From contig CM049317.1 in the NCBI GenBank assembly GCA_026874595.1, forward strand, positions 13,878,882-13,942,881: DNA of 64,000 bases, in the 5' to 3' direction. This DNA comes from Sipunculus nudus. Its lineage: Eukaryota > Annelida > Sipuncula > Golfingiida > Sipunculidae. Numbering within the stretch: the stretch's first letter is position 1; every line of letters starts with the position of its first letter. The notes under the pieces were generated by a model. It saw only the letters and a program-made list of their open reading frames with translations. It ran no database searches and was not told the origin of the DNA. Positions 1-64,000 of this stretch are shown in pieces. The translations under genes and the position numbers were made by a program.

Positions 1-578
1 TGATATTACTAAATTCCCTCCTTTGGCAACATAACCAAACATAATTATTCTAGCTAACAAATCCTTAACTATGGCACCTTACTTATTTTCTTGCTGATAA
101 TAAGAAAATTAAACATATTATCCAGGTGCAAAGTTAGAAAGTAATGCTGGCAAGTTTCCAACTAGCCATGACATGTTGCTTTAGGGTTAAGGCCACAGGG
201 AGCAGCCAGTCTTCAAAGTTCTTCTTCTGATTGGCTGTCAGTTTTCAGGCTCATTCATTAAAAAAATCCATGCATACGGTTTACTGCCTGGTCCCTAAAA
301 TAGTGTCACCTACTGACTAAAACAGAAAAAAAATAATGGTCTTAAGCGAAAGCTTGTAGCTACCTGCACATTTTCTTGTTTATAATAAATGGTTCACACA
401 CCCAGGTAAAGACCCTTGTTTGTTTATTTCAAGCTTATTATACGATTTATTTAAAAATCTGTGTCCCCTACTTTTCACTTTCATCATCCTGCAATGTACA
501 CCATAAACACGCGACTAACATGTTTTCGCTCCTGTGTGAGTGTTTAGTAACAGCCTGTGTTCTTATTGTATTTTCCAG
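1..578. other. Non-coding sequence upstream of cGLR copy A
   Basis: AT-rich sequence with no recognisable coding exon. The reading frame of copy A stays open back to 376, but a splice acceptor (pyrimidine tract ending in AG at 577-578) lies one base before the conserved ATG at 580. Most of this stretch is therefore read as intron or 5' flank. The 68-residue upstream extension is hydrophobic near its end, but nothing like it precedes the other two copies. Confidence 0.5.
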
Positions 579-579
579 A

Positions 580-1575
580 ATGGCGTACTCCGGTGGTTCC
601 GAAGACTGGCACAGCAGCAAAGAATTCTTAGAAAAGCTTGAGAGGTTCCACGACCGCCATGCCCGTTACCCAGACATGTCGGCGGCAAAGAGGCTTCAAG
701 GAAAATTTCTAAATACACTTGGAGACGAGATGAAAAGACTGTGTCGATGGAGGATTCGTGAATACCATTACGCCGGAAGCGTGTACGAAAACCTGAAGAT
801 CGATAAACCGGATGAGTTCGATATCATGGTGATCATTGAGGACAAAAACCTGCAGGTGAAGTCATCTTCGAAAGGAGGATTCTACTACTTGTCTCCAGGA
901 TACCAGAGCGATGGCCAATGGAGCAAAGTTTTGGATTACTCAGGAAACGTGTCATCGACCAAAATGCGGAATGAGTTTTATTCCATCGTGACCAGAGCAA
1001 TCCAGAACTGTGACTTCACCCAGATGGGGGCCCAACTAAAGCAGCGTGCGCACGGCCCTGCAGTTCAGGTTGATCTTCAGATCGAGGTTCCGAGTGAGGG
1101 ATTCATGTTTAGCATCGACTTGGTCCCTACTCTCGATATCAATGGATCGTTGTACGTAGCCAAGCCTTTTCCTGGCGACGAGACCAGCTGGCGTATTTGT
1201 ACATCACTGCAAGAGAAACAGAAACTAGACGGGATTGACCGAGACAATGGCTGCAGGAAAAAGTCTGTCCGGATACTGAAGGCGATGCGACAAAAAGAGG
1301 CGAAGTTCCAGACGCTCGCGTCGTATCATTACAAGACATCAATGTTCCACGTGTCTGGCCAGCAGCAGGATTGGAGACAGCAAAACTTGGGTCAACGCCT
1401 GATGGACATTCTTGCTTATATACAAACCTCTCTGGAAAACCGTCGGCTGCCGCATTATTTTCACCCTGATATCAACTTGCTGGATACCGTGTCTGGTACA
1501 GCCTGCCAGGACCTGGCTTATCGTATCCAGCGTTTGCGAAAAAGCAAGACGGAATTCTTCAGACTTCTTGAATGA
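580..1575 (+). CDS. cGAS-like receptor (cGLR) copy A, intact
   Basis: This predicted 331-residue protein belongs to the cGAS/Mab-21-like nucleotidyltransferases. Members sense nucleic acid in the cytosol and make cyclic dinucleotides that activate STING. From the ATG at 580 the protein shows the GS motif at residues 66-67 (AGSVYENLKI), the metal-binding E-x-D pair at 79 and 81 (DEFDIMVII) and the third catalytic Asp at 180 (FSIDLVP). The Mab-21 C-terminal lobe follows: WRICTS near 204, GCRKK near 224, ASYHYKTSMFH near 247 and an all-helical end with DLAYRIQRLRKSKTEF. Vertebrate cGAS has a zinc-thumb H/C cluster in this region, and it is not evident here, as in many invertebrate cGLRs. The start was chosen because copies A and B share an acceptor one base before it. 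The coding sequence is one exon. Ligand and product cannot be read from the sequence. Mab-21 proteins without enzyme activity are the alternative, but the complete catalytic triad argues against that. Confidence 0.9.
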   Translation: MAYSGGSEDWHSSKEFLEKLERFHDRHARYPDMSAAKRLQGKFLNTLGDEMKRLCRWRIREYHYAGSVYENLKIDKPDEFDIMVIIEDKNLQVKSSSKGGFYYLSPGYQSDGQWSKVLDYSGNVSSTKMRNEFYSIVTRAIQNCDFTQMGAQLKQRAHGPAVQVDLQIEVPSEGFMFSIDLVPTLDINGSLYVAKPFPGDETSWRICTSLQEKQKLDGIDRDNGCRKKSVRILKAMRQKEAKFQTLASYHYKTSMFHVSGQQQDWRQQNLGQRLMDILAYIQTSLENRRLPHYFHPDINLLDTVSGTACQDLAYRIQRLRKSKTEFFRLLE

Positions 1576-2395
1576 ATTCCCTGTAACCAGTGCGGCATTG
1601 GGATAATTTTTGGTAGTGCTTTCAGCTTGATGAATGAATAAGACTAGTCTAAAGTATTAAATTGATTATTTCATTCAAATCTCTACAAGATATGGTGATG
1701 GTACGGATAAAATCTTTAGATTATCAAATCAATGCCGAAGTATATCGAATTCAGTCACTGGGGAAATATTCAATAACAACTTATTTTTTGTCAACAGACA
1801 GCAGAGGGCATTTATACTGGACACGACTTGTGGATGACCCAAGGATATTTCCTTCTTGAGAGAGGGGTCAATTGACTTGCCTGTTTCAAAGTAATGATCG
1901 TTTTCCATTGTAGCAATTACCTTTTCCTAGTTATCTCATCCCTTGCTTTAATGAAAACTAAGAAATGTTATGAAACAATTTATCAATTTGGAATTCAGTC
2001 TCATTTAATTCGAAGTCGCCCACAAAAGAAGGACGGCTAAGATTTATTGGTCTTGTCTTGAATTTCCTATTAAAGCAGAAGGGTACTCTCTGTACAAGTC
2101 TTTTGCTTGACAATACATCATTGATATCATATAATGAAAGCTATCTTGACTTAGTTTAAACATATTGTAAATAGGCGATTGGCTAACAGCAAACCTGTTA
2201 TGTATATATGCCTTTACTTGAAAATGTTTAAAAATATGAGCTTACAGGCCGGGGTTTCACTAGCGGACGAGCACTATATTTTTAGTATAAAAATTTATCT
2301 TTGTTGAAATTGAATTTGCTTTTCACTTCGCTTTTCTTGGTTGGTTTCTCTAAATTACCACAGTTGTAGACCTATATTGTAGCATTTTACATGAT

Positions 2396-2552
2396 AACAT
2401 TCTGGATGGAGGAAATAATTGTTTGCAAGCTAGGGATAAGAACCTGTATTAGAAAAGTATCCGGATTGTTTTATTAATTATGCAAAAACTAAGAGAAAAA
2501 CGCATTTATTTCTTATTAGAAATAAATACAAATAAATATATAAATACTGTAT
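2396..2552 (+). repeat. Direct repeat, copy 1
   Basis: About 155 bp beginning ACATTCTGGATGGA and ending ATAAATACTGTATGA. It recurs with scattered substitutions and small indels about 595 bp downstream at 2991-3151. No terminal inverted repeats were noticed. It looks like a local duplication that has diverged. Confidence 0.8.
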
Positions 2553-2737
2553 GAAATAAATTACATTCAAAAAGATTTTCTTGTTTGAGTGAGATGTTGA
2601 ATATGTGGAAGAACACTCTCTGTTAAGTTTGGACTTCAAAAGGCCCGTACAAAACCATTCTGAAGAAGAGATTATACTGATTTCCTTGCCAAAAAGGTAT
2701 GAATGTTGATAAGCACACAATAAATTATTTCTGATTC

Positions 2738-2762
2738 CACACACACACACACACACACACAC
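2738..2762. repeat. (AC)n microsatellite
   Basis: Uninterrupted AC dinucleotide run of about 25 bp. Confidence 0.95.
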
Positions 2763-2990
2763 ATTTCGTTTGCTTGGGTACAACTGTGACATAACTGCAA
2801 TTAGAAACTGTGTATAACCGAGTGAAACGTAAAAGTTATATCCAGTGTTATACAGTTGATAAATTTACCAATTAAAAAGTAATTTCCAAGGCAATTCATG
2901 CTCAGAATTGCAGAAAATTTTACTATTGTGAAAATCTTGAGTTCTAAATTGTTAACCCTATGATAGGAAATAAATAATATATTTATATAT

Positions 2991-3149
2991 GTACATTCTG
3001 GATGGAAGAAATAATTGCTTGCAAGCTAAGGAAAAGAATCTGTATTAGAACAGTCTCCGGATTTTGTGATTAATTATGCAAAAAACTGAGAGAAAAAATT
3101 CATTTATTTCTTATTAGAAATAAATACAAATAAATCAATAAATACTGTA

Positions 3150-3151
<2 letters not shown>
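2991..3151 (+). repeat. Direct repeat, copy 2
   Basis: Second copy of the unit at 2396-2552. It runs straight into a long AT microsatellite at its 3' end, where copy 1 instead continues into unique sequence. Confidence 0.8.

Positions 3152-3200
<49 letters not shown>
3152..3200. repeat. (AT)n microsatellite
   Basis: Pure AT dinucleotide run of about 48 bp. Confidence 0.95.
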
Positions 3201-3201
<1 letters not shown>

Positions 3202-4623
3202 CTTGTTGATGATAACCCATATTGTGTATAGTTTCCATGTCTCTTAGCGTTTTATAATAACTTTTTTTGTGATATTTCTAGAAGCAAATTAATGAAGTAG
3301 AAAAACATTAAAGATTCAGGATCTAATAAACGTATAGCATTGAACATTATTGGGTTCTTAAATACGGCCAATTTGTGATCACCATGGCACAGCTGACTCG
3401 CATTCAGCTAAGCAAACATGAATCTTATTTGAATTGGACGTTGACCTCTCTCACACAGATATAAGCGATAAGCAAGCTTTCCAGAATGGCGGTATCACAA
3501 ACTACTTAAATCATTCCAAGAGGAAGGTTAAGCATAAGAAACCTGACTTCTGACATGGTAGATAAAGAAAATCGACAGTCCGTATCAGAAGTAAATCTCC
3601 CAAGCCTTGAAAAGGTTATCGCCTCCCCCACTTTCGCTTTTCGTCTGCGTGTATGAGTACTGATGTGTTTGTGTATTTGTTCACACCATAACTCGCGCAA
3701 TCATGAACGGAATCTCTTGAAATGTTCAGAGCATTTCAGGAATGTGCCAATAAAGAGTCGATTAGATTTTGGTGAGGATCCGTCACAGGGTCCGGAACCA
3801 GAAACGTCATCAAGGAATATTCACAAATGTACAGTCGCTTTTGCACGAATGAACGTTGCAATGTGGGCGGAGGCTTGCATTCAGTGGAATGCAGATATCG
3901 AGTTATAGTATAGGTACTAGCCCAGTGTTAAATGCGGTGGACTACAGGCAGATGTTTAATACGTTCTTTAATGGTGATACCTAATCGACATCCTCCACAT
4001 CTGCTCACAATATATTTGAGTTATCCTTGGCTCCTCCTATATGATTATATAATAAAATATGATATCGTCTTCAGCGAACAGACATTTAAAAATTCAACTC
4101 AGAAACAATACCATGAAACATACATTTTATCCCTAGAAGCTTTCAACTTGGATATTCAATGGTTCTATGCTGTTTCGTACATTAAACATATAAATCTTTT
4201 TTGCATTCCGATTTTACAATAACAATGCATTTTCCTTTTGTAAATCAACATTTTGCTCATGCATGAATACGTCCTAGCTCGAATGTAGGTCATTTACATT
4301 AAAATCTATTCTTTTCCCTTAGAAGAAGAAAATTTACCAGTTAATTGAATAATACAAGAAATATAAACATTCCTTATCTTCATATAAGATGGGAGTGACT
4401 TCAGAAGTGATTAGAATGTCAATTTTAAATTGCATAATACATTCGATATTAATAAATGGAATACTATATCTGATATAGAAATTGTCTAATTGGAAAAATA
4501 TCATCTTCGCTTCCGTCGTTGTCATCACAGGTCATACAGATATATGTTACAGCTAATTTTGGGTTTCCTATTTTCCATTAATTGAAAAATCCATAAGTCT
4601 CTGCTACTTGGTGAGAACTGTAT

Positions 4624-5633
4624 TCAATATGTTAATTCAATGAGCTTGTAGAATTCTATCTTGCTTTTCCGCAGGTGTTTGATTCGATACGCAAGGTCCA
4701 GGCAAGCAGTTTCAGAGACCTCTTTCAGCAGGTTGATGTCACTGTAAAAGTAGTGTTCCATCTTATGTTTCTCAAGACATTTCTGGATGAAAGCAAGAAT
4801 ATCCATCAGGCGTTGACCCATTTTCCCTTGCTTCCAGTGCTTGGCCCTCTTTCGTTTTCTGGCTTCATGGAACATCGCCATCTTGTAATGAAAAGACTCA
4901 AGCGTCTGAAACTTTGCTTCTCTTTCGCTGATTGCTTTCAGAATTCTGACACATTTTCTTCTGCAGTCATCGTATTGGTCGATCCCATTCACTCTCGCTT
5001 TTTCAGGCAATGATGTACAGATACGCCAGCTAGAGTTGTCACCAGGGAACGACTTAGCGACGTAGAGTTGACCATTAACTTCGAACGTCGGCACCAAGTC
5101 GATGCTAAAAACAAGCCCTCCGCCACTTTTGCTATCAGAGACATCTATCTGGATCGCAGGACCGTGGGCACGCTGCTTCATATTGACTCCCAAGCGTTGT
5201 TTGAACAAGGATTCTGGATTGTCTTGGAAATAATGGAATAAAACTCGCTCCATACCTTTCTGGATGACACGTGACCCTTATCATCAATCTCTGGGTCCCA
5301 AAGGCCTGTATCATGATGAATTGCTGGTGTTAAATAATAGAAACCTGCTTCAGGCGATCTTTTGGCTCTAAGGTTTTTGCTGTCCACCACTACCATGATG
5401 TCAAATTCGTCGAGGGAACTGATCTTGAGGTCCTCAAAGGCACTTCCGACAAAGTAACTCTTCTGTATGTCCCATTTACACAGCTTTTTCATTTGGAATC
5501 TTAGAAGACCTATGAGGCTTATGTTAACTTGGTTGTATGTTGACACACTTGGAAACCGGGCATGCTGATAATGAAATGTTTCAAGTTTCTCCCAAAATTC
5601 GTGGCTGCTGTGCCATTCCTCAACCTTGGCCAT
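4624..5633 (-). pseudogene. cGAS-like receptor copy B, single frameshift
   Basis: This is a paralogue of copy A on the opposite strand, covered end to end in two overlapping frames. Codons from the ATG at 5633 give the N-terminal half with GSAFEDLKI and DEFDIMVVV, so the GS and E-x-D catalytic residues are present. The second frame gives KQRAHGPAIQIDV, FSIDLVPTF with the third Asp, WRICTS, CRRKCVRILK, FHYKMAMFH and the complete helical C-terminus to a TGA at 4624. The frame changes near 5203-5206, where copy C has TGTTTC and copy B reads TGTTC, so one T appears to be missing. An acceptor AG at 5635-5636 lies one base before the ATG, exactly as in copy A, so this is not a retrocopy. Everything else is intact, so a recent inactivation, a null allele or an assembly indel are all possible. 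Confidence 0.88.
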
Positions 5634-7208
5634 TCTGCAAAAAAAATCTGTATTAATTGTTGTTTACTTCTGTGGGCAATTAGTGCGATTGTCTGAAGTT
5701 GCCTATGAGTTTCTGAGATCACTGCACATACGCAATTTATACCATTAATCAAGTCTACGATTTTCCAATTATGTGCAATGAAATGCCCAATAATTTTTAA
5801 CAAAAGGCAAAACCATATGAGATTCGCCACATTCTACTACTACAAAAAAATTGTCGCAGCTGCTCTCACACGCTACCATTTCCTAAGAATGTCTACAATA
5901 TCATGGTAAATATGAGATACTCGAAAGAAATAGCAGCTTGTGAGGCATGCTTAAAAGATGCAGGGAAACGTAAATGTCGACCTAAATGTAAAGGGCTATA
6001 TTCTATTAAAGTCGGTTGTAGAGTGTGAACTCCTGGATTATGACGAACGGACGATACTGATATGCGATGTTATTGCGAAAAGAATGTCGAAGATCACCTG
6101 GGGTTTACTATTTATAAATCTTATATAAGCAGAATACCTTTCTGTGTTGTCTTCTGGTAAGCTGTGATACTGACACGTCTTCTCTTTCTGGTATATATAG
6201 TGTCACGTAAAGATAGTTGTTTATAAACGACTTTGATCATATGATTACGTCACCTCAGTTTCCATGTAGGTTCGGGGAAATTATGTCAGCTGTAGTGAAA
6301 ACCTGCTATACAGTTATCTACTCACGGAAACCCAGATCAATAAATCAAATAGATAGATAGATAATACAGTTATAATCATATAACAATGTCTTATTTCAAG
6401 CAATTTGTATATTTATGACTGAAAGGGGCTATGTTGCCAGCACAGCAACAATCGTCAGGTTTGCTATATTACCCGTAAAGGTAAAATAGACTACTGGATC
6501 TTATCTCAAGCGCCTTCCCTCTCGATGAATGTAGGTATTTAAAGTCACCTAAACAGCAGGATTCAGGAAAAAAGGGGTCCAACCCAGGAGTTATATTGAC
6601 AAAACCTATGATAAAAATGTCTCCAGTTCTGGAAGGGGGGGGGGGGGGATCCAGGAAGAAAAATTGGTCTGAAATCATAAAAATGGTTATTTTGGCTGGG
6701 GGGGGGGGGGGGGGGGGGGGGTCCGGACCCTCTTCTAAGCTTTAGCTCCGATGCAAATTAACTAGACATAAGATTAGATGACGTTTCGGGAAACAGTTTG
6801 AAAACATGATCGGGGAAATAAACATATCAGGATGACCAGATCCAATAAACAATTTGCATATATAGATTCTTAAATACGGATGATATTTTATCGCAGTGAC
6901 CCACATGATTCACAACCAGCTGAGCAGAATAGTTATTGGACCACACAAGTTTATTATAAACTGGGTGTTCACTTCATTTACAGAGAACGTCCCACTAATT
7001 ACATTATCACAAGTACATATAGTTCGAGGAGGGAGGTTACTGTATTATATTATTATTGGGAGGTTGTGTTATTACTCGTGTCTGTGTGTTTCTCTGTTAG
7101 CAAAAAAAAAATAGTTTGCGCGGGGGGTGGGGGGGGGGGACACGGACGATGCACGCAAGACTGCAGTAAATTTTCGCTTCCGACCTGTCAATCATGCGTA
7201 ACCAATTG
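5634..7208. other. Intergenic, no gene seen
   Basis: Sequence 5' of copy B. It includes a short (ATAG)n stretch near 6350, two long G runs and AT-rich filler. No coding exon or RNA gene is supported. Confidence 0.5.
6635..6721 (+). repeat. Two long poly-G tracts
   Basis: G runs of 14 bases (6635-6648) and about 24 bases (6698-6721), separated by about 50 bp. They could form G-quadruplexes, and their exact lengths are likely unreliable in the assembly. Confidence 0.85.
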
Positions 7209-7330
7209 ACCAATCAGACATCGTCATTTATGACGTGATCGCCACGTGTTGAGTGTCCGCCATATTGTTCCATTACTCTGTGGGACCATGCGCACGTGGA
7301 TGTGACAGCACCTTTGGTGGGGCTTTTGCT
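7209..7330. promoter_or_regulatory. Possible promoter-like motif cluster
   Basis: A locally GC-richer stretch contains GACCAATCA (CCAAT-box-like), TGACGTGA (CRE-like), CCACGTG (E-box) and CGCCATATTG in about 70 bp. No gene with a supported first exon follows on either strand, so this is only a motif coincidence or a promoter relic. It lies upstream (5') of copy B, which is on the minus strand, but 1.6 kb away. Confidence 0.2.
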
Positions 7331-7745
7331 TCCACGAACGACGGTTCTCAGGAGTGCATAGGGAACTCGCAACGGTGACGAGAGATTACCTGAAAGGTTG
7401 CGGAGGGGCCAGGCTTATATTAATCCCGAAGACTAAACTGGCGAAATGTTTCCGGTGGATCAAAAAGTCACCCAGGGGCGTATTCATAGGGGGGCGCAAA
7501 GGGGCGGGCGCCCCCCCCCCCCTAAAATTCTGCTAACACTTATACCAGTCAACTACTGGCAAGTGTTATGTTTGTTAACACAAATTTATTTTATGTTATT
7601 TTAATTGAGTATGCACACACATAGATATAAAATATGGCGTTTTAAGTAAAAAAATATTTTCATGTTTCTCTATTCGCGGTTATGGTAATGTTATTCCCAT
7701 ATGGAAAAAAAAAGAAGAAAAACAAGAAAGATCTTGCTTGTAATG

Positions 7746-7747
<2 letters not shown>

Positions 7748-7790
<43 letters not shown>
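7748..7790. repeat. (AT)n microsatellite
   Basis: Pure AT run of about 43 bp inside the putative transposon at 7473-9253. Confidence 0.95.
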
Positions 7791-7792
<2 letters not shown>

Positions 7793-8670
7793 TATATAAT
7801 AATGTATATTTATTATCAGTTCTAAAGGTTCCTATTAACCTAAAGAGAAACTAGTTTTGTTGTATTTGTTGCAATTTTGTGAAGAAAGAACAAAAGTTTA
7901 GCAAGATATTGTTCGTAATGTAAATGTAAAGAGTGTCAAACTTTGAAAATTTCTAAAATAAATCAAAACAGTAAAGGGATTATATACTTACACATTTCTC
8001 TCATTGTTTTTACTATCTCTCTTTTCTATTTTGTTTGTGTGCAGAAGTGAAGTCTCCAACCCTGTGATTGTTCTGTAACAGTATGGTGGATGGCCAAAAA
8101 CTGTTAAACAATCCATGCAAGCTATTTGTACTTTCACTAAACGCTTGCTATGCCGTATTTATTAAATTTACCCTGGAATACACCTGGAGACTATATGAAA
8201 GCTTCCGGTTTCTTGATTCTAGAATCACCTCTAAATACCCAGCTACTGTCACTGGAGCTAGATGGCAAGGCTTTATGTCAGAAAGCTGCATTTTCAATAA
8301 TAATATAAACCTGAAAATGGTATGCAAATAACAGTAAGTGAGTATTTTTCACTTCTAATATTTCTTGTGTTTATGTACTTTAATTACCTCAGGTCAGACT
8401 ATCTTTATTTCTTTTTAACTCCAACTGGCTATAGTTCGAACTTAATTTCTGCAAAAATAATTTATGTACGAAAACCTACATTATGGAATTCATTATCAGA
8501 AGCTCTACATGCAAAATAGATGTAGTATCCTTTGACAGATTCAGTGACATATAATAGTTAATCCTTTTCAGTTCTTTTACGTGTGCTGACCATCTTCTAC
8601 AAAAAAGTTACAATTAAGTTACAACACTACACTTATTGATGCATGTATTTTTCTGTTGTTCAAATAATGC

Positions 8671-8671
<1 letters not shown>

Positions 8672-8720
<49 letters not shown>
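8672..8720. repeat. (AT)n microsatellite
   Basis: AT run that directly abuts the left arm of the palindrome at 8721. Confidence 0.95.
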
Positions 8721-8724
<4 letters not shown>

Positions 8725-8810
8725 AGATAAACAGTGACGCCTTTTAGATAGACTAACTAGTTTATTAACACTAGTTAGTCTATCTAAAAGGCGTCACTGT
8801 TTATCTTAAC
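8721..8810. repeat. Perfect inverted repeat, 40-bp arms
   Basis: Arms 8721-8760 and 8771-8810 are exact reverse complements around a 10-base spacer (TTTATTAACA). The outer bases are GTTAAGATAAACAG and its complement. AT microsatellites lie on both sides. The structure could extrude as a cruciform, could be a small foldback element, or could be an inversion made at the microsatellite. Confidence 0.95.
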
Positions 8811-8850
8811 TTTCGATTCAACTACAGACTAACACGGCTATACCACTTAT

Positions 8851-8852
<2 letters not shown>

Positions 8853-8898
<46 letters not shown>
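8853..8898. repeat. (AT)n microsatellite
   Basis: AT run of about 46 bp on the far side of the palindrome. Confidence 0.95.
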
Positions 8899-8904
<6 letters not shown>

Positions 8905-9105
8905 GGGTCCCACGGTTAAAATAATAAACAACTTGAACTAGATACCTTACAAAATTACAAATAAAAATCATAATAATTATGCACGAACTAATAATATTTG
9001 ATATGTTTAGTAGGAAGCAATTTAACAGCCACCCAGTTTAAATATGCTTGCTTCCTACTAATAGGGCTTTGTGGAATATCACTATAATTTAAAACAAGAT
9101 TTATA

Positions 9106-9108
<3 letters not shown>

Positions 9109-9168
<60 letters not shown>
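9109..9168. repeat. (AT)n microsatellite
   Basis: AT run of about 60 bp, the longest in the window. It generates a meaningless Ile-Tyr frame on the minus strand. Confidence 0.95.
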
Positions 9169-9170
<2 letters not shown>

Positions 9171-9977
9171 CATGTCTTAAGGACACAGAACAGCCCCCTT
9201 TCCCGACTTTAGGGCTGCGCCCCCTCTATTTTCAAATCTTGGATACGCCACTGTCACCCATATCCGAACGTTGCCTTTACTGTCTCGGGGTAACCAGTTT
9301 AATTTGCCATGGTGCAAGGCTGAGAATTACACACCGGGTCCCCCGGGCCATACTTTTCTCATTTCAGTTTACAGTTTTCAGGGTACAGTTGTCCCCAGTG
9401 GCCCACTCAGTGGAACACACGCTTGCAACAGTGTTAACTGTGGACCCAGTTTGGCTCTGCATATATTACAGAGTAACAACTGCATCTGACTCTTATTAAT
9501 ATTGAAGCAGTTAGAATTCAGCCCTTGACTTGGCCTTGCCATTGAGAATTTGCAGTGCATTGAACTTTAGAAAGAATTTTATTCTTTATGTGGAAACAGT
9601 AATGTATAGTTTTAGTAACAGAAAATATATATGATAGAAAATAATGTATGGACAGTGCCCATTCTACACTCTGCAGACACGGTCTGCATGTGGCAAGTGG
9701 ACGCGTACCACAAGGTTAAGAGTGGAATAAAGCTTTGTTGGAATACGCCCAAGTCATCATAGTACTAATAGAATTATTGACAAATGTAGGCCTATATTGA
9801 TCGTGACAATTATGAGGCTCAACTTCTTTGGCTCAACTTCCTTGTCTTGTTAGGAGAACTTTCAATTCCAGTTCAAACCTGTAGTTAACCCTTTCTCCAT
9901 AAGGTTTTCCGCTTTATATAGTTTATTTATGGCAATGTAAAGTTGGTTGTCTTTATATTTTTTTCATTGTTTTACAG

Positions 9978-10138
9978 AGAGACTGCTTCATTTGCCAGGA
10001 TATCTGCATTTGAACAACAGAGAATGGTCACAGCAAATGGAACAAGTTTTGAACTCTCCACATTTTAAAGGACATCATGGAGTCCACAATCCATCTGCAC
10101 CACTGGCTTCATTGATTGTCATATTTCTGACAAAATAG
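9978..10138 (+). CDS. Possible orphan terminal exon (weak)
   Basis: A good acceptor (pyrimidine-rich tract ending TTTTACAG at 9977) is followed by about 53 open codons ending in TAG. The residues include RLLHLPGYLHLNNREW and FKGHHGVHNPSAP, a composition that looks more protein-like than nearby random frames. No upstream partner exon or known family could be identified, so this may be a relic or chance. Confidence 0.18.
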
Positions 10139-10379
10139 GGACATTTAATTTCTACAAAAGGAAAGTTAAATGCTGGGAGTCTGAATGTCGAGAAAACCTA
10201 CATAGTGAGGATGCAAGCTGGTCTCTAATTTAACATTCCAGATTGTCATAAACTTGGACATTACACTCCAGACTCAAAAGTTTATTGAATAGAAAAGACT
10301 CACAACAAACACATTAACTTATTCTAATTCAGCAATTAATACACAGATAAAAACAAGACTCATAATTTTTATTTCCTTT

Positions 10380-11008
10380 CATAAGTTTTTTTTTACACAA
10401 ATATACTTTTACATCAATATTTATATGACAGTATATCACTATTGTTTATAAAATAAACATATCACGTAAGTTTGTTCTTGAATATCATTTAAATAATATT
10501 AGAAATTGACATTTGTGATGCAGATGTTCTGGCTGTATGTCACTGTAACCCTCGTTTAAATGCTTAGTACTGTTCAGAAACTGTTACAGGGGAGGGATAG
10601 GGCAGGTTCAGATTCCAACATCCTTCAATCTCCGGGTTATGTTTTGCTTTTTGCAGCTGCACATATTTGGTCTACAAGCAGATATTTCAGTTATGTTCAT
10701 AAGTTTTTTTTACACAAATATACTTTTACATCAATATTTATTGACAGTATATCACTGATGTTTACAAAATAAACATATCACGTAAGTTTGTTATTGAATA
10801 TCATTTAAATAATATTAGAAATTGACATTTGTGATGCAGATGTTCTGGCTGTATGTCACTGTAACCCTCGTTTAAATGCTCAGTACTGTTCAGAAACTGT
10901 TACAGGGGAGGCATAGGGCAGGTTCAGATTCCAACATCCTTCAATCTCCGGGTTATGTTTTGCTTTTTGCAGCTGTACATATTTGGTCTACAAGCAGATA
11001 TTTCAGTT
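10380..11008 (+). repeat. Recent tandem duplication, about 318-bp unit
   Basis: Two adjacent copies (10380-10697 and 10698-about 11008) start at CATAAGTTTTTTTT and end at GATATTTCAGTT. They differ by only a few substitutions and small indels, which suggests a young duplication. No coding content was recognised. Confidence 0.92.
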
Positions 11009-11067
11009 TTATTACAATAAATTTGAAAGACTAGCATCGTACATTGGACCATATTTTCAATGAGGGC

Positions 11068-11080
11068 GGGGGGGGGGGGG
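11068..11080 (+). repeat. Poly-G tract
   Basis: G run of about 13 bases in otherwise AT-rich sequence. Confidence 0.85.
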
Positions 11081-13601
11081 TGTCCATAATTATACATATA
11101 TTTATATTGAAACTAAATTCAGACTTGAAAGCCCTTGGTTTTGGTAAAGTATGAAGAGCATTAATACATTGGCAAAGCAGTGTAGTGCTATATTTATTTG
11201 TGTGACTCAAATGTACCAGGCACATTGTAAAACATATAGTTACATCTGATTTTTACATCAGATATTTTCATCTTAATAATGATCAAATGAATTTTTGGTA
11301 AATACCATACAGGTTATGAAAAAGTTAGGAAAATGAATATGCACTGGCATCAACTGTGTCAACCTTGGTATTCAAGCAATGTAGTGTTTGTGTTCAGGCT
11401 GTGTGCACATGGCATATAAAAACATCTGATATGGCCATAACAGGTCACAAGTCCAGTCACTAATAAGGGAATAAAATTTAAAACCAGTTTCTTTTTTTTT
11501 CCCTCTATTATTTGGCACGGTAACACATCAGCAATCATTTAAATATACATATTATATATTAAATATAAAACCTTATAAGTGTAAGAGTGGGGCGATAAGT
11601 TAAAGATAAGATATACTAACTCATAGTGGTGTCCGTTTTGCAGACCACTTTTCCTGGACTCCGTTGGACAGGCTACCATAAGCTGGTTTATCAGCACAGG
11701 TACATTCCACTTCTGAGGTGTGCTCGTGCTGCTGAGCTCAGCAGGAATGCTAGTGAATTTCAGCCCCCGGAAGGATTAGGGTCACTTCACTTAAGCAGCT
11801 GGCAGGCTGATGTAGGGGCAAACAGAGGGGCAGGGCTGGGCACTGGGCAGTCTATTAGCATATGGCTCCGTGTGCGCATCGCTGAACCTATATCTATTCT
11901 CCTCATGTAATTGCAAGTTTGTCATAATGCTTTAGATAGGAAATCACCATGACAAAAAAAGGTGTTCTCGGGGCATATGCAACAGTGATTCCAGATACAA
12001 GCACAGAGATCACATGAAGGGAATTGATTTTGTACCCTTCCCCAAGCCAAAGACCAATCTGGAGAAGTGTAAACTCTGGATAAAGCTCTGTGGACGACCA
12101 CATCAACAACTTAATGTAGACAAATTTGTCAGTACAAATATATCTGTACAAAGGTATGTAATATTATATAACTATATTCCAGTACAAACGTTGTTGCTTG
12201 TATAACAATTATAGAAAATCTACCTTATATATATATAAATAATTATTTTCAAAACTTGGCATCACGTACATATATATGCCCCCTACACATACCTTCACAG
12301 TTTTAGTGCATATTTAAAAAAGTTTTATTTTTCAAATGATCATTCCAATCACATTAAAACTATGAAATCTAATAAAATGATGAAAACAACATATCTGTTG
12401 AAATACATTTATTATATGTGTAACATATTACTAGGCCTATCAATGAACTGTTTTGCAGCATTTTGTGGACAGATGGCCAACAGCAGAAAATCCCGATCCA
12501 TTACCTGCTGACCATTATGATATGATTTAAAAGAAATGTGAATAATGTAAGTAAATCTTACCCTATTTTACATGTGATATGTGACTTAGTTGATATGTCG
12601 TCCTCTAGCTTGAACTAAAGATTCGGGGGTCCAAGGGCAAGGCTTCCGATCAGATTGTCCTGTTCAGAGCGCCATGCAGCACCGGGATGTCACGCAGACG
12701 GCTTCGCTCCCGATGTTTTCCTACATTTTGATAAAATCTGAACATGCACATATCTCTGATTCTCTCTTTAAAGTGTTCTGTAACAGGATGACTTGTCCTG
12801 GCAAAACTAATCTGATATTTTCTCAGGGATATGTATGTGCAAGCGAGTCGCTCGGTGCCGCCATGCCATGTTCTCGTATACTAGGTACATGCGCCCGTTT
12901 GGACAAATGTGGGATGAGCAACCGTCGTTAAGGGTGGCAGGGGTTATAGGACCAGCCGTCGGAAAACCAACTGCTTCATTTCCATAACTGTGCTTAAAGA
13001 CAGCCTACATAACAGTGCAGACATCTACCAATTTCACATTCTTTGTTAACTGGCGCCTGCCAGTGTGTATCTGATAAGCTGTAAATGACAGTCAGCTGTG
13101 ATCACAAATAAACTCGTCGAATCTAAAAATGGCAAGAGCAATGCAAATACACATCTGTTGATCGACTTTTTATTTCCATATGGTTCATGTAATAAATTAT
13201 CCTGAGGGGTTTGCTGACGTAACTATATACATATATATGCAGCAAAGTGGCATAGACTTTGTTGACAATATCTGTCCCCTTGATCAAAAGGGAAAAAAAG
13301 TTCTTAACAGGTTTTTTTGCACAGGTGTGACGCATGGAAATCCCGGCCCTCTGGACTGAGCGATTCGTTGACATGATCACGTTAGGTACTATGACTTATA
13401 CACTGTATAATCAACTATACATTGGTCGGGGGAACGTGGAAGTAATTCAGTCTTAACCAGAACTCTGTACAGCCACAAACGTTTACATCTGCAGGTAAAT
13501 CCTTATTTATATGAACGATAATGCTCTGCTCACGTATATGTATTGTCAGTGCGTTTAAAGTATGTGTGTGCGTGTGTGTTTAAAGTATACGTATAAATAC
13601 A

Positions 13602-13638
<37 letters not shown>
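13602..13638. repeat. (AT)n microsatellite
   Basis: AT run of about 37 bp, preceded by a short (GT)n-like patch. Confidence 0.95.
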
Positions 13639-13639
<1 letters not shown>

Positions 13640-14904
13640 GTTGGTTTGTTACTTGTGCCATCGGGAAAGCTTACACCTTGGAGTTCTTATTTGAGATTAT
13701 ATTGCTACATGCATTATGCATCAATTTACGTTATGTTCACTTTTACAATCTCAAGAATGTAAACTCCTCACTATGTTTAGTCCTTATTATAGAAAAACTG
13801 CAGTTCTCTTACCGATTTTCCCCACAGTTTATCTACATATACGCCTTCAGAGTACACAGGAAAACTAAATACTCCTCACTAGCATGGTGGGGAGAAAAAG
13901 TATTTGCTTGAGAGAGTCTGTACTTAGCTTGACTGGTTATGAAGATATCACATACGCAGGCATTGTACGAGTACGATAGTTAAACAATTTATTCAGTGTT
14001 TGGACGATGTGAAAAATGAAAAATAATTTATTTGTAGAATATATGTGATTTCTGACTGACTCTGCGTACATATACAAAAAGCTATATAGGTCATGCCTGC
14101 TGTGAAAGGTTCTTATCATTCTCCTCTGTGACTTATACATGAGCTTGTTTATTTACAAACGCGCGCATAATGACAAACAAAAATAAATACCGAAGGTGGT
14201 TGGTTGCATATGTGCGAAAGCTGGAAAGGTAACTAATTGCAAAACTCTGGTTGATCCGACATGCCGTCAGTTGTCACCGTTGAATGAGTCTGAAGGCCTC
14301 TTCATGCTATGATATAGCCTGGATATAAACAAAACTAATGTCCTGTGTTCGGTCAAATCGGCGTTTTCATGTCTAATCTTTAGTTTATAGGGATTATCTT
14401 CAGTTAATAAACGGATAGGTTCATTCAAGTAGGCTGAGTGGATGGTCCGACGCAAAACCTGCAACTAAGCTTTGAATGGCACTGCGGTGACGTAAATTGT
14501 GTTCTTGTAGTATATAGTCATATGTGGTGTTGTAGGATACCTCACAATTACAAAAAGTGACCAAGTGGTTCATGACGCTCAGCTGACTGACATGTTGGTT
14601 GTGGCTTTGATATTAGAAGCATTTATAATTTTTGGTACAGGTTGTCTTGAGGGCACTGTACATAAGCGTGTAATTTATCCAAATGAGGCCACATTTACTT
14701 AGGATAGATATACAGGGTAAGGACTAAAAGGGTCAATATGTGCAAATGTGGCGTTATTCTACACCATGATTATAGCGCTAATCAGGACTGAACATTTAAT
14801 ACTGCTTTTTATAGAGAAAATGATGTTTTCGGCGCGTAGTTTGCAGAATATAGTTTGCCATACTGCGGCCTTTGTACCAAATATTTAATTATGCCCAAAC
14901 GCGC

Positions 14905-15010
14905 CCCACAGCTCGGAGAATATAGGTCTCAGTAACCTAATTTCCAGTTAAAAAGATTTTTAAAGGGTCCCCATGGAAATTCAGTGGTAAGTTCCTAGTT
15001 TCCCCTCTCG
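14905..15010 (+). repeat. Dispersed repeat, copy 1
   Basis: The core AGCTCGGAGAATATAGG followed by a cAGTgAC-like segment and TAATTTCCAG recurs diverged at 21075-21215. Related tail wording (TTGTGCCCTATTAAAAGACAG) occurs near 16,979. It appears to be an old, low-copy interspersed repeat of unknown class. Confidence 0.6.
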
Positions 15011-15395
15011 CGTGAGATGGGTGACATAATTCAGTTGCAAAACAGTCGTTTATTTATTATAAACACAATTTCATCTAAGTATAATTATAAATTTTACCCA
15101 AAGATAAAGCCTGTAAATAATTCAGTGGACAAAGTGATGAAAATGTGTATACGGCTTTCCATCTTTACAAAAAGATAAAATAGAATTAATAATAATCTGA
15201 GCATCTGTAAGAAACAATACATACTAGAATGTGAAAGCATTAAAGTTTACAACTTTAAACAAACAGAAATAAACAAACATATTAGTATCTATGCGATTTT
15301 ATATATCCTTCAAAGACAAACAACATTGTAACCTTTTGTTTTCGACAGATCAAAGTCACCACCAGTCTGACATACAGGGATTCGTTTATGTAAAA

Positions 15396-16235
15396 ATGGC
15401 CTGTCCGGGCGGTTCCAAGGACTGGTACAGCCGCGAAGAATTTGTGAAAAAATTGGAGCGTTTTCATGGCGAGTACGGCCGTTTTCCAAATATGAAAGTC
15501 GCAAACCAGATCCATACAAGCATACTGGGCATGCTAAAAAGTGAGATAAGACAGTTGTGTGATTGGAAGATAGAGAAGAAATTCCGCTACGTTGGGAGCG
15601 TCTATGAGAAACTAAAAATAGGTCGACCAGATGAATATGACGTCATGGTCATTATAGAGGGCAACAGCTTGCGATTGAGTCCATCCTCTACCAGTGGATA
15701 CTCTTATTTGTCCCCGAAACATCATTATGGTGGCAGTATGTGGGATAAAGTACTTGATGAAAACGGCAATGTGTCGTCCATAAAAGTGCAAAGTGAGTTT
15801 TATTCCATAATTTCCAGGGCGATGGAGAAACGCTGTTTCAGGAAACGTCTTGATATCTGTTTGAAGGAACGCGCGCACGGTCCCGCCATACAAATAGATG
15901 TGTCAGACAAGAGGAAAAAGAGCACGGATGACAATCATCTAATTTTCAGTGTCGACTTGGTTCCTGCATTGAAAATAAACGGAGAGTTATATGTAGCAAA
16001 GCCCTGCCCGGCAGAAGCCACAAACTGGCGTTACTGTACATCCGAACAAGAAAAGGCAAAACTAAAAGGAATCGACACTCACAACGGCTGCAGGAGGAAA
16101 TGCGTGCGTATACTGAAGGCAATCAGCGAAAGAGAAACGAAATTTAAGACGCTAGCGTCTTTTCATTACAAGATGGCGATGTTTCACGTGGCGGATATGA
16201 ACAGGAAGAGATTTCAGCATATGAAATTAAAATGA
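15396..16235 (+). CDS. cGAS-like receptor (cGLR) copy C, C-terminally short
   Basis: This is a third paralogue of 279 residues from the ATG at 15396 (MACPGGSKDWYS). The nucleotidyltransferase core is complete: GS at 67-68 (VGSVYEKLKI), E80 and D82 (DEYDVMVII), and the third Asp at 187 (FSVDLVP). WRYCTS, GCRRKCVRILK and FHYKMAMFH follow. The protein then ends after an unrelated basic tail (NRKRFQHMKLK). It lacks the final roughly 60-residue helical segment seen in copies A and B (from QRLMDIL onward), and no remnant of that segment is visible downstream. The residues inserted between the second and third catalytic strands (KRKKSTDDN) are longer and more basic than in copy A. The one-base-before-ATG acceptor of A and B is not conserved. 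The nearest candidate is ATACAG at about 15378. It could be a divergent receptor or a decaying copy. Confidence 0.85.
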   Translation: MACPGGSKDWYSREEFVKKLERFHGEYGRFPNMKVANQIHTSILGMLKSEIRQLCDWKIEKKFRYVGSVYEKLKIGRPDEYDVMVIIEGNSLRLSPSSTSGYSYLSPKHHYGGSMWDKVLDENGNVSSIKVQSEFYSIISRAMEKRCFRKRLDICLKERAHGPAIQIDVSDKRKKSTDDNHLIFSVDLVPALKINGELYVAKPCPAEATNWRYCTSEQEKAKLKGIDTHNGCRRKCVRILKAISERETKFKTLASFHYKMAMFHVADMNRKRFQHMKLK

Positions 16236-17659
16236 AACACATTCTAATTGGATTTTTCATTAATCTACGAAAGGAATATGTATCTTGTGGATTATCAAAA
16301 GTACCAAGTCTTACACGAGTAAAGTGGAGAAAAGACTGCTGAAACTTACCACCAAAGGTCAATATATAAAACCAAGCTAAAATCTTATGTAAAAACATAA
16401 TTTCTTAGATTATTAGATCAGCAAATTTCAGTAATACCCTCTCCGCCTGGTCCCGGCATCATTTAACAAGGAAATCACTCGCTAAACTCACAAGCTATAT
16501 GTGAACTCGCAAGTGAAGCCACCCCTCATGGATATACATGCACACTGGCTTGACATAGTCTATCCTCAGATCAAAACGATACCAAATTCGTGCATGTGCG
16601 TTATACAAGCAGTTTAAACTTCAAGGGGCGTAATAAAACATAAAAAAAACGATGAACTGATTTGCAAGCCCTTGATTAAAGTGTAATCCATTATTAAGCT
16701 CTGAATCGATTCATTTTATTATTATTATTTTTGCATGGATGATCCCAAAGTCCTCTGTGAAATTTCAAGTTTGATGGAGTAGTTCGCGATGTTCAAGCTC
16801 TTTTTATCGTGTATTTGGCCTTAATCTACTTTAAACATTCGCTAGTGGACTACTCCACTCGAATAGAAACATAAATGGGGGTGGCACCTAAAAGGGAGTT
16901 ATATTTTTTTATTTACTGAAATTTACTAACATCAATTTTGGTAAATCTCCCTGGATTCTAGGTCTAACAGTTATGACTTGTGCCCTATTAAAAGACAGAC
17001 TGCTTCATCTAAAGGTTAAAATAAATGCGTAAAAATTAGAAAAAATACAAGTTGCACCACCTGTCTTCAGGAAATGATGAAAACCCTCCATAATCAAAAT
17101 ACATGTAAATAATCATGGAATTACCGTATTAGACGTAATCAGCCCCCCCCCCCCCCACACACACACACAGATTTTGGAGATCACATTAAGAAAACTAAGA
17201 CACTCGAGCCCTCCTAACCTCACTTTTCTGCCTAGCCAATATAAAGTGGCGCGATGCTTTCATGTTTCAAGCCAAAATTAAAATTTACCGCCAGGTTTAA
17301 ATCTACCTTCAACAGGCTTTATCATCTTATATAATAATAATATTACTTGCACACAACAGAGTAAGTGGTCAAGTGTGTCATAGGTTACAAGGACAGACTG
17401 TGTCCGTGAAGGCCGACCCTGCAGGTAGCCATGCTAATCAGGTTACCTGAATTCGTGTACGTATGTGGATGTATCATGCTACGAAATATATTTAGTTGGT
17501 GTTTTTATTTCTCATAAATTATATGTTCTCTTTGAAATGATATTTTTAAAACATTTGAGACGTATTTTGTCCATATGCCGGTTTGGATGACTGACCGCCA
17601 CCGTTGTCATTGTGCAAGGTCTGTCCCCTGACGATGACAATCCCCGTGGAATTCAGGTA
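16236..17659. other. Intergenic, no gene seen
   Basis: AT-rich spacer between cGLR copy C and the hAT-like element. It includes a poly-C/(AC)n tract at about 17143-17170. Part of it (about 17457-17540) resembles the sequence just right of the hAT element (20440-20520), which indicates an older local duplication that the transposon interrupted. Confidence 0.5.
17143..17169. repeat. Poly-C plus (AC)n tract
   Basis: C run of about 14 bases running into ACACACAC. Confidence 0.85.
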
Positions 17660-17667
17660 CGTATGTG
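17660..17667. repeat. Target site duplication, left
   Basis: CGTATGTG directly before the CAGCGGCG terminus. It is identical to the 8 bp directly after the right terminus. Confidence 0.85.
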
Positions 17668-19229
17668 CAGCGGCGTACCTAGCCTCATTGCCGCCCGGGG
17701 CGGTCCCAGAAATTGCCGCCCCTCTAACAAAACATTACAAAATTGGATTACATATTGAAACATATCGTTTCAAATCTCCTTGTTACAGGCTTGTATTTGA
17801 CAAAAACGCAATAATATGGATTCACTGGCAGGGAATTCTTCCGCCACATATTAAAGAGTAGACATCTCTTTGCTAATGTAAAACAAAAGATCGCTCGAAG
17901 CTCATTATGAAGTGAACAGAAAGGATTAAAACGAATAAATTGTACCTATTAACAGATTACACTGCAGGATACACATATAATGTGGGAAATTGATCTTTCA
18001 TCGTTCATGTAAACACGATTCATGATTACTTTATACTCAACTTGGAGAAAAAACTTTATATGGTGAGTGTTATTCCATTCTCAACGCATACAAATACATT
18101 GTCACATCTATAATTCCACCTCTTGTTATCGCATATGACAGCAGGTACACCTAATAGAGCTATTGAGAGATGCATGGTACTGCTGCATATATGTAGGCAG
18201 GGCATGATTAATATTTTCACATAAAAAAATCCACTGTTTGGACAAACTGACTTTGTTTAATTAAAATATCCTCAAAGTATAGAGCATACTTTAATTCAAG
18301 GCTACATCAAAATCATTTTAGAATTATAGTGATTATGCACTTTGCGAGGTTTTATTTATATACTTATGACTATTTGTTATTCAATAAAGTGTTTAAATAA
18401 ATTTCGAGTAATTATATAATTAAAATATATAATTTAAATATATATTTTAATTTAATTTCAAATGATTTGTCACAATATACAACAATAGTCTATTGGTAGA
18501 GGATCATTAAAATGTTAATAACAGAATAAACAGTACAGGTAAATATATCTTTAATTTAAGTTTTGAACTCTAAAAGTTAAAACTGACACTTTATACGTAT
18601 ATTGAACATGTGGCTAAGCGGCCAGGGGTATTCATCCCGCCGGACAGTTATAATAGAATTATATTTTAAAGTTAAAATAATTCCTACATAGGTCTGGGTG
18701 CTTATTGTTTTTATTCAGGTTACATAAAAGATTATGCAGGTCATATTTGTTAATTAAAAAACACAGGCATTTAGGTAGTACTCATTATATACACAGTGTA
18801 AACGTCTGTATTTTAACCAGACTGATGTTAGAGTATGAAGAATTATGGAAAAAGGGCATTTCACGTTGTTTCAGGCTGTTTAAATATCCTGGAATCTTGA
18901 GAATTCAAGGGTTCAAGAATGGAAATTCTTAATACTTTCCAAGGAAAGAGCAATACTATTCTTCAAAATATTTTTCGCACAATCTGTACGACAGACACCT
19001 TACCCCCACCACCGAGGGCCATTGGTCTTCTGGCAGGGTTTTTCCCCTGGTAATTATCAGGTGCTGCAAGGGATTTCTGTAAACGACGACCGCCATGAAA
19101 TGCAGGCTTTTTGCATGATTGGGCAGTTTATCGATGGCGTTCTGACATTGCAAGACCACAGATCTAACAAAGCATAACTACAGATATGTATTTCTTTTTT
19201 ACTTATAGCTTGCCTCAATGAGATCGTCC

Positions 19230-20385
19230 GGAAATAATTTGGTTGGTTCCAGTTTTTAATCCCTGAAATGCCGCCCCCAAAAAATGTTCAAATCGTTCGC
19301 TAATCATTTTGTAGGTTCCACTGTCCAGTTTATAATCCCTGGAATACTTGAACATAGGACAAAAGGGCCAAATTTGTTCCTTTCGAGGAACGCCTTATGC
19401 CACTGATTATACTAAATCCCAGAAATGCCGCCCCAAAAAAATGTTCAAATCGTTCCCAAATCATTTTGTAGGTTCCCCTGTCCAGTTTATAATCCCTGGA
19501 ATACTTGAACATAGGACAAAAAGGCCAAATTTGTTCCTTTTGAGGAACTCCTTATGCCACTGATTATACTAAATCCCAGATATGCCGCCCCAAAAAATGT
19601 TCAAATCGTTCGCTAATCATTTTGTAGGTTCCCCTGTCAAGTTTATAATCCCTGGAATACTTGCACATAGGACAAAAAGGCCAAAATTGTTCCTTTCGAG
19701 GAACTCCTTATGCCACTGATTATACTAAATTCCAGAAATGCCGCCCCAAAAAAATGTTCAAATCGTTCGCTAATCATTTTTTAGGTTCCCCTGTCCAGTT
19801 TATAATCCCTGGAATACTTGAACTTAGGACAAAAAGGCCAAATTTGTTCCTTTTGAGGAACTCCTTATGCCACTGATTATACTAAATCCCAGAAATGCCG
19901 CTCCAAAAAATGTTCAAATCGTTCGCTAAACATTTTGTAGGTTCCACTGTCCAGTTTATAATCCCTGGAATACTTGAAATGAGACAAAAAGGCCAAATTT
20001 GTACCTTTGAGAATTCCTTATGTCACTGATTATACTAAATCCAAGAAATGCCGCTCCAAAAAATGTACAAATCGTTCGCTAATCATTTTGTAAGTTCCAC
20101 TCTCCAGTTTAAAATCCTTGGAATACTTTAACATGGGACAAAAAGGCCAAATTTGTTATCTTTGAGGAACTGCTTATGCCACTGATTATACTAAATCCCA
20201 GAAATGCCGCCCGAAAAATGTGCAAATTGTTCGCTAATCATTTGGTAGGTTCCACTGCCAATCTCATATCCCCTGAAATACTTGAAATGGGACAAAAAAG
20301 CCAAATTTGTACTTTTTGAGGAACTCTTTAAGCCAATCATTATGCCAATTCCCCGAAAAGCCGCCCCCAAAAATGTGCCGCCCGG
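19230..20385 (+). repeat. Tandem array, about 157-bp units, 7-8 copies
   Basis: The landmark TGCCGCCCCAAAAAA recurs near 19267, 19425, 19582, 19738, 19895, 20048 and 20205, with a terminal degenerate copy near 20360. Each unit also carries TCCAGTTTATAATCCCTGG and CTTATGCCACTGATTATAC. Central units are the most alike and edge units are diverged, as expected for unequal exchange inside the array. Confidence 0.93.
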
Positions 20386-20407
20386 GGCGGAGCGCCCCTG
20401 CCGCCCT

Positions 20408-20423
20408 CCCCCCCCCCCCCCCC
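20408..20423. repeat. Poly-C tract
   Basis: C run of about 16 bases just inside the right end of the hAT-like element. Confidence 0.85.
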
Positions 20424-20439
20424 TTTAGGTACGCCACTG

Positions 20440-20447
20440 CGTATGTG
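20440..20447. repeat. Target site duplication, right
   Basis: CGTATGTG immediately after the CGCCACTG terminus. It is identical to 17660-17667. Confidence 0.85.
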
Positions 20448-22694
20448 GATGTAACATTCAAGAAAATATATTTACTTTGCGTTTGTTATTTCTCATAATT
20501 AATATGTTATCCCTTTAATAATAGTAATAAGGCAATGCAGACGTCCATCAAACTCCAATGCCGGGTCTGTCAATGTACCTGCCGGGAAAGTAATTAGACC
20601 TGAAATAACGCCCCAGCCGACCATTTGCAAATCATCAGTAATCAACGGGTTGCACGTTTATATACATATCATATACCGGCTGTCAAAGGTATTTTCACAT
20701 AGATACTAGTTTATATACCTTTATATGAACATTTTATATATTCTTCTACCCTATTAGGCAGTGACTTCTATTAAAGAGTTCATTCATCCTTCTTATTCCT
20801 CTTCACCTGCAAAGGATATCTCCAACTGCAGTCATTCGTACAATTCTTGCACTCACAACACAAAATAAAATCGTCTGCAAATCGGTATCGTTTGGATTAT
20901 TATTTCACACAACCATCGCTAAAGATTATTGGTTTTCTGAATCGCCAATAATGTGCTGTGAAGTCAAACATGTGTACACAAGCCGCAGTGTCAGAGGATC
21001 GTAACGTACTTTGCAGATGTGGGTGGGGATGAGGGGACGCTTTTTAGGGTATAAATATATGGGGGGTACTTTCAAGCCCAATAGCTCGGAGAATATAGGC
21101 CACAGTGACATAATTTCAGGTTTCCAAGGAGTTTTTTTTATGAACCTCCATTGGTATTCAGAAGTTTCTAGGTGCAGGGGTTACTATTTGTGCCCTGTTA
21201 AAGGACAAGAGTGATCGCTATAGCTCAGATGACTTTCAGTCAGCTGAGATATAAATTGAATGGAAGCTAAAGAATCGATTCTATGGGCCCTCACAATTCA
21301 CAGCTCTATAATAATTTCATATAAAAGATTTCAAACTATTGAACTTTCCTCTGGAAGGGTCCCAGTAGCAACTTTTGCCATTTGTACCTTGTCTTTTCAT
21401 TTGAGGCACCATAAATCCTTAAAAAATTAAGGGGAAACAATTGTATTACAAAAAAAAAAAATTTCAAAATAATAATATGCAAAACATGGTGTTCACACAA
21501 TTTTATTTAAAAAGTACTGAAGACTGCTCGACATAAATAGATGAATAGATATAACTATCAAATGTTTTGGACATTTGAAATCAATAATGGACATGATGAG
21601 TAACTCATTTAAGTGTGAATTCAGTTTGGCAATAAATCTGAAGCCTTCATCAGTAATATTTCATACAAAGTGAAAACTTGGTTAAAAACCTTATTTAATC
21701 TTAATATTCAACCAATAAAAATAAGTACATTTGCAAAAGGTCAAAATCTTTATAGAATATTTTGAAATTATCACCATGAATAGTACGAGGTTGAATAATT
21801 AGAATTTATTTTCAGTGGTCGAATATTTAGATAAAATATGGTATCCAGGTTATGAACACTGGTGAAACCTATGATTTTGCTTATAACAAATAAGTCTCGG
21901 ATGTGCCTCAGGGTACCATATGAATCAGCATATATTTTGATCTAATAGGACCTAGATTGTTACATCCTACTACACCCTTGTATGTCAGAGAGGCCAAACT
22001 GTCGCCATCTCTGACGTGACATAAGGAAATGTTTCCCTGTACAATGAGTTATTTATATAAAGTTTATAAAGTTTTTATATTAATTTTTGTATTAGCAAAA
22101 ATATGCTTGTATTCAGTTATTTCATCAAATAAAGTTTGTGCATCATAAGCATAACAAGAAAACTTAACATGGATTGGTTATAAAACATAACAGAGCAGGA
22201 GATACTATGATTTTAAAGGTGTCATTATATTACATATCAGGCATATATACAATAGAAATAAACTTGCACCAGGACCTATCAATGACATGAAATAAAATGT
22301 AAACATAGCGTCCTGCACCACTTTCATAAATCAAGATGATTAACATCCGTAAATGTTCTGATTTTTTTGTGATTCATGACATAAACATGTCTCTCTACCG
22401 ATTGCTGCAAGTTTTTATGTATCCACGATATCCTGCACATTCAGATGGTGTTTATCAACATACAGAACCAAAACAATAATCAAAACAGGTGAAAACAGAG
22501 AGTGGGCCTATAATTCAGGGTGGTTTCCTTGGGGAACTTTTGTATTCAGCCAAAACCAACTGATAGCAGAAGAAAATACACATTGTGGAAAGTGACTAAG
22601 CACTTTAAAAGCTTCATCAATATATATTCTTATTGTAGTTCTTCTTGGATATAACTTTAATCACTTGAGCTGGTATACATTTCTTGACTTGAGC
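20448..22694. other. Intergenic, 3' of the FASTKD4-like gene
   Basis: Unique AT-rich sequence with one copy of the dispersed repeat (21075-21215). The 3' untranslated region of the FASTKD4-like gene should begin below 22695 on the minus strand, but no polyadenylation site was assigned with confidence. Confidence 0.45.
21075..21215 (+). repeat. Dispersed repeat, copy 2
   Basis: Diverged copy of the repeat at 14905. It shares AGCTCGGAGAATATAGG and the TTGTGCCCTGTTAAAGGACA-type tail. Confidence 0.6.
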
Positions 22695-22796
22695 TCATCC
22701 ATCCTTTTTGATGCCCACTACGGAGTTTATCTTCCCCTGTAGATACTGTACTCTCTGTACCACATTTTTCAATGGTCCAAATTCTGTATATGGCAC
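22695..22796 (-). CDS. TBRG4: FASTKD4-like exon 6 (RAP domain end)
   Basis: 102 bp after a GTACAG acceptor. It encodes VPYTEFGPLKNVVQRVQYLQ and ends KKDG plus TGA at 22695-22697. The frame and the RAP-like VPYTEF show that it belongs to this gene, although it lies after the TAG of exon 5. Confidence 0.8.
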   Translation of the reverse strand: MPYTEFGPLKNVVQRVQYLQGKINSVVGIKKDG

Positions 22797-25700
22797 CTGT
22801 ACAAAGACATTAAGATGAGAATAAACTAGATGTGTCGGAACGACACGAATGCCCCCGCCTTGGGCAAATTAGAAACATTTGTAAAATTTGGAAAATTTTT
22901 TAAGTTCAGGAGGTGTCATATGGTCAAAAGTAGGTCAACAAGGGCAAAATGCAAACTCGATCTGTAACGGGTCATTATCAAGCAACACACCAAAAATCAT
23001 GCCAGTATATGCAGGCATTGTGAAAAAAAGTCCATACATGTGCATTTTCCATAAAAATTTTCTGAAATTTTCTATGTTTAGGATCCGTAAAACAATCAAA
23101 AGTAGGTCAACCAGGAAGAAACACAAACTCGATCTGTAACTGTCATTATCTGCCCACACAAAAAAAATCAGGGTGGTATCTGCAGGCATTGAGGAAAAAA
23201 AGTCAGTACATATGCATTTGTTATGAAAATTTATATTTTTCATGAAACTTTCTATGTTCAGGAGCAGTCAAATGGTCAAAAGTAGGTCAACTGAGACAAA
23301 ACAGGAACTCGATCTGTAACTGGTCATTATCTGCCTACACACCAAAAATCAGGCCCATATCTGCAGGCACTGCGATAAAAAGTCCATACATGTGCACTTT
23401 TTTATGAAATTTTCTATGTGAGAGCACCGCCAAATGGTCAAAAATAGGTCAACTGGGGCAAAACGCGAACTCCATCTGTAACTGGTCATTATCTGCCAAC
23501 ACACCAAAAATCAGGCCAATATCTGCAGGCACTGAGAAAAAAAAACGTACATGTGTATTTGTCATGAAATTTCATATTTTTCATGAAATTTTCTATGTTC
23601 AGGAGCCGTAAAACGGTCAAAAGAAGGTCAACCAGGATGAAATGCGAACTCAATCTGTAACTGGTCTATATCTGCTCACACACCAAAAATCAGGCCAATA
23701 TCTGCAGGCATTGCGAAAAAAAGTCCATACATGTGTATCTGTCATGAATATTTCTTTTTTTCATGAAATTTTCTAAGTTTAGGAGCTGTAAAACGGTCAA
23801 AAGAACATCAACCAGGACGAAACGCGACCTCGATCTGTAACTGGTCTATATCTGCTCACACACCAAAAATCAGGCCAATATCTGCAGGCATTGCGAAAAA
23901 AAGTCCGTACATGTGTATCTGTCATGAATATTTCTATTTTTCATGAAATTTTCTAAGTTTAGGAGCTGTAAAACGGTCAAAAGTTGGTCAACCAGGACGA
24001 AACGCGAACTCGATCTGTAACTGGTCTATATCTGCCCACACACCAAAAATCAGGCCAATATCTGCAGGCATTGCGAAAAAAAGTCCGTACAACTGTTTCA
24101 TTTCGGAATGACGGAAGGACGGAATGACGGACATGGGTAAAACTATATGCCCCGGCCACTTTGTGGCGGGGGCATAAAAATAGAGTACCACCCTGATACA
24201 TGACAATATTTGACTGAGATGAATAAAAATTATGAACATTTTAGTTATATCACTGTTTCCGCCAAAAGAGAGTTTTGCGGATACTATGTTTTCATTCAGA
24301 CGACACTGCTGCCGCCGCCGCATAGGTTTCCTGGAAACCACTGGGCAGAATTTTTTTAAATTCGTGATTATGATCCAGACACATGTGAACTGCTGCGCCC
24401 TCATTTTTGGTTCCCCTCTGCCTAGTGTCCATTTGTGCGTCTGTTTCCACACATAGACCAACATATCTCGGGAACAGTTTGACCGATCAGGCTAAAAATT
24501 TCGCACAAATGTAGCTCTTGGATAGCTTTATAACAGACATTAAAATGGTGGCACCACCTGCAACCATTTTTGCACAGTGTCCATCTGTTTATCTGCCTTG
24601 GGATAAAATCACTCATATCTCTGCATTGGTTGGACTTATCTACCTGAAATTTTGCATGTGTATAATCCTGGACAGCTTTCTTGATTTTATGACAGGTGGC
24701 ACCACCTACATTCACGTTTACGCTGCAGACATCCAAGCTCACATCTTGGGAACCGTTTGACCTATATGAAAAAATTTTTCCATGTGTATAGATCTCCCAT
24801 AGCTCTTTATCATATGCAAAACTGGTGGCGCCACCTACACAATTTTTGCACAGCGCAGTCTGGTTGTCTGCTGTGGGATAAAATCACTCATTTCTTGGCA
24901 GTGGTTTGACATATCTGCCTAAAATTTTGCAGGTTTATACATCTATGATAGCTTTCTGGATTTTGTCGCAGGTGGCGCCACCTACATATAAGTTTACGCT
25001 GCAGACATCCCAGGCTTATATCTCAGGACTGGTTTGCTGTATCCTCCTGATATTTTGCATGTGTATAGATCTCACATAGCTCTTTAATATACACAAAACT
25101 GGTGGTGCCACCTGCAAAAATTTTTGCACAGCGTCCGTCTGTTTGTCTGCCGTTGGATAAAATCACTCATATACAAGTAGTGGTTTGACTTATCTGCCAA
25201 AAATATTGCATATGTATACAACTTGGACAGCTTTCTGGATTTTGTGGTAGGTGGCGCAACCTGCAGACGTTCAGGCTTATATCTCAAGACTGGTTTGACA
25301 TATCCCCTTGAAATTTTGCCTCTGTATATATCTCACACAGCTGTTAATCATACACAAAATTGGTGGGGCCACCTGCCACCATTTTTGCATAGTGTCCTTC
25401 TGTTTGTCTGCTGTGGGATAAAATCACTCATATACAAGTAGTGGTTTGACTTATCTGCCAAAAATATTGCATATGTATACAACTTGGACAGTTTTCTGGA
25501 TTTTGTGGTAGGTGACGCAACCTACATACACATTTCGGCTGCAGACATCCATGCTAATATGCAACACACCTCACTCTATTTCCCTTCCCACTCAATCCAT
25601 GCCTCACTTCACCCGTCCCACTCTGATTTCGGCGGATACACGTAGTCCCTTGTCAACTACCCGTATTCTAGTTTAATTTATTCTGTTGCAGATATTTTTT

Positions 25701-28700
25701 TAACTTTCTGAAATTATCTAAACATTAAAATACAAAGTCTAAAAGGTTAAATTTATTATATGGTTAATGAGTCAAATTCAATTATATTAAAAAGGGAGTG
25801 TGACATGTCAATGAATGAATGAGAAAATACTGTGAAATAGTATGGAATTGTATTTCATGGAATGTGCATCCTTGTCACCTAATGATGCTTTTAAAATGCC
25901 TTGCTATGTGACCATAGTAATTAACAGAAATGGTGGCTAAAGGATTTAATTTGAAGTCTACAAAACATAAAGCCATCAAGAGAATTCAAATTCTCATATT
26001 TGTTTTTAATGGCTAAGTGATCTATGAGACCAGTGCTTCACAGGATTTTAGTATATAGTGTACTGTTATGAAAGCCATAACAGAGCTGATGAAGCAAAAA
26101 TGACATCTCTTATCAAATCACATGTGTAATCTGACATTTCATGATAATAAATTATTTATAAATTGTATAATATTCTGTCTTACCTATATAACTGTATATC
26201 CAATTTTCTCGAGTTGACGGACTGCGAAGCTGCTCAGTCCTCCTGGCTGAACTGTATTACGTGTCATGTCAGTGAAGTCTACAACTTTAATGGCCACTCT
26301 GAAATATTTAGAAAACAATAAATGACTAACCACAATGGATTAAGATAAAGCTGAGAACATAAAACTTATTGAAGAGAAAATCAAACTGGACCAAAAGGCC
26401 TACTTTTAGTAGTGATGGCAGTAATCCCAAAGACTGCACTATAATGGCTATCCATACTTTGACACTGATATCACTGTACACTGTGATAATAACATTATGC
26501 TTTGAGGAAAGAGTTCAAAAATAAGAAATGTGAAAAACATACAAATGCATAAATTTGATTTTGATCTCTCTCAATGACTTGCATGGCTGGAAAAGCTTTA
26601 AATCATGAATGCCATGAGAGATACAAAAATGACAGGCACATGAAAAGTACACACTTACTGATAATATTAATATTACTTCTATGCACATCTTACCTTTATG
26701 TATCAATGATCCTGCAGAAAGTTGACACTGACTGGTGTTTATAATGCAAGTTCACACATCAGTCAAGTTGCTAGTTCATTTAATTCCACAAAATATTATT
26801 AACACAAAATATTAAATGCTAAATTGTTTAAAGGACAAATCCATTGTCAATCCCAGGGATTGAGTCAGACTGGGATTTATCAATATTATAACTTGTGGTC
26901 TCACATTTGGAGTGAATTTCTGTAATCTAAGATTCTGGTTCCTCTAAGGATAGGTCCTAGGATATTTGGTGACACTGTCTTCTGAAGACAGTAGAGTTCA
27001 GAAGACAGGTGAGGTAAGTAACAATACAGTGATATGTTCTTTAATCAAAACCTGTGGTTAAAGACATTACAACATATCTTTGAGGATTTTTCCAGAATTC
27101 ACCATTTTACCTTAACTAGAATATAAGTCACAGTGACCTACTTTTCATTTCTCCAGACGACCTGCCTGGACCAATTAGAATATGAAGCCAATCTTACTTT
27201 TTTGGATTTGTGGATTGCTAACAGATGAATAGAATTGTGATTTTCTTTCATAACTCAGAAATACAGGTCAAAGTGACCTACTTTTTTGGTTTCTACAAAG
27301 GATTTATACTGACTTATCAGCACTGGAAGTTTGAATTTCAGCCAGACAAGTGAGACAACAGAAAAAGGGCTATTCCACTAGCTCATAAGACTTACAGTGA
27401 GGGGAACTAAAAAGGCAGCTAGAACTGAACTGAGAGCATTCAGCTCTGAAGTCCTACAGCTTAGTCACATGGCTGCATCTTACCCTGCTTTAAGGTTGTC
27501 TTCATTTTAAGGCTCAGGTGAGTTTGACATGGGAACCTTCAGTTCTGTTTCTAAATTCCTTACCTGTGGAAGTCTTCAGGTAGAGCCTTGGTGCCACCAG
27601 TTTGCCAAGAGAAGAGAGGGGCGTACTCTGTTACTGGCTGCAGCTGACCTTGACCATTCACAATAATTTCAAAATCTGCAACAATAAAACACTTCTATTC
27701 ATAAATCTTGATGCATAACCTAATACTTCTGAGTGGATGATAAACCAGGCCATAATCATCAATTCTACAATTTCAGAAATATGTCAAACTTTATAATATT
27801 TAACTTAATCCTTTTTGGAACAACTAATGGAAGTTAATTTGTCAGAGAAAATGTATGTTTTATTAACAGCAGCAAAGAACAGAAAACAAATCTTAACCAG
27901 CCTAGAGCCTCCCATATGGCCCCTTTTAATACCCTAGGATGAGGTCTTAACAAAGTCAAAGAACACTTAAGACAGTTACAAACAATGCTTACCAGGGTTA
28001 AATTCTTAAAGCCAGCTTTTCACCTACCTTATTTGTAGAATTTCTGGTTTACTCTGCTTTTATATTAATGAACAACAGACAATTCTTAATAAAAAGAGTT
28101 CTTATAATGCCCCTGCAATGGGCGTACAAGTTTGTTCATCTGCAAGCTTTTAGTAAACATGGCCATGTTGAAAAACAGAAATACCATGCAGCCAGAGTTG
28201 ACAGTCAGTTGCACCCATGTGCAAGAGTTGATAGGTCACTTTTTGCTGTTGATGAAAGCAGAGCCATCTTTTGTCATTTGCAAAATTCTGGTTTACCTAA
28301 AATGCCACCAGATGTTGCTGGACATGTTCTAATTGTGATTGGCAGCCATTAAAGCAGACTACCATTTATTATATTGATATAAAAAAATGGACAACCTTAT
28401 TATTATTACAAAAGCTTCAAAAGAAAAACATTATTCAATACACATCAGATAACTGAATAGGCCCCCTTTTTAAATAGTAGCCTTTCACAAAAATTTTATA
28501 AATATACACAAGGACTCAGGGCTGTGAATTACAACATCAAGAGTATTTATTATACACTTGAGAAATGTCACTGACCTACAACATGTCCAGCAGGTGTTGT
28601 AACATCAAGGTGAGCATAACGGTCCAGTGATCCCATGTTCAACAAAGCCTTCATCACCAAGCTGTGCAAAGAGCGGGGTGATCGAGATGGCACCTAATAT

Positions 28701-31700
28701 GAAAATACACATATAATAATCAAATTATATGATTATCATAAAATTACAAACAAATATAAAATGTGCAACTTAATATTTAAAGTAACATTTAAAGTAAAAC
28801 CCTAATTGAGCTGCAGTAAAATTAAGCCATCTAACAGTACAGGTAAGTGTTGAATGAGGAATCATACGACTAGTAGACACATCTTAGATTTTATAATAAT
28901 AATAATTTTTAATAAAACTAGAGCGTCTTCATTTAATTACTGATACAACAGCTGTTTTTTTTAACTTTAAATACCAATCTCTTATAACAAATTATACAAT
29001 AAATTTGTTTATCATAAGTACTCTGGCATCAGATATACTGCCTTTAGATTTACCCATTTCTTATTTTACTATTTATTATAACAATAAATTTAATTTTAAC
29101 TACTAAGAGCAAGAAAAAGTAAGGACCAGGGTTGGCAGTTTTATCCGCAGTAGGTCTAATCCACTGGATAAATCCGGATTAATCCGGATCGGATAAAACA
29201 GGTTTTATCCAGTTTTATCCGAAATTTGGGTGTATACTGTCTGTGAAGTAGACATTTTATATTAAGTTTAGCTTTCCACTTTAAAAAAATACAGTTTTTT
29301 GTTTTTTATGTCTAGTTACTGAACTGTTATGTTACCACATATTTATACATAAAACTCATTGTTTTTGTCTCAGACAGTCATGACATGATTTAAATAATAA
29401 TTTTAAAACTTGAAATTATTTCTCTTCTTTAGAGAGGTCAATTAAAGAATGACTTATTAAAACATTATCACCTCTTTTGTACATTACACTATAAACAAGA
29501 TAAACAACTGCATTTCACACATGTTTAGTGGTACTATAGAATATCATATATTCACAGATAAGCATCTACCGGTATTTTTACATCTGAGAGAGATGTACAT
29601 AATTTAGTTATTTATTGCATAATTAACTGAGATTTACAGTGACATCAGTCACTATGTCAATAATTTTGTGGGGGTGACCTTTCAAGAAGCAAATAATAAA
29701 ATACTTCAAAAGCTATCTTGCCCAAGTAGGTTTCTCTGAATGTGGGGTAAAAGTGTGATTCCTTGACTCTTTTGCCATTTGTGAGGCATGTTTACACAAG
29801 TTTCAACAGTGGGCTAACATCTGACAACCAGCCAGTCATGACTGCCTTACGCTCCCGAGGCAGCGGAAATCTTGCGCTTCTAAAAAAGCAACTGATTTAC
29901 GCTGCCAGCTTTGACCGTTTATGATATATTTAGACACCAGATGGCGGTTCGTTGTCCGCTGAAAGAAACGTGCGTATGATGTGACAAGCAGCCAACCAGA
30001 TGCCAATAAACAAACACTCGACAGGCATCCTGGCTCCGCCCATAGCTGCGCTTCAAGCGATGCTTTATATCAGTTTACGGTCGAATTTTAATTGCTCCCT
30101 CTGTATTCTCGTATCATCGACCGAATCCATTATGACATTATGACTGTGTTAGCGTAGACATGTATCTGTTGTCTGCAGAACTGAAACCAGCCAGCGAGGT
30201 GTGCACGCAGCCTTTGTTGTTATGTTTCGTTTGAATTACAGCTCACCGGCCGGGCATCCTATGTGCCCAAGGCCCTAAGCAGACCATGTCCGGGGCAATT
30301 CTCTCTGAGCCTGACAGTTACCGGGGCGATTAGCTGTCACTCAAAACAAAATGAACATGATTTGCTCCGTGTATTCCTCGCTTGGCTCTGTCTTCCAGCA
30401 CAAGGTCTCATCTGATTGGACAAAAATACAGTGGTCCCCTCTGGTGTTGCAATTCAGGATACGAGGTCATAACAAACAGCGCTTACGATAAAGGAAGTAG
30501 GCCTATAGTTAAAGCGCTGTGTAAAGAGCGTATGACTGCCTGAGAGGAGATACCTCCATTGGATCAAAATCATTCAGGCAACCTCCTCCACAGTCTATAA
30601 TTAGTTGTTGACAATAGGGTCTCAAAAGTCACCTATTAACCTGCCCTGTGACTATGATTAAATATTTGATGGCTGATCGAGGATGATGCTATAAAGATGA
30701 TACATCCTAATGAGAAATAGACTACCAGCCAGAAAAGTAACAAAGAAGACAAAGGGACAGCTTCTCATTCTGGTGTGTTGAACATAAGCTAATAGTGGAT
30801 GCTGGCAACAGAGAAACATGAACCTGGAGGAAATTGCCAATTTGATATAAAAATTATTTATTGTTCATATATTAATAAACCTTCTGAACTTATTTATCTA
30901 GATTATCATTTATGTTTATTTAATTAAATTTTACAAGGCAATTCTTAGTTTGATCCAGTTTAATCCTTTATAATCCGGATAAAACTGGATTAAACCAGAT
31001 TAAAGCCAGTTTTATCCATTGTCCTGGATTAAACAAGTTTTATCCGGATAAAACCCAACCCTGGTAAGGACCAAATTGCATATGAATTTAATTTTTGGAT
31101 ATCAAAGATAAAATCTACACATTCTCTTCATCAAAAAGTTCAATTGACTTTCAGTGGGCTTACAATGAATAGCTGAAACAGAATCCACTCCCTGTAACAG
31201 AGCACATACCTGCAGGGAGTCTGTGATGAAATCAGACTCCAGTAAAGGACCAGAGTAATCTTGCATCTCATATTTAGCTGCTGCATCAATGTTTAACAGT
31301 TTCAGCTGCTGTGACACTGGCAGACTTTCATCAGCTCCTGCAAATTGGAACACAATTTGAAATACATGTATTGCAAACTGGACACAATTTGAAACAATTT
31401 GCACCTGTGAACTGGAATACATATAAGAACAATTTTTTCCTGCAAACTGGAACAAGCCTTAGAACAATTTTGTCCTGCAAACTTGAATAAACAAACTGGA
31501 TCATAGTGAGCTACACTGTAGAGTAAAACTTGCATTTCAATTATATGTATGCAGTACATATGTGAAAGCAGAATGTATGCGTAATGTAGCTAGAAAACAG
31601 ACGGCGGTGATTCCATTGATTTGTATGTGTTTGCAGTACATATACAGCAAAATCAGGCCTATATTATAGGGCTGTATGCGTAGAAAAGTCATCTGCCAGA

Positions 31701-33561
31701 GGAATACCCTATCACTGACATCAAAGATTGGAATTTCCCCATCTGTTACTGTGCAAATGCGTTTTCAATCGCTACCCTGAGTGCATCTGTATATACGCAC
31801 ATATACTGCACACACATATAAGGAATCACTCCAAGAGAATGTGCCCAATTCAAAGCTGCATACGCATACATAATGCATACATACTGCATACATACATATG
31901 GAATGCCACCTTAAGGAACACACAATGATCTGTATCAATTTAACATTTTAAAATTAAAAGAAATGCAAATAGCTGAATATTATTTTTCAAGATGATCTTT
32001 TCTTCATTTCAGATAAACAGTTTATAGATGAAAACAAAACCTGTTATTGGGCAGTCCATTCAAAAGTAAATGAGTATGCTATAGTGGTGATGATAATGAA
32101 CATATTTCAATTAACATGCTTTCAATGAAGTGATTAAAACTTGTAATTTTAGCCAGGGGGAAATAACCATTGGCTATTCATGTATCATGGGTTCCTTTCT
32201 TTTAACAAGTAGTGGCTATATAATATTAGTATTTAGCATACAACAGAAAACCAACCTTGCAATGACTGGATAAACCCTATGGTCAGCACACTTTCGATTG
32301 TCTGGGAATCTGCCTGTTGTAGAACTACAGCAGCCCAGACACATTCTAACCAATCCTTTGGATTCTGATTTGTTAGTTTTTGTTTGATGATGTTAAAATT
32401 GTCTAGTAAGGCTGGTGGACAGTGGTTTACACTGGCAGATGTTAGCAACAAAGCATGAAGATCGGATAAACTGCTTGCATCAATCACATTCACAAGCTGA
32501 TTAGCAAGTGAATCCAACAGTTCTTTATGGCACCAGCGCAAAGCTCCCAATGATCGGTAAATAGATGAGAGGATAGCTGGACTGTCCATGGATGAGGCTT
32601 CATCTAATATAGATTGAGTAACATTAATCATCAAGTCTTCATCACAGAAGTTTAATGTAGCACACGCATATAAAAGATTTGATATCTGCCCCATTGTTAA
32701 TTTTTCAGTGCCTTGTTTGTTAATGTGGTAAGCAGATGCCCGCAAGAGTGGAGTGTTACGACGTTTGTGTTTCGATAACAGAGAAATGATCTTCTGTAGC
32801 TGTGCGGTGCTCATGATGCTGCATATGTCAAGAGTGCGTTCTTCAAGTTTTGCAAAGAAGTCAGTATCACCATTCTCACTAGCTATGTACATTAGTGTCA
32901 ACATATCTCTGCCTGTGGCAATTTCAATCCATCTTTTCTGTGCTGCTGACAGTGCATCTTGATAAATTTGCTTGCGGAGATCAGTTTCCTGATGTTCTTT
33001 GTGTACTTGCACAGTGTGTACTAGCTGTGACACGCTCATCTTCTTCAACAACCAGATGACTTGGGTTTCTAGTGATTTGATCAAGTATATATCATCTGGA
33101 CTCAAGGAGAGTAATGCATTTAATGAGTTCAGCAAAGTCGGGACTGGCAATTCCTGCACCTCTTGATGTATCCTGTTCCCAAGTTTCTGAAACTGCTGGT
33201 TCTTGAGGATTTCAGGTATGTTTTGTTTCTCTACCAACTGGCTCAAACGACGAAGTATGACGTTAACTTTTTCCATAGGAAGGTCATTCTGCAGACTGAA
33301 TGTAAGCAAACTGTCAGGATTTGTGAAATTTTGAATTGTGAACCTGAAGTTTATTGTCTCATCTTCATCATTCATTTGGTAGATCCGTGAATTTTGTCTA
33401 CTTGTTGCTGCATTTGCCTCTGTGTAAATGTTTCTGGATTGGAACTCATGACTATATTTAGTAAATTCACTTGTTTGACCCCCATGAGACACTGTGGTTG
33501 ATAAAACTCGTAATAACCTCCCTGCTTGGGCCACAAATCCTGATTTCCTAAAACACTGCAT
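22695..33561 (-). CDS. TBRG4: FASTKD4/TBRG4-like mitochondrial RNA-binding protein
   Basis: This is a FAST-kinase-family protein. Such proteins act in the mitochondrial matrix on mRNA stability and processing. Six coding exons, in transcript order, are 33561-32256, 31337-31210, 28693-28576, 27675-27564, 26298-26184 and 22796-22695. All junction phases fit, for 627 codons including the stop, close to the roughly 630 residues of vertebrate FASTKD4. The N-terminus (MQCFRKSGFVAQAGRLLRVL) is basic and amphipathic, like a mitochondrial presequence. Helical repeats typical of the family follow (for example LSNLLYACATLNFCDE-like, near residue 295), then FAST-type segments across exons 1-4, and a RAP domain in exons 5-6 (RVAIKVVDFTDMTRNTV, then VPYTEFGPLK). 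An acceptor at 33569-33570 shows a non-coding exon upstream. Oddity: codon 593, the last of exon 5, is TAG, which would cut the RAP domain short. The family call is firm; the choice of FASTKD4 over other FASTKD members rests on length and general resemblance. Confidence 0.8.
22826..24180 (+). repeat. Interspersed element with tandem units of about 165-180 bp
   Basis: Starts near GTGTCGGAACGACACGAATG and ends near TTTGTGGCGGGGGCATAAAA. ATGCCCCCGCC and GGCGGGGGCAT form short inverted ends. Seven units carry the landmark ATCTGTAACTGGTC (about 22958, 23130, 23309, 23474, 23652, 23832 and 24012), with CACCAAAAATCAGGCCAAT following. It lies in FASTKD4-like intron 5, about 30 bp from the exon 6 acceptor. 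Open frames on either strand here are by-products of the repeat. From general familiarity it resembles repeats common in mollusc genomes; I cannot confirm this here. Confidence 0.85.
24238..25680 (+). repeat. Interspersed tandem-unit element, copy 1
   Basis: Starts with CCGCCAAAAGAGAGTTTTGC and GATACTATGTTTTC and ends with a GGATACACGTAGTCC and CCCGTATTCTAGTTTA tail. Internal units of roughly 250-290 bp repeat GGGATAAAATCACTCAT and GGTGGCGCCACCT. A second copy of the same family, with matching head and tail, is at 47285-48690. It lies in FASTKD4-like intron 5. Confidence 0.85.
26184..26298 (-). CDS. TBRG4: FASTKD4-like exon 5 (RAP domain start, ends in TAG)
   Basis: 115 bp from a TTTCAG acceptor to an AG/GTAAGA donor. 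It encodes RVAIKVVDFTDMTRNTV and FAVRQLEKIGYTVI. The final in-frame codon (26186-26184) reads TAG. A CAG here would restore both a Gln codon and a perfect donor context. Confidence 0.8.
27564..27675 (-). CDS. TBRG4: FASTKD4-like exon 4
   Basis: 112 bp between TTGCAG acceptor and CACAG/GTAAGG donor. It encodes DFEIIVNGQGQLQPVTEYAP and on to LPEDFH. Confidence 0.82.
28576..28693 (-). CDS. TBRG4: FASTKD4-like exon 3
   Basis: 118 bp between TATTAG acceptor and TAG/GTCAGT donor. It encodes VPSRSPRSLHSLVMKALLN and on to AGHVV in a FAST-type segment. Confidence 0.82.
29119..29126. repeat. Target site duplication, left
   Basis: GTAAGGAC directly before the CAGGGTTGG terminus. Identical to 31064-31071. 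Confidence 0.88.
29127..31063. mobile_element. hAT-like non-autonomous element, 1.94 kb
   Basis: The left end is CAGGGTTGGCAGTTTTATCC. The reverse complement of the right end is CAGGGTTGGGTTTTATCCGG. Exact 8-bp duplications (GTAAGGAC) flank the element, which fits the hAT superfamily. Both subterminal regions are crowded with TTTTATCC and GGATTAA words in both orientations, plausible transposase-binding repeats. No transposase is encoded. The middle (about 29.8-30.6 kb) is clearly GC-richer than the ends and may be captured host sequence. It lies in FASTKD4-like intron 2. Confidence 0.88.
31064..31071. repeat. Target site duplication, right
   Basis: GTAAGGAC directly after the CCAACCCTG terminus. 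Confidence 0.88.
31210..31337 (-). CDS. TBRG4: FASTKD4-like exon 2
   Basis: 128 bp between TTTGCAG acceptor and CTGCAG/GTATGT donor. It encodes GADESLPVSQQLKLLN and the stretch ending DFITDSLQ. The acceptor lies at the edge of a minisatellite that repeats it. Confidence 0.85.
31338..31500 (-). repeat. Minisatellite repeating the exon 2 acceptor
   Basis: On the minus strand the words CAGTTTGCAGGA and CAATTTGCAGGA recur at irregular spacing. The real exon 2 acceptor is the last of them. Other TTTGCAG/GA copies fall with first exon base at 31439 and 31474. Confidence 0.75.
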
Positions 33562-33568
33562 TTTCCAC
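32256..33568 (-). CDS. TBRG4: FASTKD4-like exon 1 (coding)
   Basis: Begins after a TTGCAG acceptor (33571-33569), seven bases before the ATG at 33561. It ends at CAAG before a GTTGGT donor (32255) in phase 1. It encodes the presequence and about 435 residues of helical repeat. Confidence 0.85.
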
Positions 33569-33571
33569 CTG

Positions 33572-34602
33572 CAATGACAAAAGAATTACTCAAAAATATA
33601 AATGACATAGTATTTATTTGTGGAATGGTCACACAATATGTGGCATGTTTCATTAAAGGAGATCAAAATTTTGTGAATACAAATAATACAGAGCCCCCAC
33701 CTAAAGCTTAATTTTCCTGTTCAAATTGTAAATGGTTTCCCATTTTCGCGATAGATGGCGCTTCAATAGCAGATATAAATGAACAAAACTCGCTCTTGCT
33801 GGTATCTCGTCTTCACATCTCGTCTAGATATTGTAGGTTTGATTCCTGATTCAGGCGATTTCTGATGCTTAGTAGTTGTTTATGTTAGAAGAATTGAGTG
33901 TAGGGACATCTACAGGGAAAAGTAGGAGTTAAAACAAGGAAAGAGAGAAGACAGTTTCATTTATATTTTCCTCAACAGAAGCAAAGCCCGCGTTCTATAG
34001 TGGCTCCTGGTATTTTTAATCATATTGTTTCTTCATACAAATATTAAACTTTAGTTTAAAGCAAAGTCACGGCATGCCATATGTCACTGACACTTGACAG
34101 CTCTTCAAATCAGTAATGCCCTCATTATCGCCCCCATTGCAGCCCGTGCCATCTGACAGGAACATTGCATCGTTGTATACAATAAATTTGAAATAAGAGA
34201 ACTTCATATGAATAACTGGAGTGCAAAAACAAGTTTCTCAAAGTTTCACTTGGTGTCTATATCTGTACCTGGGCAAGGGCAAGTAACGGTGCAGTGCTGT
34301 CTGTCAAACGGACATCCTTGACCTTGACTGTCGGTATGGACTAAACCTTGAACGTCGAAATTCAGATGTGGGATAACAAGACTTTCAGCAACGTGCAATG
34401 GTCGACGTCAGGTCGGGATTAATAATGGATTGTCCGACAACAGGACAAAGAAGAACATGTATTTTCTTTCTGTATGTTCCTCTTGCAAATATACGTATTA
34501 CTGAATATTTATGATATATTTAAACATTAATTTAATTTAATATTTATATGAGTTGCTTCTTTCATACATTATATTCTGTATATTTTGATTATTTAGAAAT
34601 AA

Positions 34603-34683
<81 letters not shown>

Positions 34684-35460
34684 ATAATATAACATAATAT
34701 AAGCATACATATAACCCTAACAAATAAGCGCATTTGTTTAAGGGCACTTATTTAACAAATATGTTTCAAAGGTAGAAATAATTAAATATTTTGGGTTTTC
34801 TTTATTATGCCAGATATGTTGTTTCTTTTTTGAATAAATTAAAAAAAGTCAATGAATGTATGTGTTAAAATGTCTCCCCTTCCTTTGGCCTATATTTTAA
34901 AATGCAGTTTCAGTATCTTTGTTGGTATGCATGTTCATTTTGCACTCTCAAGGTTCTGCTGTCAAACTCTGCTATATTACAATATAAGGCAGTAGAAATA
35001 TACTAAAGTTGTGCCTTTCAGTTAAAGGGTAGCAGTATTTTATTTCAGGAAAAAACTTCATATTTAATTTTAACAACTTATTTTATACAATAAATATTTT
35101 GTATTATATTATACATGTAGGTTGTAAAAATTATATCGTCACTCGTCAGTCATGTAACAAGACGTACCCACGTCCGTGTTTCAGACCCGCCGCTTAAACT
35201 TCCGTCATCCGAATTTCGACATTCCGGTTTTAGTCCACATCCCGGCTGTTATAAACGGAATTTCCCGAACTTTGTAAATGAATAATAATTTTAAATTGCC
35301 CAACTTATCTATTCAATATTACTTGTATAACAAAAAAATATTAAATTTTATCAATTTAAGGTACGAAAATTTTGACAGAAATCGGTATATTCTACAATTT
35401 ATTTTAGAAAATCACTAAACGGAAATTACCGAGCACTGTTGCAATCCCGATGTTTCCTGA
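33572..35460. other. Intergenic between the divergent genes
   Basis: Should contain the FASTKD4-like promoter and a 5' non-coding exon, neither of which could be placed. A (CT)n/(TA)n microsatellite lies at 34606-34681. No coding exon is seen. Confidence 0.45.
34606..34681. repeat. (CT)n followed by (TA)n microsatellite
   Basis: About 33 bp of CT repeat running into about 43 bp of TA repeat. Confidence 0.95.
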
Positions 35461-35489
35461 TCGCGCCAGTTTTGACAGAATATAAACAG
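35445..35489 (+). promoter_or_regulatory. Candidate NCAPG2 first non-coding exon or promoter edge
   Basis: An E2F-like GATCGCGCCAG sits about 20 bp before a good donor (AAACAG/GTGAGA, GT at 35490). A cell-cycle gene such as NCAPG2 would be expected to use E2F-type sites, and its first coding exon (38832) begins with a splice acceptor, so a non-coding exon must lie upstream. This placement is a guess from motifs. Confidence 0.22.
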
Positions 35490-35647
35490 GTGAGAGAAAG
35501 CAACTATTTAGTGTGGTAGTAGATATTTTCATGAACACATCACATACGTGTAGATAAAGAAGGTCCCTGTTGTTTTACAGCAATATTACTGGATGTAAAC
35601 ATTGAAACCGCACAACGCATACAGCACAGATGGAACCTGAAAACAGA

Positions 35648-35658
35648 CCCCCCCCCCC
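35648..35658. repeat. Poly-C tract
   Basis: C run of about 11 bases. Confidence 0.8.
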
Positions 35659-35749
35659 AACTTTCTCAGTGAACACTGACCGACCAGCAATAAAATACAT
35701 GTCAGTATATGCCATTTAAATTGGAGCGATTGTCGAACACCTCGTGCAC

Positions 35750-35758
35750 CATGTCAGG
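35750..35758. repeat. Target site duplication, left
   Basis: CATGTCAGG directly before the TAGACTGGTACC terminus. Identical to 36298-36306. Confidence 0.82.
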
Positions 35759-36297
35759 TAGACTGGTACCCTGCTCTATTATGGCCCTCAGCCAAGCATA
35801 GAGACAGGCGTACAACGCCATCTTAAGTACTCCCAGTTGCAACTCCTGACTTACCTATAGACTGGTTCCAACTTGAGTATGCACGCTCATACCGGTTATC
35901 AAGGACGTTCACGCGATCCTGGTTGATTATTGAAGATTTCTCATAAAATAACTTTCTTTAGTTATTATTAGTTTTCAAATATTGAAGAATGAGTTGTTGC
36001 ACAAAAACTGAATGATGGATGCATAGATAATACGATATACTGGATCTTTGATTTTCCACTGTACGTAGCAGTGATTTATTATTAATATCAGATCATCATT
36101 ATTCAATTATTAATGTCACATGTAATATACATCCAACCTTTGGTAACTATTTGAGCAAACAAATGCTTATTTGTATCATATATAATATATCCTGGAGTTG
36201 GTACCAGTCTGCCAAGAGTACAAAAGATGGCGTTGTCTGCCCGTCTCTATGATTGGCCTAGAGCAGCGGTGCCATTATAGAGCGGGGTACCAGTCTA
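35759..36297. mobile_element. Mutator-like or foldback element, 539 bp, long TIRs
   Basis: The first roughly 95-100 bp (TAGACTGGTACCCTGCTC, then TATGGC, CATAGAGAC, ACAACGCCATCTT) match the reverse complement of the last roughly 100 bp with modest divergence. A perfect 9-bp target duplication (CATGTCAGG) flanks the element. Long TIRs with a 9-bp duplication are the signature of Mutator-like elements. There is no transposase, so the copy is non-autonomous. Confidence 0.82.
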
Positions 36298-36306
36298 CAT
36301 GTCAGG
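36298..36306. repeat. Target site duplication, right
   Basis: CATGTCAGG directly after the CCAGTCTA terminus. Confidence 0.82.
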
Positions 36307-38831
36307 TGTCGGAGTGAGGCTGAAAAAGTATTTGTCTGTGTATCCGTGTTTTTATCTCTTGTTTGCATGTAGCCCTAGCACCCGTCCTCTCTTACTACGC
36401 TAGGCTGTGCGAGAGCCCTAGAAGATGATTTGAGGAAACTGGAGACATTCCACATGACAATTAAATTCCTATATTTCGTCTGAAAATGTCGCATTCGTTA
36501 AGAAACAAAGATATTCTTATCAAATGCGCATATAACATACCACTTAGACAGTGTTTGTCCACTTTAAATGTTGATTAGAAGAATATGTATAATCCTAATA
36601 AACGGTGATACACGGGGAACGATGTCTGCTCTGGGTTCCCCCCAGCCTGTGTAACCAGTGGTAACGGGCCGTCTTGGCTCAGCAAGCAAAGGTCACGCAG
36701 TTCATTGTTTCAGATTCTGAGACAGTTTCAAGCGCAAGGGTTGCAAAGTTTTAAAAGTGAGTCTTGTTTACATACTAAAACATGATATATAGCTGAATTT
36801 CTTGGTCATTCAAATAAAGTACTATATCTCCCTTAGATTACTTAAAGTTTCCTTGTCATAAACGCACTATTTGATTTTACACGATTTTTTTTCCGACAAG
36901 GGTTTGAAGTTCTCCAGTTTACTCTGAAGCTTTTTATGCGGCGGTATCCAGGGTCCTGGATACCGCCGCATTTAATGCAGCTAGTTTGCATGTCTGCCTT
37001 TTGCAATGTCCTAGGTCTCCGTCAGGTGGCAAACCAGTAATATTCCTACGCATGACATTCTAATGTGCAAATCTGACTCGGAGTCTTGAATCCGCAATTG
37101 TGTGTTAACAAGTCCTATGTGCTACCATCTGCGCCATGCAAGATGAGTTAAGAGCGATTGTTCATGTGGGGATATTTAAATCTACTATTGTGTGGACATT
37201 CAGAAGGAACAAAATGACCTAACATGACAACTGTTTGTGCGTGTGATAAATGTTCGTAGTTGTTAAAATGAGGGCTATCTTTTGTTAAGTGTTTGTGACG
37301 ACTGAGTGCTTTGCACAGACAAGGTTGATCGCTGGTTTATTTGTAAACCCTAACCCTTCAAGTACACCAAATATTTGAAGGACAGCCCTGATCCATGTGC
37401 ATACAAATGCTTGGAGGGGGCAAGACAACGGATGAGGTGCATGAGGCGTTCTGCAGTCATCACCTTTAAATCTGGTACTGGTTCTGGTTCCTTAATCAGC
37501 AGAACCTCTCAAGGAAGTCAAACATCTTCGAAACACACTTTGACTTTCTGACACATGTAGGTTCAGGCTAGATTACCCAATGTACATACCACTACAGTAT
37601 TTGCCACTGCTGAAATTCCATGTACATATACACCCACAGAAACAGCTGCTTTTTCATGCATATCTAAATTAATATATTATATGAATGCACATGGAAACAC
37701 AGCTTAATGTAATACTTGGCAAAAGCCAATGAATTGCTTTAAACCTTGTCCTGTACCATGACTGAGACAGGCTCTGACTCAGTCATGCACGCTACATAAG
37801 GAAAATCATCTGCAGCGCTACCCTAAACCAGGGTCACACATAATGAAAGGAAAAATACAGAAATACTAAATCTTTTAGGCCGTATAATTTACTGCAATAG
37901 AAACATCAAATGGTATTTGAGATTATGCTGGCTTAATAACATCTTCATATTAAACAGTAATTATGGTAATTACCTAAATTATAAGGCGTCTGACATATAG
38001 TCTATGAAAACTACTGCTAAATCCCACACATGGCGTGGGTCTTCTGTTCACATGTATAATGATGGAGGATTCAAGGGGTTTAAAGTGCACACTCAAGTAC
38101 CTTGTGTCATGATGTTAAACAAAACCATATTTGACCTTTTGTGTATATTTTGGTTACCAAATTGCCTGTTTTCACTTATTCCGTTCCTAGTTTGAGCAGG
38201 AGCCTGCAAATAGATTATTGCATGGTTCCCTTGTCCTGGATGTATGAATGGAACTTGTGTAAGGAATGTCAACTCTTGACCACGATAACTCTGAACTATG
38301 GTGCGGTTTTCCTAAATTATTACTACCTTCCACACTGAAAAGGATTAGTGAGAATTCTGAAATTCTTCTTTTATAATATATTTAAGATGGAAAGCATTAG
38401 TTCAGTGCATTAATGTATGATTTTATCATATCAGGCATTGCTTTGTAATTTTCTAGAATAAGATTACCTTTAAGGGAAAGGGTTTGGGGTATTTTTAGGT
38501 GCTTCTGTAAGCAAAAATGTCTGTTTACCAGTGAATACTTAAAAGTAGCATAAACACCATCTCTACTATTCTCTAGATCTATACTTTTAGGTAAGTAATT
38601 TCAGAAGTTAAGTGTTTCATTTTTTTTCTGCATTTGCTGTCATATTTGTTAATCTTTTTTTAAGCCTTATTTATCACCACTGACTGTCAGGTTTGTGACT
38701 GAATTTAGGTCCAAGTTTATCGGCAGTTGCTATCAGACACCTTACTGTGGTTTATGTTTTACCTCTTATTTTGCAATTGCTGTTGAGTTCCATTAATGAG
38801 GTCTGATATTCTTTTTCTATTTGTTTTATAG
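36307..38831. other. Non-coding sequence upstream of NCAPG2 exon 1
   Basis: Probably the first NCAPG2 intron or its upstream region. It contains the 36-bp palindrome at 36936. No coding exon is supported. Confidence 0.45.
36936..36971. repeat. Near-perfect 36-bp palindrome
   Basis: Arms of 17 bp (36936-36952 and 36955-36971) are exact reverse complements around a 2-base GT centre. Each arm reads ATGCGGCGGTATCCAGG. It is GC-rich and sits between T runs in AT-rich surroundings. Confidence 0.95.
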
Positions 38832-38919
38832 AGACAATATGACAGAACTGAGACAGCAGCTGATTGATGCTGCGCATGACACAGATACTGCTGCATTACT
38901 GGAAATCGTAAAAAGACAT
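38832..38919 (+). CDS. NCAPG2: NCAPG2 exon 1 (first coding)
   Basis: Acceptor TTTATAG at 38831. ATG at 38839 begins MTELRQQLIDAAHD. Donor CAT/GTAAGT, phase 0. Confidence 0.75.
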
Positions 38920-40657
38920 GTAAGTAAAATAGTCAGCTAACTTAAGGGTAAGAAAGTAAGGTGATCTGACTGATTTTGTGTAGATTTAGCCAGTATTGCA
39001 ATGCATAATGTGAAAAAGGCACAGTGCTCGAAATATCATATCATCATTAATGTGGTATTTGAATTCCAGATGTTATATTTAATTGTTAAAATTAGGACAA
39101 ACCCATTGATTCTAAGTCTGTAGCTTCACCTGTTAAATCTACAAAAAAGGTAACTGTTAAAAAGTAAAGGTAAAATATGGTCTATTTGGCCAGAAACAAA
39201 AGAAAGAGAATGAAGGTGGATGGATAATTGAAGTTCACATGATCACTGCATAATTTTTACGTTTAAACGTTTGAGCAATCTGGAGTATCTTTTAGAGAAA
39301 TGTTTGGTTAATTGTGAGCAGAGACTGGTTGTCACAGCCATAGGGCTATGAAATGATTTCATTTATAAGCAAAACTGCATTGTCTGTTTGGGCAAAAACA
39401 AACATGTTTTGTTTAAACCTGATGATTTATGATGATAGTATTAGATGTCAATATTGTCTGTTGTCAGATATCAAAGGCTGACCATCTGGACATCCAGGAG
39501 ATCCTGCAGGGCTGCAGTGAGAAGCAGATCACAGAGATCTGGGACGGCCTGCTACTCAAGAGTATCACTGCACTGCAGGTAAGGGATGCTTAAAAAAAAA
39601 TTACCCAAAATAAGTGTGTAAGATCTAATTCCAGTGAGAACCAGTGATAATGGCCTGGATAATAATGCAGCCACTTCTGTGTGTAATGGACAATAGTTTC
39701 AATTTTAAATGAAAAATCTTTAGAACACCATGCAGTCACTCAGCTGCCATGGCCAAAATCCATGTAAAATGTATGAGGTAAAAAAAATGAATACTTCATC
39801 TGTCACAGGATCTTTCTGGGGCATCTTCTATGGAGGTGACCATCTTTTTTATTGAAATACCAACTTGACTTAATGTGAACATCTGCATTTTTTCAAGGAA
39901 TGGGAGGAGAGCAAGGATGTTTTGGATGGGATCATTGTGGTTGCCATGGCAACCATATCTGACAGTCGGCAGAACATCCCTGACAGTTTGTTCCAGGTGA
40001 CCACCATGTTACATGGTAAGTTAAGCTCAATTAGCTACGGCTATAATGCAAGGTAATCACCAGATGTCAAGTAATGAATACGATCTGCAGCCTTGCACTA
40101 CCAAATAAACGGATGCCAGTGTTGTCATAGTAACCAAGCAGAAACTATTTTCATTGATGTTACATATTTTTCATTTTCATTTGCAACTAAAACCTCTTTA
40201 CACTAGAAAAATTTGGGTTTCATTATTTGTTCCTTGGATGCCACAACTGCCATAGTATTAGATAATGGTTAAAGTCGCCAAGTCGGACAAATAGGGGTTC
40301 GCTGTAGACAACAGTTCACCTTTGGTAATTATCTCTTGAGTGCCACTTTTCACTTGTCAACTCGTATAATAATGAGATAACAAATGCACCGTTAATATCA
40401 AATTTACCCTTCGCTGTAAACTGTTAAACTGTTAAATTGCAGATAAGTAAGTTAACACAATAGCTTTTGAATCATCAAGAAAAATTCCTAAGTTAATGTG
40501 GCATTGTGTGAGTATAAATTTATCTATCTCTCTCTCTATATATATATATATAGAGAAAGAGAGAGAGAGAGAGAGATTCTAACAACATTCACCTGAGAAT
40601 CAGGTCGCATCCTGTGAAACAGTCTGTAGTGAATTAACAGTGTTGTTTTTATTCATC

Positions 40658-40695
<38 letters not shown>

Positions 40696-43600
40696 GTTAA
40701 TTAAAAGTTTGCAATAAGACTTCAGTCTTTGACTGTTTTGCTTGTTGTAACTGTGACAGGTGTGATCATGTCGCTGCCGGAGGAGCTTGACCAGTTGAGG
40801 AACTGGATGGTGCGACTGTGTGAACAGTGGTGGCACCAGAACCTTGAGGGCAAGGAGACCGTCGTCATGCAGGCGTTCCTCTTCTTGCTCCATCGAACAA
40901 CTCTCCAGGGCAAAGCCTCTGTGAGTTTGAACTCTGTGCTCCCTGCCGGCTGTCAGTCAGTAATGACTGCTGTGTTGTATTTAAAAAAATGTCTCTATTA
41001 AAAAAATATTATAGATTTTATTTGGAAACAATTGAAAGATGGTAGCATAAAAATTCATCAAAACAAACTTTTGAGATATTTTTATATAGTTTATTATAAG
41101 CAGAGCAGCAAAAAGTGGCTTGCTCTAACTTGTTTCTTAAAATGGCACATTTTCTTAAATAAAATTTTTGAATGCACAGCAAAAAATAATATTCTTACAA
41201 TAAGAAAAAAACAATGTGGCAAGAACATTTTCCTTTTTTTTTTTTGGTAAAGAGTATTATCCTTATGATAGGAAGTTTTTTTCTTGCTACCAGAAAAAAA
41301 ATATGGAAAGAAATAATTATGAGAGAAACAAGAAGAAAATTTCTATTATGAGGAGATAAATCTTTTCTTAAGAAAATTAAGATATGTTTTCTTGACCTAT
41401 AAATCAAGAAAAATTTCTGAAGGATTTCTTGTCAAAACAATTTTTTTTGTTATTAGAAATATTATCTTATCAAGAAAATTATTTTGAACTGTTTAATGTA
41501 AAAATAATTCACACAAATGAAGACTTCATCAATAGTTAATACATGTATATACTATTAGAAAGAATGCTGAACCAGGGCTAATATGATATATGATTTATGG
41601 GTCCTGATATAAAAATAAAGTTCCAAGATAGATTACAGGTATAGATTTTTTTTAGCTGCTGTTTTAGATATTGTTCCTCATCTGATTCAAATAAACATTA
41701 GTCATGAGGTTGTTAATTTACTGATTCATACTTGTATCTCTGACAGAGGAGTGACATCAGACGGGTGTGGAGCCTTCACGAGTTCATATCGCAGGTGGAC
41801 CTGGATAGTGAGAGTAGTAAGGATATGAAAGACCTGCTACAGAAATGTATGGTATCAGTGTTCTACCACAAAGCTGAAGAGGTGAGGCGTGTGATAACTG
41901 CAGTAGGGCTTGACATTTACTGTTAACTACTTGCCATGGGCAAGTAAAAGATCAAGAAATAATAGAAGGGCAACCAAAAGTGGCTTTTACTTGCCTGACT
42001 GGGCCTTAATAAGTGAGCCATTTTCTTTCTTGGAGAAAAAAATCATATTGTGATACCTTTATCTTAAAGACCAGTAAGTTTTATTTGTGCAAATGCTGAA
42101 GAAAAATATTATTAACAAACAAACATTTGAACATGTTTATTGTTGTAAAATAATCATGTGGAACATGCTTTTTGTGTTTGTGGTTGTGATCACATACCTT
42201 TTTGGGACAAGTCAAAACTCATTTAGGGCAAGCTAAAGCCAGATGTTACTTGCCCTACAGTTTATTGTTACTGGGCTAGTACGTTCAAAAGTTAATGTAG
42301 TCTTGATGCAATTCTGCTCAGAATAGTACACACAAGAGTATATGACTGCTATTTTGCAATTATGCATGATTAACTTTTAACAAAGTTTGCCATATAATAT
42401 GAGTTTAAATTTGCCCTTGTTTGTAGGTATTTTTAATGAAAACCAGTAATATCATAGTGTGTGCTCAGCAATTATATATTTTGCATTGGACTATGAAAAT
42501 GCAAAAATGGTTTAGGGTCAGTTGAATTTTTTACCATTGTTGCTTTACAAAGTTTGGGATAACTGGGCCAGGCAGGATTAAGAAATGCCACAAGCAGTTT
42601 TGAAATTTCACTGATTGGTTTGAGTTATAATTTAAAAGAATTTTGCATGGTCATATATCTTATGGCTTACCACATTTTACTACAGCAGATAAGAAGAAAC
42701 TGCGTGTCAATACTGAGGTTATTTAAGTGAAATGAAATGTATTAATCAGCATTACACTATAATGCAGCAGTCATACCCTACAGTTGTTCCTAATCTATTT
42801 AGTTTTAACCATTGCTTTGTAAAGCAAGAGCCTCCAGGTCTCAGCACCATGCAGGGCTGGCATTGGGCAAAGAATTGTATTCAGACCAATGAGAGGATGG
42901 TATCACATTTTGCATCCTGCTCCGTTTTGAAACCCACAACATCCTATTCTCATTGGTCTGATTACACCAATGCTGCACAGAGCCAAGGAGCAGACCAAAT
43001 TTTTGTATCATGGGTTTAAAGGGGTCCAATCACTTATCTGAGCTTTATAAACTAAAGGTAATCCCTTACTTCTTAGAGCTTTTATTCACGTAGGCCAGGA
43101 AAACCTGGATAACATGACACACTGGCTACTTGTTTTGTTTATACCAACGTGTATATAATGTAGGGGCCTGCCAAAACAATGTAAAATTTAACAAGGGCAT
43201 ATGGCACCAAGTTAGATAAGCCAGAACTTTGTAAATGGCGTTTTGCAACAAGTTCCCTATCACCTCCGCATATATGCAAACTACCACCTTAGGTTACACG
43301 TTTTTCCCATTTGTCAACATTACTGTGTTTACAAACATGTAGATAAACAAATTCATTTATCCTTAACAAAGGCCTTATAAGTACTTTTCACAACCAAAGT
43401 TACTCCTAGATCATTAATGTATACACAGAGGAAGCCAGAAATCACAGAGGTAGCCAGAAATCACATAAATTCTATTTCACAAGGTAGGTGAATGGTCGGC
43501 TTTAACAATATGATACCATGCTCTCACAAGATTCAGAATGAGTGCAGTGTTTAGCTGCTGCAGGAGTCATGTAAACCAGCATAAGATCAATCTGTCTTTA

Positions 43601-46600
43601 TTATACTGTGTATAATGTATTAGGGTTAATAAACATTAAATGTGGTTTGTAATGCCAGTAATTGTATTCCAGGGAAGGCGGTTCCTTAGCTTCATACTGA
43701 CTCTGAACGCAAATTTCATCTCAACACTCCACCATGTCAACAAAACCCACATGCCTCATTACAGCAGGTAAGCTACTATTTGTTCATAACCCTACTTGAA
43801 AACCAGTAAATGCTAGTGACGTACGACTCTAGTCTTGAGAAATCAGAACGAGCCTGTCTTTGAGTCCATTCAAAAAAGTCTGTCACATACTATAAGACTT
43901 TACACAGGTGCAAACTACCAGCAGAATACTGTAGAAAGACTATAGATATATACCAAGCTTCAGCTCTTCATTGGGAACCAAATGTAATTTAACATTTAAG
44001 TAAAAGGCATATGCTTTATGCATATAACTAATGTTAAATACACATGATAAACTCAACTTTTCATTTTTAATATCTTTTAATCAGGAGATTTGTTTTGAAG
44101 TCTGCCTTGAACTTGGACCCAGGTTTGAAATGACTTTGACTCGATGAAGGTGGACTTTGACTCTACTCTCAAGGACCTGGACTTAGACTCAAGTAGCCTG
44201 GTCTTGGATTTGCACCTAGACTTGGATTGTGTTAACTCGACTACATCACAGGTACAGGGCCTTCAGGAACATGATGGCATAAGTCTCTGATGCTTGCAAC
44301 CACTTTTGGATGCTCAGTTCTGAGTGACTGATAGGACGCACAAATTTCGAGCTGTAGTACAGACAACCTCAAAAATGGTTCTTGTGTTGGTCCCTGACCA
44401 TTGCTGAATAACTTTAACAAACCAGTTGGCACTGTGGTAACAACTGACCCATACATTCACTCTTATCAGGCTATCATATAACAGTATGAATTTTAACCAT
44501 TAATATTTGATAATCACATAAAATTTTAAAAATTTCAATAAATTTCCACAACCTTCAGAATTTGACACAGATTCCCTCCCCTTAATTCAGACACTCCAGA
44601 TTCTCATGTGACTCTCCAAATTTTGGCCTTAGAATCCAGGACTCTCCAATTTTTCTTCTTTTTGAAAGCCCTGTAGTATCATGTTTGACAAGCAGGATTT
44701 TAACAAAAACAATGTGATACACATTTCTGTTGGCTTCCAGTTTCATTTTCATGTTCACTCTGGCCATAGCAGCTTTCTCCCTGGTGGTATTTATATCTTA
44801 TGATGACGAGTCTTAAGTCTAAAGATTCCAGGGCTTTTCTGTCAGTTCTGGCCAGTGACCAGGAGAGTAGTGTGTATCAGGGCGCCTGTTGACTCCTGTA
44901 TTTTCCCATGAAAACATTGTCTCCTATAATATCCTATATTTTTAAGCATTTAGACTGAAATATCCTATATTTCCTGTATATTTTCACAGCAAAATCATAT
45001 TTCCAATATTTTCAGTCATAAGACTAAGAGATGGGAGACATTCTATGAGGCATTAGTTCTTTGTAGGGGACAGAAGAAAAAACTTTTTTCCTGATATTTT
45101 GTAACTAATGTTTTGTTATTTCAGATCACAGATGAAATATATTGGTGAGATATACTTCCACGCCTGGAGGACTTCCACTGGAGATGTCAGAAAGGTAACT
45201 AGACTGTTAAAGCCCCCCCCCCCCCCCCCCCCCCGGCAGGCAGAATTTATTTCTATATCTATATTTTGAAAAGAAAAAAGATGTGAGTTGACCTATTTTA
45301 ATTAGTGTCTCAAATTTTCTGTTGGTATTAAATTCCTTTTTGGAAACTACTGACAGGATCTTTGGGGACAAACCAGATCTGTTCAACAGATCAGCCTTAC
45401 TTCTCATTTTATAAGTGGTTTTGATAATTGCCATGCTAACAAAGATTATTGGATGACCACTGGATATATGTAGCTGTGTAAAGTGTATTTAATAAATCAT
45501 TAACCCCTTCAATGGCTTGAATGATTAACCCCTTGAATATGAAATTAAAATAATGGAAACCAGGTGTGAATTTCACTGCATTGACAGATTTCTTTACATC
45601 CCCTTAGTATTACTGGTGTTTTTAATAATATGTGAGCTACTACTGTATATGCTTTGTCTGCTTTTACAGAAACTTGAGGTAACTTGCCTGCAGGACCTGA
45701 TGTTTTCTGCCATTCATGTCACAAATACCAATCTCCACAACAATCTAAGAGTGGTCAGTATTATAATTAATCTGCAGCTTGCCTACCTGGAACGCTTTTT
45801 TGGCATGTATTTAATATGAACTTTGATGTGAATTTGCATTTTAATCTCCAGGGATACTTGCAAGACTATTTCAAATTGTGCAAATTACAAGCTTATGTAA
45901 TATATTATGTTTCATTTATCTCTGCTCAGTTTCTTGGTATTCTGTTCAAATGTAAAAAAAATTGTTTTAAGCATAGACTGCTTTAACAGCTGTCGAACAA
46001 AAAACGTATATGAAATTCCAAACCATTACAAAAACCCAGTGGGCTGGTCACATGCAAAAGCAAAAAAGGAAAAGAAGACCCATGGGGATTTAGTTGGTTT
46101 ATTGGTTTCATATGAACACTCTAAAAACATTGCCAGCTGAATAAAGATTGCTTTCTGTATAAAACTGAAATTCAGGTGACTTTAATTTATATTATCCTGT
46201 GGATTATTTGTTAACCTTTAGAATATATATTATCCAATGGAATTTTTATTATCCTGTGGAATATTTATTATCTTATGGAAAATTTATTATCCTTTGGAAT
46301 ATTTATAATTCTATGGGATATATATATTTTCCTATCTGACATGTAATATCCTATCAAATAATACTATTGAATGGAATATTTATTATCCTATCCATTGATA
46401 TATACTTAACTGCTGTGGACAGATGCTTGATTACATTCATCACCAGAAGAAAGTGAGAGGAGTTGATGAGATGCTGCTGAGACTGTATGAGCCCTTCATC
46501 TGGAGATGTTTACAGGTGAGTGCCATTATTAGCATAATGCTGCATTTCTCACCTCTGGGTTTACAGGTGAGTGGAGTGTCATTAATAGGGCTAACTTTCA

Positions 46601-49600
46601 ACAGAAATATCCATATTGATAATCTATTTAGTTTTGATACTGGAATTGACCTAGATCACTACTGACCAGTTCTATAACCTTCAACTCTGGTAAATACTTA
46701 CTCGGTTAAAAAAATCAGTACCATGAATTGGCATACTTGCTGTGTTTATGTTTAATGTCACTGATAGTGCTCGATACAGGTTAATTCCACTTATTTCCAG
46801 GAGTAGCCAAATGGTTTTATAATGAAATATTTTCAGATACTATAATATTTCATGGATGTATATATTTGAAAATATTTCAAGGAGAACACTGACATTGCAT
46901 GTATGTTTATCTTACCTGGTGTGTACATAGATCCCTTTAAAATTTGAACCAAATTTGATATTACTAGTTCTTCAGTAATGCTACAATAATTTTAAATTCT
47001 CACTAATATGGCACAATGTTCTTGTGTGATATTAGAACATAGAATCATAGGTCCCACACATCAGCTGAGCAGCATTGGTCAGTTTTATCTTTTAAATATT
47101 TAATACTTACAGGTAGCAAATGCTAAACTACGAGCGAATGCCACCATGCTACTGACAGACATCTTCCCACTTCAAAACCCTGAGGCTACCATGGAGGTCA
47201 ACGATGAACTGAAGCAGAAACAATTCAATCTCTTACAGGTAATAACAAGAACTAACTTTATCCCGGTCAGTACTACCACTGTTTAATTGTAATCGCCAAA
47301 ACAAAGTTTTGCAGATACTGTGTTTTTGACTGGGTTCCACCGTCTCCGCTGCCGCATTTGTTTCTGGAGAACTCCTCTGAGACCCTTGGACCGATCTTTT
47401 TGAAACCGGGCATTTATTCTTTCACCTGTGTAGTTGTGCCTAACAATGACAGTTGCTGCCACCAACTGTCTTTATTGTGCAGAATGAATCTGGGTGTCTT
47501 TTAAATAAAAGCCCATATCTCAGGAGTGGTCCAATGTATTGGTCTGAAATTTCGCATGTATATTCTTCTTGGAGAGTTTTCTTGTGCACCACCTGCCTTA
47601 CCGGTTCCATATTACAAACTAATCCCCTTTTCTGAAGAGTAATTCACTGTATTGGCCTGAAATTGTGCATGTCTATAGATCTTGGATACCTCCATCTCGT
47701 GTTCAAGACTGGTGGCGCCATCTGCAATTGTTTTGGTGTGGCATCCATCTCTACATTTGTTTCAGGTGAAAATTGTCATACCTCAGGAGTGGTTCAATGT
47801 ATAGGTCTCAAATGTTGCATGTACATCCCATCTTGGAGGGTTCACTCATCAACAGTACAGGAGGCACCACCTACCAAATGGTTTTCATAGTATAAATTAA
47901 TCCCCTTTTCTCAAGAGTGATTCATCATATTGGCCTGAAATTGTTCATGTCAATAGATCTTGGATACCTCCATCTTCTATTCAAGACTGACTGTGCCATC
48001 TGCAACCGTTTTGGTGTTGTGTCCATCCGTATATTTGCTTTATGTGAAAATTGCTCATATCTCAGGAGTGGTTCAATGTATTGGTCTGAAATTTGGCATG
48101 TACATACATCTTGGAGAGTTTTCTTGTTGACCAGACAGGTGGCACCACCTTCCTTCCCCTTTTCATAGAATAAACAAATGCCCTTTTCTCAGAAGTGATT
48201 TGCCATATTAGCCTGAAATTGTGCATTCCCATAGATGTTGGATACCTCCATCATGTATTCAAGACTGGTGGCGCCATCTACAGTTGTTTTTGGGTGGCCT
48301 CCATCCATCTATTTGCTTTGGGTAAAATTTGTTTTTATCTGAGGAGTGGATGGATGTATCAGCCTGAAATTTTAGTATGTTTTTCTGTCTTGGATTGCTT
48401 TTTTGTAGACAAGACAGGTGGAGCCATCTGCTGTTGTTTTTATAGAATTCTTTGAAGCCATTTTTTCAGTAGTGGGTTGGTGTCTCAGCCTGAAATCTTG
48501 CATAGTGTATCCATCTGTAGATCTGTTTTTGGTGAAAATTGCACAAATATGAGGATTTTCATTGGTATCACTGGTGCCACAAATTTGGAGTCATGTCATG
48601 TCAGGAACATTCCATGCCTTACTTTACCCATGCTGTGATATGGCAGATACTCGTAGTCCGTTGTTGACTACCAATATTCTAGTTTAAAATTATACTTTCT
48701 ACATGAAAACTGCTCTTTTTTGCTTTTTGAAAGTGTCAGCTCTGGAAAAATCACAGTCACAGTCATGGAAAACACACTCATTATTATGGTGTAATTAATC
48801 TATAGTTGCCTCTTGTAATTGGTTGCCTGAAGGTTAAAGAAGAATCACTGAATAAAACTTTACAGGGATAATAATTCTTTGAAATTTTCACCTTTCAAAC
48901 AGAAGGGCATTAATACAGGTTTGCCTTTCTGCGGAAAAAATTGCCTTTCCGCTAAAGATGCATCCTATCATCATATCGAACTTTAAATCACACTTCACTC
49001 AGTGCTCAATGCTACATGCACACTTGCATGCAAGAAGAATGGAATGTTTTCAATAGTAATACAGTGAAAAAAAATACAGGAATATAGAAGGCGAGGGTTT
49101 TAATATTGGAAAGTATAAGAAATTATAGACCATCTTTATATGAAAATATAGGAAATATATGGAGTTGGTGGAACACCACCTGTAATTTTGTGTCATGTTT
49201 GTTACTACTTATCAGCCACTGATGTGGAACAAATCTATGTGTTCACCTTTCCAACAGATTGGTGCAAAATGAAAAATGCCTTTCCATGCAAGTGTTTGCC
49301 TGTCTGAGACAGGCCGAAAGGTGTTATTACAACCCCTGCTTCATCCCTCCACCACAAGTAACAAGACCCACTGCTTGTATAAATTGAATCTGTTATACTT
49401 TGCTGTAGGATTTGTTGTCTGACACATGTCCTGAGGTCAGAGGGTGTGCTGCCGTCGGAGTGTGCAGAATTTGCAGTGCATTCTGGGAGTTGATACCAGG
49501 TCAGGTGATCAAGGCATTTTTGCTGCGTCTGGTTCGAGACTTGGCCTGGGACAGTTCCTCAGCTGATGTCCGGCTCAAGGTGGTCAAGGTAATCATATCA

Positions 49601-52600
49601 TGCCTAGATATCTTAAGAGTGTAGTGTGGTGATACTTTCAACAACTTTGGGGATAAGAAGAAGATTTTGTAAAAGTATATATAATTCAGGTGAATCGTCA
49701 GTCAATGACATAGAAAAAACTTGTACAGTATGAATAATAGTTTTAAGCAAAATGTTTTTCTGCAAAAAAAAAAAAGTTGTTATACTTTTTGACACATGCT
49801 TGGCAGTCTTCTGTCAGGGAACTGGCTTGGCTTTTATTGCCTTCCTGTTGGCCTTGGGCAACCATGTCTTTTCTCTACTGTATAGAAGGTCTGGTTCCTC
49901 TGCCCTCTTGGTGGTATGGTTCCTGTGCCGAGTGGGCCATTCGCCAATATGCTACCCTCACACCAGTAGGAAGGCACTATTGAACAAGCCGCTTACGCAT
50001 GTGTTACTATTGCACAGTTCAAAGTCAGATATTATATTGGTATTTGTTAGGTGTCCCTGTAATCATATATTGATGGTATGTAATTGAAAGCTACATCTGA
50101 ATTTAGTAATAGTGGGTCAGCACCATCTGAGGAATGTAAGGTGAAATATGATTGGTCAGAAACAAGTGGCTGTTCCCGACGTATTATAATTTACTACTAA
50201 AGTCAACCGGGAACAGAATTGTGGACATTGATTTTATAGAAAGTTTTGACATTATTTTTTTTTAAGAAAACTGGGAAAAACTTTTGACTTAGGATTAAAC
50301 TATAATAATTGTTGTATGTAATCATATTGCATTTGAGCGAACCATAACAGTAACTGTGTGTGGTGATCACATACTGTTATATCCCTCATCTGCACAGTCT
50401 ATGGGCCACAGTCATAAGTAGTTTTCATTAACCTAATTTATAACCCAAAAACCTGTCAGGACGGTCTTCCTGTAAAATCCTAAACTAAAACTAAACTGAA
50501 CATTTCAGGGCTTGTCGCTTCTTGTGGATAACCCCATGAGTCACAACACTATTAAGACTCTCCTACCCGAGCTGAAAAACCTGCTGCATGACTCAGCAGA
50601 AAAGGTCCGCACAGCCTTCCTTGACCTCTTGCTCAAGGTCAAGAACATGAGGGCCATCAAGGTCAGTAACGATATAACACATACATATCATACTTTATGA
50701 AATAATACCCATTAACTGTATGTACATTGTAAAAAAAAATTTTTCCTACTTTTTGGTACCAATCAAAGAATTGGAATAAGTATAAAGTAAATGCCACACC
50801 ATATACATACCCAGTGAAATTATTGTGTATTGATATATTCTTTGCTTCCCTTTTTATAAGTATTGATAAATGGTACTTACATCTGATTAATTATTAGAAA
50901 CTGGTTTTCTTGAGTTGTTTTCTGCAAATTTTGCACTTTGTTTAAAACTGTTTTCTACTTGGCCTTCTCTGTATTTAGATGAGTTAAGATGAAGTAAGAT
51001 TTAGATATATGATTATGGCAAGTGAAAATTATACAGATGTGATACAAAATTAAGCTGCATTAGACATTCAAAGAAGATAGAGTGAAGACTTGTTTTTTCA
51101 CCTTGTAAAATGAATAATACTTAAAAAAAATATGTAACTACAAAACTTAAATGTAGTTATCACTGATATATTAGATGTTATCACTGTCAGTTATCATGAT
51201 TTAATGTAAATTATCAATCATTGACACTTTTAATACAGTAACCATGGTGATTATTTCAGTTCTGGACTATCACCCCCATGGAACATCTGCTTGCACGTCT
51301 TGAGTTTGACACGCCATCAGTTTGTCGCCGGATCGTACAGCTACTGTTCCAGAGCTACATGCCAACAGAAAAGAGCCAGGATGTACAGCTGACTCGCTGC
51401 ATCTTGTTGCTTCAAGAGAATCCCCACGCTGCCCGACCATTCTACCAGTACGCTTATAAACACATGGACCTCCAGCAGACATGTAAGTGTGCTTTTTTAA
51501 CAGGCTTCTGTGGCTCAGCGGTAGAGCACAGGACTCAAAGCAGGGAGGTCAGGAGTTCATATCTCAGCCAAGGAGTGGTGAGATTTTCATGGTCGGCCCA
51601 AACCCAGTGTGTGAGCACTCTGCAGGCTTAATGGGAAGCCTGTACCCCACAGCAATGAATCACTCCTGATCACAAACAAGTGTGTCATTCACACATATTA
51701 AATGAGGTCCGAGGTCACAAGACATGACGGGCGTATTTTGCACCCTTGAGATGCTCTTGTTTAAAGATGTTTGGCGGAAAAAGTTACCACTGTATTAGCT
51801 TTAGAGCAATCTCAGCAATATTTTTTCTGATAATGAACACTGACAGATGGATGGAATGTATTTGTATGTTAACAGGGCAAAGATTTTAAAGAGACATAAT
51901 CAGGAGCAATACTATGCCTGTTCTTTCACTATCAGTTCAATTTTGCTTTATACAAAATTTTCCAAGCAAAACTATTCCAGAACACATTTACTCGCATACA
52001 ACTGTTTAACACCATGTTATAGCCCTGTGTGTTGGTAAACACAGTCTGTTTACCATAACAAGCCCGCGTGACCAGAGGTCTGATTAAGCTAGGTGGGTCA
52101 GGGTATCTTCTTAATGGCACGTTTTGTGGCTCAGCACAGCACATGGCCCAACTCACTGTGTTTATGTTGACACCTGCGATTGCGCACGGTTCACTGTTTT
52201 TACCACTTGTTTACAGGAGTAAGCAAACCGTTTCAAGGCAATATTTTGGCAGGTACAGATTTATTTAAAAGGGAAGAAGCTATTTTTTTGTGTTAACTCA
52301 GCATGCTTTATAGGTGATTTGGCCCTTTTAAACATTAAACCTATGGAAGTTCACACAAAACATTAAGTCTGGTTTATATGAAAATAAAATTAGGTTGATT
52401 TTGATCTATCGTCAGGTTTCAGCATTTTAGAAGTGAAAAATTGTTTATGTAAATTCATGCAAAGAAAAGATTTTACTGGAAAGGCCGGATGGACCATCAT
52501 GAAATTTAATATATTAATTGATCTTTGAATACCTGAACTGCTTCACAAGACTGGTTGGTGAACCTAGAATATCTTCATATTGATTCATTGTTACCTGTAT

Positions 52601-55600
52601 TTTTGGGAATGGCAGATTAACAGGGAAGTTAACAGGGGGCAAGACCTATCAAGACTTATTTTGGAAAAAACAAATCTTGGAAAAAACCCAAATTAGACTA
52701 AGTGACATGTATTAATTCACAATGGCTGGAAGTAATTTGTCAGCTGAGGGTCATGGCCCATGGTCCACTTATTGCTTTGCCTTGATTTTACTAATCTTGT
52801 AGTATTGTATGTTCTTCCTCTCCGGATCAGCGTGTTTGGCAGCTCCCCAATGGTTCTAATATTCTTTGGCCAGGTAGCTATATTTAAACACTTGACCCCC
52901 TTACCATCTTGATCTATAAATCATAACAAGTTGTGACTTTTTATCATGTTTTACAGTCAGCATTCATATATGTGTATATTATCATATATATGTACAGTGT
53001 GCATTTTATTCACTGATACCTACAATAAGCAAAGTGCTTTGACCCACATGACCTATGAAGGATGCTGCCTTTCCTTACAGGTCAGTTCATATTGCTGCTG
53101 GGTCATTGTGTGTCTCAGTGTGTTCAGCAAGAACTGAACACTGAAGGCTCATCAGCTGAGACGTCACTCAGTGAGGAAGAGAAGGTAGGTGAAAAAAAAA
53201 ATTTTTTCCTGCTTTTTCATGAAAATTCCTACTTGTTCCTACTTTTTCTTACATTTTCCTACTTGTTTGTTTTTCACTGTAACATGCATTGCTCAAAACT
53301 GCCAAATAGTTTGAAATTGGCCTGTTGTTATTTAAGGTCTAATCATCGTCAGACATTTTTGGTTTAATTTAGCTTTAGAATTCATATTAATAATAATTTT
53401 AGACACAGTGATGTATATATATTTAGAATCCTTAGAATATTCTCTATCAGATGAGATATATTTAAAAAGTGTAACAGTGTCCACTTTGAAAATTTAAAAC
53501 TTGAAATGATTTAAAATTTTTTTTTTTTAATTGGATATATCTCAAAATTGGCATAGGGTATGTATGTGGAAATAGTATCATTTGAAACTACATACAAATA
53601 TCTCCAGGCCTTTTGTTTTGTTATATATTTATTGTCTTTTTTTTATAATGAATTTTAAATTAAAAAAAAATGTGTGATGTTAACAATACTTATTTCGTTT
53701 AAATAATGTATTTCTACTACACTAAAAAAAAAAAAAAGGAAAAAGAAAAAAACGCATTTTAGAATACTTGTTGATTTACCTATATGCAAAAGTTGAAGAC
53801 TCTATATTGGATGGTTTTTGAGAAATTTCACTCTGAAGACCGTACAGTCTCCTGAAATACTGTTTTGAGAAAACGGCCAAAAACTGTTTGGGAAGAGAAA
53901 TTTTGTTTTGAGTGGAAAACAGGGATATAAGCGCAAGTGACAGTTGCATTTTTTCACTAAATGTTCCGGTGAGAATCGGTTTCAATGTATAAATTATAAA
54001 ATTTAATAGTTTATCAATGTTAAAAAAAAGGATTTTATTAGGCATCATGACAACTGGAGAACTGTCAAACTAAAGTAGGCGGAGCTTACTGGTCCGAGTG
54101 GTCGGTCATCGGTAATCAGATCATGGGCTACCGTGCCGGGGCACGCGTCAGGTGTGAAGTGACTGAAAAGAACATTCACTCTGTTTACTCTGCGCTCTCA
54201 TTCAGACCACCATACACCCTAATCCAATTAACAGCTTGTCTCTCCCTCTCACAATTATATATGAGACACTACATAGCTAGCAGCAACACATATCTCTCTC
54301 TCTCATTAGATTTATTTACACCAGTCATATACGTGCAAAATCGTGCTGCGGCCGCTCTTCCTTTACCGATCGCTCTCATAGAGCTCTAAGACTCCGGCGC
54401 GGTTCACTTCGCAAAATTTGTTAGCAGGCGACGTTGTGGTGTAACTTGGTGCTGCGTTCCTCTCACAAAATTCATTCGTGCAACGCATTCTCCCATATTG
54501 CTGCACCACCCTCGACTTTTATCTAAATCCTCCACTAACGACACGGGAACCTTGTGATCAGCAGTATGTGACTGTCTCTCGTTCAAATAGCGAATTTTAT
54601 CTTCGCTCATTCTACTCTATTTTCTTCGACCCATGACGTTCAAATTGAAAATAGTGTATATTTTAGAAGAAGGAACGATGTATTTGGTAATGGTTTTGGC
54701 GATGTAATGATGGAACCTGGGAGAAAATGTTATAGTGTTTAACAGGGTCAAAATTACAGAAATAACAATCGGTAAATTCATATTTCTGGATATATTCTTG
54801 GTGCCAGGACCATTATTGGGTGACACTAACATATATTAGGGCAGTGACATAGACATTATTCGGCGACTGGAGGAATACGATGTACAGTTTACTTCTGGGT
54901 TAGGCGTATAGGGGGACGTGTTTGTATTAATTAGTGCCAATTAGTAAGTGCCGGTAATAAAGATAAGCTCTTTCCCGGCTGACTGACCGCGGCTTCCCCA
55001 CGCCTGTCAATCAACCATTTGCCTAATACCGCGAGCGCATGGTTAACCAATAAGCAGCTTACACGCTGCTAACTCTGGCCTAGCTGACAGTTGGTCCTTT
55101 TTGCACCCCACGTGGGGTTGACATCTGAATTAAAATACTTATTTTTCTAATTGATACAATATAACCCCAGGAACGTGTTTTTGTGAAAAGATAGATATAG
55201 CAAACATCTATAAAACCAGATGTTTTTCAGAAAAATGTAATTTTCATGATTTTTGACGATGATTAGACCTTAAGTGAAATACTATATGTGATTTTCACTT
55301 GATCTCTTGATCTCAAAACTGTTGGTACGAATTGGACACCATGTAAACTTGATTGAATATGTTTTCAGTAAATAACTGTTTTGGATTCCACATTCTTTTA
55401 TCAAGAATTAGCTTGAATAATGTCATAACATGTGTGGTTTGAATCCTACTTTTATACTACTTTTTCTTACATTTCCCTCTTTTTATTTTGCTTTTCCAAA
55501 TTTCTGCTCCTACTTTTGTCCTTATTCTGTATTTTCCAATTTTGTCTTTTCTTAATATCTGGTATTTTTGTCCTACTTGACAGTCTGTCTACAGGCCATG

Positions 55601-58600
55601 TGCCTTTATAAAAATGTTCATCATAATCATGATGTCGTGGTCTGTTTTTTATTCACAGGAGAATGAAAGTCCTAAGGTGGAGGTTAACACTGGGGATGGT
55701 AATCTGAGTGCCAAGGATACAACACTGATGGCTGGTCTGCTGGAGACTATTGTCATTCTGTGGGAGAGTGTACAAACCCAACTAATTAAGGTAAATAATA
55801 TGCCTCAATATACAATAAATGTTTACTTTAGAAAGCTGATGCTGGAAACAATGATTTGAGCAACCAGTAAATATTAAATAACTATTTAATATAACCGTTA
55901 TGGGTTTCTCCAAAATCATACAAAAAGAATTTCAATCAGTGCACATGCATCAGCTGACCAGGAACTAAGAGACGTCAATTTCAAAATGTTATAAATGAAA
56001 TGGATAGCCATTTTAGCTTTCATATTGTCTTTTTTTGTTGCATAAATTTTAAAGTAATACAGTAAATTAAAATACTTCCGTATGTAATCCTGTGAAATTT
56101 GGTACCATGGTTCTTTCAAATAATTTAGAAACAGATGAACCAGGTTCCTAGGATCATGCCCCTTTAGATGAATTTATTTATTTTAAGGAATTATTACACA
56201 AGATATATATTAGGCAAACCTGCTCTAATACTCATTAATGAAAGCAGTCTTCCTGCTGGACACATAAAAAGCAAACATGCTCAGAGTTTGGTTATATATT
56301 AATGTATACGCTCCTCACGCAGTGGTTATACACTGCAGTCATCCCAGATCTCTTCTTGTTTCAGCTGCTGCTTTGTATAGCAAGGTTCTCTTGGTTGCAC
56401 CACCAGGGTGGGCACAGCAAAAATTGTAGACAGACCAATGAGAGCGTGGTATTGCATTGTGCATCCAGCTCCAAATTTTACCTGCTCTTGTACTTGCTCT
56501 TGTTGGTCTGATTACACTGGTTCTGGCACAGGGCCAAGAATATGACCAACAAGTGGTTGTGCATGTTTAAAATTTGGAGCTGGATGCACAATGGGATACC
56601 ACACTGTCATTGGTCTGATTATTTCATTGCTCTGTGCTAACCCTGATGGTCAGACCCAGAGAATCTTGCTGTGTATAACTGCTGTGTGATGAGCGTAATT
56701 ATTAATGTGTTATCTGGAACATTTTGTAAGATACAATTTTTATGTTTGTTCAGTCACAGAATGCTCACTACCTGCGGAAGCTTGAGAAGATTTTCAGTCG
56801 AGCGTTACCACGGTACCTGCAGGTATTCTCAGATACTCGCACCTGTTCAGCACTGATTCATCTGGCTGGGTTCCTGCCTCCGAAGCTGATACCAGTCCTC
56901 AGGTAGGTGATGCTGAAGGAAAGAATATTGAAGGAATTTAAAGGTAACACTGATGTACCATAGTAGAGTCTACACCATCCAAGTCCGAGTGCAAGTCCGA
57001 GTCCAGGGCACTAGAGTCGAAGTTGGAGTCCGTTAGGTTTGAGTCCAGTTCCACCTTCTTTGAGTCAGAGTTATCTGGTACCTTAGTTCTAGTCCAAATC
57101 TATTTAAAATCTCTTTATAAAAAGAAATTAAAAAACAAACACATGCCTTTTACTTTAAGGTTTAATTAGGGCTCTGTTTGACAAGCGGTGCCCTATAGTG
57201 ATCACCGTGTCAGTCCGTCCTTCAGTCTCTTCCTCCTTCCATACTTCTGTCCTTCTGTACTTCCGTACTTCCGTCAGTGGCACTTTATATGACAGCTGAG
57301 ACCAGTGGGTCCCTTGTTTTGTAATATTCTTTTAGTAGTTAGCACCTGTATATCAATGTCTTTATGTGGTATGTGACAATGCTTTCCTTCTGCTGGACTC
57401 GAGATGGACTCTGCCTGATTTCTCCAGTCTTTACCTCAAAGTCTGAGTGCAAATCCGAGTCCAGGACATTTGAGTCCAAGTCTGAGTCCAAGGCCCTGAA
57501 CAAGTGGACTAGAGTCCAAGTGGGAACTTGAGTCTTCCATCACTGGCTGAAAGGAAGAATATTGAAGGAATTTATGGTGTACATGTCATTTCTGTGCTGT
57601 CACTGCAAAAAAACAAAGGTACCATTCCATTTTGATTGGTTGGCTTTGTGGTGAAGTTGGACAAACCAGTGAGGATTTGAGGACATCATTATTAGGTATA
57701 GGATCATAATGTTATTTACCACAAAACATTGTGCGAGTTTTACAGCCTGTGCAGTTCATTATCTATTATCACTTTATTGGCGAGGTAATTTGGTAATTTT
57801 TTAAAAAATATTGTATGCAGCAAACATTTCCAATTTCACAGTTTTAGTTACCCTTCAGTTTGCCTCTGAGCAGTCTCAGACAGGAGTCATTGACAGGTTC
57901 CTACTCCAATCATGAAACTGAAGTTAAGTACTTAAAAAATCATGGAATTTACATGTTAAAGCTTTGTCATTGAATAGTTAAATATACATAAAAAATTAAG
58001 GAAATCCATCAGTATTTATAGTTTCATCATCGGTTTAGTAATAATTGCATGTAAGATCTGCAGTTGTAGGACTGGCATAAGTAATCACAAAATATTTTTT
58101 CTCCATTTCAGCATAGATATGGACACATGCCTAATATTAAGTGAGATCCTTTGTGATTTCCAGTAGGTCCCTCTTAAAGTCATGAAAGTCTCAACATGTT
58201 ATTTTTTGTCGATAATTAACCAAGAAACCTCAGTCTGATAAAACCTATATGTCTTAACTATTTGAATTTTATTTTCAGTCGTAGCCTCCTGTCTAAGTTA
58301 AAGAACATGGACTTGGAGAATGTGGAGGATGATTACTCCACCATGCTGGACACGCTGTGTCGCTGGAACAAAGGAGCAGACATCCTGGAGCTGGTCTCTG
58401 ATTGGCTGGAGGAGGGGTTAAAGGTCGGGAGGCCAGCAGGTAGTCCAAGTAAGATAAGCAAACAAGGGCGACATGTCCAGTTCACAGACCCAGCGATTCC
58501 GAAGCCGCTGTTTGGCCTGAGGCTTCTGGGATATCTGACGCAGACCCGGAGGTGCCAGGAAAGTCTGCTGTTACAAAACGAGTCACAGATGAAGGAGCTC

Positions 58601-61499
58601 AGAGATCTACTCAAAGATGTCTTGGTGAGTCTGGTTCAATGATATAGGCTCAAGTCTGCACTTGGACTTGAGTCCACTTTTTTAAATACTCACACTTGAA
58701 CGTAGACTAGAGGGTCCAGGATTCGGACTTCTACTCGGGCATGGAGGAAAGGACTTGAGAAATCATTTAGACAGTCCAGCTCGAGTCCAGTAAAAAAGAA
58801 AACTCTGTCACAAATTATATAAAGACTGTGCACATGGGATGCATGCCAAAAGAGTAAAACAAAATATAAAACTATACATACCAAGTTTTAGCTCTGCAAC
58901 AGGGGAGTAAACATAGTTAAACATTAAAGTAAAGGGCACTTGTAAACTAACATACAGTAAAAGTTGCATGATTATCTCAAATATCCTTTTAAAATTTTTT
59001 AATAATACAATTGTATTGGACCAGACCAAATCACTCAGACTCCAAAGTTCTCTTGGACTGGATTTGCAAGGACTCAGACTTTTTACTTGGAGTTGAGGAG
59101 CCTGGACTCGGACTTAGACTAACATGGTATGGACTCTACTACATTACTAGTCTGGTCACCCAGAGCTTAATGTTAACTTATGAAAGAACATGCCTAAAAA
59201 AAAATCTGTTATCACAGCCACAAATACAAGTGTGTTTCACATGATTGTATTGCATGTTTAAAATTATATTTCTCTTTGGTATTTGTACAGAAAAATGTAC
59301 AGGTAATTTAAGATATAGATTATCAGTGATTTTATTTCTCCAAGAAAATGACCAAAACCAGAATGGAATTCTAAAAATGTACATACATTACCTAGTTACA
59401 CAAGCATTAAAAATATGCAGGTGGTTACCTCCAGAAAAAAAATTATTAAAAAAAAATGGTCTAAATGTCTGTAATGGATAGTGTTGCCTGTAAAAAGGCT
59501 TTACTACATATTATGACATATATACTCTAACCTGATACAAGGAGTCAAGGTGATGAATTGTTTTTTACAGCTCTGTGTTAACAAGAGAATGGTATCAACA
59601 GGCCCCCTGGGACCCTACACCTCTGACGAATTCCTTGAGGCAGCGTTTGAATCATATTTCAAGATGGAGATTCTGCTATACCAAATGGTAAGTTCAGGCA
59701 AAGATTTGGGAAGTTCAGGCACTGATTTGGGAAGTTCAGGCACTGATTTGGGAAGTTCAGGCACTGAATTGGTAAGTTCAGGCACTGATTTGGTAAGTCC
59801 AGGCACTTATTTAGTAAGTTCAGGCACTGATTTGGTAAGTTCAGGCACTGTATTTTGAAAACAGGTCATATTGTAAAAATTGAAAATTAATTCTCCTTTG
59901 GTTTGATCTTCTCATGGTTATATTGTTCTCAATCATTAATGGCAATTTTAAGCTCTTCACATAATATTTTCATAACTTTTGGAGCCTGAGATATATTATT
60001 TTTCTTTATTTTAAAAGATTTGGCTGTTCTCAGGAATTATTGACAGAATGACTTATATAGTTGCAACTCGTTACATGGAGCTCCTAACAGTTAATCCTCA
60101 GTGCTTTTTCATTCATTGTTAAGGAAAATTTGTTTACTTTAGTTCTTCAAGAAAATATATACTTTCTTACTGAAAGATAGTGTGGTTTCACTGACCTCAG
60201 TTTGACATTTATTAAGAGCTCTGGCAGCACAGTGCAAGAAAGTATCTTTAATGCAGGTACCAGAAGAACAAAGATCACTTGATGTCTTCACCCACATATT
60301 AACATGGCTTGATGTGGAGCTAATCAGCATGATGAAGTCGTCAGAAAGCCAGCCAGACACAAAACCCCTGAAGAGAACAGCAGCCGACAGTGATGCCCCT
60401 GTCCTACAACAGATGGCCCTGCAGATTGTGAGGACGGTGTTGGTGATGGCTTCCAATATGTTGCTTGTTGGGATTTCAGATAACGATCTTGTATCCATAC
60501 TGGTAGACACTGCAACCCGTGTGTTGTCCACAGGTAAGTTGGCTGTTCTGTTTGTCTCCCTGTTTAGAATTTGTACATAAAATGGCTTTACCATTCATCT
60601 CCCCATGTGCTTTAATGTGGATATTTTAAGAAATATGTCTACAGTTTAAATCAATGATAATGAGGAATATGTTGGAATTTACAGAGAACTGAATCTTCAG
60701 ACAAAAAAAAACTCTAATTAGCAAGTGAGTATCATTGGTGATGAACCAAAGTAATGCATGCAATATAAGCCTAAAAATAATTGTTCACATTGATGGTTTG
60801 GTGATTATCAATTGATGATATTATGCAGTTTATTATGAGTGTGATTAATACTAAACAAACCAGCTTGAGAAGTTTGTATATTTTATGTACCAGTTCTTGT
60901 CTTAGCCTTCAGTATCAATATTTATTCATGTAGTCATCATTGATAATCATATCAGCTTTTGCCAAAGCCATGAATTATCATATTTGTCCTCTTGCCTTAA
61001 TCTTTTTACTAGCCTCATCCGCAGTCTTCATAATTACTATTTACAGGCCCCAAATTGGATCATAAACTACAATTGTAGATGATGGAATTGATGCTGGTTC
61101 CATCATTAAAATTATTCCATCCTCTGTTTAATGTCAACAATGCGATAATCGTATAAAACAAAGAATTTCAAGCCTAAACCCCTCAATGTCTCTAATAAAA
61201 ATTGATGGAATAACTGTAAACAACAGGCATTATTATACTTCGATGTATATGATTGATGCTTAGAATTATAGGTTTACTGGTTACATACATACCTCGTATG
61301 TTGCATATATTTTGTAGATCAAGGTGGCGCCCTCTTGCCAGATGTTATGAGACTTGTTTATCAGGTCAGCAAAATTTCATCCTTGTGCTCTGGAGATAAT
61401 GATGCTGGTTACTATGGTGACGTGGTCTCTGGTATCCTGTCAAAGATCATCAACAGTCTTGCCGTGGTAACAAAGACCAAGCCAGAGCAGGCAGACAAG
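38839..61499 (+). CDS. NCAPG2: Condensin II subunit G2 (NCAPG2), 3' end beyond window
   Basis: NCAPG2 is the HEAT-repeat G subunit of condensin II, which compacts mitotic chromosomes in the nucleus together with SMC2, SMC4, NCAPH2 and NCAPD3. Twenty coding exons, all with AG/GT borders and compatible phases, give 979 codons. Vertebrate NCAPG2 is about 1140 residues, so the last 150 or more should lie past the window, separated by an intron carrying a retrotransposon. The order of recognisable segments follows the vertebrate protein: GRRFLSFILTLNANF (exon 6), IGEIYFHAWRTSTG (7), CLQDLMFSAIH (8), HHQKKVRGVDEMLLRLYEP (9), SSADVRLKVVK (11), LHDSAEKVRTAFLDLLLKVK (12), FWTITPMEHLLARLEFD (13), MAGLLETIVILWES (15) and YSTMLDTLCRWNKGADILEL (17). 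The ATG at 38839 follows an acceptor by seven bases. The N-terminal exons diverge most. Alternative donors at exons 9 and 18 could lengthen the protein in frame. Confidence 0.93.
39468..39578 (+). CDS. NCAPG2: NCAPG2 exon 2
   Basis: 37 codons (ISKADHLDIQEILQG and on) between TTGTCAG and CAG/GTAAGG, phase 0. Confidence 0.85.
39898..40015 (+). CDS. NCAPG2: NCAPG2 exon 3
   Basis: Encodes EWEESKDVLDGIIVVAMATI and on. Ends in phase 1 before GTAAGT. Confidence 0.85.
40525..40576. repeat. Self-complementary (CT)n(TA)n(GA)n block
   Basis: CT repeats, then TA repeats, then GA repeats form one imperfect palindrome able to fold back on itself. Confidence 0.9.
40661..40690. repeat. (AT)n microsatellite
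   Basis: AT run of about 30 bp in NCAPG2 intron 3. Confidence 0.92.
40760..40920 (+). CDS. NCAPG2: NCAPG2 exon 4
   Basis: Encodes LPEELDQLRNWMVRLCEQWW and the FLFLLHRTTLQGKAS end, matching the conserved CxxWW region. Donor TCT/GTGAGT, phase 0. Confidence 0.88.
41130..41480. repeat. Cluster of TTCTTG/CAAGAA words
   Basis: Within 350 bp the words TTTCTTAA, CAAGAAA, TTTTCTTG and TTTTCTTAAGAAAA recur roughly ten times in both orientations, forming nested short hairpins. It lies in NCAPG2 intron 4. It could be a degenerate MITE or a low-complexity bias. Confidence 0.6.
41747..41881 (+). CDS. NCAPG2: NCAPG2 exon 5
   Basis: 45 codons (RSDIRRVWSLHEFISQVDLD and on to YHKAEE). Donor GAG/GTGAGG, phase 0. 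Confidence 0.9.
42823..43000. mobile_element. Foldback MITE, copy 1
   Basis: CAGACCAATGAGAGGATGG on the left and CCTATTCTCATTGGTCTGA on the right are inverted. TTGGTCTGATTACACCAATG and the following 25 bp closely match the element at 56379-56670. It lies in NCAPG2 intron 5. Confidence 0.65.
43673..43767 (+). CDS. NCAPG2: NCAPG2 exon 6
   Basis: Encodes GRRFLSFILTLNANF, a strongly conserved segment. Ends in phase 2 before GTAAGC. Confidence 0.92.
44105..44240 (-). repeat. GGACTC/GAGTCC-rich repeat, fragment
   Basis: Dense GACTTGGACTC-like hexamers with the same vocabulary as the longer copies at 56963 and 58640. Confidence 0.55.
45125..45194 (+). CDS. NCAPG2: NCAPG2 exon 7
   Basis: Encodes SQMKYIGEIYFHAWRTSTG and on. 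Donor AAG/GTAACT. A poly-C run begins 18 bp into the intron. Confidence 0.92.
45213..45234. repeat. Poly-C tract
   Basis: C run of about 22 bases starting 18 bp inside NCAPG2 intron 7. Confidence 0.9.
45670..45753 (+). CDS. NCAPG2: NCAPG2 exon 8
   Basis: 28 codons (KLEVTCLQDLMFSAIHVTN and on). Donor GTG/GTCAGT, phase 0. Confidence 0.92.
46191..46400 (+). repeat. AT-rich minisatellite, about 24-bp unit
   Basis: TATTATCCTNTGGAATATT-like units repeat about nine times with substitutions, just upstream of NCAPG2 exon 9. Confidence 0.8.
46423..46515 (+). CDS. NCAPG2: NCAPG2 exon 9
   Basis: 31 codons (MLDYIHHQKKVRGVDEMLLR and on). Donor TTTACAG/GTGAGTG. The same 14 bases occur again exactly 51 bp downstream. 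Confidence 0.92.
47113..47238 (+). CDS. NCAPG2: NCAPG2 exon 10
   Basis: 42 codons (VANAKLRANATMLLTDIFPL and on). Donor CAG/GTAATA, phase 0. Confidence 0.92.
47285..48690 (+). repeat. Interspersed tandem-unit element, copy 2
   Basis: Same family and strand as 24238-25680. The head is CGCCAAAACAAAGTTTTGCA, then GATACTGTGTTTTTG. Internal units carry TCAGGAGTGGTTCAATGTAT and TGGTGGCGCCATCT. The tail is GATACTCGTAGTCC and TATTCTAGTTTA. It lies in NCAPG2 intron 10. Confidence 0.85.
49409..49588 (+). CDS. NCAPG2: NCAPG2 exon 11
   Basis: 60 codons (DLLSDTCPEVRGCAAVGVCR and on to SSADVRLKVVK). Donor AAG/GTAATC. Confidence 0.93.
50509..50661 (+). CDS. NCAPG2: NCAPG2 exon 12
   Basis: 51 codons (GLSLLVDNPMSHNTIKTLLP and on). 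Donor AAG/GTCAGT. Confidence 0.93.
51260..51482 (+). CDS. NCAPG2: NCAPG2 exon 13
   Basis: Encodes FWTITPMEHLLARLEFD and on to FYQYAYKHMDLQQT. Ends in phase 1 before GTAAGT. Confidence 0.93.
51501..51760 (+). mobile_element. tRNA-derived SINE
   Basis: An A-box-like TGGCTCAGCGG (51511-51521) and a degenerate B-box-like GAGTTCATATC (51553-51563) are spaced as in a tRNA gene. About 190 bp of non-tRNA body follow. The tRNA part is too degraded to be a functional tRNA. It starts about 20 bp into NCAPG2 intron 13. Confidence 0.65.
53081..53184 (+). CDS. NCAPG2: NCAPG2 exon 14
   Basis: Encodes FILLLGHCVSQCVQQEL and an acidic stretch. Donor AAG/GTAGGT. Confidence 0.9.
53185..55658. other. NCAPG2 intron 14, composite content
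   Basis: The ends are pyrimidine-rich with recurring TCCTACTTTTT words. The middle (about 54.05-54.6 kb and 54.95-55.1 kb) is markedly GC-richer and probably an insertion, but no clean terminal repeats were found. No exon is supported. Confidence 0.4.
55659..55790 (+). CDS. NCAPG2: NCAPG2 exon 15
   Basis: 44 codons with the conserved MAGLLETIVILWES. Donor AAG/GTAAAT. Confidence 0.92.
56379..56670. mobile_element. Foldback MITE, copy 2 (about 100-bp arms)
   Basis: The left arm (56379-56480, AGCAAGGTTCTCTTGG, then CAGACCAATGAGAG and TGTGCATCCAGCTCC) matches the reverse complement of the right arm (56568-56670) through most of its length. No clear target duplication was found. It lies in NCAPG2 intron 15. 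Confidence 0.8.
56754..56902 (+). CDS. NCAPG2: NCAPG2 exon 16
   Basis: Encodes SQNAHYLRKLEKIFSRALPR and on. Ends in phase 2 before GTAGGT. Confidence 0.9.
56963..57545 (+). repeat. GAGTCC-rich interspersed repeat, copy 1
   Basis: Starts near TAGTAGAGTCTACACCAT. It holds two blocks of AAGTCCGAGTCCAGG-like hexamer repeats around an unrelated centre. It lies in NCAPG2 intron 16. Confidence 0.65.
58279..58624 (+). CDS. NCAPG2: NCAPG2 exon 17
   Basis: The largest exon. Encodes RSLLSKLKNMDLENVEDDYS and on, through a basic linker (SPSKISKQGRHVQF). Donor TTG/GTGAGT. Confidence 0.92.
58640..59150 (-). repeat. GAGTCC-rich interspersed repeat, copy 2
   Basis: Opposite orientation to the copy at 56963, with the same end wording (TAGTAGAGTCCATACCAT on the minus strand). 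It begins 15 bp after the exon 17 donor. Confidence 0.65.
59571..59687 (+). CDS. NCAPG2: NCAPG2 exon 18
   Basis: 39 codons (LCVNKRMVSTGPLGPYTSDE and on to LLYQM). The donor ATG/GTAAGTTCAGG is the first unit of a 21-bp minisatellite. Confidence 0.88.
59684..59852 (+). repeat. 21-bp minisatellite carrying repeated splice donors
   Basis: Eight units of GTAAGTTCAGGCACTGATTTG. The first unit is the exon 18 donor. GTAAGT recurs at 59772, 59793, 59814 and 59835, while units at 59709, 59730 and 59751 read GGAAGT. The frame stays open through the array. Confidence 0.93.
60257..60533 (+). CDS. NCAPG2: NCAPG2 exon 19
   Basis: Encodes VPEEQRSLDVFTHILTWLDV and on to DTATRVLST. The acceptor could be ATGCAG at 60256 or, in the same frame, CACAG at 60232, which would add eight codons. 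Donor ACAG/GTAAGT, phase 1. Confidence 0.85.
61318..61499 (+). CDS. NCAPG2: NCAPG2 exon 20 (last in window)
   Basis: Encodes DQGGALLPDVMRLVYQVSKI and on to KTKPEQADK. The donor AAG/GTAAAG leaves phase 0. Without splicing the frame would run on to a TAA at 61584-61586 after 29 unrelated codons. Confidence 0.82.
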
Positions 61500-62147
61500 G
61501 TAAAGAAACAGGATAACAAATCTGTTTATAAGGCCACACATGAAACAGTGTTCTATGGATTCACTACTGGAAGCACTTATGCTTAAGACCACAAAGGGCT
61601 GAAGGCTTGACTACAGCAACCTGTAGCTGCTCGATAAAGCTTAAAACATCTTCAGTCCGACAGGATTCACTACTGTTAATCAAGGAATCAATTTTTTTTC
61701 ATTGTAAATCAGAACCAAGTCCTTGGTTATGTTGTTAATTTGTGGTGTTGCCTCAAAAGATTTCTTTAAGGTGTGGAATTCTGATTTAATTTTGTGTGGA
61801 TTATATGCACCATGTCACGCATTGAGGGGTAATTTTATACTTTTCCTGGTAATCTTACAAAATTCCAGGTACTGTTATTGAGTCTTAAAAAAATTTTCTC
61901 CAATTTTTTCCCCCAAAGTTTGTAGAACAATTTCTTTGGTGTGGATTAAATCTAATGATAATTTCTGTCCCCTGCTTCTGCAGAACAGGGGACATTGATT
62001 TAGGTATGTCTGTCTGTCCATCTGTCTGTCTGTCAGGTTTTTGTTTCTGTGTGATAACTTTCCTATCTGATTTCATTCAAATTTAGGTTAGTGATTACTC
62101 TCATGCATACCTTGGTTGGGATCTGTCTGAAATTTTATTATCACTAG
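61500..62147. other. NCAPG2 intron after exon 20, before the retroelement
   Basis: No exon seen. A small hairpin (GTCCCCTG and CAGGGGAC around 61967-61993) and a (TCTG)n patch lie near 62010-62035. Confidence 0.5.
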
Positions 62148-62274
62148 TGTAGCATCCTTGATCATTCATAAAAACGTCACATGATCGGATCACATGACTT
62201 GTAGCATACGTCGCACATTGCATGCTGGTTAATAAAGTTGTCTCAGTCACAGTGACGGGTTGTTGATCAGTACA
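62148..62274 (+). repeat. Candidate 5' LTR, 127 bp
   Basis: Starts TGTAGCATCC and ends AGTACA (TG...CA). It contains AATAAA about 40 bp before its end. TGG follows four bases later (TTTATGGCGACAAGC), a possible tRNA primer site. The length is short but within the range of small gypsy elements. Unconfirmed without the 3' LTR. Confidence 0.35.
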
Positions 62275-62559
62275 TTTATGGCGACAAGCATAAATTCAGG
62301 CAAATGGAGAGTGACAGCAACCAAGCATGCTTATCGCGTCGTACTTCATGCCAGCAATAACGTGTACATGCGGACCAAACTCTCGATCAGCGGCTGAGCA
62401 CAGTAAGCCGACAATACCTCGTCAAAATCTCGCTAGCGTGAACTATTGTCGCACAGACACGCTATTATTGCCCGCAGTGCCATGCGCTTGATCCTTCCAA
62501 TACTTCACGCTACCAATCATTAGAACTTTATCCTCTTAGAGCTGAACATATCATAGTGT

Positions 62560-63428
62560 ATGTCTTTGACCGGGACGTTCTACTGTTTATTAACTAGCGA
62601 TCGTGAAACGAGAGAGATCCAGTTCGTGCAGACTGGCATTGTTTTTACACATGGATACATTCACACGCCTGATGACCGCTTGAATATTGGCATGGCGTGG
62701 GAGGAATGGTTGGAAGAATTTGAGGAGGAAGCTAAGCTCCAAAAAGTCACTGATATTGAGGACTGGTGTGTGTGCTTGAGAAGATATAGGGGAAAGGAGG
62801 TAAGAAAACTAGTAAAATAACTGCCAGACCCACCAGCCCTAGATCCCTCTAATGCACCTGAGAACGAATATGGGAAATTGAAAAGAAAACTTAACACCCA
62901 TTTCATTCCTAGAAAGAACAAAATGCATGCCAGATATCTGTTTAATAAAGAAAGACTGTCACCTGGTGAACCAATCACATCTTATGCAGCCCGGTTGCGT
63001 GAAAAAGCCGAACATTGTGAATTTGGTGCAACAACAGATGATAGAATTTTAGAGCACATCATACAGACAAATCCATCCAGAAAAAATGGAATTTAGACCA
63101 ACTTATTGATGAAGCTGGGGGACGAGAAGACTTGCACTATGAGGTGAGAAATATGAGAAATGAGCATCATGTAGCTAAAGTCAGGCCTTAAAAACCAAAT
63201 TGGAGACATGAACCTGAAAGACAATTTAATCAGAACAGTGAACATGCACCACAGAGAAAACCCATAAATAGAACTAACAGGGAACCACAAACATCGAGAC
63301 AATGCCGTTACTGTGGACGAACAGGCTTGCATGAAATTGGACACAGAAACCGATGTCCTGCATTTGGCAAACATTGTTTAAAGTGTGGGCGCATGAACCA
63401 TTTTGCAGTATGCTGTAGGGACGGGTGA
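62560..63428 (+). pseudogene. gag-like region, broken
   Basis: An acidic capsid-like segment starting near MAWEEWLEEFEE (ATG at 62692) is interrupted by a TAA at 62818-62820 in the same frame. It continues to about 63083, where the frame shifts. The new frame contains another stop near 63188 and then two zinc knuckles (63303-63416), the second of the form C-x2-C-x4-H-x4-C. This order matches gag of Ty3/gypsy elements. At least three disabling changes are visible. Confidence 0.78.
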
Positions 63429-63590
63429 AGAGACGGCCCAGCCCAACCAAAGAAAGGAGGACAGTCACATAAATACAAACAGGAGCAACCGCCAAGACAA
63501 GTACAAAAACAAAGTAACTATGTCAAGAGAACTGCTGACACATGAATCATACGAAGATGACTCAGTGATGACTCAGATGACTCCGCATTT

Positions 63591-63959
63591 ATGAATCAGG
63601 TAGCAAAACTTGTGACACATGAAGTAAAACGGATTAACAGCAACAAAAACACAGAGACTGTGCAGGTTCAAATCAGTGATATTGATGCTTTGTGTGAGCC
63701 TGATAGTGGAGCATCAGTGAACATCATGGACGAATATCAGTTCAGAGCATTGCGGCGCAGATCGGTCGGTAAGATTGAACTCAAATCAACTAAGGACACA
63801 GTTAAAACACTTCAGTCTGACCTAGAAGTTAAGGGTGAATTCCAAACTGTAGTGAGGAACAAAACACGCGGTGTTAATACCAGGTTTATGGTGATTAAAG
63901 GTCATATGGACTCTCTACCGCTCTTAAGTAAAGCTACTCTAAGAGAACTTGGTATGTAA
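63591..63959 (+). pseudogene. Retropepsin-like aspartic protease fragment
   Basis: A 122-codon frame with the catalytic motif DSGA at 63702-63713 followed by a hydrophobic strand. The frame ends in TAA at 63957-63959, while the sequence after it still reads like the linker toward reverse transcriptase, so the stop is probably disabling. Confidence 0.75.
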
Positions 63960-64000
63960 CTAATTGAGCCAGATGGTTCACTGAGAGAACAGAATGAGCT

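Follow-up and report, generated by a model that had tools for sequence, protein, structure and literature searches.

In passages of a study of animal cGAS-like receptors (cGLRs), large radiations of these receptors are described in bivalves and cnidarians, together with an oyster and a coral that each possess several STING genes, the production of 2'3'-cUA by oyster cGLR enzymes, and a pI above 8.5 for cGLRs that sense dsDNA or dsRNA (PMC9980059). For cGAS, part of another report places T211, S378, R376 and S380 within hydrogen-bonding distance of guanine (PMC4897736). MiD51 (MIEF1) is said in one passage of a 2012 review not to be found in invertebrates (PMC3578726), and Mid51 is listed among animal cGLR paralogs in an excerpt of a 2023 study (PMC10732462).

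Here, we analyzed a stretch of 64,000 nucleotides of Sipunculus nudus DNA, hereafter the window (C12:13878882-13942881, CM049317.1; genome of 1.43 Gb in 153 contigs). As animal cGLRs are characterized in parts of two studies (PMC9980059, PMC8410604), the gene copies on contig C12 and those of a sister array on contig C16 share with them the NTase and helix-bundle domains and the GS loop with an acidic triad. They also encode soluble single-domain basic proteins, are multi-copy and coexist with STING genes in the genome. The C12 array differs from animal cGLRs in having A or V rather than Q or T before GS and a third acid that lies further off. It differs from vertebrate cGAS in that the guanine contacts T211 and S378 are replaced on C12, whereas the C16 array keeps them; further, the best trees favour another branch for the family. 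The zinc-ribbon motif of cGAS is H-C-C-C, and no His/Cys cluster corresponding to such an insertion was seen by eye in the alignment between the W-R-x-[SC]-x-S and I-L-K stretches.

Array Layout and Gene Copies

Copies were located by searching 28 fetched loci and the window with copy A in tblastn, and then by a whole-genome search with A, which gave 35 matches, including C at E = 3.8e-88 and two pieces of B at 1.4e-69 and 1.6e-37; A, B and C are related far beyond chance. The original prediction had described a three-gene cluster, and the coordinates, strands and states of A, B and C were confirmed by ORFs, Pfam and tblastn. However, the C12 array comprises five copies (A', B', A, B and C, on strands +-+-+), since the genome search with A also revealed A' and B' upstream of the window, in line with the earlier guess that more copies might lie nearby.

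Copy A (window 580..1575, +) is a complete single coding exon of 331 aa, running from the first conserved Met at 580 to a stop that ends at 1575, with NTase and Mab-21_C domains and the residues G66 S67, E79 x D81 and D180. With an open frame and both Pfam domains over the cut-off of 24.1 bits each (Mab-21 NTase, 68.8; Mab-21_C, 79.2), it is intact, as had been proposed. Copy B (4624..5633, -) is open but for one frameshift at ~5196-5211; its coding region is spread over two frames that overlap (5178-5663 and 4624-5277) and align with residues 8-143 and 148-331 of A, and all catalytic residues were found across the two pieces. Mab-21_C was detected on the second piece and the NTase pieces scored 23.8 and 19.3 bits, each below the cut-off; a single frame change between ~5211 and 5196 accounts for the description of B as frameshifted. 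Copy C (15396..16235, +; 279 codons and a stop) has a full NTase domain (55.4 bits, over the cut-off) and a helical C-terminal domain that is cut short (Mab-21_C, 20 bits, under the cut-off). Its missing C-terminal part was absent from window positions 15901-34000, where one chance-level match (E 1.4) was obtained, so that C is shortened, as described, and a two-exon model for it was discarded.

Of the two upstream copies, A' (C12:13848175, +) is 92.7% identical to A over two joined pieces and is frameshifted near residue 254, and B' (C12:13854341, -) is intact, with 338 aa. The sister array on C16 contains three open copies: E (C16:16586144, +), F (C16:16596970, -) and G (C16:16612060, +). 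A, B', E, F and G score over both Mab-21 Pfam cut-offs, with C failing that of Mab-21_C. In the whole genome, a profile search gave 69 Mab-21 exon matches, among them those of an array of five Mab-21 genes on contig C2 (C2:61.66-61.73 Mb), four of which were read (L007, L043, L044 and L045).

A likely 3' splice site of A, a pyrimidine tract with CAG, lies at 576..578 (+), one base before the ATG. The corresponding triplet, after a pyrimidine-rich stretch, is CAG in A, A', B, B' and G and TAG in F; inspection of the sequence beside the ATG of C revealed no clear acceptor. From these triplets we infer that the genes have an upstream non-coding exon and one coding exon. At the conserved place E has no ATG, and it probably starts on an upstream exon.

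Active-Site and Guanine-Contact Positions

In the alignment, the loop G and S and all three acids are kept in 8/8 array copies (A, A', B, B', C, E, F and G), which agrees with the full GS, E-x-D and distal Asp set formerly attributed to A, B and C. The positions of human R376, S380, E383, K414 and K439 are also kept in all eight, and that of Y436 is Y in A, A' and B' and F in the other five. The position of T211 holds A in A and A', V in B, B' and C, and T in E, F and G, and that of S378 holds C in the five C12 copies and S in E, F and G. T and S are likewise found at these positions in the four C2 genes read; parsimony then makes the T211/S378 change a derived one of the C12 branch, and this branch has a support of only 81/80.

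All five C12 copies have A or V directly before GS, and all three C16 copies have T; the strict cGLR motif h[QT]GS (PMC9980059) is thus absent from the former and present in the latter. Elsewhere, this residue is S, C or A in eight of eight further Mab-21 proteins (L029-L035 and L041), whereas L003 and the four C2 genes that were read have T. Since the position is variable in Mab-21 proteins, a change there alone proves little; nor is the h[QT]GS rule absolute, as the solved cGLR1 8gjy reads K before GS. A G[S/G] loop with an [E/D]h[E/D]...[E/D] triad, as worded in the methods of PMC9980059 and PMC8410604, is found in 8/8 copies. The position difference between the second and third acids is 99 in A and A', 101 in B', 105 in C, 101 in E and 97 in B when its pieces are joined without the frameshift stretch, exceeding the cGLR spacing of X50-90 in all five C12 copies and E; in F and G it is 91, that is, 90 residues between, which falls within this range. 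Human cGAS (227 to 319) is presumably itself one beyond it.

Alternatively, the genes might encode pseudoenzymes, Mab-21 proteins that bind a ligand but do not catalyse, a role of which MAB21L1 is suspected. Such a role would fit the changed T211 and S378 positions of C12 and the existence of L040 (C16:21172559-21173455, -), an open 324-aa paralog within the A-family clade that is without GS, E-x-D and distal Asp and looks like a pseudoenzyme of that clade. However, the triad is retained in all eight array copies despite identities of 39.8-54.0% (pairs other than A/A' and B/B'), and we regard a pseudoenzyme array as very improbable.

Relationship to cGAS, cGLR1, MAB21L and MiD51

The best solved match of A was cGLR1 8gjy (2e-23). 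For G it was MID51, along a single stretch (4e-24). A profile built from six family sequences matched 8gjy at 1.9e-35, cGAS at 9.7e-29 and MID51 at 3.2e-26. An AlphaFold model had a mean pLDDT of 55.5, with an unreliable helical lobe; its NTase lobe is predicted to have the cGAS fold, and the best 50 fold matches listed were all cGAS entries, the absence of MID51 from these 50 having no bearing on MID51.

Phylogenies comprised a first family tree, a tree with MID51, the same tree with L040 and L041 added, and a tree without MID51, L040 and L041. L041 (C8:71325144-71325977, +) is a solitary Mab-21 protein that carries GS and E-V-D but has Asn at the third acid; it matches cGLR1 8gjy and MID51 and was placed firmly with neither. 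The A family formed one clade throughout (87/91, 100/99, 99/99 and 99/99, respectively). The split of the family, the C2 array and MID51 from cGAS, 8gjy and MAB21L received 94/91 with MID51, 94/90 with L040 and L041 added and 97/93 without MID51, L040 and L041. In topology tests chosen after the trees were seen, a clade of the family with cGAS obtained p-AU values of 0.075, 0.076 and 0.036 in these same three trees and was not rejected in either tree with MID51, and a clade of the family with the C2 array alone, MID51 being in the tree, obtained 0.051, or 0.020 with L040 and L041 added. A sister relationship to cGLR1 8gjy was rejected (p-AU 0.008, tree with MID51). Tentatively, a position of the family on the MiD51 side is the better reading, but it is not settled.

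MAB21L1/2 share the fold and domain families of the array copies. They differ in that N-G, E-x-E and Q occupy, in the alignment, the catalytic positions of a protein of the same genome that we take to be MAB21L-like by similarity, and in that MAB21L groups with cGLR1 8gjy and not with the family (93/91; 97/92 with L040 and L041 added; 94/92 without MID51, L040 and L041). Placement with non-catalytic Mab-21 proteins, named beforehand as evidence against an enzymatic role, was thus not found for MAB21L, although MiD51, which in its vertebrate form has no E-x-D pair in the alignment, tentatively occupies the nearest branch.

This neighbourhood raises the alternative that the copies are non-immune MiD51-like proteins, namely nucleotide-binding regulators of organelles or metabolism in which NTase residues were merely kept. 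It would fit the best match of G and the tree split given above. V-A-K-P, G-C-R and I-L-K-A-I stretches are common to G and MiD51 in their alignments. Nevertheless, the array copies differ from MiD51 in their intact catalytic acids (8/8) and in the absence of a membrane anchor: no N-terminal membrane segment was detected in 6/6 copies (A, B', C, E, F and G), their maximal KD19 values of 0.86-1.21 all being internal. Scores for Pfam MID51-like_C (cut-off 27) were below threshold in A (12 bits), F (12.2) and G (21.9), and no row was returned for B', E, C or either B piece. Given also that the best PDB match of A is cGLR1 and that a clade with cGAS was not rejected in the trees with MID51, we consider this alternative unlikely.

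The C2 genes group with MID51, L007 alone at 95/93 in the tree with MID51 and the four genes at 90/88 with L040 and L041 added, and MID51 is the best PDB match of L007 (2.2e-27). The GS, E-x-D and D set is intact in 4/4 genes read, and KD19 values for an N-terminal hydrophobic stretch are 1.28 (weak) in L007, 1.81 in L043, 3.03 in L044 and 2.17 in L045. Catalytically intact MiD51-like genes bear on the origin of a mitochondrial fission receptor from an enzyme family.

Duplication History, Orientation and Decay

Within the spacer between the convergent A and B (1576..4623, unstranded), three pieces are ~69-74% identical to the A'-B' space, which points to a probable block duplication of the A-B pair. 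DNA identity is 68-74% for the spacer pieces and B/B' and 85.7% over a 1.7-kb A-A' tract, with 81-84% in the upstream flank; because A and A' are more alike, a second event or gene conversion would have refreshed them. The C12 and C16 arrays are probably not copies of one block, as their genes group by array rather than by position (C12 81/80, C16 93/93; tree without MID51, L040 and L041). The first family tree and the tree with MID51 did not separate the groups A/A', B/B'/C and E/F/G in order, nor was the order among E, F, G and L040 separated when L040 and L041 were added. Among the ORFs listed, the neighbours of the two arrays differ by eye.

Adjacent genes have opposite orientations at 4/4 junctions on C12 and 2/2 on C16, compared to 4/35 in the other eleven Mab-21 arrays (Fisher p 4.7e-5 with six junctions, or 1.9e-4 with five, A-B being a probable duplicate of the A'-B' junction). 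This test was post hoc, with arrays defined by gaps <60 kb, same-strand matches <3 kb apart merged and B, which was missing from the profile matches, added by hand. If C12 and C16 are separate groups, for which tree support is modest, alternation arose twice, and repeated inverted duplication would give such a pattern.

Nei-Gojobori counts were made on 8 of 28 pairs. For A/A', Ks was 0.16 and Ka 0.035 (ratio 0.22); in the remaining seven, synonymous sites were saturated or nearly so (pS 0.74-0.85), with pN of 0.22-0.35. The clade has been under purifying selection for a long time. Birth and death, also part of the original prediction, are visible: one copy is intact in each of the pairs A/A' and B/B', C is truncated, an F-like relic with a stop codon (L042, C16:15497856-15498359, -) lies ~1.1 Mb from the C16 array, and the paralog at C16:21172559 lacks the catalytic residues.

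The frameshifts of A' and B, each a lone event in an otherwise open frame, could be assembly or sequencing errors, in which case there would be little pseudogene decay. Against this, long homopolymers were found at neither site, C was truncated by another route, and the stop-bearing relic and the paralog without catalytic residues occur elsewhere in the genome. Further, of the 24 amino acid differences between A and A', 10 fall on A', 6 on A and 8 are unplaced, a weak difference. We therefore assign a low probability to errors as the explanation and retain decay.

Proposed Function of the Arrays

Our analysis shows, as judged from alignments and substitution counts, a complete catalytic triad, retained donor-nucleotide residues, purifying selection, basic unanchored proteins and several decay stages. 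On this basis, the genes probably encode soluble nucleotidyltransferases with the Mab-21 fold, a clade within the cGLR superfamily that expands by local duplication, with A and B' as working cyclic-dinucleotide enzymes. Counting against this reading are the A or V before GS in C12, the long third-acid spacing, the low-pLDDT model and trees in which the family does not adjoin cGAS. The central point of the original prediction, a cGLR cluster with complete catalytic residues that undergoes birth and death, holds; what is new is how the active sites are split between arrays and how the arrays are laid out, not that a cluster exists. A literature search on cGLR, Mab-21 and MiD51/MIEF1, judged by titles and abstract openings, found no report of such an array.

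The pI of the array copies is 9.0-9.6. An activating ligand would bind A or B', and the values for these two (9.0 and 9.4) suggest that it is probably a long nucleic acid; the activated enzyme would then join two nucleotides into a cyclic dinucleotide, to be read by one of the STING-type receptors of the genome. The genome profile search with STING_LBD found 14 exon matches, which lie on C10 (64.7, 66.9 and 74.2 Mb) and C16 (9.4 Mb), and none on C12. The expected STING-type receptor therefore has candidates in the genome, but not beside the array as had been suggested, the C16 matches also being ~7.2 Mb from the C16 array.

Since T211 and S378 are both changed in C12 and kept in C16, the products of the two arrays probably differ. 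To our knowledge, the residues that set the cGLR product are largely open, cGLR expansions themselves being known; a literature search on T211Q found nothing. Two sister arrays with the same catalytic and donor residues and two guanine-contact differences constitute a natural experiment on product specificity. More speculatively, C12 may, after its split from C16, have exchanged T211 for Ala or Val and S378 for Cys, with its catalytic and donor residues unchanged. The genome would then hold two sister soluble cGLR arrays making different cyclic dinucleotides and a membrane-anchored, intact MiD51-like array, MiD51 being a relic, no longer catalytic, of an invertebrate lineage of second-messenger enzymes; we put this wider scenario forward as a possibility, and a doubtful one.

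Other Sequence Features

The genome also yielded at least 141 C1q matches (150 of 203 candidates scored), which together with the 69 Mab-21 exon matches resembles the gene content of bivalves. Profiles of Haemocyan_bet_s, MHC_I and Eryth_link_C found no match, a weak negative given that the control profiles were silent as well. Upstream of A', a ~6.5-kb insert (L013, C12:13840517-13847033) has inverted ends of ~540 bp that are 84% alike and, by eye, reverse-transcriptase-like and endonuclease-like ORFs; no insert of this type is present at the matching site upstream of A (13878804). Between B and C, window positions 10378-11008 hold a 316-bp direct duplication with 97% matches, and downstream of C, positions 19258-20376 hold 7.2 copies of a 157-bp minisatellite. 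Downstream of the array, a FAST-kinase-like protein is encoded at 32233-33585 (-; FAST_1, 1.2e-9), and retroelement-polyprotein-like ORFs (protease, reverse transcriptase and integrase, by eye) extend from 63561-64000 (+) onward to C12:13945915.
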